Shown piece by piece: positions 1 to 64,000 of a stretch of 64,000 nucleotides of DNA (positions are counted from its first letter, which is position 1; each line of letters starts with the position of its first letter). A model generated the notes under the pieces. The model worked only from the letters and a program-made list of their open reading frames with translations. It made no database searches and had not been told where the DNA came from. The stretch is from a virus. A program made the position numbers and the translations under genes. The stretch lies in IMG/VR virus record IMGVR_UViG_3300032291_001290, positions 37,417-101,416 of that record; one strand, given 5' to 3'.

Positions 1-713
1 AAGTAAAGATGGCAGGTAAAAAATCAGGACAGTATCGTGTTAAGGGTTTGCCTGCACAAAGTAATGTCAATGATATTAGGTCATACTTAAAAGAAGTGCA
101 GATTCAAACTGGTATCAAAGTTGACTTTGTAATGATTGATTATCTTGATTTGGTTATGCCAGTTAGTGTCAAGGTAAATCCTAACGATCAGTTTATCAAA
201 GACAAATACGTAAGTGAAGAATTACGTAACTTAGCAAAAGAATTAGGTATTCTTATGGTTACTGCAAGTCAATTAAATCGTAGTGCAGTTGAAGAAATTG
301 AATTTGATCATAGTCACATTGCAGGTGGTATCAGTAAGATTAACACAGCGGATAATGTGTTCGGTATCTTTACAAGTCGTAGTATGCGTGAACGTGGTCA
401 ATATCAAATTCAATGTATGAAAAGTCGTAGTTCTACTGGAGTAGGACAAAAGATTGATTTGGAATATAACATTGAAACTATGCGAATAACAGATACTGAT
501 CCAGATGGATATGCCGAACAACAATCAAAATTCAGACCTAGTCCTAGTCCAAATGATATTATGACTAGATTAAAACCACAGTCTACATTGGCATCTTCTG
601 ATACTATTATTAATCAAGCTACAGGGGAAATATTAGAACCTGATAATAAACGCACATTAGCAGATGTTCAGGGATCAAAACTTAAAACATTATTAAATTC
701 ATTAAAAAAGTAG
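1..713 (+). CDS. 41: Replicative DNA helicase, C-terminal part (T4 gp41 / DnaB family), cut by window edge
   Basis: The reading frame is open at the left edge, so the gene starts outside the window and the Met at 9 is probably internal. Counting from that Met, residues 38-47 form a Walker B-type strand (VDFVMIDYLD), followed by the DnaB-like segment LGILMVTASQLNR and an ILMVTA-type strand, then basic residues and a K-S-R-S-S-T-G-x-G stretch as in RecA-fold helicase cores. The family unwinds DNA 5'-3' ahead of the phage polymerase, with primase. The last ~60 residues are polar and not conserved-looking. The Walker A is not in view. Assignment to the RecA-fold helicase core is firm; calling it gp41 rests on the T4-like context. 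Confidence 0.85.
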   Translation, partial: VKMAGKKSGQYRVKGLPAQSNVNDIRSYLKEVQIQTGIKVDFVMIDYLDLVMPVSVKVNPNDQFIKDKYVSEELRNLAKELGILMVTASQLNRSAVEEIEFDHSHIAGGISKINTADNVFGIFTSRSMRERGQYQIQCMKSRSSTGVGQKIDLEYNIETMRITDTDPDGYAEQQSKFRPSPSPNDIMTRLKPQSTLASSDTIINQATGEILEPDNKRTLADVQGSKLKTLLNSLKK

Positions 714-745
714 AGATATCTTAAAATATAATTAAACCCAATTTT

Positions 746-753
746 GATAAATA
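746..753 (+). promoter_or_regulatory. Late promoter core (GATAAATA)
   Basis: GATAAATA followed by CTATT, one base from the T4 late consensus TATAAATA. Predicted start of transcription is near 759, giving a short leader with AGG before the ATG at 770. Confidence 0.7.
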
Positions 754-769
754 CTATTAGGATACTCAT

Positions 770-1018
770 ATGCAAAAACAAACCCGCTCCCTTTTGCAGG
801 AATTAGAAGCACTTGGAAATAATCGTGATACTTCCCACGTTATTGAAAACCGTGCCCACAATATTATTGTTAGTGCAATTCATTTAATTGAAATGATTAA
901 TCGTCATTATCCTGAGGAAAAAGCCCAACTTCTGGAAAAGAAACTTTTAAGTGCTATCAAAAGCAAAGATCAAACAAGATTTGCAAAATCTTTAAGGAAA
1001 AACCGTGAAACTGAATGA
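770..1018 (+). CDS. Small helical protein of unknown function
   Basis: 82 residues, no recognised family. The sequence is charged and predicted mostly helical (repeated Leu/Ile/Glu/Lys, ending in a basic stretch FAKSLRKNR). It sits behind its own late promoter and overlaps the next gene by 14 bases, with the next gene's Shine-Dalgarno (AAGGA, 994-998) inside its coding region, so the two are probably translationally coupled. A small virion or assembly protein is possible from the late promoter, but nothing in the sequence shows this. Confidence 0.7.
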   Translation: MQKQTRSLLQELEALGNNRDTSHVIENRAHNIIVSAIHLIEMINRHYPEEKAQLLEKKLLSAIKSKDQTRFAKSLRKNRETE

Positions 1019-2573
1019 ATTTAAACAATTGAACGAACTAGACCTATCGCAGGCATTCGGAGACTATGGAGCCGCAGCTTTACAGCAAACAGGCAATAGA
1101 CTAAATCCATTTAGTAAAACTGGGTCCGACCAATTGTCAGTACAAGATAAAATGGCTAAGAATATATTCATCAGTAACATGATAGGTAGAGCAAGTGCTG
1201 ATTTGGATAGTGCTATCAAGGGCGGATTAGTAGATCCTAAAATAAAGGGCGGACAACCCACTGCAACACCTGCACAACCAACTACACCAACTTCATCTAC
1301 ACAATCAACTACTACACAACAAGCTCCTGCAGGAGAAACCCCTGAACAAAAACGTATAAGATTACAAAAGGCTGCACAACAAAATATAGATAAAACTGCG
1401 GCCCCAGTTAGTAAACTACCAGTTAATCAACCAACTGTGCAAGCAGGTAACATAAGACAAGCTAAACAAAAAGATGCTGCCGCAAATGCTCAATCACAGA
1501 TGGCTCCGTTTACTAAACTACCAGCTAATCAACCAGCCGTACAAGCGGCAAATATCAGACAAAATAAACAGCAAGTAGCGGGGACAACTGCTCAAGCACA
1601 AATGTCTCCGGTTAGCAAGTTACCTGCCGATCAAGCCGCGATTCAGGCTGCTAATATTAGAAAACAAAAACAACAGGCTGCTCAAGCAAATTTATTTAAA
1701 GAATCAACTTATGCTAAATTAGACTATATTTTAGAAAGTGTTATTAATATTGATGAAGCAGTAGCATCCAAGCAATCAATAAGTGATTTCATTCAACGAT
1801 TTTTTAAAAAATATTTACAAATTCAAACTATACCTTCTCAAGTACAAACACAAGTAACAACTCTTGCAAATGAAATTGAAAGTACTTATCCAAGAAATAA
1901 AGATGCACTTACTAAGTTGGCTAATTTAGGATATGCTTTTTCCTACAGTAATCAAGATAATGCAACAGATACAGCAGACGCAGATACAACACAACCTGCA
2001 ACTAATTCTTTTGCGGCAGGAATACAACAAGGTTTAGGAAAAAGTGCATCTGCATCGGATACAACTACAGCCTCACCAGCTACGGCTAATACAGTACCAA
2101 CATCTACTATCAGGACCGAACCTACAACAACGCCTACAACAACTGTACAACCAACTAGTGATACTATCCCTGATCAAACAACTACTGCTACTCCCTACAA
2201 ACAAGCAATAGGATTGTTGGGTAAACTAGATAAAAAAGGCAAACAAAGAATATTATCTTATATTGAAAAACAATTAGGAAATTCTACTACAGCTAAATCA
2301 ACAGGATATGATGCTGGTGCAAATGCTTTTGCACAAATGGGCAAACAACTAACACAGACTGGCGTTACTAATCCATCAACTACAACAAAGACAAGTACAG
2401 GTGGAAAAGTTCAAAACACTGGATTAGGGGTAGTAAATACAAAGAGTAGAAACAATCCAAATATAAAACGTAGACCTAGAGTTAAGTCTGACACAGTTCC
2501 AACCAATACAGACCAAACTATAGCTAACCGTCAACAAAAATTAAAAACACGTAAACAAAAGGCACCAGCGTAA
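1005..2573 (+). CDS. Low-complexity Thr/Gln/Pro/Ala-rich protein with 34-residue repeats; candidate capsid-internal protein
   Basis: 522 residues. GTG start chosen because AAGGA lies six bases upstream and the frame begins with MKLNEFKQLNE, a short helix ending in L-N-E at residues 9-11. This resembles the T4 capsid-targeting sequence and its prohead-protease site (L/I-x-E). Residues 132-233 are three 34-residue repeats built around KLPxNQPxVQAxNIRQxKQ. Residues ~235-315 are a more ordered helical region; the rest is Thr-rich and disordered, with a basic C-terminus (RRPRVKSD...KTRKQKAPA) that could bind DNA. Long disordered basic proteins with such N-termini fit internal head proteins. Function is inference only. 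Confidence 0.75.
   Translation: MKLNEFKQLNELDLSQAFGDYGAAALQQTGNRLNPFSKTGSDQLSVQDKMAKNIFISNMIGRASADLDSAIKGGLVDPKIKGGQPTATPAQPTTPTSSTQSTTTQQAPAGETPEQKRIRLQKAAQQNIDKTAAPVSKLPVNQPTVQAGNIRQAKQKDAAANAQSQMAPFTKLPANQPAVQAANIRQNKQQVAGTTAQAQMSPVSKLPADQAAIQAANIRKQKQQAAQANLFKESTYAKLDYILESVINIDEAVASKQSISDFIQRFFKKYLQIQTIPSQVQTQVTTLANEIESTYPRNKDALTKLANLGYAFSYSNQDNATDTADADTTQPATNSFAAGIQQGLGKSASASDTTTASPATANTVPTSTIRTEPTTTPTTTVQPTSDTIPDQTTTATPYKQAIGLLGKLDKKGKQRILSYIEKQLGNSTTAKSTGYDAGANAFAQMGKQLTQTGVTNPSTTTKTSTGGKVQNTGLGVVNTKSRNNPNIKRRPRVKSDTVPTNTDQTIANRQQKLKTRKQKAPA
1398..1703 (+). repeat. Three tandem 102-bp (34-residue) repeats
   Basis: Units at 1398-1499, 1500-1601 and 1602-1703 inside the preceding gene. 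The protein units share PxxKLPxxQxxxQAxNIRxxKQ. DNA identity is partial, so the array is old rather than a fresh expansion. Confidence 0.85.
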
Positions 2574-2594
2574 AAAGTGCAACTATATTACAAA

Positions 2595-2631
2595 AATCCA
2601 GGATTTTAATAACCAAATCCTGGATTTTTTT
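2595..2631 (+). terminator. Rho-independent terminator
   Basis: A perfect 12-bp stem (2595-2606 with 2615-2626, AATCCAGGATTT and its complement), eight-base loop, then a run of T to 2631. It ends the transcript of the repeat-rich gene just before a new late promoter. Confidence 0.93.
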
Positions 2632-2639
2632 GCATCAGG

Positions 2640-2647
2640 AATAAATA
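2640..2647 (+). promoter_or_regulatory. Late promoter core (AATAAATA) with hairpin leader
   Basis: AATAAATA continuing as ATAGTATG; the 16 bases 2640-2655 are identical to the promoter of the tail sheath gene at 19512. The leader holds a 5-bp hairpin (GAATC/GATTC) and a ribosome site AAAGGAA before the ATG at 2693. Confidence 0.75.
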
Positions 2648-2692
2648 ATAGTATGAATCAGTAGGATTCAAAACATTTAAAGGAATTTCCAA

Positions 2693-3082
2693 ATGGCACA
2701 ATTTACAAAATCAAACGGTGACTTACTACCAGTATTAAACTTAGACTACCCAGCATACACAAACAGTGGTGCAAACGCAGTTTCTACAGGTAATACAGTA
2801 CAACCACAAGGTCCAAAACTAGACTACTTCACTATTACAGCGGCATCTAGCGGTGCATTGACAGGTACACAAGTTAATTTAATCATACAAGCTACACAAC
2901 AATTAGCTACAGTTTACATCTATGAATTCACAACTGCAGGTCCTGACACATTAGCAATGGCTGTTTATCCAACAGGCGCATGGACAACTGCTACATTACA
3001 AACAGCAACACGTGCGGCATTGACAGCCGGTGGTGTAGCCAACGCAGTAGTTGCTTCAGCTACAGCTACATTCACAGGTTAA
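2693..3082 (+). CDS. Small probable virion protein, Ala/Thr-rich
   Basis: 129 residues, beginning MAQFTKSNGDLLPVLNLDYPAY, then a beta-rich Thr/Ala/Gly sequence typical of phage capsid-decoration or fibre-tip proteins. No family is recognised. It is a single-gene transcription unit: its own late promoter with the same extended sequence as the tail sheath promoter, a structured leader, and a strong terminator on each side. That isolation suggests a highly expressed structural protein, for example a head decoration protein. This is inference from context. Confidence 0.75.
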   Translation: MAQFTKSNGDLLPVLNLDYPAYTNSGANAVSTGNTVQPQGPKLDYFTITAASSGALTGTQVNLIIQATQQLATVYIYEFTTAGPDTLAMAVYPTGAWTTATLQTATRAALTAGGVANAVVASATATFTG

Positions 3083-3099
3083 TCTTTAACTTGAATAAA

Positions 3100-3126
3100 A
3101 AACCCGGGAAATTCTCGGGTTTTTTT
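3100..3126 (+). terminator. Rho-independent terminator
   Basis: A ten-pair stem (3100-3109 with 3113-3122, one G-T pair) with a tight loop, followed by a T run. Closes the single-gene unit 2693-3082. Confidence 0.9.
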
Positions 3127-3132
3127 ACCTCT

Positions 3133-3140
3133 ATTAAATA
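3133..3140 (+). promoter_or_regulatory. Late promoter core (ATTAAATA), leaderless arrangement
   Basis: ATTAAATA with only five bases before the ATG at 3146. In T4 late promoters transcription starts about six bases after this core, so the RNA would begin at the start codon. Confidence 0.6.
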
Positions 3141-3145
3141 GTACT

Positions 3146-3601
3146 ATGCATATTATTACTTGTTACACTCTTTTTGACATTACAGTAACTAATGTACCTA
3201 ATCGTCAACGCCCTGATATTGACAAGGATCCGCAAGAATGGTATTATAAGCGTAATACACAAAGTAATTTTGACACTATTCAACAAGTAATATCCTTACG
3301 TAGTCAGCCTGAGATAATTCGTAAACCTAGCAAAATAGAAATTCGTTTCGATACATTTACTGATTTTGGATTTCTTTTTGAACAACAAGAAGATGAAACA
3401 TATCCTTGTTGGTCATTTGATTTTACTGTACAACACCCTAGTGTGTTCTATGACGGAATACATGATTTAGGATCATTATATCGTGATTGCGAAAGAGTTC
3501 CTATGATTAAATGTCACACTATGTGGGACAAACTTGACAATACTTTAGATAGTAGTGACGAACTAAGAAATATATTTTTTAAAACACTGAACCATGATTA
3601 A
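3146..3601 (+). CDS. Conserved-looking phage protein of unknown function
   Basis: 151 residues. No family recognised. It contains an aromatic- and acid-rich segment (FTDFGFLFEQQEDETYPCWSF) and a C-terminal HTMWDKLD region; the fold looks mixed alpha/beta and soluble, with no signal or membrane segment. It follows a late promoter directly, with no visible Shine-Dalgarno, and overlaps the next gene by eight bases. Confidence 0.75.
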   Translation: MHIITCYTLFDITVTNVPNRQRPDIDKDPQEWYYKRNTQSNFDTIQQVISLRSQPEIIRKPSKIEIRFDTFTDFGFLFEQQEDETYPCWSFDFTVQHPSVFYDGIHDLGSLYRDCERVPMIKCHTMWDKLDNTLDSSDELRNIFFKTLNHD

Positions 3602-4070
3602 TGAAAAAATATTCCAAAAGATAGAACAGACTATTCACAAAGATGATTTGAAACATCTACAGGATTTGTCTATCTTTCAAGATGCAACTGGTAAATATCA
3701 GTTATTCAATAAATATACTATTACAAAAATAAACGGATCATATGAAGTAGGTTTTTTTACTTCATCTAGTACAATACTTTTTTGGGAATTAAAAAATGCT
3801 GTTACTTGGTGTACATTTGATCGAAGAAATAAAATAATGGATTCAAAAAGAATTCTTGAACTTGACAAAAAACTAGCTAGACTTGATACCAATATTGTTG
3901 TACATCAAAAGATGGTAAAAAATAGCAAAAACAATGAAGAAAAATTGATATACCTTGCTAAATTGGGTGAAGAACGATTGATGCTTAAAAGATTAACCGA
4001 AGAGTTAAATGACTTTATACTTGATTCAAAGTTATGGCATTCAAAAAGATTCAATACTAAATCCCATTAA
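3594..4070 (+). CDS. Hypothetical protein with C-terminal coiled coil
   Basis: 158 residues. The first half reads like a small domain (DATGKYQLFNKYTITKINGSYEVGFF). Residues ~85-140 are a long charged helix (LDKKLARLDTNIVVHQKMVKNSKNNEEKLIY region), probably a coiled coil. It starts inside the end of the previous gene, so the two are probably co-translated. Function unknown. Confidence 0.7.
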   Translation: MINEKIFQKIEQTIHKDDLKHLQDLSIFQDATGKYQLFNKYTITKINGSYEVGFFTSSSTILFWELKNAVTWCTFDRRNKIMDSKRILELDKKLARLDTNIVVHQKMVKNSKNNEEKLIYLAKLGEERLMLKRLTEELNDFILDSKLWHSKRFNTKSH

Positions 4071-4084
4071 TAAATTACATTAAA

Positions 4085-4092
4085 GATAAATA
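4085..4092 (+). promoter_or_regulatory. Late promoter core (GATAAATA)
   Basis: GATAAATAC, 27 bases before the ATG at 4119. Predicted start of transcription near 4098. Confidence 0.7.
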
Positions 4093-4118
4093 CATTATAT
4101 ATTTCTTTGGATAAAACT

Positions 4119-4841
4119 ATGAAACTAACTGAACTTGATAACAAAACCCGTCACAATGCATCTAGAGCATTAAAAGAGCATTATGAACTTCCGTTCGATG
4201 TGAACAAGATGTCTATCTCAACAACACGAACAATGCTTCAAAAAGTACGTGGATTAATGACTGAATCTAAACAGTCTTCTGATTTCTACAAACATCAAGC
4301 AACTCCTGCACATATGAAACTTGTGTTTATGGAGCAAGCCCTAGCAGATCATTTTAATGAATTGCGTTCACGCCCTCAACCACGTATTGTCATAGAAAAT
4401 GAACAAGTTGAAAAATCACAAGTTGTTTTGGCTGCACAAGACTTAGTTGATAGCATACAAAAAATGCTTGAAGAAGTAGGTCAGATGCAAGTTAAAGAAT
4501 TACCTGCATTAGTATCAGGTATTGAATCTGAAATTGGTGTGAATGAAAGTCAAACATATAATGACCAAGTATCACAGCAATTAGATCAATTAAGTTCCGC
4601 ATTAAAAGAAGCATTCAACGGAATGAAGTCTGCATTAGGTACTGTAACAGGTGATGCCGGTGCACAAGCATTTGACGCCGGTGCTGAGTTAGGTATGGAT
4701 GCAGGCATGGATGCAGGTTTAGAAGCTGGTGAAGAAGTAGGTATGGATGCGGGCATGGATGCAGGTTTAGAAGCTGGTGAAGAAGAAATTCCAGAACCAG
4801 AAGAAGCCCCGGTGTCTGGCGTTGGTAGAGCCAAACGCTAA
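4119..4841 (+). CDS. Acidic helical protein with Gly-Met-Asp-Ala-Gly repeats; candidate prohead core or internal protein
   Basis: 240 residues from ATG 4119; a TTG four codons upstream is possible but has no better ribosome site. The N-terminus MKLTELDNKTRHNASRALKEHYEL is helical and contains L-T-E at residues 3-5. Residues ~80-180 are Glu/Gln-rich helix. The C-terminal third is strongly acidic with a duplicated 16-residue unit GMDAGMDAGLEAGEE, then EIPEPEEAP and a basic end GRAKR. Acidic, helical and repeat-rich composition resembles T4 prohead core proteins (gp22, gp67, gp68), but no sequence match can be claimed. Confidence 0.75.
   Translation: MKLTELDNKTRHNASRALKEHYELPFDVNKMSISTTRTMLQKVRGLMTESKQSSDFYKHQATPAHMKLVFMEQALADHFNELRSRPQPRIVIENEQVEKSQVVLAAQDLVDSIQKMLEEVGQMQVKELPALVSGIESEIGVNESQTYNDQVSQQLDQLSSALKEAFNGMKSALGTVTGDAGAQAFDAGAELGMDAGMDAGLEAGEEVGMDAGMDAGLEAGEEEIPEPEEAPVSGVGRAKR
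4689..4784 (+). repeat. Tandem 48-bp duplication
   Basis: Two nearly identical 48-bp units (4689-4736 and 4737-4784) encode (L/V)GMDAGMDAGLEAGEE twice. Near identity at DNA level indicates a recent duplication, and each unit itself contains two GMDA steps. Confidence 0.9.
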
Positions 4842-4842
4842 T

Positions 4843-5172
4843 ATGTTTTTGTTTGAACTTGATAGTCCCGATCCAGATACTGTCAAACTTGTTGCGGTTG
4901 TCAATCAACTTAAAGATAGCATAAACAAGGGTCAAGAAAAAGCTGACTGGACTGAAGAAGAATTTTTATCATATCTTAGTGATTTTGGATTGAATTTATC
5001 CATTGATTCATTATATGATATGATAAAAAAACCACCACTCAATAAAGTCATAAGTAATATACAAGCAGGCAATGTTATTTTTGTAGGTCAAGAGTCAGGT
5101 GTTAAACCCAATCAAGACCAACAACAAAGCCAGCAAGTCGTAAACAACATGGCACATGATGCCATGAAGTAA
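4843..5172 (+). CDS. Small acidic hypothetical protein
   Basis: 109 residues from the ATG at 4843, one base after the previous stop; a longer frame upstream would only overlap the acidic repeat gene. The sequence is soluble and helical (VKLVAVVNQLKDSINKG, then WTEEEFLSYLSDFGLNLSIDSLYDMIK), with a Gln-rich tail. The middle looks like a small helical domain. Tight coupling to the acidic protein upstream suggests a shared head-assembly job, not shown by the sequence. Confidence 0.75.
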   Translation: MFLFELDSPDPDTVKLVAVVNQLKDSINKGQEKADWTEEEFLSYLSDFGLNLSIDSLYDMIKKPPLNKVISNIQAGNVIFVGQESGVKPNQDQQQSQQVVNNMAHDAMK

Positions 5173-5174
5173 AA

Positions 5175-5495
5175 ATGATAAACATTACAGATATAGCATC
5201 TCGCAAAGTAAAACAAACACTCTCTAAAAGAGGTAAAGGATTAGGAATCAGAATAGCAGTCAAAACGACAGGTTGTTCTGGTTTAGCCTATGTGCTTGAA
5301 TACGTTGACAGCCCCGATGAACATGATATAAAAATTGATTGTGAGGGTTGTGCTTTGTATATTGATCCTAAAAGTTGTGCATACTTACAGGGAATGACTA
5401 TTGATTATGTCCGCAATGGACTAAATGAGGGATTTGAATTTCGTAATCCCAATGAACGTGATCGCTGTGGATGCGGAGAAAGTTTCAGGGTTTAA
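5175..5495 (+). CDS. A-type iron-sulphur cluster carrier (IscA/HesB/ErpA family)
   Basis: 106 residues, the usual family length. A-type carriers receive Fe-S clusters from scaffold proteins and pass them to apo-enzymes in the cytoplasm. All three cluster-binding cysteines are present: C34 in TTGCSGLAY, and C98 and C100 in CGCGESF, with the same spacing as the bacterial IscA cysteines. The fold signature GLGIRIAVKTTGCSG and YVRNGLNEGFEFRNPN is complete. It lies in a tight plus-strand run (2 bases after the previous stop). In a phage it is an auxiliary metabolic gene; it may help mature host or phage Fe-S enzymes late in infection, which is inference. Confidence 0.95.
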   Translation: MINITDIASRKVKQTLSKRGKGLGIRIAVKTTGCSGLAYVLEYVDSPDEHDIKIDCEGCALYIDPKSCAYLQGMTIDYVRNGLNEGFEFRNPNERDRCGCGESFRV

Positions 5496-5496
5496 A

Positions 5497-6261
5497 TTGA
5501 AAATTACACATGTAGTAACAATAGGTTGTAGCTGGACTTATTGTCAAGGGTTAGATAGCCCATCAACTCAAGGTTGGCCTGCATTAGTTGCCAAAAAGTT
5601 AAATGTTCCATTAGTTAATCTTGCTGTACCCGGGGCAGGAAATGATTTCATACATAGAGTATCACATGAATATATCTATAAAAATTTATCTACAAATAGT
5701 AAACCATTATTTATAATTGCATGGAGCCAGTATTGGAGAAGAGAAACATGGCAGAAAAGAAATTACAATGACAGACATTTTAATGATTATGCACCGTTTC
5801 ATATGCCCGAAGAACATGAAAAACTACAAATAGTATTTGAGAATTTTTTAGTTAACTTCAACTATGAAGATTTTTTCAGAAAAACTTTTGTTTATAAACT
5901 ATCACTCATGAATCTTTTTAAGGTAATGGACATACCTTATATGATGACAGATTATTCTGACGATACAGCAGAAAAATACGAATTTTTACCTAAGTTAGCA
6001 TACATGAGTGATATCATTGACAACAATCCTTATAGGATAGAACACTTCTATAAAATAGGAAGTGACGGTGAGCCTAAATTACCTTGCGGGCATGATGGAG
6101 AAAAAACTCAGAAAGTAATCGCAAACTACACGATTACACAAATTGATAGATTATTTCGTGGGTTACAAAAAATTGATGGTAATTTTGTATCATTAAAAGA
6201 TTTTCAGGCAACTAGTAAATATCATCAGAAATTCCCAGAATGGTGTAAATTTAAATTATAA
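5497..6261 (+). CDS. SGNH/GDSL hydrolase-like protein
   Basis: 254 residues from the TTG at 5497, which has AGGG six bases upstream and directly follows the Fe-S carrier stop. The N-terminus THVVTIGCSWTYCQGLDS matches block I of SGNH hydrolases with G-C-S in place of G-D-S, and VNLAVPGAGNDFI matches the block II/III Gly and Asn region. The central FIIAWSQYWRRETW is strand-like. The nucleophile Ser is present; a C-terminal D-x-x-H is not obvious, so activity is uncertain. A second protein of this type lies at 39273. The family cuts esters or acetyl groups; a role on surface glycans is only a guess. Confidence 0.6.
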   Translation: MKITHVVTIGCSWTYCQGLDSPSTQGWPALVAKKLNVPLVNLAVPGAGNDFIHRVSHEYIYKNLSTNSKPLFIIAWSQYWRRETWQKRNYNDRHFNDYAPFHMPEEHEKLQIVFENFLVNFNYEDFFRKTFVYKLSLMNLFKVMDIPYMMTDYSDDTAEKYEFLPKLAYMSDIIDNNPYRIEHFYKIGSDGEPKLPCGHDGEKTQKVIANYTITQIDRLFRGLQKIDGNFVSLKDFQATSKYHQKFPEWCKFKL

Positions 6262-6266
6262 TGTAG

Positions 6267-6286
6267 TATAATTTGTACATGTACAA
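6267..6286 (+). promoter_or_regulatory. TATAAT -10 element and palindrome over the start codon
   Basis: A TATAAT hexamer (6267-6272) stands seven bases before the ATG at 6279, with only a weak -35 at 6244. A perfect 14-bp palindrome, TTGTACATGTACAA (6273-6286), covers the start codon and could be an operator or an RNA hairpin. Confidence 0.4.
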
Positions 6287-6965
6287 TCCAACCAAATATA
6301 AATACGAATCTTTACTCAGAACGACAGTAGACGGATCAAGAAAATACGCTACTCCAGACGGTGAAAAATTACCCAGTGTTACTACGATACTAGAAGCAAC
6401 TAAACCCGAAGAGGCTAAAAAAGCACTACAAGAATGGCGAAATCGTGTAGGACATAAAAAAGCACAAGAGATAACTACTGAAGCCGCAGGTCGAGGTACA
6501 CGAATGCACAAGTGGATTGAGGACTATATCAAGACCGGTAAAATAGGTGAACCAGGATCAAATCCCTATAGTATTCAAAGCCACACAATGGCTCAGTCTA
6601 TCATTTATCAAGGCTTGAGTAAATGTAATGAATTTTGGGGAACAGAAGTTCCATTATACTTCCCTAAAGTTTACGCCGGCACTACAGATTTATGCGGTAT
6701 ACATGATGGTAGTGAAGCTATTATGGACCATAAACAATCTAACAAGTTAAAGAAACGTGAGTGGATTGAAGACTACTTTTTGCAATTAACCGCATACGCA
6801 AACGCACACAATGAAGTACACGGAACAAACATTCGTAAGGGTGTTATTTTTATGTGTACAGCAGATAATGTATATCAGGAATTCATTGTAGAGGGTGCAG
6901 AATTTGATAAATGGTCAGATAAATGGTTTAAGCGTGTAGAAGAATATTATATGAAATTCCTATAA
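6279..6965 (+). CDS. PD-(D/E)XK exonuclease (RecB/Cas4/MGME1-like)
   Basis: 228 residues from ATG 6279. RecB-type nucleases degrade or trim DNA ends using a D...(D/E)xK metal site. Here the core is GTTDLCGIHDGSEAIMDHKQSNK: the Asp of GTTDLCG and the D-H-K pair of MDHKQS, followed by the family's downstream QLTAYANAH helix (motif with Gln and Tyr). The N-terminus LPSVTTIL and the RGTRMHKWIEDYI segment (H and E) complete the pattern. Related exonucleases are common in T4-like phages of water and probably act in recombination or host DNA turnover. Start alternatives: a TTG two codons upstream. Confidence 0.88.
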   Translation: MYNPTKYKYESLLRTTVDGSRKYATPDGEKLPSVTTILEATKPEEAKKALQEWRNRVGHKKAQEITTEAAGRGTRMHKWIEDYIKTGKIGEPGSNPYSIQSHTMAQSIIYQGLSKCNEFWGTEVPLYFPKVYAGTTDLCGIHDGSEAIMDHKQSNKLKKREWIEDYFLQLTAYANAHNEVHGTNIRKGVIFMCTADNVYQEFIVEGAEFDKWSDKWFKRVEEYYMKFL

Positions 6966-6983
6966 CGATTAGATCGGGTTTGT

Positions 6984-7017
6984 GATAAATAAGTGTATAT
7001 CGTGAAGAAATACACTT
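6984..7017 (+). promoter_or_regulatory. Late promoter core with overlapping 8-bp inverted repeat
   Basis: GATAAATA at 6984-6991; an inverted repeat AAGTGTAT (6991-6998) / ATACACTT (7010-7017) begins at the last base of the core and ends against the ATG at 7018. RNA started at about 6997 would lack most of the left arm, whereas read-through RNA could fold and block the start. Confidence 0.65.
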
Positions 7018-9264
7018 ATGGCTATAGTACAAATCAGTAAAATCCAACAAAGAGCAGGTAACTTAGTTGACCTACCTCAACTTGATAATGCAGAGTTCGG
7101 CTGGGCAACCGATGACAAACGACTATTCATTGGAAGAACAGGAAATACTGTAGAGAATGAAAATATTGAAGTTTTAACTTCATATTCAACTATTAGTTTT
7201 AGTCAAGTAGATGGTAGTGATGGCGGCAATCTTAATATTAATCTTGCAAATAATGGACAACTATTAACCTATATTGAAAGTACTAATACTTGGGAAAATT
7301 ATCCAAGTACGGATATAATATCTGCTAATGCAAATTTTAAATTAGATTTAGGTAATGTAGAATATTTAAATATCAATGGCGGTGCTATTGGATATGTGTT
7401 AGAAACAGACGGAACAGGAAATCTTTCTTGGACTCCAAAAGGTACGTTGTATACCCCGATCATAGCACTATCAAATGCTACTCCAATCATAATGACAGTG
7501 GCAAACACCACACCATATACAAATAGTTTAGGTGTCACTATTTCTGGTGCAAATGGTGCAAATGCAAATACTATTGTTAATGGACAAACGTTTTATGTTA
7601 AGCTAGCTAACAATTTTGCAACTACTGGTAACGTTGAGTTATATACTGATTCAGGATTAAGTACAGCGGCTGCAGGTACTAACTTAGGTGCATCAACACC
7701 AAATGTAGCAGTTGCTACAGCTAGCTTAAGTGGAACAGGCGGCGGCGGATCTGGTGCAGCCGGAGGTTCAACTACTACTGTTCAGTTTAATGATGGTGGC
7801 GTTTTAGCCGGAAACACCGGATTTACGTTTGATAAAAATACAACTCTATTAACAGTTAACGGAAATACTAATGTTGCTAATTTAAATGCCACATCAACTG
7901 TTACAGCACCAGTATTAATTTCTAACGTTAGTACAGGAACAGCACCATTAACAATTTCAAGTACAACACGTGTAAGCAACTTAAATGTTTCTTATTCTAA
8001 CGTTAGTGATTTTTCTGTTACTACGTTACAAACTACCGGAACATTCTATCCACTATTTGCAAATGCTACATCAGGAAATTTAGCACATGGTGCAAATGCA
8101 AATTTATCTTTCAATGCAGCTACTGGCGCATTATCAGCTACATTAGTTACTGGTACACTAACTACTGCATCTCAGCCTAACATTACAAGCGTTGGTACAC
8201 TAACATCATTAAATGTATCAGGTAATATCACGGGTGGTAACTTAATTGGCCCATATGCAAATGGAACATCTAATATAAATATTCCTACTGCTTCTGGTAA
8301 TATTGCAGTCAGTGTTGGTGGTACGTCAAACGTATTGGTAGTCACTACTACAGGATTAGTTGGTAATGTATTTGGTCCATTAGCAAATGGTAACAGTAAT
8401 GTACGTATTGCCGCATCAAATGGCAATGTGACTATATCAGCAGTAGGTAATGCAAACATTGTTACTGTTACCGGAACTGGCGCAAACATTTCAGGAACAT
8501 TTAGTGTTTCGGGTAATGCTAATGTAGGTAACTTAGGTACTAGTGGTAGAGTAATTGGTAGTATATTAGAAAGTAACGTAGCAACAGGAACAGCACCATT
8601 AACAATTGCAAGTACGACACGTGTAACCAATTTAAACGTTGCATATGCAAACGTAAGTGATTTTAGTGCTATGACAGCCTTGACAACGGGTACATATTAC
8701 CCAACATTTGTCAGTGGCACAGCGGCAGCTAATTATGCATTAGGTTCAAATACTGCATTTAGTGCAAACATTGCTAATGGATATTTTGTTGCAACAGGCA
8801 TAACTACAACTAATATTAGTACTGGTGCAAACTCTACCGCAGGCAATTTGACCGGCAATTGGACATTAACAGCTGGTTCTAGACTACAAGCAACATATGC
8901 TGACTTGGCAGAATATTATGAAGCTGATGCAGTGTATGATCCTGGAACTGTATTAGAATTTGGCGGCGAGAAAGAAGTTACACTAGCAACAGATGGAACA
9001 TCAAGAGTTGCAGGTGTTGTGTCTACTGACCCAGCATATGTAATGAATACGAAATGTTCCGGTATTGCAACAGCAATTGCATTGCAAGGTCGTGTACCAA
9101 CTAAAGTGCGTGGTACAATTAATAAAGGTGATATGATGGTGTCTGGTGGCAATGGATTTGCTAGACCCAGTTCAGCACCTCACATGGGAACAGTTATCGG
9201 CAAAGCATTAGAAAACTTTGACGGAATCGAAGGCGTGATTGAAATTGCAATCGGCAGACTTTAA
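7018..9264 (+). CDS. Tail fibre-like virion protein with C-terminal intramolecular chaperone-type domain
   Basis: 748 residues. The N-terminus MAIVQISKIQQRAGNLVDLPQLDNAEFGWATDDKRLFIG is the widespread phage fibre head that attaches receptor-binding proteins to the virion. The middle is a Gly/Asn/Thr-rich beta repeat region (repeated GNxxVxNL and QPNITSVGTLTSLNVSGN), including a 48-residue duplication. The C-terminus, from LQATYADLAEYYEADAVYDPGTVLEFGG to the end, resembles the autocleaving peptidase_G2/IMC domain that trimerises fibres. It shares repeat segments with the protein at 30005, so the two fibres probably exchange modules. Expressed from a late promoter; likely host recognition. Confidence 0.8.
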   Translation: MAIVQISKIQQRAGNLVDLPQLDNAEFGWATDDKRLFIGRTGNTVENENIEVLTSYSTISFSQVDGSDGGNLNINLANNGQLLTYIESTNTWENYPSTDIISANANFKLDLGNVEYLNINGGAIGYVLETDGTGNLSWTPKGTLYTPIIALSNATPIIMTVANTTPYTNSLGVTISGANGANANTIVNGQTFYVKLANNFATTGNVELYTDSGLSTAAAGTNLGASTPNVAVATASLSGTGGGGSGAAGGSTTTVQFNDGGVLAGNTGFTFDKNTTLLTVNGNTNVANLNATSTVTAPVLISNVSTGTAPLTISSTTRVSNLNVSYSNVSDFSVTTLQTTGTFYPLFANATSGNLAHGANANLSFNAATGALSATLVTGTLTTASQPNITSVGTLTSLNVSGNITGGNLIGPYANGTSNINIPTASGNIAVSVGGTSNVLVVTTTGLVGNVFGPLANGNSNVRIAASNGNVTISAVGNANIVTVTGTGANISGTFSVSGNANVGNLGTSGRVIGSILESNVATGTAPLTIASTTRVTNLNVAYANVSDFSAMTALTTGTYYPTFVSGTAAANYALGSNTAFSANIANGYFVATGITTTNISTGANSTAGNLTGNWTLTAGSRLQATYADLAEYYEADAVYDPGTVLEFGGEKEVTLATDGTSRVAGVVSTDPAYVMNTKCSGIATAIALQGRVPTKVRGTINKGDMMVSGGNGFARPSSAPHMGTVIGKALENFDGIEGVIEIAIGRL
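7921..8715 (+). repeat. Duplicated fibre module
   Basis: Two ~145-bp units starting at 7921 and 8572 encode SNV(S/A)TGTAPLTI(S/A)STTRV and about 28 further similar residues. They are diverged, as is usual for beta-helix fibre repeats. Confidence 0.75.
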
Positions 9265-9282
9265 AATAATAGGAAAAATAAA

Positions 9283-9813
9283 ATGGCATCATACGTATAT
9301 ACAGGTAATGCAGTATCACAGCAATCAGCTAATATTGCTACAGACAAGATTAGAATATCAACTACTGGTGTAGCTATTCACGCTGTAACAGGTTATCCCA
9401 GAGTAGTTGGTACTGGAACAGCAACGGCGGCAACTAACAGTGCAACAGTCACTGGTGTAGGTACTGCATTTGACACTCAACTTGAAGTTGGCGGTTGGAT
9501 AGGTAATACAACCGGAACAACTGTGGGAATTGTATCAAGTATTGCAAACGCTACTAGTTTAACGCTTACTGCTAATGCAGGTGTAGCATTATCAAATGTT
9601 GCATACACTTTCAATAATGCAGGTGTTCCTTATGCAATTGCTACGCAACAGTCAGCAATTTTTTCTGCTAATGATAGTTATAATAGCGTTTATTGCGGTC
9701 AAGGAAATGTAGTAGCGTTTCTTACAACAGGTGCTGGTGCTGGTAGTGAATTTAGTATCACTGAACTTGGTATGCCGCATGCTAACATGGAAAACGGATA
9801 CCTAATAGGTTAA
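9283..9813 (+). CDS. Probable virion protein, beta-rich
   Basis: 176 residues, MASYVYTGNAVSQQSANIATDKIRISTTGVAIHAVTGYP followed by a segment (GTGTATAATNSATVTGVGTAFDTQLEVGGWI) that resembles the small beta modules in phage fibre and tail proteins. No catalytic motif, signal or membrane segment. The ribosome site AGGAAAAATAAA is shared with the tail sheath and other structural genes. It is co-transcribed with the fibre upstream. Probably a fibre-associated or head fibre component. Confidence 0.75.
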   Translation: MASYVYTGNAVSQQSANIATDKIRISTTGVAIHAVTGYPRVVGTGTATAATNSATVTGVGTAFDTQLEVGGWIGNTTGTTVGIVSSIANATSLTLTANAGVALSNVAYTFNNAGVPYAIATQQSAIFSANDSYNSVYCGQGNVVAFLTTGAGAGSEFSITELGMPHANMENGYLIG

Positions 9814-9827
9814 TTTTTACTCCTTAA

Positions 9828-9835
9828 GATAAATA
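9828..9835 (+). promoter_or_regulatory. Late promoter core (GATAAATA)
   Basis: GATAAATATATAATACG; predicted start of transcription near 9841, at the base of a structured leader that runs to the ATG at 9918. Confidence 0.7.
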
Positions 9836-9843
9836 TATAATAC

Positions 9844-9898
9844 GCTTGCATTCGGCAAGTTTATGCAGTACCCACTGCGTAGCGGCTAGAACCCGCTA
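9844..9898 (+). promoter_or_regulatory. Structured 5' leader with three consecutive hairpins
   Basis: Three adjacent stems: CTTGC/GCAAG (9845-9859), a seven-pair stem around GCAGT-ACCC-ACTGC (9863-9880, one G-T pair), and TAGCGG/CCGCTA (9880-9898). The region is visibly richer in G and C than its surroundings. It ends before the ribosome site ATAAGGAAAA. It may stabilise the mRNA or bind a regulator. Confidence 0.6.
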
Positions 9899-9917
9899 AT
9901 TTTATAAGGAAAATCAA

Positions 9918-11192
9918 ATGGGACGTCCTCTAAAAATCGCAAAGGCTCAAGCAGTCTTACCAATTACTGATACAGCCGCAACAGGCAGTATCGTCACAAT
10001 ATCAGGTGGAAATTTAACTACTTCACCTACAGTTGGTATCGCTAAAGGTATGCCATTCGTAGTTGCTACTACAGTTGGTGGTTTAACTGCCGGTGTGACA
10101 TACTATGTTAGTTCAATTTTATCAAACACAACGTTTGTTGCGGCAACTACTGATCCTAGTGTTCAACCACAAGTTTTAGCTACATTAACTGACACAACAA
10201 GTGGGTCAGTATTAGCATCTTTTGCTGTTGTTGATGCATATTTCAACAATCCAAACGGTGGTGCTGGTTTCCCAGCAACAAACGCTAACACATATTCTGT
10301 AGTTGGTGGTAACATAGCTATCGTTGGTCCTCAAGTATTAGCACAAGTTGCTATTGGTATCAATGGTACAGGTACATTGTACACACCATTGACAGTTAAT
10401 ACTAGCAATGTGGTAGTGGGTGTAGGCACTGATCTTGCTAATTTAACTACGGGTGCGGCATTACAAATTGCCCAAGCTAACATCAACGGTAGTACCGATT
10501 TTGTTAATTTAGGTTTCGGAAGTGCTACAAAAGGTAACGTTACTGTAGTTGTTGCTAACACAACGGTATCAGGTAATGTTATCGGAACTTCAGGCAATGC
10601 TCAAACTCTTATTGTAGATATGCCAATCGCATTTGATGCAACATTTGGTGGTTTAACTTCAGGTACAACATACTTTGTTAAAACTATTGCTAATGCTGCC
10701 GCTTTCACGGTATCAGCTTCACAAGGTGGCGAACCGGTAGCTCTTACAGCTAATGCATCTGTAACCGGTAATGCAATTATGAATCGTGTTGTTTTAACTG
10801 CTAATGCTAACGTTGTTGCAAGTAATGCGGCATATGTATATGCAAACGATGAAGCTGGTTTTATTGTTCGTCAAAAAGGCAAACAAAAATATCTAGTAAC
10901 AGGTTCAGCAAGTGGTTTAACAGCACAGTGCTTTACAGCTAATCTTGCAAACACAGCATTGACTCCAAACACAATGCGTATTCTTGCTACATATGCTAAC
11001 AGTGCTACTCAAACAGTGCAAAGTCTTTCTGATCACACTGGTGAGTTGTTTACTGCTACATCAGGTCCAATCGCAACGGGTAACATTGTATTCCAAAATG
11101 CTACTCCAGTATTTGCTACATTCAATACAGCAGAAGCGGCAAATACATACGGTGGTCAGCCTTATGAAATCGTACAAATTGCTAACGCCTAA
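9918..11192 (+). CDS. Large beta-rich virion protein
   Basis: 424 residues beginning MGRPLKIAKAQAVLPITDTAATGSIVTISGGNLTTSPTVGIAKGMPFVVA. Two internal modules share the pattern MP(F/I)xxxxxxGGLTxGxTY(Y/F)VxxIxxxxxFxxA, at roughly residues 45-80 and 235-275; the same module occurs in the proteins at 33370 and 35873. It is an adhesin-like beta module found in phage tail or head fibres. The gene has its own late promoter and the only long, three-hairpin leader in the window, which suggests abundant, tuned expression. Exact place in the virion unknown. Confidence 0.78.
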   Translation: MGRPLKIAKAQAVLPITDTAATGSIVTISGGNLTTSPTVGIAKGMPFVVATTVGGLTAGVTYYVSSILSNTTFVAATTDPSVQPQVLATLTDTTSGSVLASFAVVDAYFNNPNGGAGFPATNANTYSVVGGNIAIVGPQVLAQVAIGINGTGTLYTPLTVNTSNVVVGVGTDLANLTTGAALQIAQANINGSTDFVNLGFGSATKGNVTVVVANTTVSGNVIGTSGNAQTLIVDMPIAFDATFGGLTSGTTYFVKTIANAAAFTVSASQGGEPVALTANASVTGNAIMNRVVLTANANVVASNAAYVYANDEAGFIVRQKGKQKYLVTGSASGLTAQCFTANLANTALTPNTMRILATYANSATQTVQSLSDHTGELFTATSGPIATGNIVFQNATPVFATFNTAEAANTYGGQPYEIVQIANA

Positions 11193-11194
11193 AC

Positions 11195-11500
11195 ATGTCA
11201 GTAACCAAACTTAAAATGCAAGCAGAAACTGAAATTGCAGTGCTTCAGATTCAAGTTAAAAACATCGAAGATAAAGTCGGTGAGATTAAAGAGGACCTGA
11301 AGCAAATTCATGAATGTATGGACAGAAACGCAGAAGAAACAAGAGAATTTCTTAAAACGATGCGTTCTGAAGATAACCTTGCACATGAAAAACTTGCAAG
11401 TAAAATCTCGGCACTTGAGAAATGGCGATGGATGATGATGGGAGCAGGTATAGTTCTAGGATCACTAGGATTTGATATGATAGCTAAAATGCTAAAATAA
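11195..11500 (+). CDS. Coiled-coil protein with C-terminal membrane anchor (XhlA-like)
   Basis: 101 residues. Residues 1-70 form a heptad-rich helix (IAVLQIQVKNIEDKVGEIKEDLKQI), and residues ~77-96 (WRWMMMGAGIVLGSLGFDMI) form one membrane segment with a short basic end. This layout matches the XhlA/hemolysin-type phage proteins that work with holins, though an alternative is a generic membrane tether. It is two bases after the previous stop, at the end of the operon and directly before a bidirectional terminator. A lysis or membrane-association role is inferred. Confidence 0.7.
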   Translation: MSVTKLKMQAETEIAVLQIQVKNIEDKVGEIKEDLKQIHECMDRNAEETREFLKTMRSEDNLAHEKLASKISALEKWRWMMMGAGIVLGSLGFDMIAKMLK

Positions 11501-11527
11501 AAAAAGAGACTTAGGTCTCTTTTTTTG
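11501..11527. terminator. Bidirectional rho-independent terminator
   Basis: Ten-pair stem AAAAAGAGAC/GTCTCTTTTT with a four-base loop, T-rich on both strands. It separates the plus-strand fibre operon from the converging minus-strand Nudix-gp15-gp14 unit and overlaps the end of the Nudix gene. Confidence 0.93.
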
Positions 11528-11942
11528 TTAGTGCGTTCAATTTTTCTTGTACAATGTCAAAGTTGAAAGTGCTGAATAATCCTGGATGTAATGGCTTGGG
11601 GTATTGTCCCTCACCTACCCAAGCATACCCGCAATGTTCTTCATTTAACTTTGGAATGAATTCATTCTCAACTTCACAGAAAAATGTATGGTAAGTAAAA
11701 GTATTATTAATAAATTTTTGTATAGGTATTAATTTAGCATTTTTTGGAAAGAAACCGATTTCTTCTTCACATTCTCTAGCAATACCTTCTAGTAATGTTT
11801 CATCCAATTCTATTTTTCCACCAGGAATTCCCCAGTTGCCTGGATTCTTGCTATCAGTTCTTAATAGATATAGAAAACGTTTTGTGTTATGGTTATAAAA
11901 GAAAACGCCAGCGGATTGATTCTTCATAATATGATTTATCAC
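11511..11942 (-). CDS. Nudix hydrolase
   Basis: 143 residues. The Nudix box is perfect: G-x5-E-x7-R-E-x-x-E-E-x-G-F in GGKIELDETLLEGIARECEEEIGF, with the preceding NWGIPGG. Nudix enzymes hydrolyse nucleoside diphosphates linked to another group, such as ADP-ribose, NADH, capped RNA ends or oxidised dNTPs; the substrate cannot be read from the sequence. Start GTG at 11942 is four bases after the gp15 stop; an ATG five codons in (11927) is an equally good start. Its position last in the minus-strand structural unit gives it late expression. It might act on ADP-ribose if the ADP-ribosyltransferase-like module at 60034 is active (speculative). Confidence 0.93.
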   Translation of the reverse strand: MINHIMKNQSAGVFFYNHNTKRFLYLLRTDSKNPGNWGIPGGKIELDETLLEGIARECEEEIGFFPKNAKLIPIQKFINNTFTYHTFFCEVENEFIPKLNEEHCGYAWVGEGQYPKPLHPGLFSTFNFDIVQEKLNALTKKET

Positions 11943-11945
11943 AAA

Positions 11946-13322
11946 TCATATCACAATAGAATAATCTCCCTCACCATACCAGCCTTCATACGACTTCATC
12001 CAAATTTTATCAACAAATCTATATTGAACACCTGTTGTTAAGTTGGTAACATATTCAAGCGTAGTACTAGTAGATGCATTAGCGTCAAATACCACGGACC
12101 ATTCCATTGTAGTTGAGTCAAATTGAATAATATCATTAGCACGTGCAACCAAATTACCCCATGCCAAAGTAGGATCACCGGTATGTCCTATATCTTCAAC
12201 AATAAGATATCTACGACCATTAATAGGTCCAGGTAACCCTGCGTTTGGCCCAGTGACAAGAGGATTAATGACACCGTCGACAGGGTCCAATGTGTTTTGT
12301 GGCAGGGTATCTGGATCTATATTATAGATTAATAATCTATCATCAACTGGGTCAGGTACAATTGTACCAACAATATCGGTTGTCATATAGGGATTTTGTA
12401 ACCATATTTGACTTATACCGGGTTTAATGGTTCCGTATACGTTTAATACACTTGACCAATAAATGTCTGTGTTGGGTGGGGTTGGATCATCTAAACTTAT
12501 ATTATTAGGATCAAATGCTATAGCTTGTGGTAATATTTGCAATGAATTACCCAATAACAATATCTTGTATCCGTATGGAGTGATCTTTTGTCTAGTACCC
12601 AACAACAAATCTTCATCTTGTATATCTGTTAAAGATTTTCCCATAAAAATACTTGAAATAATCTTTTCAATAACACCCATCTTTTTAAGTTTACTTGCTG
12701 TACTAATCCATATTGGCATATAGAATTTCCAAGTTAATACATCAATAGGATTACCTGTACCCTGAGGAATACTACGACTACTAAAAGTTAATCCGTCTTG
12801 ATAAACTACACTAAGAGAAGTCCAATCAATAAAATTATCAGTACTTTGAATTTCTAGTGCTGGGTTAAACAATGTGCCAATTTGTTCAACTAGTTCAAGT
12901 TTTTGATTGTAATTAGTAGTCCAAAAATCTACAGTAATTCTTAATGTATATGGCACTGGCATTAATCGTTCAACTGTAAATGCTTGCCCTTGTGTTTGTT
13001 CATAAGTTTGTGTTTCACTATCATATGCACGTTGACGAACATTTACTATGTCAATAAATGTAGGGTCTTGAGTACGCCTTTGATCGTATTCTAATCCACT
13101 AACATAATATGTAATTAGTGGTGCACTAGGAAGATTACTTGCACTATTGTTAGCAATAATAGTACTAGCTTGTCTACTGCTATCACCATACATGACTGGT
13201 ACACGCACAAGTATCTCATTGCCTGCAGGATCTTTACCTTTAGTAACTTGCCAGTTACTAAAAATCTTTGCAAATTGAATTAAAAATCTGCGTATCTGAT
13301 TATCATAGAAAAATTGTGCCAT
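11946..13322 (-). CDS. 15: Tail sheath stabiliser / tail completion protein (T4 gp15-like)
   Basis: 458 residues. The N-terminus AQFFYDNQIRRFLIQFAKIFSNWQV...EILVRVPVMYGD follows the T4 gp15 start (YFYNSSFRRY...LFSNIQI...IRVPITY), and RLMPVPYTLRITVDFWTTN matches the conserved central part. gp15 caps the contracted or extended sheath and joins tail to neck. T4 gp15 is 272 residues; here ~190 extra C-terminal residues form a beta-rich domain (PGLPGPINGRRYLIVEDIGHTGDPTLAWGN) of the fibre-chaperone or carbohydrate-contact type. Co-directional with gp14 (nine-base gap) and Nudix. Confidence 0.85.
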   Translation of the reverse strand: MAQFFYDNQIRRFLIQFAKIFSNWQVTKGKDPAGNEILVRVPVMYGDSSRQASTIIANNSASNLPSAPLITYYVSGLEYDQRRTQDPTFIDIVNVRQRAYDSETQTYEQTQGQAFTVERLMPVPYTLRITVDFWTTNYNQKLELVEQIGTLFNPALEIQSTDNFIDWTSLSVVYQDGLTFSSRSIPQGTGNPIDVLTWKFYMPIWISTASKLKKMGVIEKIISSIFMGKSLTDIQDEDLLLGTRQKITPYGYKILLLGNSLQILPQAIAFDPNNISLDDPTPPNTDIYWSSVLNVYGTIKPGISQIWLQNPYMTTDIVGTIVPDPVDDRLLIYNIDPDTLPQNTLDPVDGVINPLVTGPNAGLPGPINGRRYLIVEDIGHTGDPTLAWGNLVARANDIIQFDSTTMEWSVVFDANASTSTTLEYVTNLTTGVQYRFVDKIWMKSYEGWYGEGDYSIVI

Positions 13323-13331
13323 TTATATTCT

Positions 13332-15047
13332 TTATGTTTGCGGTGGTAATGGATCCGGGGATAACGTCAATATTGTAGACAATCCTTGACGTTGTGGAAC
13401 AAATGTTCCGTCAGTTAACTTAGTTTCATTTGTATTATTAATAAATCCTGACAACTGTGATTTATCAAGTTGAGTAAATCCAGTCTCAGTACGTACATTT
13501 GTGGAAATTCTAACCCACAATCTTCCGTTCCAACGATATAGTATCTGTGGAAAATAATCAATTCGTAAGAAATAATCACCTACTTGTGGATTTTGTGGGA
13601 AACTAATACCTGCACCTGTAGGGAATCCATTTGGTGCCTCAGCAGTTCCGTCTAAGTATCCAGTAGAATAACCGAAACTTCTTGGACTACTACGAGCAAT
13701 ATATTGAAATGCTGGGTCACAGTCTGCTCTAAAATCCATCTCAGTACTAATAGTTCCGGTAAATCCAGGTAACTCAGGATTTTGATCAGCAGTAGCATAT
13801 GTATTATCAGCAGTACCATATGGACCTGTTATTTGGCCCATTGAATACACGGACAATATATTATCTCCGCTTACTGGGCCTGAATTGCTATCTGTTCTTT
13901 GTGGTGCTACTTTAATTTTTTCTAAATTAACTGTATTGAATACGTCTAGTTTTTCATATCCCATATCAGCAGTCATATCCCAAATACTGTTAATTGCAGC
14001 TTTTGAAATTTTAATTACTGGACTAGCATTTTTATAGTTTGAATTACTAACGTATGCAACAGTACCGGTAGTAGATACAGTTCCAGGTGCACCCGCGCTA
14101 TCCACTACTACACTAATAGGTGGTGCGGGTTGATTATTCTTTTGACTAAGTTGACTATTACTTTCAAATTCACCGTATGTAGGCACAACGTATAAATTAC
14201 TTCTATCGTAACCTGCTTTAGGTACTAAACGAGCAGCCTCTTCAAGTACAGCATTATTAATATCAATATTTTTATTGTATGTAGCAAGTATATCTTTTAA
14301 ATTGCTTGCAGTATCAAGTTCCCAATATGTGTCGTTAGGTGGCATTGTACCAGCAGGAACTTCAATTTTAGAAATATAGTTTTTATCACCAAACGTGATG
14401 ACGTACCCAGAAGGATATACTTTGTCCTTATCCCACACACCTAAATAATTGTCTTGGTTAATTGGCTCAGACAATATCTGACTGAATTCTTCACTGTCAA
14501 CTAATGGCTCACATTTAATACGCCATAGATGAGGAAACCATGTTGGACTAAAACCTTCCGATGCATAATTTGCATCAGTGATTTGCATAAAACGTTTTAA
14601 TGCTACGGGGATAGTTTCTTTGAGTGGATTGTAATCTAATAAGTGCGGAAGTTCAATTACATCCCCAACCATTAATTTTCTACCAACTAAGTCTATCATG
14701 TCATTGTAATGAACAGTGATAAAAATAATATCATTATTTAAGAACAATCCAAACTGTGACAAGTCAAAGTCTAAATTCTGCACGTTATAGTGACCGCGCA
14801 GTCTATAAACATTGGGATCATAACTTCTATCTCTGTTTTCTAAAAATAGTAAATCCTGTATATTTGTAGGATTTAGTACATCGTATTGCGGTTGTGTGTA
14901 ATCAATGGAAGCACCCTGATCAGTTGGTCCTAAATATTTATGTACATATAAATCGGTCGACCCAGCGGTAAACATCTCTGATATGGTTCTATCAAAGAAA
15001 TTATAATCATTTGTTTTATTAGGACGCCAAAGCGATAGTCTAGGCAT
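13332..15047 (-). CDS. 14: Neck protein (T4 gp14-like), enlarged
   Basis: 571 residues. Residues ~15-200 fit T4 gp14: FFDRTISEMFTAGSTDLYVHKYLG, FDLSQFGLFLNNDIIFITVHYNDM, VGRKLMVGDVIELPHL and ALKRFMQITDANY. gp14 forms the neck ring with gp13, closing the filled head and receiving the tail. T4 gp14 is about 256 residues; here an insertion and a long C-terminal half (including a DYFLRIDYFPQILYRWNGRLWVRIS segment) are extra. The next gene, gp15, also has an added C-terminus, so the neck of this phage may be bulkier. A minus-strand late core lies 19 bases upstream. Confidence 0.8.
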   Translation of the reverse strand: MPRLSLWRPNKTNDYNFFDRTISEMFTAGSTDLYVHKYLGPTDQGASIDYTQPQYDVLNPTNIQDLLFLENRDRSYDPNVYRLRGHYNVQNLDFDLSQFGLFLNNDIIFITVHYNDMIDLVGRKLMVGDVIELPHLLDYNPLKETIPVALKRFMQITDANYASEGFSPTWFPHLWRIKCEPLVDSEEFSQILSEPINQDNYLGVWDKDKVYPSGYVITFGDKNYISKIEVPAGTMPPNDTYWELDTASNLKDILATYNKNIDINNAVLEEAARLVPKAGYDRSNLYVVPTYGEFESNSQLSQKNNQPAPPISVVVDSAGAPGTVSTTGTVAYVSNSNYKNASPVIKISKAAINSIWDMTADMGYEKLDVFNTVNLEKIKVAPQRTDSNSGPVSGDNILSVYSMGQITGPYGTADNTYATADQNPELPGFTGTISTEMDFRADCDPAFQYIARSSPRSFGYSTGYLDGTAEAPNGFPTGAGISFPQNPQVGDYFLRIDYFPQILYRWNGRLWVRISTNVRTETGFTQLDKSQLSGFINNTNETKLTDGTFVPQRQGLSTILTLSPDPLPPQT

Positions 15048-15066
15048 AGTATTTTACTTTAACACT

Positions 15067-15074
15067 TATTTATC
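15067..15074 (-). promoter_or_regulatory. Late promoter core (GATAAATA, minus strand)
   Basis: GATAAATA on the minus strand, directing gp14, gp15 and Nudix; ATG of gp14 follows 19 bases later. It directly abuts the plus-strand core at 15075. Confidence 0.75.
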
Positions 15075-15082
15075 AATAAATA
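15075..15082 (+). promoter_or_regulatory. Late promoter core (AATAAATA), back-to-back with the minus-strand core
   Basis: AATAAATA then TATCC and the ATG at 15088. Only five bases separate core and start codon, so the RNA is predicted to be leaderless. Confidence 0.65.
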
Positions 15083-15087
15083 TATCC

Positions 15088-15786
15088 ATGACACCTGATA
15101 TCTTTAGACAGTCAAAAAACTTGTTTTTAATCTTCCCGCCCGGTACAGGTGGAAATCACTTTGCTAACTTACTTAGTATGCACCCTGTTTTTGCTCCTAG
15201 ATATACGCATCTAGATTATTATGAGAATATGGCACATAAATACCAATATTTTTTTGTTGACAAAATAGAAAAAGACCTTTATGGATGTACTGCACATTTT
15301 AGTGATTTAGATAATCTGCAAATAAATCATTTGAAAGAGTTTGAATCAAAAATTATTAATCATAAAGAGCCTTATATATTTTGTTCACATGTAACGGAAT
15401 ATTTGATTAACAATAATGAAGGGTATCTCAATCCATATGAAAAAAAAATCTTCTGCCTTTTTAGCAAACCCACAGGGTCAAACGAGTTAGTAAATGATAG
15501 GATGAATAATGGTCCGTGGAATAGCGGGGAATCAGGCGATATGCCCTATCAAGATACCACTGTCCAATTCTTGTACGAAAAAGAAATATTTATAAGGAAC
15601 ACCAAGATTGACTCGGATAAAATTTTCACAATAGATACTGATATATTTTATAATGTGGATGGGTATGACTATATCTATGACACGATTAGTATAAATTTAG
15701 GTATTGAACTTCCCGAAATTTGTCGTAAAATGCATACTCAATATATTGAATACTCAAGTATTATTTTTGACAAGGTTGACAAATAA
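15088..15786 (+). CDS. Sulfotransferase-like P-loop protein
   Basis: 232 residues. The N-terminus LFLIFPPGTGGNHFANLLSMHP resembles the 5'-phosphosulphate loop of sulfotransferases (strand, then G-x-G-G-x-x, helix). The following HLDYYENMAHKYQ and YIFCSHVTEY segments fit a Rossmann-like P-loop fold. No downstream 3'-phosphate-binding motif is clear, so the reaction is uncertain. Sulfotransferase-fold proteins are frequent in phages of aquatic bacteria and may modify surface or virion glycans. Stands alone between a late promoter and the sigma-70-type promoter inside its 3' end. Confidence 0.5.
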   Translation: MTPDIFRQSKNLFLIFPPGTGGNHFANLLSMHPVFAPRYTHLDYYENMAHKYQYFFVDKIEKDLYGCTAHFSDLDNLQINHLKEFESKIINHKEPYIFCSHVTEYLINNNEGYLNPYEKKIFCLFSKPTGSNELVNDRMNNGPWNSGESGDMPYQDTTVQFLYEKEIFIRNTKIDSDKIFTIDTDIFYNVDGYDYIYDTISINLGIELPEICRKMHTQYIEYSSIIFDKVDK

Positions 15787-15804
15787 TAGAAATTGATATA
15801 TAAT
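15776..15804 (+). promoter_or_regulatory. Consensus sigma-70 promoter
   Basis: TTGACA (15776-15781), exactly 17 bases, TATAAT (15799-15804): both boxes are perfect. A second TTGACA lies nine bases upstream (15767). It would be used by unmodified host RNA polymerase, so the gene at 15830 is probably early. Confidence 0.88.
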
Positions 15805-15829
15805 TAATCTATTGTTAACAGGAGCAACT

Positions 15830-16981
15830 ATGGCAACACGTAAATCCAAGCAAACAAGTGATCATTTTGTCAAAGCATTAAGTCCTCGGGACGCTGATAC
15901 AAAATATATGGGTGATGAACCCTTCTTCCCACTTCAACCAGATGAGAATGGTAGAACTTTAGCATTAACTCATGGTTTTACATGGTACAATCGTTTCTAT
16001 GGTAAAAAAGATGCGAAAGAATTATTGTGTTTGTATTTGGAATATAACGACCGCACTATAGAAGCCAAACACTTACGTAAGGTACATGAAAGCGAATTTT
16101 TAATGACCTTGTGTTGGCTTGCACGTATGACAATGCGTGGACTAGAACTCAATGAACATGAATCACTTACACTTGAAAATGAAATCAGTCGTTTGTACAA
16201 ACTTGTACATAAACCTGAAGTGGTAGAAAAAGAACCGAGCAATCGTCCTAATGTTCAGGAAATTATGCGTGAAAAGACATTTGATGCTGCCGGTGAACTT
16301 GAAAGTATTTTTGATGATTGGATCACTGAAGGTAAAGTCACACAAAAAACAGTTGATGTTGTTGCTAAATTTAGCATTTTACCCCAACACATTCCATTGA
16401 TTGTTGACATTTGGAAACGCAAGTTTGATGAATTTAACGAAGTCTCTGAAGGTAATGATGAACAATTGAACGAAGCCTATAGTTATTTAGGCAAAGTTAA
16501 ATTGCGTAATACAATTAAATTTATTGAACAAGTATTGAGTGACCTGAACAGTTATATCTCAATTAAGAAGGCAAGCAAAGCGCCTCGCAAACGTAAAGCA
16601 GTTCCTGTTGAGAAGATTGTTAGTAAACTTAAGTACTTGAAGGTATTCAAGGACCCGGTTAATAAACTTGATTTGATTAGTGTACATCCAACTAAGTTGC
16701 ATGGTGCAAGTGAGGCATGGGTGTATGATACTGCAAAACGCAAAATGCATCACTATATTGCCGATGAATATAGCAAGGTATTTACTGTAAAGGGTAATAC
16801 AGTATTGGGTTTTGACAACAATGCAAGTGAAATGAAAACTTTGCGTAAGCCCGGTGAACAGATTAAAGAAATTATGGGTAGCAAGCCTGCGGCACGTAAG
16901 TACTTTAAAGATATTAAAGCAGTTGGTGCAGTGCCCAATGGTCGCTTTAATGAGAACATGATTATTTTGAAAGCATTTTAA
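15830..16981 (+). CDS. Probable early protein of unknown function
   Basis: 383 residues from ATG 15830, which has AACAGGAG seven bases upstream; a longer frame would start before the ribosome site. The only gene in this half of the window with a perfect sigma-70 promoter, so it is likely expressed at once on infection. Residues 30-115 (MGDEPFFPLQPDENGRTLALTHGFTWYNRFYGKKDAKELL) look like an ordered domain; residues ~235-260 are basic (KKASKAPRKRKAVPVEK); the C-terminal ~130 residues form a second domain ending GRFNENMIILKAF. No enzyme motif seen. A nucleic-acid-binding early regulator would fit but is not shown. Confidence 0.8.
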   Translation: MATRKSKQTSDHFVKALSPRDADTKYMGDEPFFPLQPDENGRTLALTHGFTWYNRFYGKKDAKELLCLYLEYNDRTIEAKHLRKVHESEFLMTLCWLARMTMRGLELNEHESLTLENEISRLYKLVHKPEVVEKEPSNRPNVQEIMREKTFDAAGELESIFDDWITEGKVTQKTVDVVAKFSILPQHIPLIVDIWKRKFDEFNEVSEGNDEQLNEAYSYLGKVKLRNTIKFIEQVLSDLNSYISIKKASKAPRKRKAVPVEKIVSKLKYLKVFKDPVNKLDLISVHPTKLHGASEAWVYDTAKRKMHHYIADEYSKVFTVKGNTVLGFDNNASEMKTLRKPGEQIKEIMGSKPAARKYFKDIKAVGAVPNGRFNENMIILKAF

Positions 16982-16982
16982 T

Positions 16983-17159
16983 ATGATAAGCAAACTTATA
17001 TTTTGGTTAGGTGAGAATCGTAAAAAAGTAGGGTACTCTCTAGGTGGTATTAACATACTATGCGGATTAAATTCACTTGCATTTGGACAAACAAGCAACG
17101 GCTTTATACTACTTTTTGTAGGGTTTGTTCTTGTGTTTGATGCTTGGGGTACGCCATGA
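16983..17159 (+). CDS. Small two-segment membrane protein
   Basis: 58 residues, MISKLIFWLGENRKKVGYSLGGINILCGLNSL... ending VLVFDAWGTP. Two hydrophobic stretches (about 17-34 and 40-55) separated by a short polar turn, with a basic RKK near the N-terminus suggesting an N-in hairpin. It begins one base after the previous stop and its TGA overlaps the ATG of MazG (ATGA), so it belongs to the early operon. Function unknown. Confidence 0.65.
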   Translation: MISKLIFWLGENRKKVGYSLGGINILCGLNSLAFGQTSNGFILLFVGFVLVFDAWGTP

Positions 17160-17572
17160 ATATTGATTTGAACAAATACAAAGGTTTTGTAGAGGCTGTA
17201 ACTAGTAAACCTAGTAATGATTTAACAACCTTTATGGATCGATGTGATGAACTTGATGGCAATGACGGTGGTCCAGATATCAATGTGTCGTTGCTTTTAA
17301 CAGCATGTTTAGGATTAGCGGCCGAAAGTGGCGAGTTCATCGAAGTGCCCAAAAAAATTATTTTTCAGGGGAAACCACTAACTGACGAAAATGTCTTTCA
17401 CATGAAACGTGAATTGGGTGATATCATGTGGTATTGGATTAATGCATGTCGTGCATTGAATATTGACCCTAACGAGGTTATTGACGAGAATGTGCGTAAG
17501 TTAGAATCACGTTATCCCGGTGGTTCGTTTGATGCCCACTACTCAGAAAATCGCAAAGAGGGTGATTTGTAA
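17156..17572 (+). CDS. mazG: MazG-like nucleotide pyrophosphohydrolase
   Basis: 138 residues from the ATG that overlaps the upstream stop. MazG-family enzymes cleave NTPs to NMP and pyrophosphate with an all-alpha four-helix bundle; in phages they may alter (p)ppGpp or nucleotide pools. The metal site pattern is present: ACLGLAAESGEFIEVPKK (E-x-x-E type helix) and KRELGDIMWYWINACRALN (E-x-x-D type helix), followed by VIDENVRKLESRYPGG, a typical family ending. Lies in the operon read from the early promoter at 15776. Confidence 0.9.
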   Translation: MNIDLNKYKGFVEAVTSKPSNDLTTFMDRCDELDGNDGGPDINVSLLLTACLGLAAESGEFIEVPKKIIFQGKPLTDENVFHMKRELGDIMWYWINACRALNIDPNEVIDENVRKLESRYPGGSFDAHYSENRKEGDL

Positions 17573-17580
17573 TACATAGC

Positions 17581-17610
17581 GTTACCTGATAAATACAATT
17601 ATTAGGTAAC
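17581..17610 (+). promoter_or_regulatory. Late promoter inside a 7-bp inverted repeat that holds the ribosome site
   Basis: GTTACCT (17581-17587) and AGGTAAC (17604-17610) enclose the core GATAAATA (17588-17595). The right arm contains the AGG of the gp13 ribosome site, four bases before the ATG at 17614. Late RNA starting near 17601 lacks the left arm. Confidence 0.75.
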
Positions 17611-17613
17611 AAC

Positions 17614-18411
17614 ATGTCAACATCTCCAACAGCAAGTCCACTTTCTACCCCTGCCGGTTTAACACTAGATGAATTAAAAGAGGCACTTTTTAGTAATCTG
17701 GGTTATCGTTTAGGTAATGGTATTATTGATATTGAGTTAGACCCTCAACATTATGAGGCTGCATACAACTATGCTATAAAAGTCTATCGTCAACGAGCGC
17801 AAAATGCCACAGCCGAATCATACACCTTGATGACAATAGTAAAAAATGTAGATACATATACATTACCACAAGAGTTTATTAATGTAAGATGTTTGTATCG
17901 TAGAACTGTTGGACTTGAAACTGGACCCGGTTCAAGTAGTTTTGATCCGTTTTCAAGTGCTATTTTGAACACTTACTTGCTAAATTATAATTACGCAGGT
18001 GGAATGGCAACATATGATTTCTATGCAGGTTATGTTGAATTGGCTGCACGTATGTTCGGCGGATATGTAACTTATACATTTGATCCAGTTACTAAAGTAT
18101 TGAGAATTGTACGTGATCCAAAAGGGTCCGGTGAGCGTATTCTTATTTGGGCTGATGTTCAACGTCCAGAAGAAGTACTGTTACAAGATCCTGGTGCTGG
18201 GGTTTGGATTGGTGATTTTATTTTAGCTAATCTTAAAATAATTATAGGTGAAGCACGTGAAAAATTCGGCACCATTGCAGGTCCAGGTGGCGGGTCAACA
18301 CTAAACGGAACTGCTATGAAGGCAGAAGGCAAAGCCGCAGTGGAGCAACTGATTGACGAATTGAAACGATATGTAGATTATAGTCAACCGTTGACTTGGG
18401 TACAAGGTTAA
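17614..18411 (+). CDS. 13: Neck protein (T4 gp13-like)
   Basis: 265 residues. The N-terminus LTLDELKEALFSNLGYRLGNGIIDIELDPQHYEAAYNYAIKVYRQRA follows the T4 gp13 pattern (LK..[24 protein letters not shown]..Y), and the C-terminal IGDFILANLKIIIGEAREKFGTI...GTAMKAEGKAAVEQLIDEL matches the end of gp13. gp13 joins gp14 in the neck complex that seals the packaged head. Here gp13 is on the plus strand and is separated from gp14 and gp15 on the minus strand by early-type genes, unlike the contiguous T4 order. Confidence 0.88.
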   Translation: MSTSPTASPLSTPAGLTLDELKEALFSNLGYRLGNGIIDIELDPQHYEAAYNYAIKVYRQRAQNATAESYTLMTIVKNVDTYTLPQEFINVRCLYRRTVGLETGPGSSSFDPFSSAILNTYLLNYNYAGGMATYDFYAGYVELAARMFGGYVTYTFDPVTKVLRIVRDPKGSGERILIWADVQRPEEVLLQDPGAGVWIGDFILANLKIIIGEAREKFGTIAGPGGGSTLNGTAMKAEGKAAVEQLIDELKRYVDYSQPLTWVQG

Positions 18412-18434
18412 CCTAAACTACTTTCTTTATTCAC

Positions 18435-18470
18435 ACTCCTGTAATATAATAAGTACTACAGGAGTTTTTC
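18435..18470 (+). promoter_or_regulatory. Terminator-like hairpin with -10 element in its loop and ribosome site in its right arm
   Basis: ACTCCTGTA (18435-18443) and TACAGGAGT (18457-18465) make a perfect 9-bp stem followed by TTTTTC. The loop contains TATAAT (18445-18450), and the right arm contains AGGAG (18460-18464), the ribosome site of the gene at 18475. It can end the gp13 transcript and keep read-through RNA untranslated, while RNA started from the loop element is free. Confidence 0.75.
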
Positions 18471-18474
18471 TTTT

Positions 18475-19137
18475 ATGATTATAGGTGTAACAGGTTTAAT
18501 AGGTAGTGGCAAAGACACGATAGCTGATTATCTTTGCACACATAAAGGTTTCAAACGAGTTAGTTTTGCGGCAAGTTTGAAAGATGCAGTTTCAGCAGTA
18601 TTTGGTTGGGACAGAGAAATGTTAGAGGGTACAACTAAAGCCAGTAGAATATGGCGTGAACAAGTAGATCCCTGGTGGGCAGAACGATTAAAAATGCCAC
18701 ACTTAACTCCACGTTGGGTATTACAATATTGGGGAACGGATGTATGCCGCAACAACTTCCATAATGATATTTGGGTAGCCTCAGTTGAATACAAGATATT
18801 AAAATCAGTTGAGGATATCGTAATCACTGATTGCAGGTTTACAAATGAGGTATCAGCAATAAAAAATGCCGGGGGCATTACTATGCGAGTAGTCAGGGGA
18901 AAGCAACCTGATTGGTACGACTCAGCAGTTGCATATAACTTAGGCCCTGACAGGAATAGTCAGTGGGCAGTAAGTAAAAGAAGATTAGATAAATTAAAAA
19001 TTCATGCAAGTGAATACAGTAGTGTTGGTCTAACGTATGACTTCCATATAGACAATAACGGAACCATTGATGATTTGCATAAAGCAATATGCAAGATAGT
19101 TAGTAATCAATCTCAAGATCACCACGTTTCCATGTAA
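18475..19137 (+). CDS. 1: Deoxynucleoside monophosphate kinase (T4 gp1-like)
   Basis: 220 residues. Phosphorylates dNMPs (in T4: dTMP, dGMP and hydroxymethyl-dCMP) to diphosphates for phage DNA synthesis. The P-loop is GLIGSGKDT at residues 7-15. KRVSFAASLKDAVSAVFGWDREMLEG and PRWVLQYWGTDVCRNNFHNDIWV match the gp1 substrate region, and EDIVITDCRFTNEVSAIKNAGG the Walker B-like strand and lid. Length is close to T4 gp1 (241). Its ribosome site is tied up in the hairpin upstream, so expression is probably timed. Its last 38 bases overlap the opposite-strand gene. Confidence 0.92.
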   Translation: MIIGVTGLIGSGKDTIADYLCTHKGFKRVSFAASLKDAVSAVFGWDREMLEGTTKASRIWREQVDPWWAERLKMPHLTPRWVLQYWGTDVCRNNFHNDIWVASVEYKILKSVEDIVITDCRFTNEVSAIKNAGGITMRVVRGKQPDWYDSAVAYNLGPDRNSQWAVSKRRLDKLKIHASEYSSVGLTYDFHIDNNGTIDDLHKAICKIVSNQSQDHHVSM

Positions 19138-19453
19138 TCTCTTTTTTCTTTACAACTTCTACGCAGTTTAAACAAATACTACGTAGGTTGGTTTGTGCAG
19201 TATTTTCTAAATTTCCGTCAATCAAAAATACTGTAATCTGAGAGGTAAAAAGACTTTTAAAGCCACATAAATCACATGTGGCTTTTTTCTTGTATCCACT
19301 TTTAGTCCAGTTTGATTTTCTAGGTTTTAACTTATTCTTTTTTCTGCCGCATTCATCACATGAACTACGATAATGTGTAGTACCTTCACGGATATAATTA
19401 ATAGCCTTGTAATTTTTATTACATTTAGTGCAGATAGGTCTTAATAGTGCCAT
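19100..19453 (-). CDS. Zinc-binding, degenerate HNH-like protein
   Basis: 117 residues with four CxxC pairs: CTKC (8-11), CDEC, CDLC and CLNC. The C-terminal part, QITVFLIDGNLENTAQTNLRSICLNC, follows the HNH pattern (VHHIDGN..NN...NL..LC.NC) but with Leu where the catalytic His should be. It may be a nuclease relic that kept only zinc and DNA binding, or a specificity protein. It is the lone minus-strand gene between dNMP kinase and tail sheath and overlaps the kinase end by 38 bases. No strong promoter was seen. Confidence 0.6.
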   Translation of the reverse strand: MALLRPICTKCNKNYKAINYIREGTTHYRSSCDECGRKKNKLKPRKSNWTKSGYKKKATCDLCGFKSLFTSQITVFLIDGNLENTAQTNLRSICLNCVEVVKKKEITWKRGDLEIDY

Positions 19454-19470
19454 ACAGTATTTAGTTAGGA

Positions 19471-19510
19471 ACCTTCGAAGGTACGGCTAAACCGCTTTTT
19501 TTATTTTTTT
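19471..19510 (+). terminator. Possible terminator
   Basis: A perfect 12-bp palindrome ACCTTCGAAGGT (19471-19482), a weak CGG/CCG stem, then 15 T in 17 bases. It could stop plus-strand read-through before the tail sheath promoter. The stem next to the T run is short, so this is tentative. Confidence 0.4.
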
Positions 19511-19511
19511 T

Positions 19512-19519
19512 AATAAATA
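19512..19519 (+). promoter_or_regulatory. Late promoter core (AATAAATA) of tail sheath
   Basis: AATAAATAATAGTATG, identical over 16 bases to the promoter at 2640. The ~50-base leader has a small AGGT/ACCT hairpin and ends with AAAGGAAAAATAAA before the ATG at 19574. Confidence 0.78.
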
Positions 19520-19573
19520 ATAGTATGCATTTTAGGTGGTAAACCTCATAATTTTACATAAAGGAAAAATAAA

Positions 19574-22500
19574 ATGGCACTAACATCTCCAGGCGTAGAA
19601 GTAACAATCATTGACCAAAGTCAGTATCTTCCAGCCCCAACCAATTCTGTTCCGCTTGTTATCTTAGCTACGGCGCAGAACAAAGCTAATGCGTCTGGCA
19701 CAGCAGTTGCACCAGCAACTACAGCCGCAAATGCCGGAAAACTATATCAAGTAACAAGTCAACGAGACTTGGTAGACTTGTACGGTACTCCGTTCTTTTA
19801 CACAACAACAAACGGTACACCAATTCAGGGCTATGAACTTAACGAGTATGGTCTATTAGCAGCATATAGTTTATTAGGTGCAACTAATCGTTGCTACGTA
19901 CTACGTGCAGATATCGATCTAGCTAGCTTAGTAGGACAAACAGGTCGTCCATCGGGCGAACCCGATAACGGCGCATACTGGTTAGATACTTCAACAACCA
20001 CTTGGGGCATTTATGAATTCAATGCTACAACAGGATTGTTTACATTGCAAATTCCTATAGTAATTACTGAATCGGCTAATATATCAGGTGGTGTTCCACT
20101 ATCTAGCATTGGTAGCATAGGTGATTATGCTATTAATGCAATACAAATTACAAATGAGCCTACTCAACAAGGTCAATATTTTTACAAGACTACCAACAAC
20201 GTATGGGTAGTGGTAGGTTCAGTAGATTGGCAAAATGATTGGCCAACTGCTCAGGGCACAGAATCAAATCCTACATTAAGTGCAGGTGATGTATTCAATA
20301 TTAATGTTAGTGGATTATATAACTTGACTGTTACAGTTCCTAATTCACCTAACAATAATGTAGCTGGTGTAGCAAGTGCTATTAACGCTTTAAATAACGG
20401 ATACGTAAGTGCTAGTGTTACTTCAGGAAGATTGAATGTATATTCAGCACAACCTGCAAGCGGAAATCAATATATTTCGTTTATTAACGTAAGTACTGGA
20501 ACAGCAGTTGAAGATTTAGGTTTAACAGAAGATCCGTTTGATTATTATCAAACTGCATTAGCATTTGGTACATCTGCTCAGATGCCATTATGGACATCAA
20601 GTCAAACAGTTCCTCGCCCGACTGGTTCTGTTTGGATCAAAATTGGCTCTGCTGGAAATGGATTAAATCCAGTATTATCTGAATACAATGCAACAACCGC
20701 TGCGTTTAATGCACGGAATGTTACTTTGTATACATCTGACTGGGCTGCCAGTGCAAGTCTTGATTCAAGTGGTGGACAAGCTATTCCTGCAGGAAGCATT
20801 TATGCACAGTATAATTTTACAGGTGTATTTGGAGAAGGTCCAGTTTACTTGTGGAAGAGAAGTGCATTAGGTCCTACTGTAGTTACTAGTAGTGTAACTG
20901 ATTATCTATCAACAATTACCGGAACTTTGTTTGCACAAATAAGTGTACCTGGTTCAGCAAGTTTATCAAGTACTACGTATCAAATACCAATAGCAACTGG
21001 CGATACAGCTACTGATTTCGTAACAGCATGGTCTGCTACTAACATTCCTTTTACACAAGCACTTGTGACTACAGATGGAGCAATTCAATTAGTTCACACT
21101 GAAGGTGGAGAAATAATTTTAGCTGACGTTTTCATTAGTGGTGGTAGTCAAGGTATTTCACAAGGTATCATTGACGAACTAGGATTTATCAGTGGTACAA
21201 CACCTGGTTGTAAATTTGGTACATCATATACATCATCATTTACTAAAGCAGTAACATCAACTTCAGGTAGTGGTATAAATGCAACAATTCAAGTTCAGGC
21301 ATTTTACGGTGTTTATAGATTAACAGGTGATGGTGTTGTTGCAAACGGTACAGGTTATGCAGTTGGTGACACATTAACAATCAGTGGTGCAACACTTGGT
21401 GGCACAACACCAGGGAACGATTTAGTATTAAAAGTCGCTACAATTTCAGGTGGTGGTGGTACTGGTCCTGCTACAGCGGTAACTTATGTTTCAGGTACAC
21501 CTGCAGTTTATTACGGAACTCAATTGAGTAATTGGGTAGAGTTTACTTATACAGCTAACGAAGGCGCTCCAGTAGCGGCACCTGCTAATAACACAAACTG
21601 GTTCTGGAGTGTTGTTGACCAAGTAGACATTATGGTACAATATAATGGTCAATGGAATGGCTACGGTAACTTAAACTATGATACTACAGGTTTCCCAACA
21701 TCAGGTGCCAACACAACAAATCCAACTGGTCCGATTATAAGTGCTAGTGAACCAACAACACAAACTGATGGTACTGCACTAGTATACGGTGATCTTTGGA
21801 TTGATACAAGTGACTTAGAGGCTTATCCTATCATCCGTCGCTGGGAAGTAATAGATGCTACCACAGATGGTTGGGTATTAATTGACAATGCAGATCAAAC
21901 AAGTTCTAGGGGTGCTGTATTCTTAGATGCACGTTGGGCAACAAATGGAACTACAAATCCAGTTGATGATCCTATTCCCTCAATCGTTAGTTTGTTAACA
22001 AGCGATTACGTTGATTTAGATGCTCCGGATCCTGCACTATATCCAGCTGGTATGTTGTTGTTCAACACACGCCGTTCAGGATACAATGTAAAACAATATA
22101 GAGTTAATTACTTTAATAGTTTAAGTTTCCCTGACGAAACATTACCAACAGTAACATCTGCTTGGGTAAGTGTTAGTGGGTTACAGTCAAACGGTGCACC
22201 ATACATGGGCCGTCAAGCACAACGTAACATGGTTGTTGAATCATTGCGTTCAGTAGTTGATACTAACACTGATATTCGTGATGAAGATAATTTCTTCAAC
22301 TTGTTAGCAGCACCTTATTACCCAGAACTACAACCTAACATGGTTGTATTGAATGCAGATCGCGGTGAAACAGGTTATATTATCGGTGACACACCAATGA
22401 GATTACCTGATGATGCTACTGCAATTCAAGCATGGGCTACTAACGCAGCCGGCGCAGAGAGTACAGGAGAAGCAGGTTGTGTAACACGTAATACATATCT

Positions 22501-23152
22501 AGGTCTATTCTACCCAAGTGGAATTGCACCTGACTTGAGTGGCAACTTAGTTGCTGTTCCCCCAAGTCACATGATGTTACGTACATTCTTACGTAATGAT
22601 ACTGTTGCTTATCCTTGGTTAGCACCAGCTGGTACACGCCGTGGTAACATTGACAATGCTACAAACATTGGTTACTTAGATGCAACTACTGGTGAGTTTA
22701 TTACAATAAAAACACGCTTAGGTATTCGTGATGTACTATACATTAACTTTATCAATCCATTAGTATTCTTTACTGGTATTGGTTTGTTGAACTATGGTAA
22801 CAAAACAAGTTTCAACTCACAGAGCGCATTAGATAGAGTAAACGTTGCACGTTTGATTGCTTATATTCGTAGACAATTAACATTGGCAGCAAGACCGTTC
22901 GTATTTGAACCAAATGACGCATTGACTAGAAATCAAATTGCTGGTGTAATTCAATCACTATTTGTCGATCTAGTTGCAAAACGCGGCATCTACGACTATC
23001 TTGTAGTCTGTGATGAAAGCAATAACACACCTGCAAGAATTGATAGAAATGAACTATGGGTTGACGTTGCAATTGAGCCTGTTAAGGCAGCTGAATTCAT
23101 CTACATCCCAGTTAGAGTTCTAAACACAGGTGAGATAGCATCATTGGGATAA
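19574..23152 (+). CDS. 18: Tail sheath protein (T4 gp18-like), very long
   Basis: 1192 residues against 659 in T4. The contractile sheath surrounds the tail tube and drives injection. The N-terminus MALTSPGVEVTIIDQSQYLP and the strand-exchange region QVTSQRDLVDLYGTPFF are typical. The C-terminal quarter is the conserved sheath core: KTRLGIRDVLYINFINPLVFFTGIGLLNYGNKT, RVNVARLIAYIRRQLTLAARPFVFEPND and NELWVDVAIEPVKAAEFIYIPVRVLNTG. About 500 extra residues between (roughly 130-800) are beta-rich with several W-V-x-V and YWLDTST-type modules, expected as surface domains on the sheath. Strong late promoter and ribosome site. Confidence 0.95.
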   Translation: MALTSPGVEVTIIDQSQYLPAPTNSVPLVILATAQNKANASGTAVAPATTAANAGKLYQVTSQRDLVDLYGTPFFYTTTNGTPIQGYELNEYGLLAAYSLLGATNRCYVLRADIDLASLVGQTGRPSGEPDNGAYWLDTSTTTWGIYEFNATTGLFTLQIPIVITESANISGGVPLSSIGSIGDYAINAIQITNEPTQQGQYFYKTTNNVWVVVGSVDWQNDWPTAQGTESNPTLSAGDVFNINVSGLYNLTVTVPNSPNNNVAGVASAINALNNGYVSASVTSGRLNVYSAQPASGNQYISFINVSTGTAVEDLGLTEDPFDYYQTALAFGTSAQMPLWTSSQTVPRPTGSVWIKIGSAGNGLNPVLSEYNATTAAFNARNVTLYTSDWAASASLDSSGGQAIPAGSIYAQYNFTGVFGEGPVYLWKRSALGPTVVTSSVTDYLSTITGTLFAQISVPGSASLSSTTYQIPIATGDTATDFVTAWSATNIPFTQALVTTDGAIQLVHTEGGEIILADVFISGGSQGISQGIIDELGFISGTTPGCKFGTSYTSSFTKAVTSTSGSGINATIQVQAFYGVYRLTGDGVVANGTGYAVGDTLTISGATLGGTTPGNDLVLKVATISGGGGTGPATAVTYVSGTPAVYYGTQLSNWVEFTYTANEGAPVAAPANNTNWFWSVVDQVDIMVQYNGQWNGYGNLNYDTTGFPTSGANTTNPTGPIISASEPTTQTDGTALVYGDLWIDTSDLEAYPIIRRWEVIDATTDGWVLIDNADQTSSRGAVFLDARWATNGTTNPVDDPIPSIVSLLTSDYVDLDAPDPALYPAGMLLFNTRRSGYNVKQYRVNYFNSLSFPDETLPTVTSAWVSVSGLQSNGAPYMGRQAQRNMVVESLRSVVDTNTDIRDEDNFFNLLAAPYYPELQPNMVVLNADRGETGYIIGDTPMRLPDDATAIQAWATNAAGAESTGEAGCVTRNTYLGLFYPSGIAPDLSGNLVAVPPSHMMLRTFLRNDTVAYPWLAPAGTRRGNIDNATNIGYLDATTGEFITIKTRLGIRDVLYINFINPLVFFTGIGLLNYGNKTSFNSQSALDRVNVARLIAYIRRQLTLAARPFVFEPNDALTRNQIAGVIQSLFVDLVAKRGIYDYLVVCDESNNTPARIDRNELWVDVAIEPVKAAEFIYIPVRVLNTGEIASLG

Positions 23153-23156
23153 AATA

Positions 23157-23181
23157 AGAATGCCCCCTCGGGGGCATCTTA
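23157..23181 (+). terminator. Hairpin terminator after tail sheath
   Basis: A very GC-rich stem ATGCCCCC/GGGGGCAT (23160-23177) with a minimal loop and flanking AAG/CTT. The T run is short, so termination may be partial or the stem may protect the mRNA 3' end. Confidence 0.75.
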
Positions 23182-23188
23182 ATAAAAA

Positions 23189-23196
23189 GATAAATA
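23189..23196 (+). promoter_or_regulatory. Late promoter core (GATAAATA) of tail tube
   Basis: GATAAATA with AGGAG (23204-23208) and the ATG at 23217. A 5-bp repeat ATCTT/AAGAT flanks the core, possibly by chance. Confidence 0.75.
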
Positions 23197-23216
23197 AAGA
23201 TACAGGAGATTAAAAA

Positions 23217-23852
23217 ATGGCAACAGCCTCACAATCATTGTTCAACATGACAGTAGCATCTGATAATGCTGGCGGTAATCAGGGCTTACTAATGCCCAAA
23301 CTACAATTCAGATTCAGAGTTAACTTTTTGAATTTTGGAGCAAGCGCAAGTTCAATCGAATTAACAAAACAGGTTATCGATTGCGCCCGTCCACAAGTAC
23401 AATTTGCAGAAATTACATTACCAATTTACAACTCAACAATGTATTTGGCAGGAAAAGCAACATGGCAAACACTAGCTATCAACGTTAGAGATGATGCGTC
23501 TGGAACAGTAGCAAGATTAGTTGGACAACAATTACAGAAACAAATGGACTTTGTTGAACAAGCATCTGCGGCTACAGGTCAAGATTATAAGTTCCAAACA
23601 AACATTGAAATCTTAGACGGCGGAAACGGTGCAAATGCTCCAATCGTTTTAGAAACTTGGGAATTGTATGGCTGCTTCTTGCAAACAGTCAACTACAATA
23701 CACTAAACTATGCAACAAACGAAGCAGTAACAATATCAATGACATTACGTTATGATAATGCAATTCAAAGCCCAATTGGCTCTGGTGTTGGTGCAGTTGT
23801 TGGTCGTGCCCTAGGTGGCGCTTCAGTAACAGGCATTGGCTCAGGTCAATAA
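23217..23852 (+). CDS. 19: Tail tube protein (T4 gp19-like)
   Basis: 211 residues (T4: 163). Forms the stacked hexameric rings of the inner tail tube. The family features are LQFRFRVNFLNFG near the start, IDCARPQVQFAEITLPIYNSTMYLAGKATWQTLAINVRDD, then VLETWELYGCFLQTVNYNTLNYATNEAVTISMTLRYDNA, the usual C-terminal beta hairpin set. A Gly-rich tail (GSGVGAVVGRALGGASVTGIGSG) is extra. Placed directly after tail sheath, as 18-19 in T4, with its own late promoter and a strong ribosome site as expected for an abundant protein. Confidence 0.95.
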   Translation: MATASQSLFNMTVASDNAGGNQGLLMPKLQFRFRVNFLNFGASASSIELTKQVIDCARPQVQFAEITLPIYNSTMYLAGKATWQTLAINVRDDASGTVARLVGQQLQKQMDFVEQASAATGQDYKFQTNIEILDGGNGANAPIVLETWELYGCFLQTVNYNTLNYATNEAVTISMTLRYDNAIQSPIGSGVGAVVGRALGGASVTGIGSGQ

Positions 23853-23874
23853 TTAGTTTAGAAAAGTCTAGTAC

Positions 23875-25050
23875 ATGGCTGGATTTTTTCAAGATTTAAT
23901 CACAAACGCTGCCGGAACTTTTTTCGGCGGCGATTACCTTCGTGATTATACTCACGCTAGTAAAACATTTAGGACTAACGCATATCAATATGCACCTAAA
24001 TTCAAATATCTATTCCATGTCTACTTTGATATTAACTCTGAAGTATATTCACAAAATGTAAGTACTGGTGCTAATTTTGGTTTAGCAGTTAAAACAGTAA
24101 AACTTCCTAGCTTTACATTTGATACACATACATTAAATCAATATAATCGTAAAAGAATTGTACAGTCAAAAATCAAATATGATCCAGTAGACATATCTTT
24201 TCATGATGATAACGGCAACATCATACGAAGTATGTGGAAAGCATATTATAATTATTATTATGCTGACGGTACAAAACCTAGTGTGGTATTTGCTGGATCA
24301 AGGGGAGGGGCACCTGCTCAGCCTGGAGCTACTCTTGCTAACTACAATGAACGAACAACATACGTACCTTCTATAACAGGAAATGAATCGTGGGGTTATA
24401 TAGGTGATACTAATGTCCCAGCATCAGTTAGTGGTGTTAAGGTTCCGTTCTTTAAAAACATTACGGTTTTTGGTTTTAACCAACACAACTTTGTAGCGTA
24501 TACATTAATCAACCCTATCATTAGTAGATTAAGTCACGATACATATGATTATGCTCAAAACTCTGGTACTATGGAAATGCAAATGGGAGTAGAATACGAA
24601 ACTGTTGTATATAATGAAGGTGCTATTGATGGTAAGACTCCTAGCAACATTGTTACCGGTTTTGGATTAGATGCCAATTATGATAGAACAATAAGTCCAA
24701 TAGCAAGACCAGGTTCTAATGCAAAAATATTAGGACAAGGTGGTTTAGTTGAAGGTGTCGGCGGTGCAATTGAAGCATTTGGTCGTGGTGATATATTAGG
24801 TGGTATTCAAGCTGCAGGTACTACATACAACACATTTAAAAATAAAAATTTAAAACAAATTGCAAGAGCAGAGGTTATTAGTGGTATAAAAAATGCTGTT
24901 CAGCAAACTCCTAATAGAAATCTAACTGTTGTTACTCCTATCTTTGGAGCAAGCCCAACCACACTAGGAACAGCAGGTGCACCAGTTAATGGACAAGCTA
25001 CACCTCAATCAGTAGGTGTAAATCCCTACGCAGGCAAAAGAAATCCATAA
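23875..25050 (+). CDS. Tail tube-fold baseplate protein (gp54/gp48-like, tube initiator or cap)
   Basis: 391 residues. FKYLFHVYFDINSEVYSQ, LAVKTVKLPSFTFDTHTLNQYNRKRIVQSKIKYDPVDISFHDDNGNIIRSMWKAYYNYYYAD and a later MEMQMGVEYETVVYNEG strand reproduce the gp19 tube fold at larger size. In T4 the tube-fold proteins gp54 and gp48 start the tube on the baseplate, and this gene follows the tube gene, so that job is the likeliest. The C-terminal ~120 residues are Gly/Ala-rich and variable. Whether it is the gp54 or the gp48 equivalent cannot be decided here. Confidence 0.65.
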   Translation: MAGFFQDLITNAAGTFFGGDYLRDYTHASKTFRTNAYQYAPKFKYLFHVYFDINSEVYSQNVSTGANFGLAVKTVKLPSFTFDTHTLNQYNRKRIVQSKIKYDPVDISFHDDNGNIIRSMWKAYYNYYYADGTKPSVVFAGSRGGAPAQPGATLANYNERTTYVPSITGNESWGYIGDTNVPASVSGVKVPFFKNITVFGFNQHNFVAYTLINPIISRLSHDTYDYAQNSGTMEMQMGVEYETVVYNEGAIDGKTPSNIVTGFGLDANYDRTISPIARPGSNAKILGQGGLVEGVGGAIEAFGRGDILGGIQAAGTTYNTFKNKNLKQIARAEVISGIKNAVQQTPNRNLTVVTPIFGASPTTLGTAGAPVNGQATPQSVGVNPYAGKRNP

Positions 25051-25059
25051 TATTTAGGT

Positions 25060-25067
25060 AATAAATA
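25060..25067 (+). promoter_or_regulatory. Late promoter core (AATAAATA), near-leaderless
   Basis: AATAAATA with eight bases before the ATG at 25076 and no Shine-Dalgarno between. Confidence 0.6.
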
Positions 25068-25075
25068 AACGTATT

Positions 25076-25435
25076 ATGCCAAGAATATTAGATACCCGCT
25101 CAACATTAGATAACACAATCAGAATTTTTGATTCGTTTTATGCATTAGATTTAATCGTTAATGGAAACGAGTATGACATTGTGCATGGTTATTTTATATC
25201 AATTTGTGAAACAAAAAATATTGCTGATAATTTTACTGCGGTGTTTTTTAGAGTTTCGCAAGATACCGGGATTACTGCATTAGATTTATTAGACCAAATT
25301 AAAGGTACTAAGAAAATGGAAATGAATCAGATTCTTGCTTACTATCTTAATAGTTTCAAATCTAAAACATCTTTGTATGGAATCAGTGTTCGACCAAGAC
25401 CTAATCAACCGGTTCAACGTAACATAGTACAATAA
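25076..25435 (+). CDS. Small probable structural or assembly protein
   Basis: 119 residues, MPRILDTRSTLDNTIRIFDSFYALDLIVNGNEYDIVHGYFISICETKNIADNFTAVFFRVSQDTGI. Mixed alpha/beta, no membrane segment. It sits between the tube-like baseplate gene and head completion gp4, one base before the gp4 start, and is controlled by a late promoter, so a virion-assembly role is likely. Family not recognised. Confidence 0.75.
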   Translation: MPRILDTRSTLDNTIRIFDSFYALDLIVNGNEYDIVHGYFISICETKNIADNFTAVFFRVSQDTGITALDLLDQIKGTKKMEMNQILAYYLNSFKSKTSLYGISVRPRPNQPVQRNIVQ

Positions 25436-25436
25436 T

Positions 25437-25874
25437 ATGAGAAGTTGGGCACAAGGTATATTCACTCCCAAAAATCCACAGAAGTATGTAGGTAAACACA
25501 AACCTAAATACAGATCAGGCTGGGAATTAACCTTCATGACCTTTTGTGATACTAACAAAAATGTAACACATTGGGCTAGTGAATCAATGTCTATACCATA
25601 TAGAAGCCCACTAGATGGCAAAGTACATATGTACATACCAGATTTTTTTGTAGTTTATCAAAACAAATATGGTAAACAACTTGCGGAAGTTGTTGAAATA
25701 AAACCTAAAAAACAAAGTTTAATTGAAAGTCGTATTGCAAGTGCTAAAGATAGAGCAGTCGTTGCAGTAAACCACGCAAAGTGGCAATCAGCCATGGCAT
25801 ATTGTAAAGCACAAGGCTTTACGTTTAGAGTAATTACAGAGGATGATCTTTTTAGAAATGGTTCACGAAAGTAA
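25437..25874 (+). CDS. 4: Head completion protein (T4 gp4/gp50-like), PD-(D/E)XK fold
   Basis: 145 residues, the usual length (T4: 150). The T4 pattern is clear: GIFTPKNPQKYVGKHKPKYRSGWELTFMTFCDTNKNVTHWASESMSIPYRSPLDGKVHMYIPDFFV...EVVEIKPKKQ. gp4 acts after DNA packaging to make heads able to join tails, and belongs to the TnsA-like nuclease fold: the Glu of WELTF, the Asp of IPDFF and the E-I-K triad form the possible metal site. The last base of its stop codon overlaps the next late promoter. Confidence 0.92.
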   Translation: MRSWAQGIFTPKNPQKYVGKHKPKYRSGWELTFMTFCDTNKNVTHWASESMSIPYRSPLDGKVHMYIPDFFVVYQNKYGKQLAEVVEIKPKKQSLIESRIASAKDRAVVAVNHAKWQSAMAYCKAQGFTFRVITEDDLFRNGSRK

Positions 25875-25881
25875 ATAAATA
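25874..25881 (+). promoter_or_regulatory. Late promoter core (AATAAATA), leaderless arrangement
   Basis: AATAAATA followed by CTTT and the ATG at 25886; four bases between, no ribosome site. Confidence 0.6.
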
Positions 25882-25885
25882 CTTT

Positions 25886-26368
25886 ATGACCAAAAAATTA
25901 GAAGAATTATTTGAATTGCCACAAAACGATATTGATAGTTTATCTAGACCTATCCCTGAAAATGCAGAATTAGTCACTACAACTGCATTAGATAACTTAA
26001 CAAAGATTGAAGAAGCATTACCACAAGTACGTGGATTAGAAGCCGCTGACGGAGAAATGGATGAATTAGCAAGTTTAGCAACATCAAGTTATAAAGACTT
26101 AATGGATTTAGGAATGCAGGTTGACAGTCGTTTTGCTAGTGAAATTTTCAATAGTGCTAGTAGTATGCTAGGCCATGCTATTACAGCTAAAACAGCCAAA
26201 TTAAACAAGAAATTAAAAATGATTGAGTTGCAATTAAAGAAAGCAACACTAGATCAAAAAGTTGCTAGTAAAACTGAAGAAATCGAAAACACTCCTCTGG
26301 GTGAAGGTAGAGAACTTGATAGAAATGAATTGTTAAAAATACTAGCAGGCAAAACTAATGAAAAATGA
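25886..26368 (+). CDS. 16: Terminase small subunit (T4 gp16-like)
   Basis: 160 residues (T4: 164). In T4, gp16 recognises DNA and stimulates the gp17 packaging ATPase, forming rings through a central coiled coil. Here residues ~60-135 (YKDLMDLGMQVDSRFASEIFNSASSMLGHAITAKTAKLNKKLKMIELQLKKA) match the central gp16 helical hairpin, after an acidic N-terminus with LFELP, the usual linker. The large subunit gp17 does not follow; it must be outside the window. Late, probably leaderless. Confidence 0.85.
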   Translation: MTKKLEELFELPQNDIDSLSRPIPENAELVTTTALDNLTKIEEALPQVRGLEAADGEMDELASLATSSYKDLMDLGMQVDSRFASEIFNSASSMLGHAITAKTAKLNKKLKMIELQLKKATLDQKVASKTEEIENTPLGEGRELDRNELLKILAGKTNEK

Positions 26369-26374
26369 TAAATA
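26367..26374 (+). promoter_or_regulatory. Late promoter core (GATAAATA)
   Basis: GATAAATA overlapping the gp16 stop codon; ribosome site ACAGGAA ten bases before the ATG at 26395. Confidence 0.7.
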
Positions 26375-26394
26375 ATATATACAGGAATTAAGAA

Positions 26395-27018
26395 ATGAAA
26401 AGCCTAAAACGATACATTATGGAAAGTGTACATACTTACAATTACACTATCAAAATTGCCGGAGAAGTTGATAAAAACTTTTTAGACATGTTTAAGTACA
26501 ATCTAAACAAGTTTGACCCTATCAAAATTCACGATCCGGTTTCAACCCCTATACAAAAAGACCCGTATGGTTTCCCCAACGTATCTAATCAACCAGTAAC
26601 AATAATCAAAGCTGAATTTAGATATCCAGCAACTGAACCAATGATTCAGCAGATTGCACAATTATTAGGTTACAATGTAGATTTTGTGCGTGTTGTAAGT
26701 ACAAACTTTGATGATAGTATCAACAGCGAAATGGTTGGTTATGAAAACGAGATGAGTCATACTCCAGTTCTTACACATGAAGAAATGGAAGAACAACCTG
26801 GTGCAAAAGAAGCAAGCAAAGCATATGGTGATTCATATCTAACTTCTATAAAAGACCAAATGAAGGGCGATAAGATTGATCTAACATATGCAGGTAAAAA
26901 GACCGCAGATGCGTTTGATCCATTCAAGCCATATTTAGATGACAAGTCAATGGGTGATAAGAGCCCAATGACAAAAATTACACGACCACCAAAGCCAAAA
27001 ACTGGCGCAATGGTTTAA
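26395..27018 (+). CDS. Probable head-associated protein with capsid-targeting-like N-terminus
   Basis: 207 residues. Begins MKSLKRYIMES: a basic amphipathic helix ending in I-M-E followed by Ser, the T4 prohead-protease type of site. Residues 17-105 form a compact alpha/beta domain (YNYTIKIAGEVDKNFLDMFKYNLNKFDPIKI, PVTIIKAEFRYPATEPMIQQIAQLLGYNVDFVRVVS) that looks ferredoxin-like with a two-layer pattern. The C-terminal half is acidic then basic and probably disordered. Followed after 18 bases by another protein with the same N-terminal style. Family not recognised. Confidence 0.75.
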   Translation: MKSLKRYIMESVHTYNYTIKIAGEVDKNFLDMFKYNLNKFDPIKIHDPVSTPIQKDPYGFPNVSNQPVTIIKAEFRYPATEPMIQQIAQLLGYNVDFVRVVSTNFDDSINSEMVGYENEMSHTPVLTHEEMEEQPGAKEASKAYGDSYLTSIKDQMKGDKIDLTYAGKKTADAFDPFKPYLDDKSMGDKSPMTKITRPPKPKTGAMV

Positions 27019-27036
27019 TTATCAAGGAAAAATAAA

Positions 27037-29907
27037 ATGAATTTTAGAAACTTATTACAATCACTAGACCAGTTAAGTGAAGCTACAGAAAAAACTAAAA
27101 CTGGAGTAACACATACTAGTGAGCCAGGTGGTTATGGTCGCAAATTTGACGTTGGTGCTGATGCATCAGATGAGCCAAAGAAAAAACGCGGCGGGCAAGA
27201 AAAAGATGAAGGTCCTAAAGCAGGTAAAGACATTCCAAAAGGTGATATATTTGGTCGTACAACAGGCAAAGCACCTGTAGGTAAAAAAGGAACAGTACAT
27301 TCTAAAATGAAGGCTGGTGACAAAGCTGAAAAGGATGCTGAGAAGGCCGAAAAGAAAGAAGAAAAAAAGAAAAGTACTTTAAAAGATTGGTTTGATCAAT
27401 TAGATAAAGAAGTAATGAATGAAGGTGGATTATCTGTTCAACCTATTCCAGCGCCAAAGCAACAAACTGGTCAAAACTTTATGATTAAGGATCCATCAAA
27501 TCCTCAAGCGGCAGCAATCACAACAAGTGATCCAGCAGTTATTGATGCCGCTAAGAAGGGTACGTTATCAATGCATAAGCCAGGAGCAAGTCCTACAGCA
27601 TCTAGTGCTACACCAACAACAGGTGCAGGTTCACAAGTTGGTGCAATGTCAGAAAATGAAATGCCCGGAGCAGGTAGCAAAGAAGCATTGGCAAAACAAA
27701 TTTACGATCTTGGAATGAGTATTCATACCAACGATAGAATATATAATCAAGACGATCCTGAAGGCAAAGCACAGTTAGCCAAATTAAAAGCACAATTTGC
27801 TCAACAATTTCCCGGTGAAGATCCACATAAATTAGGAAGCACTATTAGTCATAACGAATATCAAACTCGACAACAACAAAATGTTGCTCAAGCCAAGCAA
27901 ATACCAGCGAGTATCATGCAAAAGGCCAAGAATGCCTTAGGTGGTATGTTTGAAGAAGGTGACGTAGGCAAACACAACAATGCTACTACAGGCTTTGATG
28001 CATTAGTTAAAAAACTAACACCAAAGTATGGTGTAGCGGCTGCAAAGCGTATTGCTGGTTCACAACTAAAGAAAATCAAAGAAGCTGAAAGACCAGAAAA
28101 TTTTGCACAAGCAAGTCCGTTAAGTGGTACTGCTAGAAGCAACGTTGCACTAGAAAGTAAAAAATCTAAACCAGATGCAAATAAAAATGGTATCCCTGAC
28201 TACGCAGAAGATGGCAAGGGTCCCAACGACACAAAGAAAAAGAAAGTTAAAGAAGATATGGATTCAGAATCAAAGACTGATAAATTACCATCGATGGCAC
28301 ACATTAAGAAAATGTGCAAGGATGGAAAGTCTGTAGCAGAAATTTGCAAAATGCATCCTAATTGTGATCAAAAAGAATTGAAACAAATGATAGCTGATTG
28401 CAAAAAGAAAATGGTTAAAGAAGGTATGGAGCACCATTTAAAAGCAGCCTATCATGAAGGCAAGAGTCATGGGTTATCAAAGATGCCGTATAATTGCAGA
28501 CATGATAACATGGAAGAAGCCCGTCAATATCACGAAGGTTATAAGTGCGGGCTTGATGAATGTTATGGACAAATGCCAATTCAAGGTTATGTTGGTGAGA
28601 TGAATAATGAAGTAGAAAACATGGCTAGTTACGGCGCACGTACACCTGCTATGGAAGATGACATGTATGAAATGGATAAAACTTCTTATATGAAACAACA
28701 GGCGGCAAAGACTCCCGGTGATACATTTAAGGCGTTTGGACAAACTTTCAATGACAGTGATGTACTAGATGAATTTGCTTTTGAATCATTAGACAATCAG
28801 TTAAATGCACTACTTGAAAGTGACAACAAAGTTTCAGAAGGCATGACTGTTTCTATCAGCAAAGGTCAACAGGGTGCCCCTGATTCAGTATCAGTATCAG
28901 CACAAGATGGCGAAGCAGACCAATTGCTATCCATTATCAAGACTGCAGGTTTAGGCTTGTTTGGCGGCGAAGACAAAGGTGGTTACGGTGCTCCGCAAGG
29001 TGGTAACTCCCCCGGTGGTATCAGTGTAGTAGATGATCACGACGGCATGATGGATTTAATGAGAAAATTATCAGGTGGCAATGAAGTATCTGATGGTGAT
29101 TACGAAGATGAAGAAGGTCATTACGGACATGAACATGAAGAAGTGTGCGAAATGTGTAATGAAAGTCCATGCGGATGCAATGAAGAACAAATTGATGAAG
29201 TAGAATCAGAAGATCAAATGGCATATGAAGTTGCTGAAGCAAATGCCCCTGATTCAGGTGCTGATAATACCAATGCTGATGTTGCAGGTCAAGTAGGTAG
29301 TGATAACGCACTAGCAATAGCAGATGCAGGTCAAGATGAAGAAGAAGGTAAAGTATACTCAAGTCCTACTAATGAAGCTGAAGATGAAACTGGCGAAGAA
29401 GCTGGCAAAGAAGAAGAAAAGAAAGAAGGAATGTCAGAGTCAAGTTTCTTTAATCTTTACAAGAAATTGGCAATGTTATCAGAAGAATCAACTAGTGAAA
29501 AAGATGACAAAGCTGAAAAGGCTGCAAAGAAAGTTGCTAAGGATATCGAATATGACGAAGGTCATAAAGGTAAAGACGATGACAAAGCAGAACGTGCCGG
29601 TAGCAAAGTAAAAAAAGACATTGAGTATGATGATAAGAAAGACAAAAAAGAGAAAAAACTAGACGAGTGGGCAAATGAAGCTGGTCCAGGAAAAACTGTG
29701 TCTGATACAACATTTGAAACAGATATTGATTTCATGATGAACATCATAAGTGGTGGATTGAACAAACGTAAATCTACTGGTCAATCAACTATCCCTGTTC
29801 TTGCTAACCAAGTTAATCGTACAGTATCTCACGGTACAACAGATATTAACGAATCAAAAATGTTAAATGAATCAGTTAGTGATTGGAAAAAACTAGCAGG
29901 TATCTAA
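27037..29907 (+). CDS. Very long charged, disordered protein; candidate internal head protein
   Basis: 956 residues. N-terminus MNFRNLLQSLDQLSEA is an amphipathic helix with L-S-E at 13-15 followed by Ala. Most of the chain is Lys/Glu/Asp/Gly-rich low complexity, with a mosaic of short ordered pieces: residues ~315-350 (FDALVKKLTPKYGVAAAKRIAGSQLKKIKEAE), a D-x-N-x-D-x-x-D loop (PDANKNGIPDYAEDGKG) like calcium-binding dockerin/EF types, a Cys-containing helical piece (AEICKMHPNCDQKELKQMIADCKKK), a His/Cys-rich acidic segment with CEMCNESPCGC, and a C-terminal domain TFETDIDFMMNIISGGLNKRKS...INESKMLNESVSDWKKLAGI. Several (I/L/V)xE followed by G/A/S sites may be cut by the prohead protease. Late structural context. 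Confidence 0.75.
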   Translation: MNFRNLLQSLDQLSEATEKTKTGVTHTSEPGGYGRKFDVGADASDEPKKKRGGQEKDEGPKAGKDIPKGDIFGRTTGKAPVGKKGTVHSKMKAGDKAEKDAEKAEKKEEKKKSTLKDWFDQLDKEVMNEGGLSVQPIPAPKQQTGQNFMIKDPSNPQAAAITTSDPAVIDAAKKGTLSMHKPGASPTASSATPTTGAGSQVGAMSENEMPGAGSKEALAKQIYDLGMSIHTNDRIYNQDDPEGKAQLAKLKAQFAQQFPGEDPHKLGSTISHNEYQTRQQQNVAQAKQIPASIMQKAKNALGGMFEEGDVGKHNNATTGFDALVKKLTPKYGVAAAKRIAGSQLKKIKEAERPENFAQASPLSGTARSNVALESKKSKPDANKNGIPDYAEDGKGPNDTKKKKVKEDMDSESKTDKLPSMAHIKKMCKDGKSVAEICKMHPNCDQKELKQMIADCKKKMVKEGMEHHLKAAYHEGKSHGLSKMPYNCRHDNMEEARQYHEGYKCGLDECYGQMPIQGYVGEMNNEVENMASYGARTPAMEDDMYEMDKTSYMKQQAAKTPGDTFKAFGQTFNDSDVLDEFAFESLDNQLNALLESDNKVSEGMTVSISKGQQGAPDSVSVSAQDGEADQLLSIIKTAGLGLFGGEDKGGYGAPQGGNSPGGISVVDDHDGMMDLMRKLSGGNEVSDGDYEDEEGHYGHEHEEVCEMCNESPCGCNEEQIDEVESEDQMAYEVAEANAPDSGADNTNADVAGQVGSDNALAIADAGQDEEEGKVYSSPTNEAEDETGEEAGKEEEKKEGMSESSFFNLYKKLAMLSEESTSEKDDKAEKAAKKVAKDIEYDEGHKGKDDDKAERAGSKVKKDIEYDDKKDKKEKKLDEWANEAGPGKTVSDTTFETDIDFMMNIISGGLNKRKSTGQSTIPVLANQVNRTVSHGTTDINESKMLNESVSDWKKLAGI

Positions 29908-29921
29908 TACTAGCTAAACTA

Positions 29922-29951
29922 AAATACCCGGCTTTTAGTCGGGTATTTTTT
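29922..29951 (+). terminator. Rho-independent terminator
   Basis: Nine-pair stem AAATACCCG/CGGGTATTT with a nine-base loop and a run of T. Ends the sheath-to-internal-protein late region before the next fibre. Confidence 0.92.
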
Positions 29952-29974
29952 TGGACATCCATTTATGTAAAAAC

Positions 29975-29993
29975 GATAAATACATTATAAATA
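29975..29993 (+). promoter_or_regulatory. Two tandem late promoter cores (GATAAATA and TATAAATA)
   Basis: GATAAATA at 29975-29982 and an exact T4 consensus TATAAATA at 29986-29993, 11 bases apart. The second is followed by GG, and the ATG at 30005 follows 11 bases after it. Confidence 0.78.
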
Positions 29994-30004
29994 GGTAAAC
30001 AAAT

Positions 30005-32734
30005 ATGGCTCAACAAAATATAGATTTTGGAACATTTCCCGACGATCCATCAGCCGATGCGATTAGAACAGCGTTCTTAAAAGTACAGAATAATTTTACA
30101 CAGTTGTTCAATGCAAACGTGGATCAAGTGGTTACTTCTGTTAACAGAACACCGGGAGCAGGTATTACTGTTAATTATCCTACAGGTAACGTTGTTATAT
30201 CAGCAAATATTGCATGTTTGCAAGTATCAACATCATCGTTAAAAGTGGGACGCGGCTCTGACAACACACAAACTAATGTTTCTATTACTAGTTCTAGTCA
30301 ACAACTAAACATAGATATAAACCCCGCGCAAGTACTTTCAAACCGTTTTGCATCTGTTAGCAATGGATTAACAAGTTTAAACGGAACCTTAACAAGTAAT
30401 TCAAATGCACAACCTAATATAACAAGTTTAGGTACACTATCAAATTTAACAGTTTCTGGTAATCTGTCAGTAGGAAACAATGTAACATTAACTGGTAATG
30501 TTAATTTTACTGGTGCTAATTTTAATATTTCTAACGTATCAAATTTTAAAATTCAAGGTGGAACATTAGGGTATTTCTTACAAACAGATGGTGCCGGTAA
30601 TCTAGCATGGGCTGCAGGTGGCGGAGGTGGCAATGGCTCACCTGGTGGTATCAACACATTTGTCCAATTCAATGACACAGGATCATTTGGTGGCAATGCT
30701 GGATTTACTTTTAATAAAGTAAGCGGAGTACTTGCTTCCCCTAATTTAAGTGTTGCAGGTAATGCTACTGTAGGTAATTTGTTAGGAATTGTTGCAAACG
30801 GTAACAGTACTATTAGTATACCTAGTGCAAATGGTAATATCAATGTAAGTGCTGAAGGTAATGCCAACGTTATTGTTGTTACCGGAACAGGTGCAAACAT
30901 AACAGGTACATTGAGTGTCAGTAGTAACGCTAACATAGGTAATGTTGGTGCAACACTATTCGTTGGTAATATCAGTGGTACTGGCAACAGCAACGTTGGT
31001 AATTTAGGATTTGGTGCCGGTGTTATAAGTGGTACCGGCAATATAACAGCAGGTAATTTTATAGGTAACGGTAGTCAATTAACTGGATTGACTCCGGGTT
31101 CTAGTGTAGTTAACGGAAATAGCAATGTTGTTATTAATGCTAATGCTAATATTACAATTAGTTCAACCGGAAATGCAAACGTTGTTGTAATAACAGGCAC
31201 CGGAGCTAACATAACAGGTACACTAAGTGCCAGTGGTAATGCTAATGTAGGTAATTTAAATGTTGCAAATAACGCAATCATTAACGGTAACTTATCAGTA
31301 TTGGGTAATGCAACATATGTTAATATTGAATCACTAGTGATTGAAGATCCTATTATTTCATTAGGCGGCGGACCAAATGGTGATCCGTTAACAACTAATG
31401 ACGGAAAAGATAGAGGTGTTGCATTACAGTATTATACTTCAGCACCAGTTACAGCTTTTATGGGCTGGGACAATAGCAATGCTGAATTTGGATTTGGTAG
31501 TAACGTAAGCATATCTAGTGAAGTAGTAACTTTCACAAATTATGGAAATATACGTGGTAATGTTTTCATCGGAGACACTACTTCATTTGGCAATGCTAAT
31601 TTAGGTAACACTGCAACTGCTAATTTCTTTGTTGGTAGATTTTACGGAAATGCTAATGCAGCCACAGTAGCAAACACCGTAGTAGATAATGCACAACCTA
31701 ATATTACAAGCGTAGGTACACTAACAAGTTTATCAGTTACTGGGAATACCTCATCAGGTAATTTTGTAGGTACATTGGCAAATGGCAACAGTAATATACG
31801 AATTGCGGCTGATAGTAATATTGGAATAAGTGCAATAGGTAATTCAAACGTTGTTATTATTACTGGAACTGGTGCAAACATAACAGGTACATTAAGTGCT
31901 AGTGGAAATGTTACTGTAGGAAATGTAATAGGTCCACTTGCAAATGGCAATAGTAATGTTAATATTGCTACAGCAAACGGCAACGTCACTATCACTGCTG
32001 TCGGTAATACTACAATGACTATCACTGATACTGGTTCGAACATATCAGGTACGTTGAGTGCTACAGGCAATGCATCTGTTCTTGGTATCAAAACAGATAA
32101 TTATTATTATGCTAACGGCACTCCTATTAGTTTTGCAGGTACTTATGGTAATAGCAACGTTGCTACATTCTTAGCAAGTTACGGTTCAAATACAATTACT
32201 ACTACAGGTAACGTAAGTGTTGGAAATATTATAGGTAATGGACAAGCGTTAACAGGTATTGCCGGTGGTAATGTAACAGGTACTGTACCTAGTGCTACTA
32301 CAGCAGGCACCGTAACAACTGCGGCACAACCTAACATAACAAGTGTTGGAACATTAACATCATTGTCTAGTAGTGGCAATATTACTGGTGCTAATTTAAT
32401 TGCAAGTTCATATCATATCCGTTCAGTTGGTACTGGTATAACTGCGGCAGGCGCAAATCTTCAAGGTGGCGCTACATTATTAACTAAAGAAATTAATATT
32501 GTTAGTACAGTGTCAGCAGGAGCAAACGGAGTTGTATTACCTACAGCAGTTGCAGGAATGGTTATTATTATCAATAACACAAGTGCTTCTACATTAAACG
32601 TCTTCCCAGCATCAGGAGCTGCAATTAACTCGGGTGGAACTAACACCTCATATAGCCATGTAGCAAGTGCTTCATTACAATATTATGCACCTACTACAAC
32701 ACAATGGTACACTGTAGGTGCAACATATACTTAA
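30005..32734 (+). CDS. Tail fibre-like virion protein
   Basis: 909 residues. The start MAQQNIDFGTFPDDPSADAIRTAFLKVQNNFTQLFNANVDQVV is a head domain common to fibres of aquatic T4-like phages. The bulk is repeats of GNANVGNL, GTGANITGTLSVSGN and QPNITSVGTLTSL, expected to form a long triple beta-helix; part of these are shared with the fibre at 7018. The C-terminus (EINIVSTVSAGANGVVLPTAVAGMVIIINNTSASTLNVFPASGA...YYAPTTTQWYTVGA) is a compact beta tip domain found in phage fibres. It probably binds the host surface. Tandem late promoters and position beside endolysin agree. Confidence 0.8.
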   Translation: MAQQNIDFGTFPDDPSADAIRTAFLKVQNNFTQLFNANVDQVVTSVNRTPGAGITVNYPTGNVVISANIACLQVSTSSLKVGRGSDNTQTNVSITSSSQQLNIDINPAQVLSNRFASVSNGLTSLNGTLTSNSNAQPNITSLGTLSNLTVSGNLSVGNNVTLTGNVNFTGANFNISNVSNFKIQGGTLGYFLQTDGAGNLAWAAGGGGGNGSPGGINTFVQFNDTGSFGGNAGFTFNKVSGVLASPNLSVAGNATVGNLLGIVANGNSTISIPSANGNINVSAEGNANVIVVTGTGANITGTLSVSSNANIGNVGATLFVGNISGTGNSNVGNLGFGAGVISGTGNITAGNFIGNGSQLTGLTPGSSVVNGNSNVVINANANITISSTGNANVVVITGTGANITGTLSASGNANVGNLNVANNAIINGNLSVLGNATYVNIESLVIEDPIISLGGGPNGDPLTTNDGKDRGVALQYYTSAPVTAFMGWDNSNAEFGFGSNVSISSEVVTFTNYGNIRGNVFIGDTTSFGNANLGNTATANFFVGRFYGNANAATVANTVVDNAQPNITSVGTLTSLSVTGNTSSGNFVGTLANGNSNIRIAADSNIGISAIGNSNVVIITGTGANITGTLSASGNVTVGNVIGPLANGNSNVNIATANGNVTITAVGNTTMTITDTGSNISGTLSATGNASVLGIKTDNYYYANGTPISFAGTYGNSNVATFLASYGSNTITTTGNVSVGNIIGNGQALTGIAGGNVTGTVPSATTAGTVTTAAQPNITSVGTLTSLSSSGNITGANLIASSYHIRSVGTGITAAGANLQGGATLLTKEINIVSTVSAGANGVVLPTAVAGMVIIINNTSASTLNVFPASGAAINSGGTNTSYSHVASASLQYYAPTTTQWYTVGATYT

Positions 32735-32747
32735 AATAGGATTTAAC

Positions 32748-33368
32748 ATGATAACATTAGATTTATTAACACACATGTGCCCTCGCACAAAAGCAAATAT
32801 TCTTCAAGGGTTTATAGAACCATTGAATACTGTAGCAGAATATTATGACATGCTCGAAAATCCACGCAGAGTTTCAGGTTTTCTAGCACAAATTGCACAC
32901 GAATCAGGTGGATTCAACGCTACAGTAGAAAATTTAAATTACTCAGCAAAAGGATTGATGGGTACTTTTAAGAAGTATTTCCCTACAGAAGAATTGGCAA
33001 AACAATATGAACGTAAGCCTGAAAAAATTGCTAATCGTGTTTATGCCAATCGTATGAAGAACGGTGATGAAAACTCCGGTGATGGCTTCAGATTTAGGGG
33101 TCGTGGATTAATTCAATTGACGGGTCGTGACAACTATACAAAATTTGCCAATGATTTGGGAATGAGTTTAGAAGATACTATCGCCTATTTAGAAACACCA
33201 AATGGTGCTGTTGCAAGTGCCGGATGGTTTTGGGATAATAACAAACTAAATCAGTACTGCGACAAAGATGATTTTGTAACATTAACGAAACGTATCAATG
33301 GTGGGACTATTGGATTAGAAGATAGAAAACATCATTACGCAATTGCAATGCAATACTTACAAGGATAA
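32748..33368 (+). CDS. Endolysin, glycoside hydrolase family 19
   Basis: 206 residues from ATG 32748; the longer frame upstream overlaps the fibre and lacks a ribosome site. GH19 phage lysins cut the glycan strands of peptidoglycan. The catalytic Glu is E52 in AQIAHESGGF, the second acid is E61 in ENLNYSAKGL, and the substrate groove motif RFRGRGLIQLTGRDNY is complete, followed by SAGWFW. No signal peptide, so it needs the holin (candidate at 45314) to reach the wall. It lies between two virion genes rather than in a lysis cassette. Confidence 0.93.
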   Translation: MITLDLLTHMCPRTKANILQGFIEPLNTVAEYYDMLENPRRVSGFLAQIAHESGGFNATVENLNYSAKGLMGTFKKYFPTEELAKQYERKPEKIANRVYANRMKNGDENSGDGFRFRGRGLIQLTGRDNYTKFANDLGMSLEDTIAYLETPNGAVASAGWFWDNNKLNQYCDKDDFVTLTKRINGGTIGLEDRKHHYAIAMQYLQG

Positions 33369-33369
33369 T

Positions 33370-35850
33370 ATGGCACAACCAATTTGGGATACTACAGCTG
33401 GAACTATTGGTACATTTCCCTATGGTATAAATGTATCTTTTCAGTTTTTAGCTTCACCTGTTTCTCCTGCTACTAATATTACGTATAGTTTACTTGCTGG
33501 TACTCTCCCTACTAATTTAGTAATTGATGTAAATGGATTATTGACTGGTATTCCAACTCTAGTCACACAAGATACAACTACATTATTTACTATTCGTGCT
33601 ACTGATAATTTAAACAACATACGTGATAGAACATTTAGTATAACAATTACAGGTACTGCGGTGCCGCAGTTTACTACACCTGCAGGTGTATTGTTAAGCA
33701 CACAAGATAGTGTATGGACTCAATTAAACATTGAATATTCTAATCCTGATATAACTAATCCTGTTGTAATTGCTTTACAAGAAGGTAGTCTTCCACCAGG
33801 TCTTGAATTGTCTCCTACAGGATTAATTCAAGGATATCCATTACCACCTACTATTAACGTTACTTTACCTTTAGTAACAACTATTGGTATTTCTACAGAA
33901 TCAACTACTGATCTTATTTACTGTCTAAATGTTGCTGGTATGACTCCGGGAAGACCGGTGACATTTACAGACACAATAGGTGACATTTCATCAGGAGTTA
34001 CTTATTATATTAAAACAGTTGATACAGTAGCAAATACTATTTCAATAAGTACTACACAAAACGGTGATACTTTTCCTGTTAGTGATTCTACCGGAGCGAT
34101 GACTGTTACATTGCCTGTAATTTCAGTTGGCCAACCTACTATCAGAACATTCAATTTTAAAGTTAGATTACTAAGCCCGTTAGGAGGAAATATAGGATCG
34201 TATTCAATTACAGTAATAAATCAAAACACACCTTCTTCACAAGGTGGTCCTGGAAATCCTCCTAATACTAGAACTCCTACTATTTTAAACACTAGACCTT
34301 TAACAATAGAAGTTAACCCAAGTGACGTTTATTATGGGTATTATATATTACCACCTGTGCCCCCTACACAAAACGCACAGATAGGATCGATACTAAGTAA
34401 TAACTATTTTGCCTTTAAGATACTAGGATATGATTTTGATAGTAATCCATTAGAGTATATATTTTCAAATTTACCTTCTTTCTTAACAGGTAATTCTGAA
34501 ACAGGATGGATAACTGGAACACCAGCTTTATCATTGCCTGGTATAAACAACTATAGTTTCAACGTAAGTGTACGTAAGCAAGGTAATCCTGCTATTTCTA
34601 CAACAAACTTTAATTTTGCATTTAATTTAAGTAAGGATGTTACTGGAGAAATTATATGGGTAACTCCTGCTGATTTGGGTACAGTTTATAACGGAACCAT
34701 AAGTACATTATTTGTTGAAGCAACATCTGACGTTACTTTAAATTATAGAGTTATATCAGGTTCTTTACCACCTAACTTAACATTACTTTCTAATGGACAG
34801 ATAACAGGCTTTGTCGCAGATCAACCAACAAATGAATTTTTAACAGTTGGCCAAAATACTGAATTTACTTTTACAATTGATGCATTCTCACCTGATTATA
34901 ATATAGTTTCATCATCTAAAACGTTTACTCTAAATGTATTACAGCAGTATGGACAACCTACTGATATTATGTACATTCAGGCTGCACCCAGCATACAAGA
35001 TCGACAAATATTAAATACATTGTTGGAAAACACTGAGTTGATACCCGATGAAGCACTTTATAGAGCAGACGATGTTTATTTTGGTAAAGCCACTAGTGTT
35101 ATATACGAACATGCATATGGTATATTTGCAAGTTCTATTCAAGATTATATTGCCGCAATACAAATAGAAAATCATTATTGGAGAAATATTACTTTAGGTG
35201 AATTAAAAACAGCAGTGGCAAAAAATGCTGCCGGTAACATAATTTATGAAGTAGTGTATAGTGAAGTTATTGATAATCTTGTAAACTCTCAAGGTGTTAG
35301 TATAGAGAAAAGCATATTTTGGCCTAGACCTATTAACTTATTTTTGGGACCTTGGTATACAAGTGTAACTAACATTTTTACTAGTTGGGATGTGGTATTA
35401 AATCAAGAATATTATACCAGTTTAACTCCTGGATTTGCAAGAACACTATATCCTAATAGTTTGTTTAATATGCGTACTCAAGTAGCAGACGTATTAGGTC
35501 AAGAACTTGACAGTACACTTTTACCATTATGGATGACAAGTCAACAAGAAAACGGTAGTACATTGGGATACACCCAAGCATGGGTAATCTGTTATACAAA
35601 GCCTGGAAAAGCAAATGAGATAAAAACCAATATTGAAACTAATTGGCCGTACACACTGAACCAAATTAACTTTCAAATTGATAGATTTAGTGTTAATAAG
35701 AGTGATACTTATAATTGGGACAATAATCTAAGTCCCCCTGCTTGGACTGGTTTACCTAGCGCAAATCCTGTGCCAGATCCGTTGAATAGTAAAGATTTTT
35801 ATGTGTTATTCCCAAGACAAACTATTTTACCAGACAATACACAATACTAA
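33370..35850 (+). CDS. Tail or baseplate protein with putative Ig-like (He_PIG) domains
   Basis: 826 residues from the ATG right after the lysin stop. At least four He_PIG/cadherin-type repeats are visible through the motif (S/A)G(S/T)LPxxLxxxxxGxxxGxP: TYSLLAGTLPTNLVIDVNGLLTGIP, LQEGSLPPGLELSPTGLIQGYP, SNLPSFLTGNSETGWITGTP and RVISGSLPPNLTLLSNGQITGF. The C-terminal ~280 residues (MYIQAAPSIQDRQILNTLLENTELIPDEALYRADDVYFGKA) form a different domain seen in long phage structural proteins. Ig-like domains on virions aid weak binding to cell surfaces. Precise location unknown. Confidence 0.8.
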   Translation: MAQPIWDTTAGTIGTFPYGINVSFQFLASPVSPATNITYSLLAGTLPTNLVIDVNGLLTGIPTLVTQDTTTLFTIRATDNLNNIRDRTFSITITGTAVPQFTTPAGVLLSTQDSVWTQLNIEYSNPDITNPVVIALQEGSLPPGLELSPTGLIQGYPLPPTINVTLPLVTTIGISTESTTDLIYCLNVAGMTPGRPVTFTDTIGDISSGVTYYIKTVDTVANTISISTTQNGDTFPVSDSTGAMTVTLPVISVGQPTIRTFNFKVRLLSPLGGNIGSYSITVINQNTPSSQGGPGNPPNTRTPTILNTRPLTIEVNPSDVYYGYYILPPVPPTQNAQIGSILSNNYFAFKILGYDFDSNPLEYIFSNLPSFLTGNSETGWITGTPALSLPGINNYSFNVSVRKQGNPAISTTNFNFAFNLSKDVTGEIIWVTPADLGTVYNGTISTLFVEATSDVTLNYRVISGSLPPNLTLLSNGQITGFVADQPTNEFLTVGQNTEFTFTIDAFSPDYNIVSSSKTFTLNVLQQYGQPTDIMYIQAAPSIQDRQILNTLLENTELIPDEALYRADDVYFGKATSVIYEHAYGIFASSIQDYIAAIQIENHYWRNITLGELKTAVAKNAAGNIIYEVVYSEVIDNLVNSQGVSIEKSIFWPRPINLFLGPWYTSVTNIFTSWDVVLNQEYYTSLTPGFARTLYPNSLFNMRTQVADVLGQELDSTLLPLWMTSQQENGSTLGYTQAWVICYTKPGKANEIKTNIETNWPYTLNQINFQIDRFSVNKSDTYNWDNNLSPPAWTGLPSANPVPDPLNSKDFYVLFPRQTILPDNTQY

Positions 35851-35853
35851 ATA
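35846..35853 (+). promoter_or_regulatory. Weak late promoter core (ACTAAATA)
   Basis: ACTAAATA over the preceding stop codon, 19 bases before the ATG at 35873. Two mismatches to the consensus; tentative. Confidence 0.35.
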
Positions 35854-35872
35854 TATATAACGGAATAAAACA

Positions 35873-37141
35873 ATGAGTACAATCAACACAAATGCAATTA
35901 ACGTAAATTACCCAATACCCGGTGTCAATAATAACAGCCAGGGGTTTAGAGATAATTTTGCCTCTATTAGAAACAATCTGAATGTTGCTGCCACAGAAAT
36001 CACAGACTTACAAAACAATGTGGTGGTAAAGCAAGCATTAGCAAACACTACTGTTAACAATGATATGGCTAATACTCTTATTAGCAATGCAAGCACACGT
36101 AGCTTTAGAGCAACCACTTATAATTTAGGCAATGCATTATCAGGAACCGTTTTAGTAGATGTTTCTTTAGGTGATGTACATTACGGTACTGTTGCCGGTA
36201 ATACTACTATTAACTTTGGTAGCTGGGCACCTACTGGAACACAAAGTAATGTTCAACTGCAATTAGCAGTTTCAAACTCAACTGCATTTGTAACTTTTTC
36301 AGGTAACGTAGTTGTAAATAATGATAGCGGTGCAACTACATTAGAAAATTATTCAAACGTAGCTGGATTCGTAACAGTGTCAGTACCATTTGGTGTTAGT
36401 CAATTAAATTATCAAATTAGTACTGTTGATTGCGGAAATACATTATATATTTCACCAATTAATAGACCCCGAGAAGCTACTCAAGTTCAACAACGATTAG
36501 TTCCTCCTACAGGATTTCAAGGTGATGTTTCTGGTACTATAGCAATAGATGCTTCATTTGATCAACTAGCTATTGCAAGTACAAATGCCGCTGATTATTT
36601 TACAACAGGAAATACTTATCAATTATATCCTGGATTACCAGTAGTGTTTACTGGTACAAGTTTTGAAGCAAACATTACTAGTGGTACAACATACTATGTA
36701 AGAAATGTGGTGTCAAGTTCAACATTTACTGTTGCAACTAGTTCTACATTAAGTGCTAACGTTAATCTAGCTGGTGGCACAGGCAACATGTATGCAAACC
36801 CAGTAGGATATTTATATATTTCTACTGATACGTATAATGCAACTGCATATAGCAAAAATGTAACTGCAACCACAGTAACTACTAACGCAGTTACTTTAAA
36901 CAACGTAACTAACCTAGTAGAAAATGCCCCAATTATTTTCACAGCAAATATTGGCGGTTTGTATTCAAACACGGTATATTACATAAAGAGTATTTCTAGC
37001 CCAAATATCACAGTTAGTCAAACCAGAACTAATGGGGTAGCTGATACTGCGGTTACTTTAAGTTCTAATAGTACTGCTACCACAGCGACTGCATATATAG
37101 GTTCTGACATTTGGAAAAGAATACCACTCAATTCTTGGTAA
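35873..37141 (+). CDS. Fibre-associated virion protein
   Basis: 422 residues. The start INVNYPIPGVNNNSQGFRDNFASIRNNLNVAATEITDLQNNVV is a helical head domain widespread in T4-like phage structural proteins, similar in style to the protein at 30005 (RTAFLKVQNNF). Downstream beta modules carry the repeat GLPVVFTGTSFEANITSGTTYYVRNV and APIIFTANIGGLYSNTVYYIKSI, related to modules at 9918. The C-terminus ends DIWKRIPLNSW, a typical fibre end. Probably part of the same distal tail complex. Confidence 0.75.
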   Translation: MSTINTNAINVNYPIPGVNNNSQGFRDNFASIRNNLNVAATEITDLQNNVVVKQALANTTVNNDMANTLISNASTRSFRATTYNLGNALSGTVLVDVSLGDVHYGTVAGNTTINFGSWAPTGTQSNVQLQLAVSNSTAFVTFSGNVVVNNDSGATTLENYSNVAGFVTVSVPFGVSQLNYQISTVDCGNTLYISPINRPREATQVQQRLVPPTGFQGDVSGTIAIDASFDQLAIASTNAADYFTTGNTYQLYPGLPVVFTGTSFEANITSGTTYYVRNVVSSSTFTVATSSTLSANVNLAGGTGNMYANPVGYLYISTDTYNATAYSKNVTATTVTTNAVTLNNVTNLVENAPIIFTANIGGLYSNTVYYIKSISSPNITVSQTRTNGVADTAVTLSSNSTATTATAYIGSDIWKRIPLNSW

Positions 37142-37147
37142 TAAATA
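37140..37147 (+). promoter_or_regulatory. Late promoter core (AATAAATA), leaderless arrangement
   Basis: AATAAATA overlapping the previous stop, then TCTGA and the ATG at 37153. Confidence 0.6.
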
Positions 37148-37152
37148 TCTGA

Positions 37153-37410
37153 ATGGAACATCCGTTCATCAATAACTTATCTGATAAAAGTTTGGAAGAA
37201 CTTCAAACTTCACTTTCAGATTTAACTACTAAACTTACCTTTGCACATCGTACGGGTAACAGTCCATTAATACATCAACTTCAAATGGTAATTGAAAGTT
37301 ACCATAAAGAATCACGCAAAAAAATGGATGAATTGTTTAGCAAACAAAATATACAAACTCAAGTAAACATACAACGAGAGGATCAAATTGGGAACAAGAA
37401 TAGAACGTGA
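37153..37410 (+). CDS. Small helical protein
   Basis: 85 residues, MEHPFINNLSDKSLEELQTSLSDLTTKLTFAHRTGNSPLIHQLQMVIESYHKESRKKMDELFSKQ. Two helices forming a probable helical hairpin; the pattern resembles small conserved proteins in T4-like phages of cyanobacteria but the function is unknown. Its end overlaps the next gene. Confidence 0.72.
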   Translation: MEHPFINNLSDKSLEELQTSLSDLTTKLTFAHRTGNSPLIHQLQMVIESYHKESRKKMDELFSKQNIQTQVNIQREDQIGNKNRT

Positions 37411-37981
37411 TTTTAGTTTTCAGGCTGCTGTTCATTTTGAAGGAAACTTTTTAATGAACATCTATGAAATTTCATTGGCAATGGAAGTTGAAACAATGTC
37501 AATCAGAGAGCAAAATATTGCAATGGATAGAATAATATATTTTCTATCAAATTGTTTATCAAATAGTGTATTTGTTCAGGATGCAGAAAAAAAGGCTATT
37601 GAAAAATATACTCAAGCAGATATTAAGATATGTACTTTACCCGAAGAACCATATGATCAAATTTTAGCAATATTATTATTGTTAAAATTAAATGCCATTG
37701 TTGAAGGTAGATTAGAAATAACTGACATAGTGTTTCGGTCAGAGTTAAGTGATGATGTTAGATTTATATATGATATAGAGAGTGCTTCACATAATCCTTT
37801 TGGTAATAAGGGATGGTGGTTAGAATCTTCAACCTCAATTACTGATATTCCTAAAATAAGCAAAAAAGAAAAAATTGTTAAATTGGTAAAAAATAGTGAT
37901 TGGTTTGGATGCGGACTAGATTGGGAAGAAAAATCTAACAAATCATCCGAAATACTGTTTACCACGGAAGCTGAAAAATAA
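37388..37981 (+). CDS. Hypothetical protein
   Basis: 197 residues if the TTG at 37388 is used (23-base overlap with the previous gene); the first ATG is at 37454. I prefer the longer form because the added part, RDFSFQAAVHFEGNF, has ordered-protein character. Helical N-terminal half (MNIYEISLAMEVETMSIREQNIAMDRIIYFLSNCL) and a C-terminal GWWLESSTSITD / WFGCGLDWEE region with conserved-looking Trp and Cys. No family recognised. Confidence 0.65.
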   Translation: MGTRIERDFSFQAAVHFEGNFLMNIYEISLAMEVETMSIREQNIAMDRIIYFLSNCLSNSVFVQDAEKKAIEKYTQADIKICTLPEEPYDQILAILLLLKLNAIVEGRLEITDIVFRSELSDDVRFIYDIESASHNPFGNKGWWLESSTSITDIPKISKKEKIVKLVKNSDWFGCGLDWEEKSNKSSEILFTTEAEK

Positions 37982-37989
37982 CCATATTA

Positions 37990-38019
37990 GTTGATTTTTA
38001 AAATCAACTATGTCATAAT
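37990..38019 (+). promoter_or_regulatory. Sigma-70-type promoter with palindrome over the -35
   Basis: TTGATT (37991-37996), 17 bases, CATAAT (38014-38019). A perfect 19-bp palindrome GTTGATTTTTAAAATCAAC (37990-38008) covers the -35 box. Predicted start is at or next to the ATG at 38025. Confidence 0.65.
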
Positions 38020-38024
38020 GTTGT

Positions 38025-38534
38025 ATGCGTACTGATATATACGGACAACCTATACTTAGTGAAAATGACTTATGTGATTTATATTTGCGTGATCCTACAC
38101 ACAATATAAAACAAGTTTATACTGAAAAGTTAATTAACCTTGACAATATACTATATTCAATTGAAGATTTACCAAAACTCATTGAATATGTTAATCCCAA
38201 TATCTCAATAGAAGAATTTGATGAAAAGAATCAAGCTAATTGGCAAATGCCCAAAGAATATTTAGAAATGGATATTGCTAAATTTGTTTTGGATCAATGC
38301 ACCAATGAAGCAGAACTACAAAGAGCAGGTGAAGAATTATTGATGTTCCACGAAAGAAATATGTTTATATTATTACAATACTTAAAGTATCTAGTTGATA
38401 CTATGCGTAGTAATAATATTTTATGGGGTGTGGGTAGAGGTAGTAGTGTAGCAAGTTTTGTATTGTTTCTAATTGGGATTCACAGAATAAATAGTTTATA
38501 TTACGACTTGTCTATTGATGAGTTTTTAAAATAA
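38025..38534 (+). CDS. Small DnaE (DNA polymerase III alpha)-like protein
   Basis: 169 residues. The last ~40 residues, NNILWGVGRGSSVASFVLFLIGIHRINSLYYDLSIDEFLK, match the conserved DnaE/PolC motif at the start of the polymerase palm (G-V-G-x-G-R-G-S-A-x-G-S-L-V-x-Y-x-L-x-I-x-x-I-x-P-L-x-Y-x-L-x-F-E-R-F-L-N). The preceding helices (AELQRAGEELLMFHERNMFILLQYLKYLVDTMRS) also agree. The catalytic aspartates of the palm lie further on in DnaE and are absent, so it cannot be a polymerase. It may bind the host replisome or DNA, or be a relic. Own sigma-70 promoter with an operator-like palindrome suggests early expression. Confidence 0.75.
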   Translation: MRTDIYGQPILSENDLCDLYLRDPTHNIKQVYTEKLINLDNILYSIEDLPKLIEYVNPNISIEEFDEKNQANWQMPKEYLEMDIAKFVLDQCTNEAELQRAGEELLMFHERNMFILLQYLKYLVDTMRSNNILWGVGRGSSVASFVLFLIGIHRINSLYYDLSIDEFLK

Positions 38535-38545
38535 GGAAAAATTAT

Positions 38546-38905
38546 ATGTCTATATATAGAACAGCAATGGGTAAAAGTGTTGATATGAATGCATTACGTA
38601 CAAAAAATGAAAAAACTAGAGCCGTAGGTAATGTAAAGAATCTTAACGCACGTGGTGATACTATCGATGCATTTGGGCGAGTTACACAAGCCGTAACTAA
38701 TAAAGTGAGTGATTCTTATTCCAAAACAGTAGGTAATCGTTCAGCCCAAGTAACAAAAAAACCACAACCAAGAATTCAACCTGATAAACCTAAACTTGAT
38801 TTAGCTGAATTGACTCCAGCAGAAATTGAATTAGAAGAATCACTTGAAGATGATTTAGAAATTGAAAAAATTAAAGCACAGGAAATAAAGAAAGGTAAGA
38901 AATGA
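38546..38905 (+). CDS. Conserved phage protein of unknown function
   Basis: 119 residues. SIYRTAMGKSVDMNALRTKNEKTRAVGNVKNLNARGDTID at the start is the kind of motif shared by T4-like phages; the C-terminal half is charged and helical (AEIELEESLEDDLEIEKIKAQEIKKGKK). Ribosome site AAGGAAAAATTAT. Its stop overlaps the start of the GroES-like gene (ATGA), so the two are coupled. It could be a small virion protein or chaperonin partner. Confidence 0.72.
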   Translation: MSIYRTAMGKSVDMNALRTKNEKTRAVGNVKNLNARGDTIDAFGRVTQAVTNKVSDSYSKTVGNRSAQVTKKPQPRIQPDKPKLDLAELTPAEIELEESLEDDLEIEKIKAQEIKKGKK

Positions 38906-39273
38906 AAAAGGCATTTGAGCCACATAAAATTACTAAAGCTAATTTTAAACCCATAGGATCGCACGTAATTGTATGCGATATGTCATTTGATGTTCGTATC
39001 ACCAATGGTGGCATTCTGTTACCAAATGATGATATGAAGTCAGCAGGTATTCGCCCACGTTGGGGAAAAATCTATGCAGTAGGACCTGATCAAAAAGACC
39101 CTGAATTAGTAGAGGGTAAGTGGATTATGATTAGTCACGGACGATGGACTCGCGGTGTTGATATTATAGACGAAGAGGGCGAAAAAACCATACGCCGTGT
39201 TGATATTAATGATATACTACTGGTGTCAGATGAATACGTCAATGACATGACATTTAGTGATAAGGTTTATTAA
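38902..39273 (+). CDS. GroES-like co-chaperonin (gp31-type)
   Basis: 123 residues. Phage co-chaperonins such as T4 gp31 replace GroES on host GroEL and enlarge the folding cage for the capsid protein. The pattern fits: ANFKPIGSHVIVCDMSFDVRITNGGILLPNDD (the GroES core strand and mobile loop, GGILLP in place of GGIVL), RWGKIYAVGPDQKDPELVEGKWIMISHGRWTRGVDI, and RVDINDILLVSDE at the end. The distance between the loop and the rest is as in GroES. Whether it acts on the host chaperonin for the phage capsid is inferred from gp31. Confidence 0.8.
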   Translation: MKKAFEPHKITKANFKPIGSHVIVCDMSFDVRITNGGILLPNDDMKSAGIRPRWGKIYAVGPDQKDPELVEGKWIMISHGRWTRGVDIIDEEGEKTIRRVDINDILLVSDEYVNDMTFSDKVY

Positions 39274-40070
39274 TGCCAGTGTTGGGCGTTTGCGGTGATA
39301 GTTATATGGCTGCAACTATCAATGGTTGGCGAAGTGATATAAAAGATAGTGCGGGAAAACACTTTACAGAATTACTTGCAAAAAAAATTGGATATGATTA
39401 TTTTACATTAGCCCGAGGAGCGTGTAGTAATACTGCCATAAGATTGCAAATTGATGAAATGATCAAACAAAAAGTTGATTTAGTAATCATAGGTGCGACC
39501 TCTCCTAACAGAATGGAATTTCCTAAATTGGGGGGGAAATATGATAAATGCGATGGGATATATAATTTAGATTATAGTATTGATACGTACCCTGATAGAA
39601 GTTGCCAAAATAAAGATTTTAAACATAATACGGTTAGTGAGACATTCACTAACATTTTAACAAGTGATGTTCCATTTTATAAAAAAATAATTAACCCAGA
39701 CTCTATATCTGCAAGACCCAATGTAAGTGATGAACAAGCCAAAGCACTTGAATATTATATTGATTACCTGTATGATGTAGATTACAAGAAACACATGGAT
39801 TCATTTATTCTTCATAGCGGTTACAAAGCACTTGAGGATAGTAATATTCCATTTGTTATGATTTTTTTTGACAGAGAAATAGCTATCAATGGTTTTTCAA
39901 TTGAAAATAATTACAGAATAATAAATAACGGTGATAAATTAAATCCATGGACATGGGATCAAAATAATACTACGAGAAGATGGCATACAACTGACAAAGC
40001 ACAAGAAGAAGGTGCAGAGATGTGGTATAATTATCTGTTAAAACACAATTTAATTAAGGAACAAATATGA
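39273..40070 (+). CDS. SGNH hydrolase-like protein
   Basis: 265 residues. The start VLGVCGDSYMAATINGWRSD is block I of the SGNH family with a true G-D-S (residues 8-10); the ARGACSNTAIRLQID stretch contains the block II Gly and Asn, and LVIIGATSPNRMEF the block III strand. A C-terminal His (WHTTDKAQEEGAEMWYNYL) could be the catalytic base of D-x-x-H. More complete than the related protein at 5497. The family hydrolyses esters on polysaccharides and lipids; here a role in modifying surface glycans is possible. Its ATG overlaps the previous stop (TAATG). Confidence 0.7.
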   Translation: MPVLGVCGDSYMAATINGWRSDIKDSAGKHFTELLAKKIGYDYFTLARGACSNTAIRLQIDEMIKQKVDLVIIGATSPNRMEFPKLGGKYDKCDGIYNLDYSIDTYPDRSCQNKDFKHNTVSETFTNILTSDVPFYKKIINPDSISARPNVSDEQAKALEYYIDYLYDVDYKKHMDSFILHSGYKALEDSNIPFVMIFFDREIAINGFSIENNYRIINNGDKLNPWTWDQNNTTRRWHTTDKAQEEGAEMWYNYLLKHNLIKEQI

Positions 40071-40390
40071 AATGGTTTAATAAATGGTTTGCTAACAAAT
40101 GCAGACAAGCGTGGGAAGATGCGAATCAACCACAAGAAGACATCGCGGTGAATTCAGTTACTTCTGCTAAAGTTCGTAGGGGAATAGCAACAGCAACGGG
40201 TCCTACTGAATTGCATAGCCGAGGAGTAACATTCACCTTGTATAAAGCAAATGGTGGACATGTTGTTGAACTACGTGACTATGATCCTCAAACAGATAGA
40301 AATACAAATTCATTGCATCTTGTTCCCAGTGACAAAGACATGGGTGAAGCACTAAATCATATTATTACATATGAAGCATTAAAACGATAA
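40067..40390 (+). CDS. Small conserved phage protein
   Basis: 107 residues. MKWFNKWFANKCRQAWEDANQPQ is an amphipathic basic N-terminal helix; the second half, GVTFTLYKANGGHVVELRDYDPQTDRNTNSLHLVPSDKDMGEALNHIITYE, is a compact beta-sheet followed by a helix. The same architecture is frequent in T4-like phages of cyanobacteria. Function unknown. Start overlaps the previous stop (ATGA). Confidence 0.75.
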   Translation: MKWFNKWFANKCRQAWEDANQPQEDIAVNSVTSAKVRRGIATATGPTELHSRGVTFTLYKANGGHVVELRDYDPQTDRNTNSLHLVPSDKDMGEALNHIITYEALKR

Positions 40391-40400
40391 GGAGAAAATT

Positions 40401-41090
40401 ATGCATTCTACAATTTTTGAAACAGCACCAACATATAGAAGTGCCGAAGAAATTAATTCAGCAATGGGTCGTGTCTATGGACATATGAGTTTAGCAGTTA
40501 TTGTGTCCATGCTAGTTAGTTACTGGGTAGGAACTACACCAGAATTATTGCAGTTCTTTTTTACCGGTATAACAAAATGGATTGTAATTTTTGCGCCGTT
40601 ATTAGCAATATTTGGCATTTCTGCGGTACTAGCTAACAATCCTAGTAAAGGTATAGCACAATTATGCTTGCATAGTTTTGCGGCATTAATGGGATTAAGT
40701 TTTGCTACAATCTTTGCTATATTCACAATGGGCAGTATTGTGTCAGCTTTTATGGGTGCGGCAATACTATTTGGAGTTATGAGTTTTTATGGTTACTTTA
40801 CTAAGCGTAGTTTAGATAGTATGGGCAAATTTATGTTTGTTGGCTTGATTGCAATCGTGATTGCTAGTATAATCAACATCTTTATAGGATCAACTGTGAT
40901 GCAAATGGTAATTTCAGCATTAGCTATCATTATCTTTTTGGGATTAACTGCATATGATACACAGAAGATACGTGAAGAACTAAGTGAAGATACTGCACCA
41001 GCCGCAGAAGTCAGTGGTGCATTAACTCTATATATGGATTTTATTAACTTGTTTATTAACTTACTACAAATATTCGGCGACCGTAAATGA
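40401..41090 (+). CDS. Bax inhibitor-1 / TMBIM family membrane protein (YccA/YbhL-like)
   Basis: 229 residues with seven hydrophobic segments: ~30-44, 60-80, 88-108, 112-133, 143-163, 167-186 and 205-222. Family marks: GRVYGHMSLAVIVS at the start, ALMGLSFATIFAIFTMGSIVSAFMGAAILFGVMSFYGYFTKRSLDSMGKFM, and the C-terminal GLTAYDTQKIREEL...YMDFINLFINLLQIFGDR with the conserved Asp residues of the pH/Ca sensor. Bacterial members sit in the inner membrane; YccA inhibits FtsH, and others leak calcium. The stop overlaps the start of clamp loader gp44. A role in protecting membrane or phage proteins from FtsH is inference. Confidence 0.9.
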   Translation: MHSTIFETAPTYRSAEEINSAMGRVYGHMSLAVIVSMLVSYWVGTTPELLQFFFTGITKWIVIFAPLLAIFGISAVLANNPSKGIAQLCLHSFAALMGLSFATIFAIFTMGSIVSAFMGAAILFGVMSFYGYFTKRSLDSMGKFMFVGLIAIVIASIINIFIGSTVMQMVISALAIIIFLGLTAYDTQKIREELSEDTAPAAEVSGALTLYMDFINLFINLLQIFGDRK

Positions 41091-42013
41091 AAAATCAACT
41101 TTGGGTAGAAAAGTATCGTCCTAGTTCAATCAATGATTATGTATTCGTTGATGAACGGCAAAAGCAACAAGTAGAAGGTTGGATCAAAGATGGTTCTATT
41201 CCTCACTTGTTATTCTCAGGTGATCCGGGTACAGGTAAAACTACACTTGCAAAAGTCTTAATCAAAGAGTTGGGCGTAGAAGATTATGATGTAATGGAAA
41301 TCAATGCAAGTCGTGAAAACGGCGTTGCGATTGTTAGAGAAAAAATCAATGGCTTTGCACAAACAATGCCCTTTGGTAAATTCAAAGTAATTCTGTTAGA
41401 TGAAGCAGATTACACTTCATCGGAATTTCAAGCGGCATTACGTAATGATATGGAAGCATATGCACAAACTGTTCGTTTTATCTTAACATGTAATTACGAG
41501 CATAAAATTATCCCTGCATTGCGAGAAAGTCGTTGTCATAAATTTCACATTGCAAAGCCAGATCGTACAGAATTTACTGCACGTGCGGCTACTGTATTAG
41601 TAAGCGAAAATGTAGAATTTGATTTAGATAATTTAGACAGCTATGTGCGTGTAAGTTATCCAGACTTGCGTAAATGTCTGAATCAGTTACAAGTAAATAG
41701 CAGTACTGGCAAGTTGTTGGCACCACAAGCAGAAGGAAATAGCGAACATGAGTTGTTGTTGGAAGCAACAGCCCTATTTAAGTCTGGTAAAATACTTGAG
41801 GGTCGCCAACAATTAATGCAGTATATCGCACTCTATCCTACACGTATTGAAGATACATACAAATGGATGTATGACAATCTAGATTTGTGGGGTAAGACGC
41901 AAGAGAAACGTGATGCAAGTATTATCGTTATTCGTAACGGTCTTGCAAACTTGCCATTAGTTGGTATCCCTGAGATATCAATGGCAGCAACATTAGTAGA
42001 ACTAACAACATGA
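41087..42013 (+). CDS. 44: Sliding clamp loader large subunit (T4 gp44-like AAA+ ATPase)
   Basis: 308 residues (T4: 319). Loads the sliding clamp (gp45) onto primed DNA with gp62. WVEKYRPSSINDYV, Walker A GDPGTGKTT (residues 45-53), Walker B VILLDEADY, sensor 1 FILTCNYEHKI and the arginine-finger S-R-C motif in LRESRCHKF are all present, followed by the collar domain. The small subunit gp62 is not evident in the next genes. Coupled to the Bax-inhibitor gene by an ATGA overlap. Confidence 0.95.
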   Translation: MKNQLWVEKYRPSSINDYVFVDERQKQQVEGWIKDGSIPHLLFSGDPGTGKTTLAKVLIKELGVEDYDVMEINASRENGVAIVREKINGFAQTMPFGKFKVILLDEADYTSSEFQAALRNDMEAYAQTVRFILTCNYEHKIIPALRESRCHKFHIAKPDRTEFTARAATVLVSENVEFDLDNLDSYVRVSYPDLRKCLNQLQVNSSTGKLLAPQAEGNSEHELLLEATALFKSGKILEGRQQLMQYIALYPTRIEDTYKWMYDNLDLWGKTQEKRDASIIVIRNGLANLPLVGIPEISMAATLVELTT

Positions 42014-42276
42014 GATACTTATTAATAACATTTATAAGAAAACCAAACGGTCAAATTGATGAACAAGTTACCATCAGTAAAAAAGTACGCACATCCGATA
42101 TACAGTCTTGCAACGTTATCCTAGATTATGCTAAAAAGAAAATTGATAAATGTGTTATTGAGGGTAAAGTAGTTGATAGTGATTGGGTTAAAATGAATGA
42201 ATATTACAAACGTATTTATCCTACATTAATTGACCAGCTTGAAAAAGCAAATAATGACGCCACACAAAAAGTTTGA
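42010..42276 (+). CDS. Small conserved hypothetical protein
   Basis: 88 residues, MRYLLITFIRKPNGQIDEQVTISKKVRTSDIQSCNVILDYAKKKIDKCVIEGKVVDSDWVKMNEYYKRIYP. A beta hairpin then two helices; the same kind of gene follows gp44 in several T4-like cyanophages. It is too short for gp62 and has no marks of it. Starts by ATGA overlap with gp44. Confidence 0.75.
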   Translation: MRYLLITFIRKPNGQIDEQVTISKKVRTSDIQSCNVILDYAKKKIDKCVIEGKVVDSDWVKMNEYYKRIYPTLIDQLEKANNDATQKV

Positions 42277-43171
42277 AGTAAATTTTACTGACAACATAAC
42301 CATTACCTATAATTTAGTAGATAACATTGTAGTTGACCAATGGTCTAACTTAATACAACAACATACCATTGAAGATTGCTGTCCCATAAATCATTATATA
42401 GGGTATGCTAGTGAAGAATTAGTTAATGTTAGGATACAACGATTATATCAATTAGCAGATATTATTAATGATAATGCACCTGATCGTGTAATTAAACAAG
42501 AAATAAATAAAAATAATTGGAAACATGCACTGCAACTTATGCATGTGCATTTTCCTGATTTAAAGAATGACGAACATTACAAACATCTATGGGATTATTT
42601 AACAGAATATAATGATATTATTCATTGGTTAGAATCATCTTTTTTTAATATTTGGTCACCTAATAGACATCCTTCACCTTCAAGTGCATTTAGGATGAAT
42701 TTAGATTTAAATAAATCAACAACAAAAAGACTTTTTATTCCCGAAGAATCGTATAAACTATTCACTAGTTATTATAAATTTGGTGACTTGATGTTACATT
42801 ATTGTCATGTAGGTAAACATGCACAAGAACTTTTCATAACTGATGACTTTGAATGCCCCAAAGATCAATTTGTTCCACAGCGTGAGTTTACTGCAAGCGT
42901 ACGGATGCATTTTTTTGATTACTTTCTATCATTAAAAGAAAAACAAATTGAGTATGATGAAAGATGGAAGAAGTTTTACAAAGCAAAAGGTGGATTTGAT
43001 TATTTTGGGATAGATATAGATGATCCAAAAATTGCTTTTGGATATTTAAAAATAGGCGAAATTGAGAGTATTAGTGATAGGTCAATACCAATCACCCTAG
43101 CTGAATTAAATTCTTTTAGGGATAAGTTAGTCAATACACAAATTATTAATTGGAATATAAAAGGGGCATAA
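42254..43171 (+). CDS. Hypothetical protein
   Basis: 305 residues from ATG 42254, overlapping the previous gene by 23 bases. Family not recognised. It has a beta-strand start (FEVNFTDNITITYNLVDN), a long helical middle (DIINDNAPDRVIKQEINKNNWKHALQLMHVHFPD), and conserved-looking aromatic segments (SSAFRMNLDLN, KFGDLMLHYCHVGKHAQELF, QFVPQREFTASVRMHFFDYFLSLK). The H-x-x-x-G-K-H-x-x-E pattern could bind metal. Last gene before a bidirectional terminator. Confidence 0.75.
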   Translation: MTPHKKFEVNFTDNITITYNLVDNIVVDQWSNLIQQHTIEDCCPINHYIGYASEELVNVRIQRLYQLADIINDNAPDRVIKQEINKNNWKHALQLMHVHFPDLKNDEHYKHLWDYLTEYNDIIHWLESSFFNIWSPNRHPSPSSAFRMNLDLNKSTTKRLFIPEESYKLFTSYYKFGDLMLHYCHVGKHAQELFITDDFECPKDQFVPQREFTASVRMHFFDYFLSLKEKQIEYDERWKKFYKAKGGFDYFGIDIDDPKIAFGYLKIGEIESISDRSIPITLAELNSFRDKLVNTQIINWNIKGA

Positions 43172-43181
43172 AGCCCCTTTT
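43159..43181. terminator. Bidirectional terminator
   Basis: Nine-pair stem AAAAGGGGC/GCCCCTTTT with a five-base loop, overlapping the last codons of the plus-strand gene and lying just past the PhoH stop. Separates the gp44 operon from PhoH. Confidence 0.92.
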
Positions 43182-43184
43182 ATT

Positions 43185-43973
43185 TTATGCGTACATTCTA
43201 AGTACGTGTTCAATAATCTTATGACGTTGAACATCTTTCAGTTCAAAGTGGCATAATTGCAACCCTGGAATCACCCCCTTCCTCAATCGATTTTGTAAGT
43301 CTAGTAGCCCATTGTCGGCTGTTTTTCTATCGGTTTGTTCAATGTCACCAGTAATTACAATCTTACTGTTAACGCCGATTCTAGTCATAATCATTTTGAG
43401 TTGACCAGGAGTTGCATTTTGCGCTTCATCTAATACTATCCAACTATTCTTAAAATTTCTACCTCGACAAAATGCTAGGGGCGCAATCTCCACTATTTGT
43501 TCTTCTAGCATGTGGGTAATTTCCTTAGTGGTATAATACTCACGCAATACGTCTAATAACGGTCTAGTCCACGGTTCCATCTTTTGATTGATATCCCCGG
43601 GCAAGAATCCATGTTTTTCATCATCAACACCTATAGCAGGTCGTGTCAATATAATTCTATCACAGTCACCACTTCTTAAGGCTTTGATTGCTGCCTGCAT
43701 AGCCAAGTATGTTTTACCCGTGCCTGCTGGACCTGAAACAACCACTATATCTGTGGATTCGTCTAGTAAAGCTAGGATGTATTTTTCTTGGTTTAAAGAT
43801 TTTGGGACTAGTTGAACGGGTTTTGTGTTTACCCGCATAATCTTGTGTGCTTGTGAGAAATCTATTGTTTTTGACTCTTTCGTATAAAATGTTTGCTCAT
43901 CTTTTTTTCTGCTGTGTGAAAATCGTGTGTCTTGTTCCGGTGTGCGTAATGCGCTTGTTTTACGTTTGCTCAA
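43185..43973 (-). CDS. phoH: PhoH-like P-loop ATPase
   Basis: 262 residues from a TTG at 43973 (MSKRKTSAL...). I choose this over the ATG eight codons upstream because AAGGAG lies seven bases before the TTG and inside the longer reading frame. PhoH proteins are ATPases/RNA helicase-like and are very common in aquatic phages; their exact job is unknown. Walker A GPAGTGKTY follows KSLNQEKYILALLDESTDIVVVS; motifs IILTRPAIGVDDEKHGFLPG, WIVLDEAQNATPGQ (Walker B) and IVITGDIEQTDRK are all complete. Single minus-strand gene. Confidence 0.93.
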   Translation of the reverse strand: MSKRKTSALRTPEQDTRFSHSRKKDEQTFYTKESKTIDFSQAHKIMRVNTKPVQLVPKSLNQEKYILALLDESTDIVVVSGPAGTGKTYLAMQAAIKALRSGDCDRIILTRPAIGVDDEKHGFLPGDINQKMEPWTRPLLDVLREYYTTKEITHMLEEQIVEIAPLAFCRGRNFKNSWIVLDEAQNATPGQLKMIMTRIGVNSKIVITGDIEQTDRKTADNGLLDLQNRLRKGVIPGLQLCHFELKDVQRHKIIEHVLRMYA

Positions 43974-44132
43974 GTTATTTCTCCTTTTTAAGAGCATGAA
44001 TGCTCATAACATTCAAATCTATTTAAGAGGCTATTCACTATGCAAAGTAGCATACTTTTAACACATTCTTTTAGACTAAATATTAGGCTGCATGGCACCA
44101 AAGACTCTTATTAGTGCTAATATTCAATTAAA

Positions 44133-44140
44133 GATAAATA
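44133..44140 (+). promoter_or_regulatory. Late promoter core (GATAAATA), leaderless arrangement
   Basis: GATAAATA, then TAATA and the ATG at 44146. The promoter lies within a longer open frame, which argues that 44146 is the true start. A weaker ACTAAATA is at 44075. Confidence 0.68.
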
Positions 44141-44145
44141 TAATA

Positions 44146-44754
44146 ATGAAGCACCATGAAACAGCAGACAACTTTTTTGATAATGTTGATTACGTTAGTA
44201 TAATCAGCACAGTAAAAGGTATTTTTACCAGTGATGGTTCTATGAACACTCTTTTAGATTATGAAAGAGTATTAGACGAATCAGATTTATACGCCTTTAG
44301 AAATTGGGATTTAGGCGAGTTGGTCCAAGGACCTAATGTCCGTAGATATACAGTTAGTTGTATTTTCATGTGGCCATATAATTTGATGCCTGATCCAAAA
44401 GGTGCTAAAAGATTAGTTTCAATTGGTTGTAAAGTAAAGTTTGCAAAATCAAAGATTGAAGTTCCTGTAGAAGTAAAAGACTATGACGATTACAAGCCGG
44501 GAACAAGATATCCTAAAATGGCTCCTAGAAAAGTTTGGTTTGTTTACATTGAAGTTCCTAAAGATTTATTAGATGATATTAAAGAAGGTTCAATTGACTT
44601 AGCCGGCGACACGATTGACCTACAAGAAATCGATGACGCATACGATAAAGACTTACAAAAAGATGATAATTTAGATGACGGGCAAAACGGCCAATCATTA
44701 CCAGCAGATGCCGGTATGATGGCACCTCCGCAAGCGCCCCCGCCGCCCGTTTAA
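44146..44754 (+). CDS. Conserved T4-like phage protein, probably structural
   Basis: 202 residues from ATG 44146. Ordered core: DNVDYVSIISTVKGIFTSDGSMNTLLDYERVLDESDLYAFRNWDLGELVQGPNVRRYTVSCIFMWPYNLMPDPKGAKRL, a pattern I associate with T4-like phages of cyanobacteria and pelagic bacteria, usually next to structural genes. The C-terminal 60 residues are acidic, ending in a Pro-rich tail (APPQAPPPPV). No enzymatic motif. Nine-base gap to the next gene, same transcript. Confidence 0.8.
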   Translation: MKHHETADNFFDNVDYVSIISTVKGIFTSDGSMNTLLDYERVLDESDLYAFRNWDLGELVQGPNVRRYTVSCIFMWPYNLMPDPKGAKRLVSIGCKVKFAKSKIEVPVEVKDYDDYKPGTRYPKMAPRKVWFVYIEVPKDLLDDIKEGSIDLAGDTIDLQEIDDAYDKDLQKDDNLDDGQNGQSLPADAGMMAPPQAPPPPV

Positions 44755-44763
44755 AGGTAAAGT

Positions 44764-45312
44764 ATGAATAAAAGAATTATTAATGAAGGCTTAGATTATC
44801 TAGATATGGTAGATCAAATAGAACCTAACGTTTCTGTAGATGAGTATGCGGCAAAAATGGGTAGAGATAGTGAGATTGTAACACTAGCATTCATTGTTAC
44901 GAGTGAAGCCGCAGGAAATGATTTAGTTGATTGGTTTGAACGTGGGTATGATTGGATACTTGATGCTAGTTTAAGTGATGGTCAATTAGCGCCAGGGCAG
45001 TATTTAGTATTTGTAGAAATGAAACGCAGAAGTAAAGTACCCGAAAGAATTGTAGAATTGTTAGAAGATTTAAAAACATTAACTGACATGGATTTAGACG
45101 AATGGACAGTTGAAGTTAATCAAGAAGAATATGAACCTGACGTTGAACAGTTAAAACAAGTTATCACTATAAGCCCACATGAATATCGTGTGGAAGAAGA
45201 AAGTGAAGAAGAATTAAACGAAATGCGTCAGAAAGCAGGGCTTGAACCAGTTAAAGTTTTACCAGAACAAGATGCTGAGTTAAGAGCCTTTAAATCTATG
45301 GCAGGATTATAA
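44764..45312 (+). CDS. Probable virion protein with capsid-targeting-like N-terminus
   Basis: 182 residues. MNKRIINEGLDYL ends a short basic helix with I-N-E followed by Gly, the T4 prohead-protease type. Residues 35-125 are an alpha/beta domain (SEIVTLAFIVTSEAAGNDLVDWFERGYDWILDASLSDGQLAPGQYLVFVEMKRRSKVPERIVELLEDLKTL). The C-terminal part is acidic with SEEELNEMRQKAGL. Coupled to the preceding structural gene and the holin that follows. Confidence 0.75.
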   Translation: MNKRIINEGLDYLDMVDQIEPNVSVDEYAAKMGRDSEIVTLAFIVTSEAAGNDLVDWFERGYDWILDASLSDGQLAPGQYLVFVEMKRRSKVPERIVELLEDLKTLTDMDLDEWTVEVNQEEYEPDVEQLKQVITISPHEYRVEEESEEELNEMRQKAGLEPVKVLPEQDAELRAFKSMAGL

Positions 45313-45313
45313 T

Positions 45314-45925
45314 ATGACAAAAACAATATTACCCAAAAAATCAGGATTTGAAAATCCATTAGCAACTAACGATGATCATCACGAAGCATTAGCAAGTGAT
45401 CCTAGTATTGCTCAATTCCCTCAAGGTAGCTCATTCGGAGATATAAATGCAACAACCAACATATTTGCCGGGTCTGCAACATCTGGCCTACCTTCGACAG
45501 GAGGGTTCGGTTCCAGTAACTTTGGTACATCAAGTTCGGGATTTGGTGCAGTACCGCCCACAACAGGATTCGGAAGTACAACAAATATTAATCAATCAAC
45601 CGGTAGTCAACCAGTATTGACAGGTGCGGCTCCTACTAATGCAGCCAGCGGTGCAGACGTATTAGTAACTAACGACAATACAGATTGGATTAATAAAAAA
45701 TGGCGTCCATTTATGGGTTGGATCTATATGCTAACTTGTACTATGGATTTTGTTGTGTTCCCTGTACTATGGAGTTTACTACAAGCACTGACACACGGTA
45801 ATGTAACTAGTCAATGGCAACCCTTAACATTGCAGGGTGCAGGCTTGTATCATATTGCGATGGGTGCTGTTCTTGGTATCGCAGCCTATGGACGCACAAA
45901 AGAAAAGATTGAAGGAAAATCTTAA
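45314..45925 (+). CDS. Holin (GTA-type 3TM-like) with long Gly/Ser/Phe-rich N-terminus
   Basis: 203 residues. Residues ~125-203 carry the holin part: KKWRPFMGWIYMLTCTMDFVVFPVLWSLLQAL (first membrane segment with the typical WRPFMGW entry) and GAGLYHIAMGAVLGIAAYGRTKEK (second). This resembles the small holins of gene transfer agents and T4-like phages of aquatic bacteria. The first ~110 residues are unusual: low-complexity FGSSNFGTSSSGFG repeats that might be a soluble timing or localisation domain. It would release the GH19 lysin of 32748. One base gap after the previous gene. Confidence 0.75.
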   Translation: MTKTILPKKSGFENPLATNDDHHEALASDPSIAQFPQGSSFGDINATTNIFAGSATSGLPSTGGFGSSNFGTSSSGFGAVPPTTGFGSTTNINQSTGSQPVLTGAAPTNAASGADVLVTNDNTDWINKKWRPFMGWIYMLTCTMDFVVFPVLWSLLQALTHGNVTSQWQPLTLQGAGLYHIAMGAVLGIAAYGRTKEKIEGKS

Positions 45926-45931
45926 TAAATA

Positions 45932-45960
45932 TTGACAATAGCAATAATATTTGCTATACT
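45932..45960 (+). promoter_or_regulatory. Sigma-70-type promoter with dyad in the spacer
   Basis: TTGACA (45932-45937), 17 bases, TATACT (45955-45960). A 7-bp inverted repeat ATAGCAA/TTGCTAT (45938-45957) fills the spacer and runs into the -10, as an operator would. Predicted start is at about 45967, the A of the DnaJ ATG. An AATAAATA late core overlaps at 45924-45931. Confidence 0.8.
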
Positions 45961-45966
45961 CAATGA

Positions 45967-46758
45967 ATGGACCATTACGTAACTTTAGGTGTTGATAAAA
46001 ACGCTACACCTGATGATATCAAAAAAGCATATCGCAGATTGGCAAGTAAACATCACCCGGATAAGGGTGGTGATACTTCCACGTTTCAAAAGATTGAAGA
46101 AGCATATCGTATATTAAGCGATCCAAATCAACGACAACAATATGATAACCCTATGCCACAAGGGTTTCATTTTAATCAAGGTACACCCGGTGGTTTCCCA
46201 TTTAGTTCAGGCGGATTTGCTGATTTCTTTGATATGTTTCAGCAACATCAAAATAGACAACAAAGACCACAACAACAAGTTTTTAGAACTAGTGTTCAAA
46301 CAACATTGCAACAAGTATATTTCGGTGAAGAACAAACATTGAAATTACAAACCCCAACTAATACACACTTGATAAAAATTCAAATACCTAAAGGTGTTCA
46401 AAATGGGAATCAAATTAGAATTGATAATGCATTTGACGGTGCTTCATTAATGGTTGAATTTAGAATTCAACCTGATCTTAAGTTTGAAAGAAAGAACCAC
46501 GATTTGGTTTGCAATCATCCAATATCAGTGCTTGATTTGATAACAGGAACTACATTTGAATTTACTACTATTTCGGGAAAAACATTTGAAGTATCTATAA
46601 AACCAAAAACACAACCATACGTGCAATTAAAAATTGCAGGACAGGGTATGCCCGTATACGGTACTAATCAGTACGGAGACCAAATAATATTGCTTAAACC
46701 ATTTGTTCCTGATATAATCGATGAACAAATTGTTACAAGCATTCTTCAATCTAAATAA
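45967..46758 (+). CDS. dnaJ: DnaJ-type (J-domain) co-chaperone, CbpA-like without zinc finger
   Basis: 263 residues. J domain at 1-65 with the H-P-D triad at 30-32 (SKHHPDKGG), which stimulates DnaK ATPase. A Gly/Phe-rich linker follows (QGFHFNQGTPGGFPFSSGGFADFFDMF), then two C-terminal beta domains (VQTTLQQVYFGEEQTLKL; ISVLDLITGTTFEFTTISGKTFEVSIKP). There is no cysteine-rich zinc domain, as in CbpA/type B proteins. Its own sigma-70 promoter suggests early onset. The next gene is ClpA, pointing to a phage-encoded protein quality module. No in-frame ribosome site precedes the ATG. Confidence 0.93.
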   Translation: MDHYVTLGVDKNATPDDIKKAYRRLASKHHPDKGGDTSTFQKIEEAYRILSDPNQRQQYDNPMPQGFHFNQGTPGGFPFSSGGFADFFDMFQQHQNRQQRPQQQVFRTSVQTTLQQVYFGEEQTLKLQTPTNTHLIKIQIPKGVQNGNQIRIDNAFDGASLMVEFRIQPDLKFERKNHDLVCNHPISVLDLITGTTFEFTTISGKTFEVSIKPKTQPYVQLKIAGQGMPVYGTNQYGDQIILLKPFVPDIIDEQIVTSILQSK

Positions 46759-46773
46759 TAAAAGGAAGTTAAT

Positions 46774-49038
46774 ATGATAAACTCACCAGAAATCGAAAGC
46801 ATCATTGAACAAGCGATTGAATCTGCTAAAACTAGAAAACAACAGTACGTTACTGTTGAACATCTATTACTTGCATTAATTACATATCCCCCATTTAAAA
46901 AATGTGTGGGTGGTTTTGGTGCAGACATTGATACAATGGAACAAGAAATCACTGCATACTTAGATAGCTTACATGCTATTATTTCTGCAACTGATGAAGT
47001 AGTGCCACGCAAAACAAATAGCCTTGAACGTGTTATTAATCGTAGTGTTACGCAAGTATTGTTCACCGGTCGCAGACAAGTAACTACGATTGATTTATAT
47101 CTAAGTATTGCCGCAGAAGGTAATAGCCATGCACATTACTTTCTACTAAAATACGGTATTAATAAAAATGAATTTGTTACATACTGGCAAAAACATTATA
47201 AAGGTGGTGAACATAATTCACATCTTAGCGAAAATCAAGCTGATGAAATATTAGAAGAATACACCATCAACTTATCGCAACTTGCTGAACAAGGTAAACT
47301 TGAACCATTGATTGGTCGTAGCAAAGAACTTGATGATATTGTCAACGTACTAGCTAAACGATTTAAAGCAAACGTATTGATGGTGGGTGACCCGGGTGTT
47401 GGTAAAACTGCTATTGCAGAAGGTCTTGCTAGCTTAATTCAGAATGGTGATGCACCTGAGTTCCTTAAGGATCATGCTGTCTATAGTTTGGAAGTAGGCT
47501 CACTACTTGCAGGAAGTAAATATCGAGGTGACTTTGAGGAAAAAGTAAAAGCAGTATTGGATGCATTGAATACTAAAAAGAAAGCAATTCTTTTCATTGA
47601 CGAAGCACATACTATGCAGGGTGCAGGTTCAGCAAACAATGGTAGTGTTGACTTTGCTAACATGATTAAACCTGCTATCACTAAAGGTACACTAAAGGTT
47701 ATTGCAAGCACGACTTGGGAAGAGTACTACGAAAGTTTTGAGAAGGATCGTGCCTTGATGCGTAGGTTCTATCGTGTAGCAATTGATGAACCCTCCCCTG
47801 ATTCAACTATTAGAATTCTTTCAGGACTTAGTACACGGTTGAATGATTTCCATAGTGTTGAGATTACTGAGGATGCAATTAAAGCCGCAGTAGAATCATC
47901 AGTACGCTATATTCATGACCGCAAGAATCCCGACAAGAGTATTGACTTGCTTGATGCGGCTTGTGCTAAACAACGTGTTGCAGGCAATAAGGGTGCATTG
48001 ATTACTAAAGAACTTGTGTTTGACCAAGTTGAGAAGTTCACAGGTGTGCCGGCAGACAAGATGAAAGGTGATAACTTTGACCTTATCAATAACCTTGAAA
48101 TTAACATCAAAGGTAAATTGTATGGACAGGATGAAACTGTTCAGCAAGTATTGGAACGTATCTATGTTAACTTTGCTGGTATCGGCAATGATACTAAACC
48201 AACAGGTAGTTTCTTGTTCTTAGGTCCAACAGGTACAGGTAAAACAGAACTGGCTAAGTTGTTAAGTAAGAATCTTGACATGCCATTGCTCAAATATGAT
48301 ATGAGTGAATACAGTGAGAAACATTCAGTCTCAAGTTTGATCGGCCCTCCCCCTGGTTATGTTGGCTTTGGTGATAGTCAAGTTGGTGGTGGTCGTTTGA
48401 TTAGCGACTTGAGTAAGAACCCGCATGCTATCATGTTGTTTGACGAAGTTGAGAAAGCACACCCTGATATCTTTAACATCTTCCTACAGATGCTGGATGA
48501 AGGTCAGATTACAGGTAGTAACGGTAAGAAAGTTAATTGTAAAAATGCTATCATCATTATGACTAGTAATTTAGGCAGTTCTGACGGTGAACGCAATAAC
48601 ATTGGTTTTGGTTCACAAGAAAAACAGGGAGAAGATGATAAAGCATTAAAAGAATTCTTTAAACCTGAGTTTAGAAACCGTGTTGATTTGATTTGTAAAT
48701 TCAATAAACTTGACACACTTGCTATTAAGAAGATTGTAATTAAGTTTACTGATGACTTGAAAAAGAGCCTCATCGAAAAACATAACATTAGTCTTGCACT
48801 TACTGAACCCGTTATCAATTATTTGGCTGAGCAAGGATATGATAAAAAGATGGGCGCACGTCCACTATCACGCAAAATTGATGAATTAATTAGGGTACCG
48901 TTAAGTAAAAAAGTATTGTTTGAGCGAATCAAAAATAGTACAATTACTGTTATTATGAATGAAGATAAAGTTGATTTTACAGTTGCACAAAAACTCACAG
49001 CTAAGGTAAATGAAAATGGGATTATTGAAGTCAGTTGA
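46774..49038 (+). CDS. clpA: ClpA-like AAA+ unfoldase, complete, with ClpP-binding loop
   Basis: 754 residues, like E. coli ClpA (758). An unfoldase that feeds ClpP. N domain (1-140) with two Clp repeats; first AAA+ module with Walker A GDPGVGKTA at 205, LFIDEAHTMQGAG, and arginine-finger ALMRRFYRV; second AAA+ with GPTGTGKTE at 484, GPPPGYVGFGDSQVGGGRL pore region and FDEVEKAHPDIFN. The ClpP-docking loop is I610-G611-F612 (NNIGFGSQ) in the ClpA position (E. coli IGL). The middle coiled domain of ClpB is absent. It has a ribosome site AAAGGAAG and follows DnaJ. It probably redirects host ClpP. Confidence 0.95.
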   Translation: MINSPEIESIIEQAIESAKTRKQQYVTVEHLLLALITYPPFKKCVGGFGADIDTMEQEITAYLDSLHAIISATDEVVPRKTNSLERVINRSVTQVLFTGRRQVTTIDLYLSIAAEGNSHAHYFLLKYGINKNEFVTYWQKHYKGGEHNSHLSENQADEILEEYTINLSQLAEQGKLEPLIGRSKELDDIVNVLAKRFKANVLMVGDPGVGKTAIAEGLASLIQNGDAPEFLKDHAVYSLEVGSLLAGSKYRGDFEEKVKAVLDALNTKKKAILFIDEAHTMQGAGSANNGSVDFANMIKPAITKGTLKVIASTTWEEYYESFEKDRALMRRFYRVAIDEPSPDSTIRILSGLSTRLNDFHSVEITEDAIKAAVESSVRYIHDRKNPDKSIDLLDAACAKQRVAGNKGALITKELVFDQVEKFTGVPADKMKGDNFDLINNLEINIKGKLYGQDETVQQVLERIYVNFAGIGNDTKPTGSFLFLGPTGTGKTELAKLLSKNLDMPLLKYDMSEYSEKHSVSSLIGPPPGYVGFGDSQVGGGRLISDLSKNPHAIMLFDEVEKAHPDIFNIFLQMLDEGQITGSNGKKVNCKNAIIIMTSNLGSSDGERNNIGFGSQEKQGEDDKALKEFFKPEFRNRVDLICKFNKLDTLAIKKIVIKFTDDLKKSLIEKHNISLALTEPVINYLAEQGYDKKMGARPLSRKIDELIRVPLSKKVLFERIKNSTITVIMNEDKVDFTVAQKLTAKVNENGIIEVS

Positions 49039-49735
49039 TAACGTTCCGGGAATCGATTTTTACGATTACCGCGATGATGATTATTACAACAAATACGCAT
49101 ACAGGGTACGGTTTCGTTTACCCGGTGTGCGTTATACGTGGTATGCAAAATCTGTAGAAGACTTTATGACTCGGTATAATGCAACTACTGGTTGGCAAGT
49201 AATTCATAAAAAAGATAAACCTGATGTTACTAAAAATCTAGAAGCTATAAAAGCCTATATTGAATGGAGAAATCTCAAACGTTTAGAAAAATCTGCAACC
49301 ATTCGAATTGAAAGTGATACAGTTGCTATTTTTTGCAATGATTTATCTTTGTTAAAAACAATTGAAACCATTGATGCTAATCTAGCATATGATTACACTG
49401 AGGTTCAAAAATCAAATTTTGCAGGGGTAAAGCATTTTGTAAATGAACCCAAATATCCCTACAGAATTTATTTAAAATCAAAAGTTATACCACAAAACTT
49501 TTGTAAAGATTTAAAAGAGTTGTTTGGTAGAACAAAATCCCTGCATCCAAGTAATGCATTGAGAATATGGTTAAACGGCTATAATAATGCTTCTAGTGGT
49601 TGGCGGTATAGATATTCTAGTTCAAGTCATTTTATTGACTATGATAATGAAAGCACATTGAGTTATCTAGCATTAATGCACGGAGAACATCTTGGAAAAC
49701 GATATAAATTAGAAAAGCGTCCAGAACCTGTCTAG
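49010..49735 (+). CDS. Hypothetical protein with repeated ordered domains
   Basis: 241 residues, starting inside the clpA 3' end (ATG at 49010 or, two codons later, 49016). PGIDFYDYRDDDYYNKYAYRVRFRLPGVRYTWYAKSVEDFMTRYN looks like an aromatic-rich beta domain; the C-terminal half has IYLKSKVIPQNFCKDLKELFG and YSSSSHFIDYDNESTLSYLALMHGEHLG. No known family. Terminates shortly before the late promoter at 49739. Confidence 0.72.
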   Translation: MKMGLLKSVDNVPGIDFYDYRDDDYYNKYAYRVRFRLPGVRYTWYAKSVEDFMTRYNATTGWQVIHKKDKPDVTKNLEAIKAYIEWRNLKRLEKSATIRIESDTVAIFCNDLSLLKTIETIDANLAYDYTEVQKSNFAGVKHFVNEPKYPYRIYLKSKVIPQNFCKDLKELFGRTKSLHPSNALRIWLNGYNNASSGWRYRYSSSSHFIDYDNESTLSYLALMHGEHLGKRYKLEKRPEPV

Positions 49736-49738
49736 AAT

Positions 49739-49764
49739 GATAAATACTCTATAATGGAGTATTT
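49739..49764 (+). promoter_or_regulatory. Late promoter overlapping an 8-bp inverted repeat that hides the ribosome site
   Basis: Core GATAAATA (49739-49746). AAATACTC (49742-49749) and GAGTATTT (49757-49764) pair across a seven-base loop; the right arm carries the GGAG ribosome site (49756-49759), eight bases before the ATG at 49768. RNA begun at about 49752 lacks the left arm. Confidence 0.75.
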
Positions 49765-49767
49765 TTC

Positions 49768-49935
49768 ATGGCAAAGATTGTAGAGGACGTTATCGTCATT
49801 AAATTTAGCAAAATCGTCAAGGACAGTGAAACAGACGTTTCTGGCATCGCTGGTCATGACATTCAACAAGCATTAGAGCAAGTAGCACAAGAACTAGTTG
49901 GTGACACGGTAGTAGTGGAAGTGGTACGAGCATAA
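49768..49935 (+). CDS. Small conserved-type phage protein
   Basis: 55 residues, MAKIVEDVIVIKFSKIVKDS then TDVSGIAGHDIQQALEQV and a strand end VVVEVVRA. A compact alpha/beta miniprotein, with VIVIKFSK and VVVEVV strands. Ribosome site GGAG eight bases upstream and a late promoter make it a real gene. The stop overlaps the next ATG (TAATG). Function unknown; similar small proteins flank virion genes in T4-like phages. Confidence 0.8.
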   Translation: MAKIVEDVIVIKFSKIVKDSETDVSGIAGHDIQQALEQVAQELVGDTVVVEVVRA

Positions 49936-50297
49936 TGAGCCAAACTACTACCCTTATACTGTTACCTCAAACTGCTTATCAGAATCCTGGTAACGGGGCA
50001 CCTTATACAGTAACAGGTAATGCACAGCCTGCGGCTGCATACTATTTGGGTAACAGAGACCTTCAAACAGTTAATATCAACTTAACTAATTGTACTGGGA
50101 ACATTGTTATCCAAGCAAGTTTAGCATCAAATCCTAATAATACAGATTGGTTTAATGTGTATACATTAGAAGCTAATAGTGAGCAAAATGCAAACGCAAG
50201 CGTTTATACCAATATACAAGGTAATTTTGTTTATATGAGGGCTAAGGTAGAAGACTTCCAACAAGGAATAGTCAATTTCGTAAAATTGAGCTACTAA
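49935..50297 (+). CDS. Small virion-type beta protein
   Basis: 120 residues. MSQTTTLILLPQTAYQNPGNGAPYTVTGNAQPAAAYYLGNRDLQTVNINLTNCTGNIVIQASLASNPNNTDWFNVYTLE is a jelly-roll-like beta domain typical of phage decoration or fibre proteins (the GNIVIQASL...NTDWFxV pattern). Co-transcribed with the small protein before it and one base before the 1391-residue protein. Possibly a head decoration protein. Confidence 0.75.
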   Translation: MSQTTTLILLPQTAYQNPGNGAPYTVTGNAQPAAAYYLGNRDLQTVNINLTNCTGNIVIQASLASNPNNTDWFNVYTLEANSEQNANASVYTNIQGNFVYMRAKVEDFQQGIVNFVKLSY

Positions 50298-50298
50298 A

Positions 50299-53200
50299 AT
50301 GAAAATAGCCGCACTACTTGAAAGCCGTAAATGCCTACTTGAAGGCGGTAACCTATCTATTGGATCACAGCAAGCACAACAATTAGACCTAAAGGTTACA
50401 AATCGTAACTACATGGTTCCTAAATTAAATGAACTATTATATGCAATCAATCAGGCTTATGCTAAGATGTATAAGCAACCACTATGGAATCCAAAAGTAT
50501 TAGCAAGTGGTGAGTTCTTAAGTGGAAGTAGTTTACACTTCTTTAATGTTAAGGGTATTTCTGATGAAACTTTTGTTGCAAAGAAACCAACTGTTGGTGA
50601 CATTGATACAATGGTTGACAAAACAAAAGAAACTGATTTACAACAATTCTTAACTGCATACACAAATAAACAAATTGGTCCTGCTAAGTTTTTAGGCTTT
50701 CAACGTGGTAATGAACAGTTCTCAGGATTGTTTGAATTACAAGACCCACCGGTAAAGGTACAAATAGATTTTGAATTTGTAGAGTTTGAAAATGATTTGC
50801 CAACTGATTGGGCTAAATTTAGTCATAGTAGTTCATGGGAAGATTTGCAAGCAGGTGTTAAGGGTGTATTCCACAAGTGGCTGATTCAAGCATTCACTGC
50901 ATTAACACGTAAAGATTTTTTACTACGCAAAATGAAGGGCCGCGGTAAACTACGTCAAGAGGTTGATGAACCCATGACAGATAACATGTATAGTTTTGCT
51001 GTGTCTAGTAAAGAAGGTGGTGGATTACGTGCAAAGTACGAACCAGTTTTAGATGAAAATGGTAAGCCATTAGTAATCGATGGATTGCCCGTAATGCGTG
51101 AGGCACCTACTGCAGGCTACCAACAAAACATTGGACAGATTTTTTCAACAATCTTAGGACAACGTTTAAGTCCTAAACAAGCACAAGCATTACAAAAACA
51201 ATTCTGGTCGTTCACTGGCTTATTGAATGTCATGAATACATTGATGAGTCCAGAAGAAAAAGAACAAGTATTGAACGGATTCCTGCAAAAGACAATTGGT
51301 CTCGGTGCTCAAGGAATGTACAAAAACAATCCTGATAAAGATATTGCCGAAAAGACTACTGCCATCAACACAATGCTTCAAACATTGAAGTTACCTAAGC
51401 CAGCTAATTTAGATAAAATGCTACAAGATTATCGTCAAGCATACAAGATGACTGGCACAGATGAAGGTGTTGAGACAAGAAAAAATATTGTCAAGAGTAT
51501 GGCTAAAAACACACTTGATGAGGCTGCACCGAGTTATAAACGCAAAGGTATTCAACACATATACAATCCTGGATCAAGTACTGAGATGAAGGATGTAGAC
51601 TTCATTAACTTTGCAAAAGAAATCGCACAAGACGGTGGCAAGTTTCAAGGCGTTCCAATCAACTTGAAAGTTGATGGTGCTGGTATTAGATTTGGTAAAA
51701 CACCTGAAGGTGAGCCATTCTTCATGACCAGTCGTGTTGACAAGCCCATGACAGCAGATAATATTGGTGATTTTGAAAATTACGGAAGAAGTCAAGGTCA
51801 AGGAGCAGAACAGTTAGCACGTACACAGAATTATGATAAAGCATTATCTACTATTGTTAATGCTGATTTTATGAAAGATATCCCATCTGATACTATTGTT
51901 CAGGCAGAGATGTTATTCAATCCAATGGCACAACAAGATGATGGTGGTTATAAATTTGTAAATATTCCATACGATCCTAAGAAATTGGGAAAGTCAATGA
52001 CTCTTGTTCCAATAAGTGTTAAGCAATATAGCACAGGGGAAACAAGACCTGATAGTCAAAAGATTAAGCAAGCATTAATCAAAGACAGCACACCTGACAT
52101 TAAAATGATAAACAATACTCTATCACATAAGGGTATTGATGTTAGTAAAATCATTAATCCAATTATTAAAAATGCCGAGACACTTACAAACGCTGTAGGA
52201 CAAAGGGGAGATACTCCTGACAAACAAAAAGCAAAAACTATATTAAGTAAAGCAAGACAAGCATTAAGCAGTGCTATTATTAGTAGCCCCATTGCAGGAA
52301 AAGATCAATTGGGTGATATGATTGAAGGTCTTGTTATCAATATGCCAAGTGGTACGCTTGCAAAAGTTACTAGCCCTGATATGCAAAACAAGATGGCTGC
52401 AAAGCAAGCTATGAATAAGAAACCAACAGAAGGTAGTAATCGTGTTAAACCTGCTGTAGTTACAATTGGTAGTTTTGTAGGACATAAAGGTCATCAACAA
52501 TTAATTCAACAAACGATTGATACTGCTAAAAGTGTAGGTGGTGATCCTTATATCTATGTTAGTCCTGTAATGGGACCAGATGATCCTATTCCACCAGCAG
52601 ATAAAGTTAAAACATTACAAGCATTGTATCCACAATACGCAAACAATATTCAAGTTTGGAATCCTCAAGGTACTCCAATGAAGAAGATTGAGAAAGAACT
52701 TGTTATTCCAGCAAATAGTCCATACAACAAAGTCATCTTATTAGTGGGTGATGACCGTTATGAAGGTATGAAAAACTGGATGAATAGTTTAGAAAAGCGC
52801 ATGAAAGATCCAGCAGCCGTTGCTAAGTATGGCGGCACACAAAATCAAGTTGACTTTGAAACAGTTAGAACAGAACGTGATCCAACTAAAGGTGGTACTG
52901 GTATTAGTTTTACACAACTACGTAACAAACTAAAAGATTCCAATGCAAGTGAACAGGACAAATTGAACTATTGGATGCAAGCATTCGACGGTGAAACCTT
53001 GGGAGCAAATTGGATTAAACATCTTATGGACGTAACAGCAAAGAACATGGGTATCCAGCAACAACAAGCTATTAAAGAATATGTTGAGAGAGTTAAAGTA
53101 TTGTTGCCACACGCTACTCCTGAACAAAAAGCTAAAATTTACGAATCATTAGTTAGAGCAAAAGCTAAGTTGGATGAAGGCAAGAAAAAGAAAAAGAAAA

Positions 53201-54474
53201 AATCTTCAAAATCACTGAGAGGTTATTTCTTCCCGGGTTATGCCTATTATGGTGGCGGAGAATCTGGTGAAGGTGGTGGCGGAGACGGCGGTGGCGAAAG
53301 TATAAACCGTGGCATGTCGGAAGATGAATTCGAAGAGGGTATCGGTAAAGCATTGGGCACCGCAGCTTTAGCAGGTAGTCTAGCATTAGGTGGCTTATCA
53401 CAAATGGGTAAAACAACAGACACCAACTGGGATAAATTACCACAACAAATGAGTACTCAACAAGATACAACCGGTGATGAAAAGGTTATGTCTGTAACCG
53501 GACCTAACAATAAAGGTGAGTATCGTGTTAGAGTTACTACAGGTAATGATGTACAAGAATTTATTACTAAAACTCCACCAAAGAGTTTAGAAGAAGATAA
53601 AGAAACAGATCCTGTGACTAAAGCAGTAATAAGTTTTTACAAACCTGTAGTCAATAATATTCATAAAGAAAAAGTAGATAACTACGTTGACCAAGCACGT
53701 GACCTATTACAAAAAACAGATGATCCTAAAGTTCGTAGCAAGTTAATTGATATCTTTAAAAAAGGTAAAGAGAATCCATATATACAAGGTGGAATAGTTA
53801 CTACTATCGGTGCATTGTTAGCAGGTGGTGTATTAACCACTGCACAAAGAATGGGACTAAGTCCTTCACAAACTAACCTAGCACTACAGGCAATATTAAA
53901 CACTGTTATTCCTACTGTTGTTTCACGTATCAATGGTAAAAGCTGGAGTGATACTGTCAAGTATACATTGGCTAGTGCGGGTATAGGAACTGGCATTGCT
54001 GGTGCAGGTTTAATAGAAGCTGGAAACATTGAACGTAAAGAAAGTTTTCGAGGACGTACTACCCCGGATGTTGAATACATTGTAAAAGATGATAATGGAA
54101 ATATCGTAAGACATTGCAAGACTAAAAAAGAAGCCAAGCTATGGTATGATATGATTAATCTAAGTCAAGAAGAAATGTGGGCTAAGTATCCTCAATTAAA
54201 AGTTAATGAAGAATTAAACGAATTAATGAAAATGGGTGCTACTATTGAACCTATGGAAGAAAATATTCTAGGATTCATGACCAAATCTCCCGCAAAGAAA
54301 TCTTCTACTAAGGTAGATGACTTTACCGCTAAACTTATATCAAATAGACAAAAATCACAACCATCAACTAAAGAAAAAAGATATAGTGGATACGAAGAAT
54401 ATATAAAAGACAAAGAGTTAAATCCTCAGCAGGTCAATATGTCCGAAAGCCATGATTATTTAGAAGAAAAATAA
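50299..54474 (+). CDS. Giant multidomain protein: nucleotidyltransferase, ATP-dependent ligase, HxGH nucleotidylyltransferase, hydrophobic C-terminus
   Basis: 1391 residues. MKIAALLESRKCLLEGG begins with a helix ending L-L-E (6-8), like a capsid-targeting sequence. Residues ~65-200: Pol-beta-type fold with G-S-S (76-78) and D-I-D (101-103). Residues ~430-700: all ligase motifs, with K457-x-D-G (motif I), IVQAEMLFNP (motif III), E676-G-L-V-I-N (IV) and K689 (V). Residues ~715-900: HxGH motif at 729-732 (GHKGHQQLI) and LLVGDDR, as in NMN adenylyl- and cytidylyltransferases. After a Lys- and Gly-rich linker (~1010-1050) come hydrophobic, Gly-zipper-like stretches (ALGTAALAGSLALGGL; GGIVTTIGALLAGGVL). 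The C-terminus repeats small disordered pieces. The whole could act as an injected nucleic-acid repair or modification protein; that is inference. Confidence 0.85.
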   Translation: MKIAALLESRKCLLEGGNLSIGSQQAQQLDLKVTNRNYMVPKLNELLYAINQAYAKMYKQPLWNPKVLASGEFLSGSSLHFFNVKGISDETFVAKKPTVGDIDTMVDKTKETDLQQFLTAYTNKQIGPAKFLGFQRGNEQFSGLFELQDPPVKVQIDFEFVEFENDLPTDWAKFSHSSSWEDLQAGVKGVFHKWLIQAFTALTRKDFLLRKMKGRGKLRQEVDEPMTDNMYSFAVSSKEGGGLRAKYEPVLDENGKPLVIDGLPVMREAPTAGYQQNIGQIFSTILGQRLSPKQAQALQKQFWSFTGLLNVMNTLMSPEEKEQVLNGFLQKTIGLGAQGMYKNNPDKDIAEKTTAINTMLQTLKLPKPANLDKMLQDYRQAYKMTGTDEGVETRKNIVKSMAKNTLDEAAPSYKRKGIQHIYNPGSSTEMKDVDFINFAKEIAQDGGKFQGVPINLKVDGAGIRFGKTPEGEPFFMTSRVDKPMTADNIGDFENYGRSQGQGAEQLARTQNYDKALSTIVNADFMKDIPSDTIVQAEMLFNPMAQQDDGGYKFVNIPYDPKKLGKSMTLVPISVKQYSTGETRPDSQKIKQALIKDSTPDIKMINNTLSHKGIDVSKIINPIIKNAETLTNAVGQRGDTPDKQKAKTILSKARQALSSAIISSPIAGKDQLGDMIEGLVINMPSGTLAKVTSPDMQNKMAAKQAMNKKPTEGSNRVKPAVVTIGSFVGHKGHQQLIQQTIDTAKSVGGDPYIYVSPVMGPDDPIPPADKVKTLQALYPQYANNIQVWNPQGTPMKKIEKELVIPANSPYNKVILLVGDDRYEGMKNWMNSLEKRMKDPAAVAKYGGTQNQVDFETVRTERDPTKGGTGISFTQLRNKLKDSNASEQDKLNYWMQAFDGETLGANWIKHLMDVTAKNMGIQQQQAIKEYVERVKVLLPHATPEQKAKIYESLVRAKAKLDEGKKKKKKKSSKSLRGYFFPGYAYYGGGESGEGGGGDGGGESINRGMSEDEFEEGIGKALGTAALAGSLALGGLSQMGKTTDTNWDKLPQQMSTQQDTTGDEKVMSVTGPNNKGEYRVRVTTGNDVQEFITKTPPKSLEEDKETDPVTKAVISFYKPVVNNIHKEKVDNYVDQARDLLQKTDDPKVRSKLIDIFKKGKENPYIQGGIVTTIGALLAGGVLTTAQRMGLSPSQTNLALQAILNTVIPTVVSRINGKSWSDTVKYTLASAGIGTGIAGAGLIEAGNIERKESFRGRTTPDVEYIVKDDNGNIVRHCKTKKEAKLWYDMINLSQEEMWAKYPQLKVNEELNELMKMGATIEPMEENILGFMTKSPAKKSSTKVDDFTAKLISNRQKSQPSTKEKRYSGYEEYIKDKELNPQQVNMSESHDYLEEK

Positions 54475-54493
54475 TTCGTACACCTCAAACTGA

Positions 54494-54501
54494 TGTAAAT
54501 A
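54494..54501 (+). promoter_or_regulatory. Possible late promoter core (TGTAAATA)
   Basis: TGTAAATA in ATGTAAATAATTATATC, ahead of a ribosome site AAGAGG and the ATG at 54525. Two mismatches; tentative. Confidence 0.4.
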
Positions 54502-54524
54502 ATTATATCATTTAAGAGGATCAA

Positions 54525-55430
54525 ATGGCAACTAAGAAAACCAAACAAACTGAAGAAAAAACTGTACCAGTAGAAGCTGTGCAGGAAATTGCCGAACAAG
54601 CGGCACAAGAGCAACAACAAGCCCCGCAACAGGGTCAAGTTCAAGTTAACGTAGACTTTCTAAAAACTACCCGTGTACACATTGCTATGCCATGTTACGG
54701 TGGTATGTTAACTGAAAGTACATTCATGTCATTTATTAAATGGGCAAACACGGCCCGTCAGCTTGGCATTGATTGGACATTAGAAACAATGGTTAACGAA
54801 TCATTGATTAGTCGTGCCCGTAATACATTGACTGCAAAGTTCTTGGACATGCCAGACGCAACACACTTGTTCTTTGTTGACGCTGACATTGGTTGGGAAC
54901 CATGGCACTTATTAGTATTACTAAACCGTGATGTTGATGTTATCGGTGGATTATATCCAATGAAGACTATGCCAATCAAGTGGGTAGTTAACGGCTTTGA
55001 AGGTGCAGAAGAAGGTGCTGACGGCTTACAAGAAGTAAGTAAAGCAGGTACAGGTTTCTTGTTGATGAAGAAGCATGTATTTGAAAAGATGAAAACTCAT
55101 CCTGCAGTTAAGCAGTACAAGAACGACATTGGATTAGATCCAAAGTATGATGTACATTTGAAAACATACTTTGATACCGCAGTTCGTCAAAATCGTTATT
55201 ATAGTGAAGATTGGACATTCTGTGAAAACTGGCGTGACATGGGCGGCCGTATTTGGGTTGACAAACGTGTATTATTACGTCACTCAGGTTCTTATGTGTT
55301 CTGTCAAGAAAATCAAGAACACTTGATGAAAACAATTGGACCTATGTTCTTAGAACAGCAACAACAATTAGCTGGTTTAAAACTAGTTGATAAAGACGGT
55401 AATGAAGTCAAGTCAATAACAGTTCAGTAA
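54525..55430 (+). CDS. Glycosyltransferase-like protein (GT-A fold)
   Basis: 301 residues. After a ~45-residue Gln/Glu-rich N-terminal tail comes VHIAMPCYGGMLTESTFMSFIKWANTA, the first strand of GT-A glycosyltransferases, NESLISRARNTLTAKFLDMPDATHLFFVDADIGWEPW with the D-x-D metal site (VDADIG), IGGLYPMKTMP, and the C-terminal SEDWTFCENWRDMGGRIWVDKRVLLRHSGSYVF with the E-D and His residues. Common in T4-like phages; may glycosylate virion proteins, phage DNA or surface sugars. Donor and acceptor unknown. Followed by a strong terminator. Confidence 0.85.
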   Translation: MATKKTKQTEEKTVPVEAVQEIAEQAAQEQQQAPQQGQVQVNVDFLKTTRVHIAMPCYGGMLTESTFMSFIKWANTARQLGIDWTLETMVNESLISRARNTLTAKFLDMPDATHLFFVDADIGWEPWHLLVLLNRDVDVIGGLYPMKTMPIKWVVNGFEGAEEGADGLQEVSKAGTGFLLMKKHVFEKMKTHPAVKQYKNDIGLDPKYDVHLKTYFDTAVRQNRYYSEDWTFCENWRDMGGRIWVDKRVLLRHSGSYVFCQENQEHLMKTIGPMFLEQQQQLAGLKLVDKDGNEVKSITVQ

Positions 55431-55433
55431 AAG

Positions 55434-55454
55434 AAAGCCCCGAAAGGGGCTTTT
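55434..55454 (+). terminator. Rho-independent terminator
   Basis: AAAGCCCC, GAAA loop, GGGGCTTT then TTG: a tetraloop hairpin right after the glycosyltransferase stop and just before the next late promoter. Confidence 0.92.
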
Positions 55455-55458
55455 GTTT

Positions 55459-55466
55459 GATAAATA
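55459..55466 (+). promoter_or_regulatory. Late promoter core (GATAAATA), leaderless arrangement
   Basis: GATAAATA, then CTAT and the ATG at 55471. Four bases separate core and start codon; the upstream terminator fixes this as a new unit. Confidence 0.68.
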
Positions 55467-55470
55467 CTAT

Positions 55471-57225
55471 ATGAATTTAAAAGAACTTGATTCCTTTCGT
55501 CTTTCCGATGCAGTCACCTTCCATGATGAACTTAATCCAAAGTTATGGAATAATAATAACTTGCGTCCGGAAGTTAAATTACAACTTAAATTAATAGCAA
55601 GAGACTTTTTAGAAGAATTAGGTATAAAGGGAATAGATGTAGAGGACTTAACTGTTTCAGGTAGTAATGCCGCATATAGTTATACCCCTCATTCAGACTT
55701 AGATTTACACATATTAGTTGATATGAGTAAAATGCCCAATGATGAAATATATAAAGAACTATTCAATGCAAAAAAATCATTATACAATGATAGCCACGAT
55801 ATAAAAATACATGGGGTACCCGTAGAGTTATATGTACAAGACGCCAGAGAACCAGTAATAAGTCTAGGTGAGTACAGTATCCTTAATGATAAATGGCTTA
55901 GAATCCCAACTAAGCGTAGAGCAAATTTTGACCAAACCGCCACTAAAGCAAAATATGAAAAATTATTAAATCTTATAGAGATAGCACTTAAGACCAAAAA
56001 ATATAGTAAAGTTCAAAATATAATTAAAACAATTAGAAGATATAGACAAGCAGGATTAGATAATGGTGGTGAGTTTGGTCCTGAAAATTTAGCATATAAA
56101 GCCTTGCGTAGTCAAGGTTACATTACAAAATTATATGATTTAAAAGATAAACTACATAGTGAGTTATTGACTATTGAAAATATGTATCAACCAATCACAG
56201 ACGAGGATTACGACCCAAATGGTCCTCCCCCTGGTCCTGAGTTTAAGCCAACAATGCCGGCAGGTACAGTTAGAGTAGATGTAAGCGATGTATATGATTG
56301 GTATAAGTTAGGTCAACATATCAGTAACCTTAAAGGGTTAGGTAAGCATGACTTTGGTAAAGGACCTCCAAGTACTATCATGGCATTTGGTGATGAAGAT
56401 TTAGAACACCAATACATCAACGATTTAAAAAAGACTGGATTGACAACAACTGATATTGATCCAGTTGACCCCAATCAACCTAAGGGTATGAAGCGTCAGA
56501 AAGTTGATCCTACATATAATGTTAATGAAGGCTTTGACCAACCATATCCCTTAACGTGGGAAAAGAGTGAGTACGGTGATGTTGATGCATTAGCTAAATT
56601 ACCAGATGGTAGCCCACTAAGTATCATGTTCAACAATCAACAAGATGACGAAGGTGAAGAAGTCGTGCAAGTTGAATTTTATAGAAACAACAGTCAAGAA
56701 GTAACGGGCGAGGGTGACGCAATGCGTGTCTTTGCTACAGTATTGACTGCGATTCAACAGTATGTTAAAAAGTACAAGCCTGTAAGATTGACATTTTCAG
56801 CAAGGAAAGAAGTGGAACAGGGTCAAAACCCTGAAAGTCGTGCTAAGTTATACGATAGATTGGTACAGCGTTACAGCAAAGCATGGGGCTATAGAGCATT
56901 CAGGGCAGACAATGGCGATTTAGTTATATATGAATTATCTAATGTAAACAAAAAAGTAGCAGAGGATGAAACATTGCAATTTGCTGCCGAAAAAACACCA
57001 GCAATAAATCCATATGGTGGCCGTAAAGATATTCAATATCGTGGATCAATGTCAGAAGCAAGTGGTTATATTCCCAGTGAAAAAGAGAAAAACGACTCAC
57101 GTTTTAGTTCAGCATTGACAGGAGATGTTCATCCTGATTCAATTAAAAAGAACGCAAAAGCATTCGGATGGCGCACTAGTAGAGCCGGAATTCCCCCAAC
57201 AGCAAAAGCAAACGGCAAAATCTGA
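55471..57225 (+). CDS. Nucleotidyltransferase fused to GNAT-like and disordered domains
   Basis: 584 residues from ATG 55471. Residues 60-135 are a Pol-beta-type nucleotidyltransferase: G-S-N (64-66) and D-L-D-L (76-79) in TVSGSNAAYSYTPHSDLDLHI, with a third acidic position in HGVPVELYVQD. A helical region and a linker (PPPGPEFKPTMPAG) follow, then residues ~365-520 (GFDQPYPLTWEKSEYGDVDALAKLPDGSPLSIMF...GEGDAMRVFATVLTAIQQYVKKYKPVRLTFSARKE...RAKLYDRLVQRY) form an acetyltransferase-like domain paralogous to the protein at 63343. The C-terminus has FGWRTSRAGIPPTAKANGKI. There is a V-A-E at NKKVAEDE, although without the special repeat DNA. Candidate virion-packaged enzyme. Confidence 0.82.
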   Translation: MNLKELDSFRLSDAVTFHDELNPKLWNNNNLRPEVKLQLKLIARDFLEELGIKGIDVEDLTVSGSNAAYSYTPHSDLDLHILVDMSKMPNDEIYKELFNAKKSLYNDSHDIKIHGVPVELYVQDAREPVISLGEYSILNDKWLRIPTKRRANFDQTATKAKYEKLLNLIEIALKTKKYSKVQNIIKTIRRYRQAGLDNGGEFGPENLAYKALRSQGYITKLYDLKDKLHSELLTIENMYQPITDEDYDPNGPPPGPEFKPTMPAGTVRVDVSDVYDWYKLGQHISNLKGLGKHDFGKGPPSTIMAFGDEDLEHQYINDLKKTGLTTTDIDPVDPNQPKGMKRQKVDPTYNVNEGFDQPYPLTWEKSEYGDVDALAKLPDGSPLSIMFNNQQDDEGEEVVQVEFYRNNSQEVTGEGDAMRVFATVLTAIQQYVKKYKPVRLTFSARKEVEQGQNPESRAKLYDRLVQRYSKAWGYRAFRADNGDLVIYELSNVNKKVAEDETLQFAAEKTPAINPYGGRKDIQYRGSMSEASGYIPSEKEKNDSRFSSALTGDVHPDSIKKNAKAFGWRTSRAGIPPTAKANGKI

Positions 57226-57230
57226 TAACT

Positions 57231-57273
57231 TTCCATATTATGGTATTTTGATAAATACTATATAACATTGGAA
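57231..57273 (+). promoter_or_regulatory. Late promoter inside a long imperfect inverted repeat
   Basis: Core GATAAATA at 57250-57257. Inner arms GTATTT/AAATAC (57243-57258) and outer arms TTCCA (57231-57235)/TGGAA (57269-57273); the right outer arm carries the GGA ahead of the ATG at 57281. Confidence 0.5.
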
Positions 57274-57280
57274 TCACATT

Positions 57281-58084
57281 ATGCGTTTTACAGAAATATC
57301 AGAATCTACAGTAGCCGGCTCAATCTCAACCGTAGCAATGCCTATGATGGCTCAAGCCCGAGAAAGTGTTAAAGTTCCTGGACTAAAACCAGTTGAATAT
57401 TTGATGAAGGGTAAAGTCAAAAAGAAAGGTTCTTACGGTAATAGTATTGCAGAAAGCAAAGTTAATGAAGAAGACATTTCTGAACAAGACTTAATTATTG
57501 TTCCTGGTCAGGGTCGCACTAGTAAAACTGGTTTAATTAAACATGGCCAAAGTCGTTTAGACCATGAAGTAGAAATGGCACGTAGTGATTTATTCAGTGC
57601 CGCAAAAAATGCTAAAAAAGTATTTAACATGATTAAAGATGTTAGTGAAGAAGAAGGTCTTGAAGGCTGGGTACAAGAAAAGATTATTAAAGCCAATGAC
57701 TATCTAAACACTATCCGTGAATACTTAGAAGGAAAACAACTTCAAAGTGTGGCGGAAGTAACCGGAGATGAAAAATTTGATAAGATGATGACAACTATCA
57801 AACAGGGCACTAACAAACAAAAAACCGCAGATCGTAAAGAACAACAAAAACAAACCCAACAACGTGCCCGTGATGCTTTTGGCAATATGTTTGGTGGCGG
57901 CAATCCTGCTGATAAACTCAGTATCAGGAAAGGTGTAGCGGAAGGTGCAAAAGTTGATAGAATGGTAAAGCATGTCAAGTCTAGCGAAAAGAAACTTGGT
58001 CACTCAGATAAAGAAGCAGAGAACATTGCATGGGCAACAGCTAACAAGCGCGGTATGTTAGATAACAAGAATAAGAAAAAGTAA
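57281..58084 (+). CDS. Small modular protein with two (G/S)VAE linkers; candidate capsid-internal protein
   Basis: 267 residues. MRFTEISES: short helix with I-S-E at 6-8 followed by Ser. Two copies of the 13-bp linker repeat give SVAE (156-159) and GVAE (218-221), splitting the protein into three parts: residues 1-159, largely helical (DLIIVPGQGRTSKTGLIKHGQSRLDHEVEMARSDLFSAAKNAKKVF); 160-221, disordered and Lys/Gln-rich; and 222-267, AKVDRMVKHVKSSEKKLGHSDKEAENIAWATANKRG, a small helical module with a G-x-S-x-x-x-A-E-x-x-A-W-A pattern that recurs in aquatic phages. Four bases before the next gene, which has the same linker. Confidence 0.8.
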   Translation: MRFTEISESTVAGSISTVAMPMMAQARESVKVPGLKPVEYLMKGKVKKKGSYGNSIAESKVNEEDISEQDLIIVPGQGRTSKTGLIKHGQSRLDHEVEMARSDLFSAAKNAKKVFNMIKDVSEEEGLEGWVQEKIIKANDYLNTIREYLEGKQLQSVAEVTGDEKFDKMMTTIKQGTNKQKTADRKEQQKQTQQRARDAFGNMFGGGNPADKLSIRKGVAEGAKVDRMVKHVKSSEKKLGHSDKEAENIAWATANKRGMLDNKNKKK

Positions 58085-61000
58085 TAACATGAGTAATATT
58101 TTAAAAGGTTTATTGAACGAAGCCAATCCATATCGCATAAGCGAACCAGAACGTGAGTATGGTGCGCCATTTCAATCTCGTCCAAGAATGGGACCACAAG
58201 AACCAGAAGATGTACCTGATGACTTACCACCACAAGATCCATTCAAACAAGACCCTGCTAAACTAGCAAAAGTAGAATATAGCAAAGATGAAGGTGAAGC
58301 ACCAAACGGCAAACGTTATAACACGGTTATGTCAATTAGTGGTCCTTCAAACGCAGTACGTAATGAAGTTGAGATGTTTAACAAACATCATTGGGGTGCA
58401 AAAAAGATTGTTGACATGAAAACAATTGAAGCAAAGACTCCAAATGGCCCTGCACAGTATACAGTATACATAGTTGACAATCACAAGTATGGCATGTGGA
58501 CTCCATTTAAAGGTGAAAAGCCAGTTGGTGAACCTTTAGTGTTCAAAGAAAGTCAAAATGGTATTAGTGCTAGTGATTTAGCTGACATACTTTATAATCG
58601 CTTAGAAATGCGATATCCTGATATTGTCTCACGTTACGGGCATGAAGTAGTAGGTGATACAATAATGGATGTAGCTGACTTTCATGCTGGCTCAGAAGAA
58701 TTAGGCACTAGTGATGTAAGTATAATGATTCGTCAAATATTGAAAAAATTAGAAAACTACAATGTTGACGAAAGTAAAGAACAAGATTACGGACCCGAAT
58801 ATCAAGCAATGGTAAATCGTGTAGGTCAATTAGCAAAACAAGGTGAGCGTAAAACTGTTTATGATCCTGTTAAGCGTGTGTATAAGACGGTGCCAGTTAA
58901 CCCACCTAAACAGCAAGGCATGGCGGAAGGATCCAATGACGATAATTTCACAATTAATGATATTCATCAACTAGAACAGATTAAAGATTTTGAAACTTTA
59001 AAAGCTAGAGCCAAATATTTAATCAAAGGTAAACCTGCAAGACGCATGAAGCCTGAAAAAATTGCATATTTTTATGACAGAGTAGACACATTAACATCAC
59101 CCATAAAAGTGATTAAAATGATGTATGACTTGTTATTAGCTGGTGAAGGTATGAAAACAATAGGTTCACAAAACAGTACTAATCCAAATGCATATCAAAA
59201 ACGTTTTACCGAAGAAGAACAAGGTGTGGCGGAAGCCCGTACTGACAAAAATCTAACTGAACCAACTTCCTACATACAAGTTAAACAACTTATCGATAAG
59301 ATGGATAAGGGTGGCAAAAATCGTATAGCAAAAGCATTAAGAAAAAATTTAGGTATCACTACACAAGATCAATTAGATGAAAAGTGGAGTCAAAAGTATA
59401 AGAGTAGCATAAATTGTTCACATCCAAAAGGCTTTAGTCAAAAGGCTCACTGTGCTGGTAAGAAAAAGCACAATGAAAGTATTGAGATGGAAATGGTCTG
59501 TGAAGATTGTGGAATGTGCGAGACACATGCCGACCATCAAAATCTAGACGAGGCATGTTGGAAAGGTTATCACAAAGAAGGTAACAAAAAAATGTTTGGC
59601 AAAACATACCCTAACTGCGTGAAGAATGAAGATATTGAAGAAGATAATTCTAGGATCGCAAGAAAACCAGGACAACCTGCTAATAGTAAAAAGCATAGCG
59701 ATTTATACACAGATGAAAATCCTAAAGGCACTATCACTGGTTTAAAATTTGCTACAGCAGAGGATGCTAGAGCCAGTGTATCAAAGATTCGTAACAGTAG
59801 TCGTAGTCACGCACATAAGATTCAAGCCGCTGTAGCAATGGAACAACGTGCTAAGGCTGCAGGAAAATCTGAGGCAGCGTCAGTATATAGAAAATATATA
59901 AATGCTACTAAAAAAACTGACGAGGGTATGGATTTAGAAGAAGCCTGTTGGGATACACATAAGCAAGTAGGTATGAAAAATAAAGGCGGCAAACAAGTTC
60001 CTAACTGTGTGCCTAAGGAAAGTGTGGCGGAAGGCAAAGTTATTAATACCTATCTTTGGCATGGGTCAAGACAAAAGATTCCTATGCTAGAGCCAAGACA
60101 ATCAGTTGATACAGGCGGTGCCGCAGGTAGCAATCAAAATGCTATCTATGCTACCAGTGATCCTAAAGTGGCAATAGCAGTTGGTGGATTGACTACTCCT
60201 GATTCAGATACCGCAATGTTTCCCAACGATCCGCAGATGGTTTTATTCAGTGGCAAAATAAGAAAAGGAGAAAATGTGTATCTGCACAAATTACCTTTCT
60301 ACGGCACAGACGGTAAACCGCAGTTTGTTCAAGGTGCCCATGACAGAGAATTTTATTCAATGCCCGGAGTAAAAGGCATCAAACCTGTAGAAATAAAAGC
60401 AGTTCCAGTAAACAAATATTTGAATTTAATCAGAAAAGCAACGCCAGCAGACTTAAAATTGCGTAAGAAGTATATGAAACAGCAAGGTGTGGCGGAAGGC
60501 TCCGATTCCAATCTATCATATCAAGGTAATTGCACAGAAGATGATGTTATTGAACATATTTTTGGTGATGTTAATAACTTTGCTAACATGGTTGAAGAAC
60601 ACGGTGACGAATTTACTGTTGGTGATTTAGTTGTCAAGTATGATCCAGAAACAGATGTTCATAGTTTCTACTATAAGAAGCAAGGTGTGGCGGAAGAACA
60701 ACATAGTTGCCCACACTGCGGTGGTGAGATGGTTAGTGAAGAACTAATGAACGAAAAGAAAGATGCTTGTTACTACAAAGTTAAGAGTCGTTATAAAGTA
60801 TGGCCTAGTGCTTACGCCAGTGGTGCATTAGTTAAGTGTCGCAAGAAAGGTGCCGCTAACTGGGGCAACAGCACCAAGAATGAAGATTCTATGGATCAAG
60901 TAGACGAGAGTTTGCATGATTGGTTTAATAAAGAAAAATGGGTTCGTATGGACACCAAAGGAAATATAAAAGGACCATGTGCAAGAGAACCAGGTGAAGG

Positions 61001-61563
61001 CAAACCAAAATGTCTTCCACAGAGCAAAGCACACAGTTTAGGTAAAAAGGGTCGTGCAAGTGCAGCCCAACGCAAACGTAGAGAAGATCCTAATCCTGAT
61101 CGTAGTGGTAAAGCTATCAATGTTAACACTAAGAAAAAGTCAAATGAAGGTGTGGCGGAAGATTCTAGTAACAATATCCCAACTATTGGGATCAATGTAA
61201 GAAGTGACGGTGACATTGATTATGCTAGTTTGATAGTTGACGGGAAAAAGAAATACGAATCTAGAAAAACTGACAGTCTTAGACCATACGTGGGTAAAAC
61301 AGTTGGAATTGTTAGAACTGGCAATGGCCCTGCAGTTGCGATTGGACAAGTGACTATAGGTGAACCCATAGTAGTAGATGCAGAAAAGTTCAATAGACTT
61401 AGAAAACAACATCTAGTCCCACAAGGTAGTAAATTCGATATTGATAGTGATGGTACAAAATATCTGTATCCAATGATTAATCCAGTACGCTGGGATAATG
61501 AAAAACCAATAAAAAGTAAGGGTATCGTTTCTAGAAAAATGCAAGAGCAAGGTGTGGCGGAAG
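57746..61563 (+). repeat. Nine dispersed copies of a 13-bp in-frame linker repeat
   Basis: Consensus GGTGTGGCGGAAG, at 57746, 57932, 58917, 59223, 60021, 60486, 60684, 61149 and 61551 (start positions). All are in the same codon phase, GGT-GTG-GCG-GAA-G, encoding (G/S)(V/M)AE. GTG-GCG is unusual next to the GTA/GTT and GCA/GCT favoured in this AT-rich DNA, so the DNA itself has been copied. Copies lie at borders between unlike domains. Confidence 0.93.
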
Positions 61564-61790
61564 AATTTGAATTAGCAGGTGTAGGTGTAGCATACGAACT
61601 AGGTCGCAAAGCATATAAGCAAGGTATGACAATCAGAGACAATCCTTATAGTGCTACAAAAGAAGCACGTAAGTATGATGAATGGGAAAAAGGTCTAGAA
61701 CGTGGCAAACACGATGCAAATGATGCTAGACAATTCCGTAACAGTATAAAAGAAACTAAGAGTAACATTCTAAAAGGTTTAATGGGATGA
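58089..61790 (+). CDS. Modular 1233-residue polyprotein with seven (G/S)(V/M)AE linkers: ART-like, zinc-ribbon, ASCH and RMF-like modules
   Basis: Begins MSNILKGLLNEA (helix ending L-N-E, 9-11). Linkers end at residues 280, 382, 648, 803, 869, 1024 and 1158. Module 1 (1-280): DNHKYGMWTPF and ASDLADILYNRLEMRYPDIVSRYGHEVVGDTIMDV. Module 2 (281-382): helical. Module 3 (383-648): Cys-rich pieces CSHPKGFSQKAHC, MVCEDCGMCETH, ACWKGYHKEG...YPNC and ACWDTHKQVG...VPNC. Module 4 (649-803): TYLWHGSRQKIPMLEP, NAIYATSDPKVAIAVGG, DREFYS, ADP-ribosyltransferase-like. Module 5 (804-869): short acidic. Module 6 (870-1024): CPHCGG ribbon, KKDACYYKVKSRYKVWPSAYASGALVKCRKKGAANWGN and basic RKRREDPNP. Module 7 (1025-1158): ASCH/PUA-like. 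Module 8 (1159-1233): RMF-like. I infer capsid packaging and protease cutting; no homologue was searched. Confidence 0.88.
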   Translation: MSNILKGLLNEANPYRISEPEREYGAPFQSRPRMGPQEPEDVPDDLPPQDPFKQDPAKLAKVEYSKDEGEAPNGKRYNTVMSISGPSNAVRNEVEMFNKHHWGAKKIVDMKTIEAKTPNGPAQYTVYIVDNHKYGMWTPFKGEKPVGEPLVFKESQNGISASDLADILYNRLEMRYPDIVSRYGHEVVGDTIMDVADFHAGSEELGTSDVSIMIRQILKKLENYNVDESKEQDYGPEYQAMVNRVGQLAKQGERKTVYDPVKRVYKTVPVNPPKQQGMAEGSNDDNFTINDIHQLEQIKDFETLKARAKYLIKGKPARRMKPEKIAYFYDRVDTLTSPIKVIKMMYDLLLAGEGMKTIGSQNSTNPNAYQKRFTEEEQGVAEARTDKNLTEPTSYIQVKQLIDKMDKGGKNRIAKALRKNLGITTQDQLDEKWSQKYKSSINCSHPKGFSQKAHCAGKKKHNESIEMEMVCEDCGMCETHADHQNLDEACWKGYHKEGNKKMFGKTYPNCVKNEDIEEDNSRIARKPGQPANSKKHSDLYTDENPKGTITGLKFATAEDARASVSKIRNSSRSHAHKIQAAVAMEQRAKAAGKSEAASVYRKYINATKKTDEGMDLEEACWDTHKQVGMKNKGGKQVPNCVPKESVAEGKVINTYLWHGSRQKIPMLEPRQSVDTGGAAGSNQNAIYATSDPKVAIAVGGLTTPDSDTAMFPNDPQMVLFSGKIRKGENVYLHKLPFYGTDGKPQFVQGAHDREFYSMPGVKGIKPVEIKAVPVNKYLNLIRKATPADLKLRKKYMKQQGVAEGSDSNLSYQGNCTEDDVIEHIFGDVNNFANMVEEHGDEFTVGDLVVKYDPETDVHSFYYKKQGVAEEQHSCPHCGGEMVSEELMNEKKDACYYKVKSRYKVWPSAYASGALVKCRKKGAANWGNSTKNEDSMDQVDESLHDWFNKEKWVRMDTKGNIKGPCAREPGEGKPKCLPQSKAHSLGKKGRASAAQRKRREDPNPDRSGKAINVNTKKKSNEGVAEDSSNNIPTIGINVRSDGDIDYASLIVDGKKKYESRKTDSLRPYVGKTVGIVRTGNGPAVAIGQVTIGEPIVVDAEKFNRLRKQHLVPQGSKFDIDSDGTKYLYPMINPVRWDNEKPIKSKGIVSRKMQEQGVAEEFELAGVGVAYELGRKAYKQGMTIRDNPYSATKEARKYDEWEKGLERGKHDANDARQFRNSIKETKSNILKGLMG

Positions 61791-61848
61791 CTGATCAAGT
61801 ATTCGAATTCTATTGGGCCTTTAAAGGAAACCCCCGTCTAGGATAATA

Positions 61849-62298
61849 ATGGCTCTTTCTTGGCGGGATCAGCAAAAAACATTTTTTGCTAACAACAATA
61901 TAGAATTTGAACAAGACCAAAGAATTATTGATTGGTTAGATACCTCTAAAAAAACATGGGTATATGGAGAAACGTATTTCAATAATAAAGTTCAATTAAC
62001 TAATGATATTTCTACTGCTGAACAAGCATTATTGTTTATAAAAACCAGTAAAAGTATAGGTGTAGTTGAACACTTATGTAAACTGTTGATAAATGTTCCT
62101 AAAGTTTGCATTGCTATAAACAAATTTGTTATCTACACAAACGAATTATCTGATGTTAATGATGATTATGATATTGCATTATTATACTTTATCCAATCAA
62201 TATTTGTAAATCGAAAAATTGACTACCACTATATACCTAACGTTAACGGTAGTTACTTCAATTTTGCCAGCCCCACTACTCAGTTTTTCATAACATGA
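61849..62298 (+). CDS. Hypothetical protein
   Basis: 149 residues, MALSWRDQQKTFFANNNIEFEQDQRIIDWLDTSKKTWVYGETYFNNKVQLTNDISTAEQALLFI. Soluble, mixed alpha/beta; no recognisable motif. Ends in an ATGA overlap with the next gene, suggesting the two products work together. No clear promoter; probably read from upstream. Confidence 0.7.
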   Translation: MALSWRDQQKTFFANNNIEFEQDQRIIDWLDTSKKTWVYGETYFNNKVQLTNDISTAEQALLFIKTSKSIGVVEHLCKLLINVPKVCIAINKFVIYTNELSDVNDDYDIALLYFIQSIFVNRKIDYHYIPNVNGSYFNFASPTTQFFIT

Positions 62299-62885
62299 AT
62301 ACAGTGAAATCTTATTATGATGCAAATGTTGTAAACAGGGTGCGTGTTCAATACGCTATGTATAAAGTAGGGCACCCGTTATTTGCAAAATGGATGCGAC
62401 AAAAACATAAAAAAATACAAAAGGATCTACCAGATAGTTTGATATTGGATCTAATTGAAAATAAAAAAAGTATGTGGATAGATTCTTTTGGATATTGTTT
62501 TAATACCTATAATCCAGATATCATCTCAATTGAAGAAATCAGTATAGTAAATCTCTTAAAAGGAATTCCAAATACTTATTTTAGACATAATTTGCATGAT
62601 TTAAGAATCCATGAAGAATTGTTGAAAACTGTTCAACCTGAAATAGTAGTATATTTTAAATCACAAATTTTTAAATATTTGACAGTTCCTGAACTAATTA
62701 ACAAGATAGTTGAACTTAAAGATATCTATACTGAGCAAGTACTTTGCATTTATTTGGATCTACAATTTATTGATTTTAATAAACTAAAATATCCAATCAC
62801 ACACATTATTGATCAAATCCAGCAAAGTTTTCCTAATGCAACTCTAAAACGTTTAGCTTTAACTGGGTTATTGATAAATATATAA
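62295..62885 (+). CDS. Hypothetical protein
   Basis: 196 residues, starting inside the previous stop. Helical, rich in Ile/Leu/Lys (VVNRVRVQYAMYKVGHPLFAKWMRQKHKKIQKDL), with a late helical half (VPELINKIVELKDIYTEQVLCIYLDLQFIDFNKL). No family recognised. Its 3' end contains the late promoter for Dps. Confidence 0.7.
   Translation: MNTVKSYYDANVVNRVRVQYAMYKVGHPLFAKWMRQKHKKIQKDLPDSLILDLIENKKSMWIDSFGYCFNTYNPDIISIEEISIVNLLKGIPNTYFRHNLHDLRIHEELLKTVQPEIVVYFKSQIFKYLTVPELINKIVELKDIYTEQVLCIYLDLQFIDFNKLKYPITHIIDQIQQSFPNATLKRLALTGLLINI
62873..62880 (+). promoter_or_regulatory. Late promoter core (GATAAATA)
   Basis: GATAAATATATAATAATC inside the end of the previous gene, with ACAGGAA seven bases before the ATG at 62903. 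TTATT/AATAA arms flank the core. Confidence 0.7.
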
Positions 62886-62902
62886 TAATCACAGGAACTA
62901 CC

Positions 62903-63343
62903 ATGTTATCAGATAATTTAAAAGTACTATTAGCTAGTACACAATCTTTTGCAATCAAATCGCAAAACTTTCACTGGAATATTGAAGGTAGTAACTTCCC
63001 ACAATATCACGAATTCTTTAATACATTATATGAAGATGTAAATGCTACAATTGATCCAATCGCTGAGTATATTAGAATCTTAGGTTCTTATACTCCAGGA
63101 AGTTTAACAAGATATGCAGAACTATCAATTATTCAAGACCAAATTAAAATTCCACGTGCCCAACTAATGTTTGCTGAATCACTTAAAGATTGCGAAATGA
63201 TGAGTGAATTAGTTGTTGCTATGTTTGATGAAGCAACCGAAGAACGTCAACAAGGCATTGCTAATTACATGGCTGAACTACAAGACCTATATGGCAAGAA
63301 AGCATGGTTCATTCGTTCCACTCTTAAGACAGAACGTGAGTAA
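62903..63343 (+). CDS. dps: Dps-like ferritin (DNA protection / iron storage)
   Basis: 146 residues. Dps proteins form 12-subunit shells that oxidise iron with H2O2 and shield DNA. The inter-subunit ferroxidase residues are at H24, H36, D51 and E55; their spacing (12, 15, 4) equals that of E. coli Dps (H51, H63, D78, E82). Sequence context KSQNFHWNIEGSNFPQYHEFFNTLYEDV and IAEYIRILG is typical. The Lys-rich DNA-binding N-tail of E. coli Dps is missing. It could protect the phage or host DNA, or manage iron released during infection. The stop overlaps the next gene (TAATG). Confidence 0.93.
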   Translation: MLSDNLKVLLASTQSFAIKSQNFHWNIEGSNFPQYHEFFNTLYEDVNATIDPIAEYIRILGSYTPGSLTRYAELSIIQDQIKIPRAQLMFAESLKDCEMMSELVVAMFDEATEERQQGIANYMAELQDLYGKKAWFIRSTLKTERE

Positions 63344-64000
63344 TGAGAGCAATTGAGTTTATTACAGAAGTTTTTGAGCCCGGTAAAACTAACTGGAAGT
63401 GGCGTCACCGCGGCAGTGAAGAAGCTACTGCTGAATTTACCGTAGGTGATAGAACATATCAATGGCATGCATACTCATACGTTCGTGCAGGCAATCCTAC
63501 TAAGTGGGAAATGCAATTTCGTTTAATTAGAACTCCAAATGACCCTGATGATTTAGACTTGTTTGGTACTACTGGCACAGGCAATGCGGCAGAAGTATTA
63601 TCAACAGCAGTTGATATCACCCGCGCATTCTTACAAGAGTATGGACTTGATAAAGTAGAAGAAATTACATTTAATGCAAAAGAAAACAGTCGCATAGCAT
63701 TGTATGCTAAGATGATTAAGCGTTTATTACCTGATTGGGATTTATATCAAAAATATAGTATAGATAACGGCATGGAGTATCACTTAACTGACCGTAGAGC
63801 ATACGACAAGCCTGAAAATAAAATTGCAGAAGAAATTACCGATGAGATGGCTCTCAAACAATTCACTCCAATGGGTGACTTTAACAAACCAGGGCCATTC
63901 AGAGGGGTTGACAAACGTTTAATTCCCCATCCGACTAATCAACTAAAGACACAACGGTTCTTTGAAAAAACTCCCTACGATTTTAGATTGTTCTTTAGTA
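63343..64000 (+). CDS. GNAT-like protein with capsid-targeting-like N-terminus, cut by window edge
   Basis: At least 219 residues; no stop before the end of the window. MRAIEFITEVFEPG begins with a helix ending I-T-E (7-9), close in style to the T4 internal protein start. Residues ~20-150 (WKWRHRGSEEATAEFTVGDRTYQWHAYSYV, GTGNAAEVLSTAVDITRAFLQEYGLDKVEEITFNAKENSRIALYAKMIKRLLPDW) match the acetyltransferase-like domain of the protein at 55471 and its A-x-E-x-S-R-x-x-L-Y motif. The C-terminal part (GPFRGVDKRLIPHPTNQLKTQRFFEKTPYDFRLFF) is a separate module. Candidate packaged effector. Confidence 0.8.
   Translation, partial: MRAIEFITEVFEPGKTNWKWRHRGSEEATAEFTVGDRTYQWHAYSYVRAGNPTKWEMQFRLIRTPNDPDDLDLFGTTGTGNAAEVLSTAVDITRAFLQEYGLDKVEEITFNAKENSRIALYAKMIKRLLPDWDLYQKYSIDNGMEYHLTDRRAYDKPENKIAEEITDEMALKQFTPMGDFNKPGPFRGVDKRLIPHPTNQLKTQRFFEKTPYDFRLFFS

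Follow-up and report, generated by a model that had tools for sequence, protein, structure and literature searches.

The window, a 64,000-nt stretch of DNA from a freshwater, T4-like phage, contained a large ORF encoding three enzyme domains in the order Pol-beta-type nucleotidyltransferase (NTase), ligase-superfamily domain and HxGH adenylyltransferase (Table 1). These domains were preceded by a short leader and followed by a C-terminal region whose position was occupied in other relatives by HD, lysozyme or amidoligase modules. The nearest relative (L006) shared 94% identity across the NTase region, and dN/dS was 0.06-0.16 for each of the three domains. The NTase profile, searched against 84,980 cellular genomes, matched a single contig, located within a metagenome-assembled genome.

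Table 1. Features of the ORF, with coordinates in the window and residues of its 1391-aa product
Feature	Coordinates	Strand	Basis
Whole ORF, 1391 aa, predicted precursor polyprotein	50299..54474	+	ORF intact
Leader, residues 1-15 (MKIAALLESRKCLLE), capsid-targeting type, predicted prohead-protease site LLE↓GGN	50299..50343	+	P1/P3 conservation
Pol-beta-superfamily NTase domain, residues 16-400	50344..51498	+	AF2 pLDDT 92.9; Foldseek to DNA pol beta; phrog_19290
NTase active site G76 S77 ... D101 x D103	50524..50607	+	invariant in 54 sequences
Third NTase carboxylate D157	50767-50769	+	invariant in 54 sequences
E408, predicted second cleavage site NTLDE↓AAP, NTase-ligase linker	51520..51522	+	[L/I/V]xE in 46/46 linkers
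Ligase (covalent nucleotidyltransferase) domain, residues 413-713	51535..52437	+	AF2 pLDDT 91.5; Foldseek to RNA ligases
Ligase motif I KVDG, residues 457-460	51667..51678	+	K, D, G invariant
Ligase motif III glutamate E537	51907..51909	+	invariant
Ligase motif IV EGLV (676-679) and motif V lysine K689	52324..52365	+	E, G, K invariant
HxGH adenylyltransferase domain, residues 714-905	52438..53013	+	Foldseek to PPAT, NaMNAT, FAD synthetase; phrog_3041
HKGH signature, residues 729-732	52483..52494	+	H, G, H invariant
SFTQLR, residues 870-875, second HxGH-family signature (ISSTxxR-like)	52906..52923	+	R875 invariant, T872 nearly
E960, predicted third cleavage site KLDE↓GKKK, before variable C-terminus	53176..53178	+	[L/I/V]xE after HxGH, 45/47
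Variable C-terminal region, ends DYLEEK	53179..54471	+	exchanged among relatives, non-homologous in most

Catalytic domains and their structural relatives

An earlier note on this DNA had recognized the three enzymes by their motifs, and each motif was located where it had been placed: GSS (76-78) and DID (101-103) in the NTase domain, KVDG, EGLVIN (from 676) and K689 in the ligase domain, and HKGH plus LLVGDDR in the HxGH domain. These were not chance occurrences, since the catalytic residues were invariant in 54 NTase relatives and in 46 ligase-HxGH relatives (K457, D459, G460, E537, E676, G677, K689, H729, G731, and H732 in the latter). The AlphaFold (AF2) models of the NTase and ligase-HxGH parts were confident, and Foldseek linked them to Pol-beta enzymes, RNA ligases, and PPAT/NaMNAT/FAD synthetases; both a ligase fold around K457 and a Rossmann HxGH fold around residue 729 were predicted, so the folds proposed by the note were borne out. 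The presence of three enzyme folds in the ORF product was thus virtually certain. In profile searches, phrog_19290 matched the NTase and phrog_3041 matched the HxGH domain.

The NTase domain displayed the GS...DxD...D series and fold of the Pol-beta superfamily. Its best PDB matches in Foldseek were DNA polymerases beta and mu (prob 0.99; the top hit had E 4.8e-3 and no hit reached 0.001), and a PDB sequence search with the NTase profile returned nothing. The best match to DNA polymerase beta was equally compatible with DNA repair. RlaP identity was rejected, as PF10127 matched 0/54 members.

The ligase domain combined the KxDG, E, EG, and K series with the fold of the covalent nucleotidyltransferase (ligase/capping) superfamily, and its top PDB matches in Foldseek were archaeal RNA ligase 5d1o, Candida tRNA ligase, and Naegleria RNA ligase. 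When cultured phages (24-25% identity) were added to the alignment, essentially the ligase catalytic residues alone stayed invariant. A C-terminal OB fold is typical of DNA ligases; it was absent here, because only ~25 residues separated K689 of motif V from the HxGH domain. Two assignments were not supported: (i) ATP-dependent DNA ligase, with no PF01068 match in 46 members and no room for the OB fold, and (ii) Rnl2-type RNA_ligase of Pfam, with PF09414 matching 1/46 members at E 0.053. An RNA_ligase profile search of the phage's own record gave no match, and PDB sequence searches with the ligase profile gave none to the ligase; RibF alone was matched, weakly and over the HxGH part. Among 13 carrier phages, 12 were without the Pfam RNA_ligase family and 6 had a separate ordinary ATP DNA ligase.

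These data bear on whether the ORF could encode an injected kit for DNA ends, in which a Pol-beta-like polymerase and a ligase would act on the entering phage DNA, filling its breaks or ends and sealing them by a logic comparable to that of bacterial NHEJ LigD, a nuclease-like neighbor trimming the ends in split versions. The polymerase beta and mu matches agreed with it, as did the PD-(D/E)XK-like motif of a gene located between the NTase and ligase genes of phages X1 and Ps15 (this label, also used for cyanophage relatives, derived from motifs alone; the proteins had no Pfam match, and phmmer did not link them to one another). However, the RNA-ligase-like best matches, the missing OB fold, the failure of PF01068 to match any relative and the DNA ligase already encoded by the six carriers all told against it, and this explanation was considered unlikely.

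The HxGH domain had the HxGH and SxTxxR signatures and Rossmann fold of its superfamily, and it was matched by Foldseek to PPAT, NaMNAT, and FAD synthetase (prob 1.0); the match to NMN adenylyltransferase was at the fold level only and was common to PPAT and FAD synthetase. Another explanation would make this domain an NMN adenylyltransferase that replenishes the NAD+ depleted by NADase defences of the host, while the ligase and NTase would take part in some linked nucleotide reaction. The fold matches were in its favor, together with weak PHROG hits to nicotinamide-nucleotide adenylyltransferase from the Vibrio Va1 and Campylobacter relatives and a like suggestion already made for cyanophage virion NMNAT-like proteins (PMC9602691). 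It was nonetheless judged rather improbable: it left the HxGH-ligase fusion and the obligate NTase unexplained, the window ORF had no kinase, Nudix or NadV partner, and sequence scores of the HxGH domain were scattered across FAD synthetase and ATP sulfurylase.

Leader and predicted prohead-protease sites

The leader ended in [L/I/V]xE followed directly by GGN, and across 54 non-redundant relatives P1 was E in 54/54 while P3 was L/I in 48/54 and V in 6/54. This was the same signature as that of the T4 prohead protease (gp21), which cleaves at L/I-X-E after leaders of 10-19 residues (PMC9026906). The unleadered homologues of cultured phages (Vibrio Va1, Xanthomonas X1, and Stenotrophomonas Ps15) started with M-GGN, exactly at the predicted mature end; these leaderless versions showed that the enzymes can also work unpackaged. 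The capsid-targeting-like start seen by the earlier note was upheld by this gp21-type leader end and by the detection of leadered HxGH relatives in cyanophage virions (see below).

A second [L/I/V]xE site was observed in all NTase-ligase linkers, against expectations of 10.2 and 17.6 of the 46, with E↓Ala being the commonest cut context, while the ligase-HxGH linker contained such a site in 0/47. Peptidase S77 was found in 7/15 carrier records; a gp21-type protease was not found in the phage's own 101-kb record, which was perhaps a fragment. The gene was split at the NTase/ligase boundary in one relative (L042) and in cultured phages, and ligase classes had been swapped at least five times independently of the NTase tree. 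A single uncut multidomain enzyme, with coincidental linker motifs and removal of the leader at most, would accord with the occurrence of short [L/I/V]xE motifs inside folded domains too (17 in the ORF), but the linker counts, the split genes and the class swaps made it quite improbable. The one protein described by the note was probably a precursor, because conserved protease-type sites divided the leader, NTase, ligase-HxGH, and C-terminus. Judging from these sites, the product is probably a head-packaged polyprotein cleaved into an NTase and a ligase-HxGH enzyme; packaging and cleavage of the precursor appear very likely.

Distribution and virion detection of relatives

At uncut ligase-HxGH loci, fusion to the NTase was found in 54/54. 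In X1 and Ps15 the two parts lay side by side as distinct genes. Vibrio phages likewise encoded them separately (6 and 6 records), and in Campylobacter phages they co-occurred far apart (15 and 15 records). The phrog_27149 proteins of Vibrio and Campylobacter phages were the same ligase-HxGH fusion co-occurring with an NTase gene, but their ligase gene was unleadered and the NTase was encoded separately, at a remote position in the Campylobacter phages.

Such constant coupling to a sealing-type ligase suits repair better than poisoning, and it weighs against a host-takeover role in which a MenT-like NTase would tag host tRNA or protein and the ligase-HxGH part would reverse or complete the tag. 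MenT4 and JHP933 were among the NTase structural matches, and protein modification has been proposed for Pol-beta NTases of polyvalent proteins (PMC5512222); the MenT4 matches, however, were weak (TM 0.22-0.27), and this role too seems improbable, about as much so as the uncut enzyme.

Mass spectrometry of cyanophage virions has detected leadered HxGH relatives, namely S-CREM2 ORF154, S-SCSM1 NMNAT, and S-SZBM1_140 (PMC10665884, PMC9602691, PMC9146016), although the S-CREM2 and S-SCSM1 authors regarded non-structural proteins in virions as possible contaminants. S-CREM2 virion ORFs 156 and 160 matched the window neighbors at 55453 and 58089, and the unleadered ligase-like gene of S-SZBM1 was absent from the list of detected virion proteins. 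These NMNAT-like 'cytidyltransferases' resembled the window ORF in being [L/I]xE-leadered HxGH proteins found in virions, and in S-SZBM1 the HxGH gene adjoined DUF6267, which bears a KxDG ligase-like motif; they differed in being separate genes, with no homologue of the window NTase family found in the three phages. Homology of the window ligase to DUF6267 was rejected and the latter was kept apart as a distinct, only ligase-like family, because one relative (L093) had two ligase domains and the Melnitz and P-SSM2 ligases matched the second.

Predicted function and comparison with known systems

The folds, leader and sites together suggested the following sequence of events: (i) the 15-residue leader would direct the precursor to the prohead core; (ii) a gp21-type protease would cut at LLE↓GGN, LDE↓AAP, and LDE↓GKK, releasing the mature NTase, which would begin with GGN, along with the mature ligase-HxGH enzyme and fragments of the C-terminus; (iii) the enzymes would travel inside the head and be delivered into the cell together with the DNA, as suggested by the internal proteins of T4 and by virion proteomes of cyanophages; and (iv) the NTase would rebuild a damaged 3' end, the RNA-ligase-type domain would seal it using ATP, and the fused HxGH domain would perform a linked adenylyl transfer. 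This would take place before phage gene expression, the most likely target being RNA, e.g., tRNA that anticodon nucleases of the host have cleaved.

End repair of some nucleic acid was considered a likely activity on the strength of the modelled folds. RNA was favored over DNA because the ligase resembled RNA ligases in its fold and could not accommodate an OB fold, and the ligase gene content of the 13 carriers was counted on the same side; the chance of RNA being the substrate was put at about even. RNA-end repair was accordingly the best-supported of the functions that can be inferred. The best explanation as a whole, a head-packaged polyprotein that is cut, injected and used in nucleic-acid end repair, with RNA as the favored target, was likewise given an even chance. 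Its most specific form was held more tentatively, at somewhat below even: a virion-delivered, prohead-protease-matured RNA-repair polyprotein that would mend host tRNA, or another RNA, after cleavage by first-line defence nucleases and ahead of phage gene expression, with the HxGH domain adenylylating or de-adenylylating 5' ends during sealing.

Phage repair by RlaP NTase plus ATP-grasp RNA ligase (PMC7824862) likewise sets a Pol-beta NTase beside an RNA-ligase-type enzyme and is predicted to restore lost nucleotides before sealing, but it relies on an expressed gene, while the window ORF was a predicted packaged precursor with an extra HxGH domain and no PF10127/PF09414 match. Polyvalent proteins (PMC5512222) also unite multiple enzymatic domains in a single injected phage polypeptide; they have embedded peptidases, whereas the predicted cutter of the window ORF was the phage's own prohead protease. 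Archaeal RNA ligase (5d1o) and the adenylyltransferase domain of fungal tRNA ligase (9qw7), the best structural matches, shared the KxDG, E, EG, and K series and the absence of a C-terminal OB fold, but the window ligase had no detectable sequence-profile match to them and was fused to the HxGH domain; this fusion also set the HxGH domain apart from PPAT/CoaD, NaMNAT, and FAD synthetase, with which it shared fold and signatures. The gp21-processed internal head proteins of T4 (Alt and IPI-IPIII) were similar in their short N-terminal L/I-X-E leader, their placement among putative head-internal proteins and their presumed injection; they have single activities, whereas the window ORF encoded a set of end enzymes in one chain with predicted internal release sites.

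Known phage RNA repair (T4 Pnkp/Rnl1 and RlaP systems) needs expression after infection. If packaged, the window enzymes would let repair begin in the first minute of infection, as anticodon nucleases and comparable alarms are being triggered; and if the prohead protease also frees enzymes inside the capsid, T4-type heads would be protein-delivery devices with modular cargo. Ongoing exchange of modules was shown by the domain swaps and variable C-terminal modules, and a testable role was provided for hundreds of marine cyanophage 'cytidyltransferase' and DUF6267 genes.

The window ORF, its relatives, and its predicted folds

The window ORF, taken from an IMG/VR virus record of 101,416 bases, was intact and encoded 1391 aa; T4-type genes for tail sheath, tail tube, clamp loader, and PhoH were also present in the window. 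The catalytic motifs that an earlier note had read in this ORF were borne out, each at its given position. Plain sequence searches of Pfam, NCBIfam, and PDB gave almost no match (a weak FAD-synthetase match around HKGH), and genes of this kind are therefore labelled 'hypothetical'; PHROGs assigned phrog_19290 to residues 23-369 and phrog_3041 'cytidyltransferase' to residues 694-889.

The IMG/VR search with the whole window protein gave 8 relatives, and the nucleotidyltransferase (NTase) profile found 178, of which 80 were kept; nearly all of the latter displayed the order NTase–ligase–HxGH in one ORF of ~900-2070 aa. The ligase–HxGH profile gave 56 non-redundant loci: 54 were fused to NTase, and the other two were truncated by the contig end. 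Among cellular genomes, a relative was found in one contig, from a metagenome-assembled genome. The three domains had dN/dS of 0.06-0.16 (window versus four relatives), and the C-terminal region was largely non-homologous between the window ORF and its relatives. On the NTase tree, well-supported branches record no fewer than five changes of ligase class, and thus modules were exchanged.

The NTase model (pLDDT 92.9) matched in PDB DNA polymerase beta first (E 4.8e-3, prob 0.99), followed by MenT4, JHP933, and poly(A) polymerases, while its strong matches in a viral structure library were uncharacterised phage proteins only. In the ligase–HxGH model (pLDDT 91.5), the ligase half matched archaeal RNA ligase 5d1o (E 1.4e-4), Candida tRNA ligase (1.7e-4), Naegleria RNA ligase, and T4 Rnl2, with DNA ligases lower in the ranking; the HxGH half matched PPAT, NaMNAT, and FAD synthetase (prob 1.0 each). 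Invariant residues across 46-54 relatives included (i) G76, S77, D101, D103, and D157 in NTase, (ii) K457, D459, G460, E537, E676, G677, and K689 in ligase, all seven still invariant once cultured-phage ligases (24-25% identity) joined the alignment, and (iii) H729, G731, H732, and R875 in HxGH. Only ~25 residues separated K689 from the HxGH domain, leaving no space after motif V for a DNA-ligase OB domain.

Coordinates of features in the window and in other loci (a slash marks a predicted prohead-protease cut)
Locus	Coordinates	Feature
Window	45967-49038	DnaJ-like gene, then Clp-type AAA ATPase gene (assigned by eye); pair also adjoins gene of predicted polyprotein in relatives L002-L008
Window	50299-54474 (+)	Window ORF; predicted cleavage sites E15, E408, E960
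Window	55453-57225	Second, distinct Pol-beta-like NTase (GSN...DLD, phrog_36119); cyanophage homologue S-CREM2 ORF156, detected in virions by mass spectrometry
Window	58089-61790	1233-aa ORF; ~10 [GAS]VAE repeats resembling prohead-protease sites
L004	7878-8393	HD phosphohydrolase-like domain (PF13328/PF01966) in variable C-terminal module, also in L020 and L038 C-termini
L025, L091, L040	9686-11776, 8440-11979, 9716-11707	C-terminal modules of other kinds: LysM-bearing phage lysozyme, amidoligase, GP88
L009, L012, L097	9017-10021, 6722-7666, 3322-4656	D...SxK PD-(D/E)XK-like motif genes adjoining cassette
L062	10276-11070	Leadered GH19 chitinase-like gene near NTase gene
L072	5571-6386	Papain-like protease gene (assigned by eye) near NTase gene
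L093	8086-10038	Two tandem ligase-like domains in one gene: first resembles window's, second is DUF6267
L095 (Melnitz)	4884-9547	Own [L/I]xE leader on PD-(D/E)XK-like gene (FLSE/A), DUF6267 (YITE/D), and HxGH (EIIE/A)
L098 (Cronobacter phage GAP32)	4995-5552	HxGH 'cytidyltransferase' relative

Leader, linker sites, and virion proteins

The cleavage site of T4 gp21 follows a short L/I-X-E motif, an early hint having been a glutamyl-alanyl bond, and T4 internal proteins have leaders of 10-19 residues (PMC9026906). Glu directly preceded the conserved GGN in 54/54 non-redundant relatives (P3: L 36, I 12, V 6), and the deposited unleadered NTases of Vibrio phage Va1, Xanthomonas phage X1, and Stenotrophomonas phage Ps15 started M-GGN, at the point where the leader ended. 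The NTase–ligase linker, whose boundary was also the break point in split gene L042 and in cultured phages, contained [L/I/V]xE in 46/46 (expected: 10.2 from equal windows inside domains and 17.6 from shuffled linkers) and [L/I/V]xE[AGSD] in 44/46 (expected: 3.5 and 5.2); [L/I/V]xE occurred in 0/47 ligase–HxGH linkers and in 45/47 stretches after HxGH. Ala was the commonest residue following the site Glu (39/60). A gp21-type protease (PF03420) was found in 7/15 carrier records and not in the window's own record, which may be a fragment. The window ORF thus probably encodes a polyprotein, which would be packaged, cleaved, and injected.

HxGH relatives were detected by mass spectrometry in virions of S-CREM2 (ORF154; PMC10665884), S-SCSM1 (PMC9602691), and S-SZBM1 (gp140; PMC9146016), and carried leaders of the same kind: MKNFSSFLTE/A, MKSFLQFLKE/A, and MRFRQFIIE/A, respectively. 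The unleadered neighbours of gp140, gp141 (DUF6267) and gp142, were absent from the list of detected virion proteins. The authors on S-CREM2 (PMC10665884) and S-SCSM1 (PMC9602691) considered contamination possible for non-structural virion proteins. S-CREM2 virion proteins ORF156 and ORF160 matched the second NTase gene of the window (36%, 8e-40) and segments of the 1233-aa ORF, respectively, both genes lying beside the window ORF; 50299-61790 thus resembles a cluster of genes for head-internal proteins. The 1233-aa product, judged by its protease-site-like repeats, is probably another head polyprotein.

Predicted function

An NTase next to an RNA-ligase-type enzyme, as in the window ORF, is the pattern known from phage RNA repair, where the predicted role of RlaP is to replace missing nucleotides ahead of sealing (PMC7824862). 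By profile search the window NTase was not an RlaP, and therefore works like RlaP at most. The Pfam RNA_ligase family was absent from 12/13 carrier records and an ordinary DNA ligase was present in 6/13, and thus the packaged ligase would not be simply redundant. End repair is the most likely function and a fairly probable one; as the repaired nucleic acid we infer RNA, judged likelier than DNA, at about even chances. The HxGH domain may supply NAD. The analysis shows the folds, the conservation, the catalytic residues, the co-occurrence, and the sites in leader and linkers; for the window protein, its packaging, cleavage, injection, and substrate are inferred. Single elements had precedents in T4 internal proteins, RlaP–ligase repair, virion NMNAT-like proteins, and polyvalent proteins; their combination, a packaged enzyme set released by protease, was not found in the literature searched, which covered few subscription papers.

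Split forms in cultured phages

Split arrangements included (i) four adjoining genes in X1 and Ps15, encoding NTase, an unknown protein with PD-(D/E)XK-like motif, ligase, and HxGH; (ii) an NTase gene with a ligase–HxGH fusion ~1.3 kb downstream in Va1; and (iii) an NTase with leader MKLSELILILE/GGN and a ligase–HxGH fusion far off in Campylobacter CP220-type phages. NTase and ligase–HxGH each occurred in 15 Campylobacter and 6 Vibrio records, and thus co-occur even where they are not linked. In cyanophages and Methylophilales phage Melnitz, the HxGH gene lay beside DUF6267 or close to it; DUF6267 is ligase-like, has a KxDG motif, and forms a family of its own. The group phrog_455 appears to hold DUF6267–HxGH fusions, because two separate S-SZBM1 proteins matched its two halves. 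Among the tabulated genes with the D...SxK PD-(D/E)XK-like motif, that of S-SCSM1 was annotated as a virion protein. HxGH 'cytidyltransferase' relatives were also present in ~350 kb jumbo phages such as GAP32, which encoded RnlA a few kb away.
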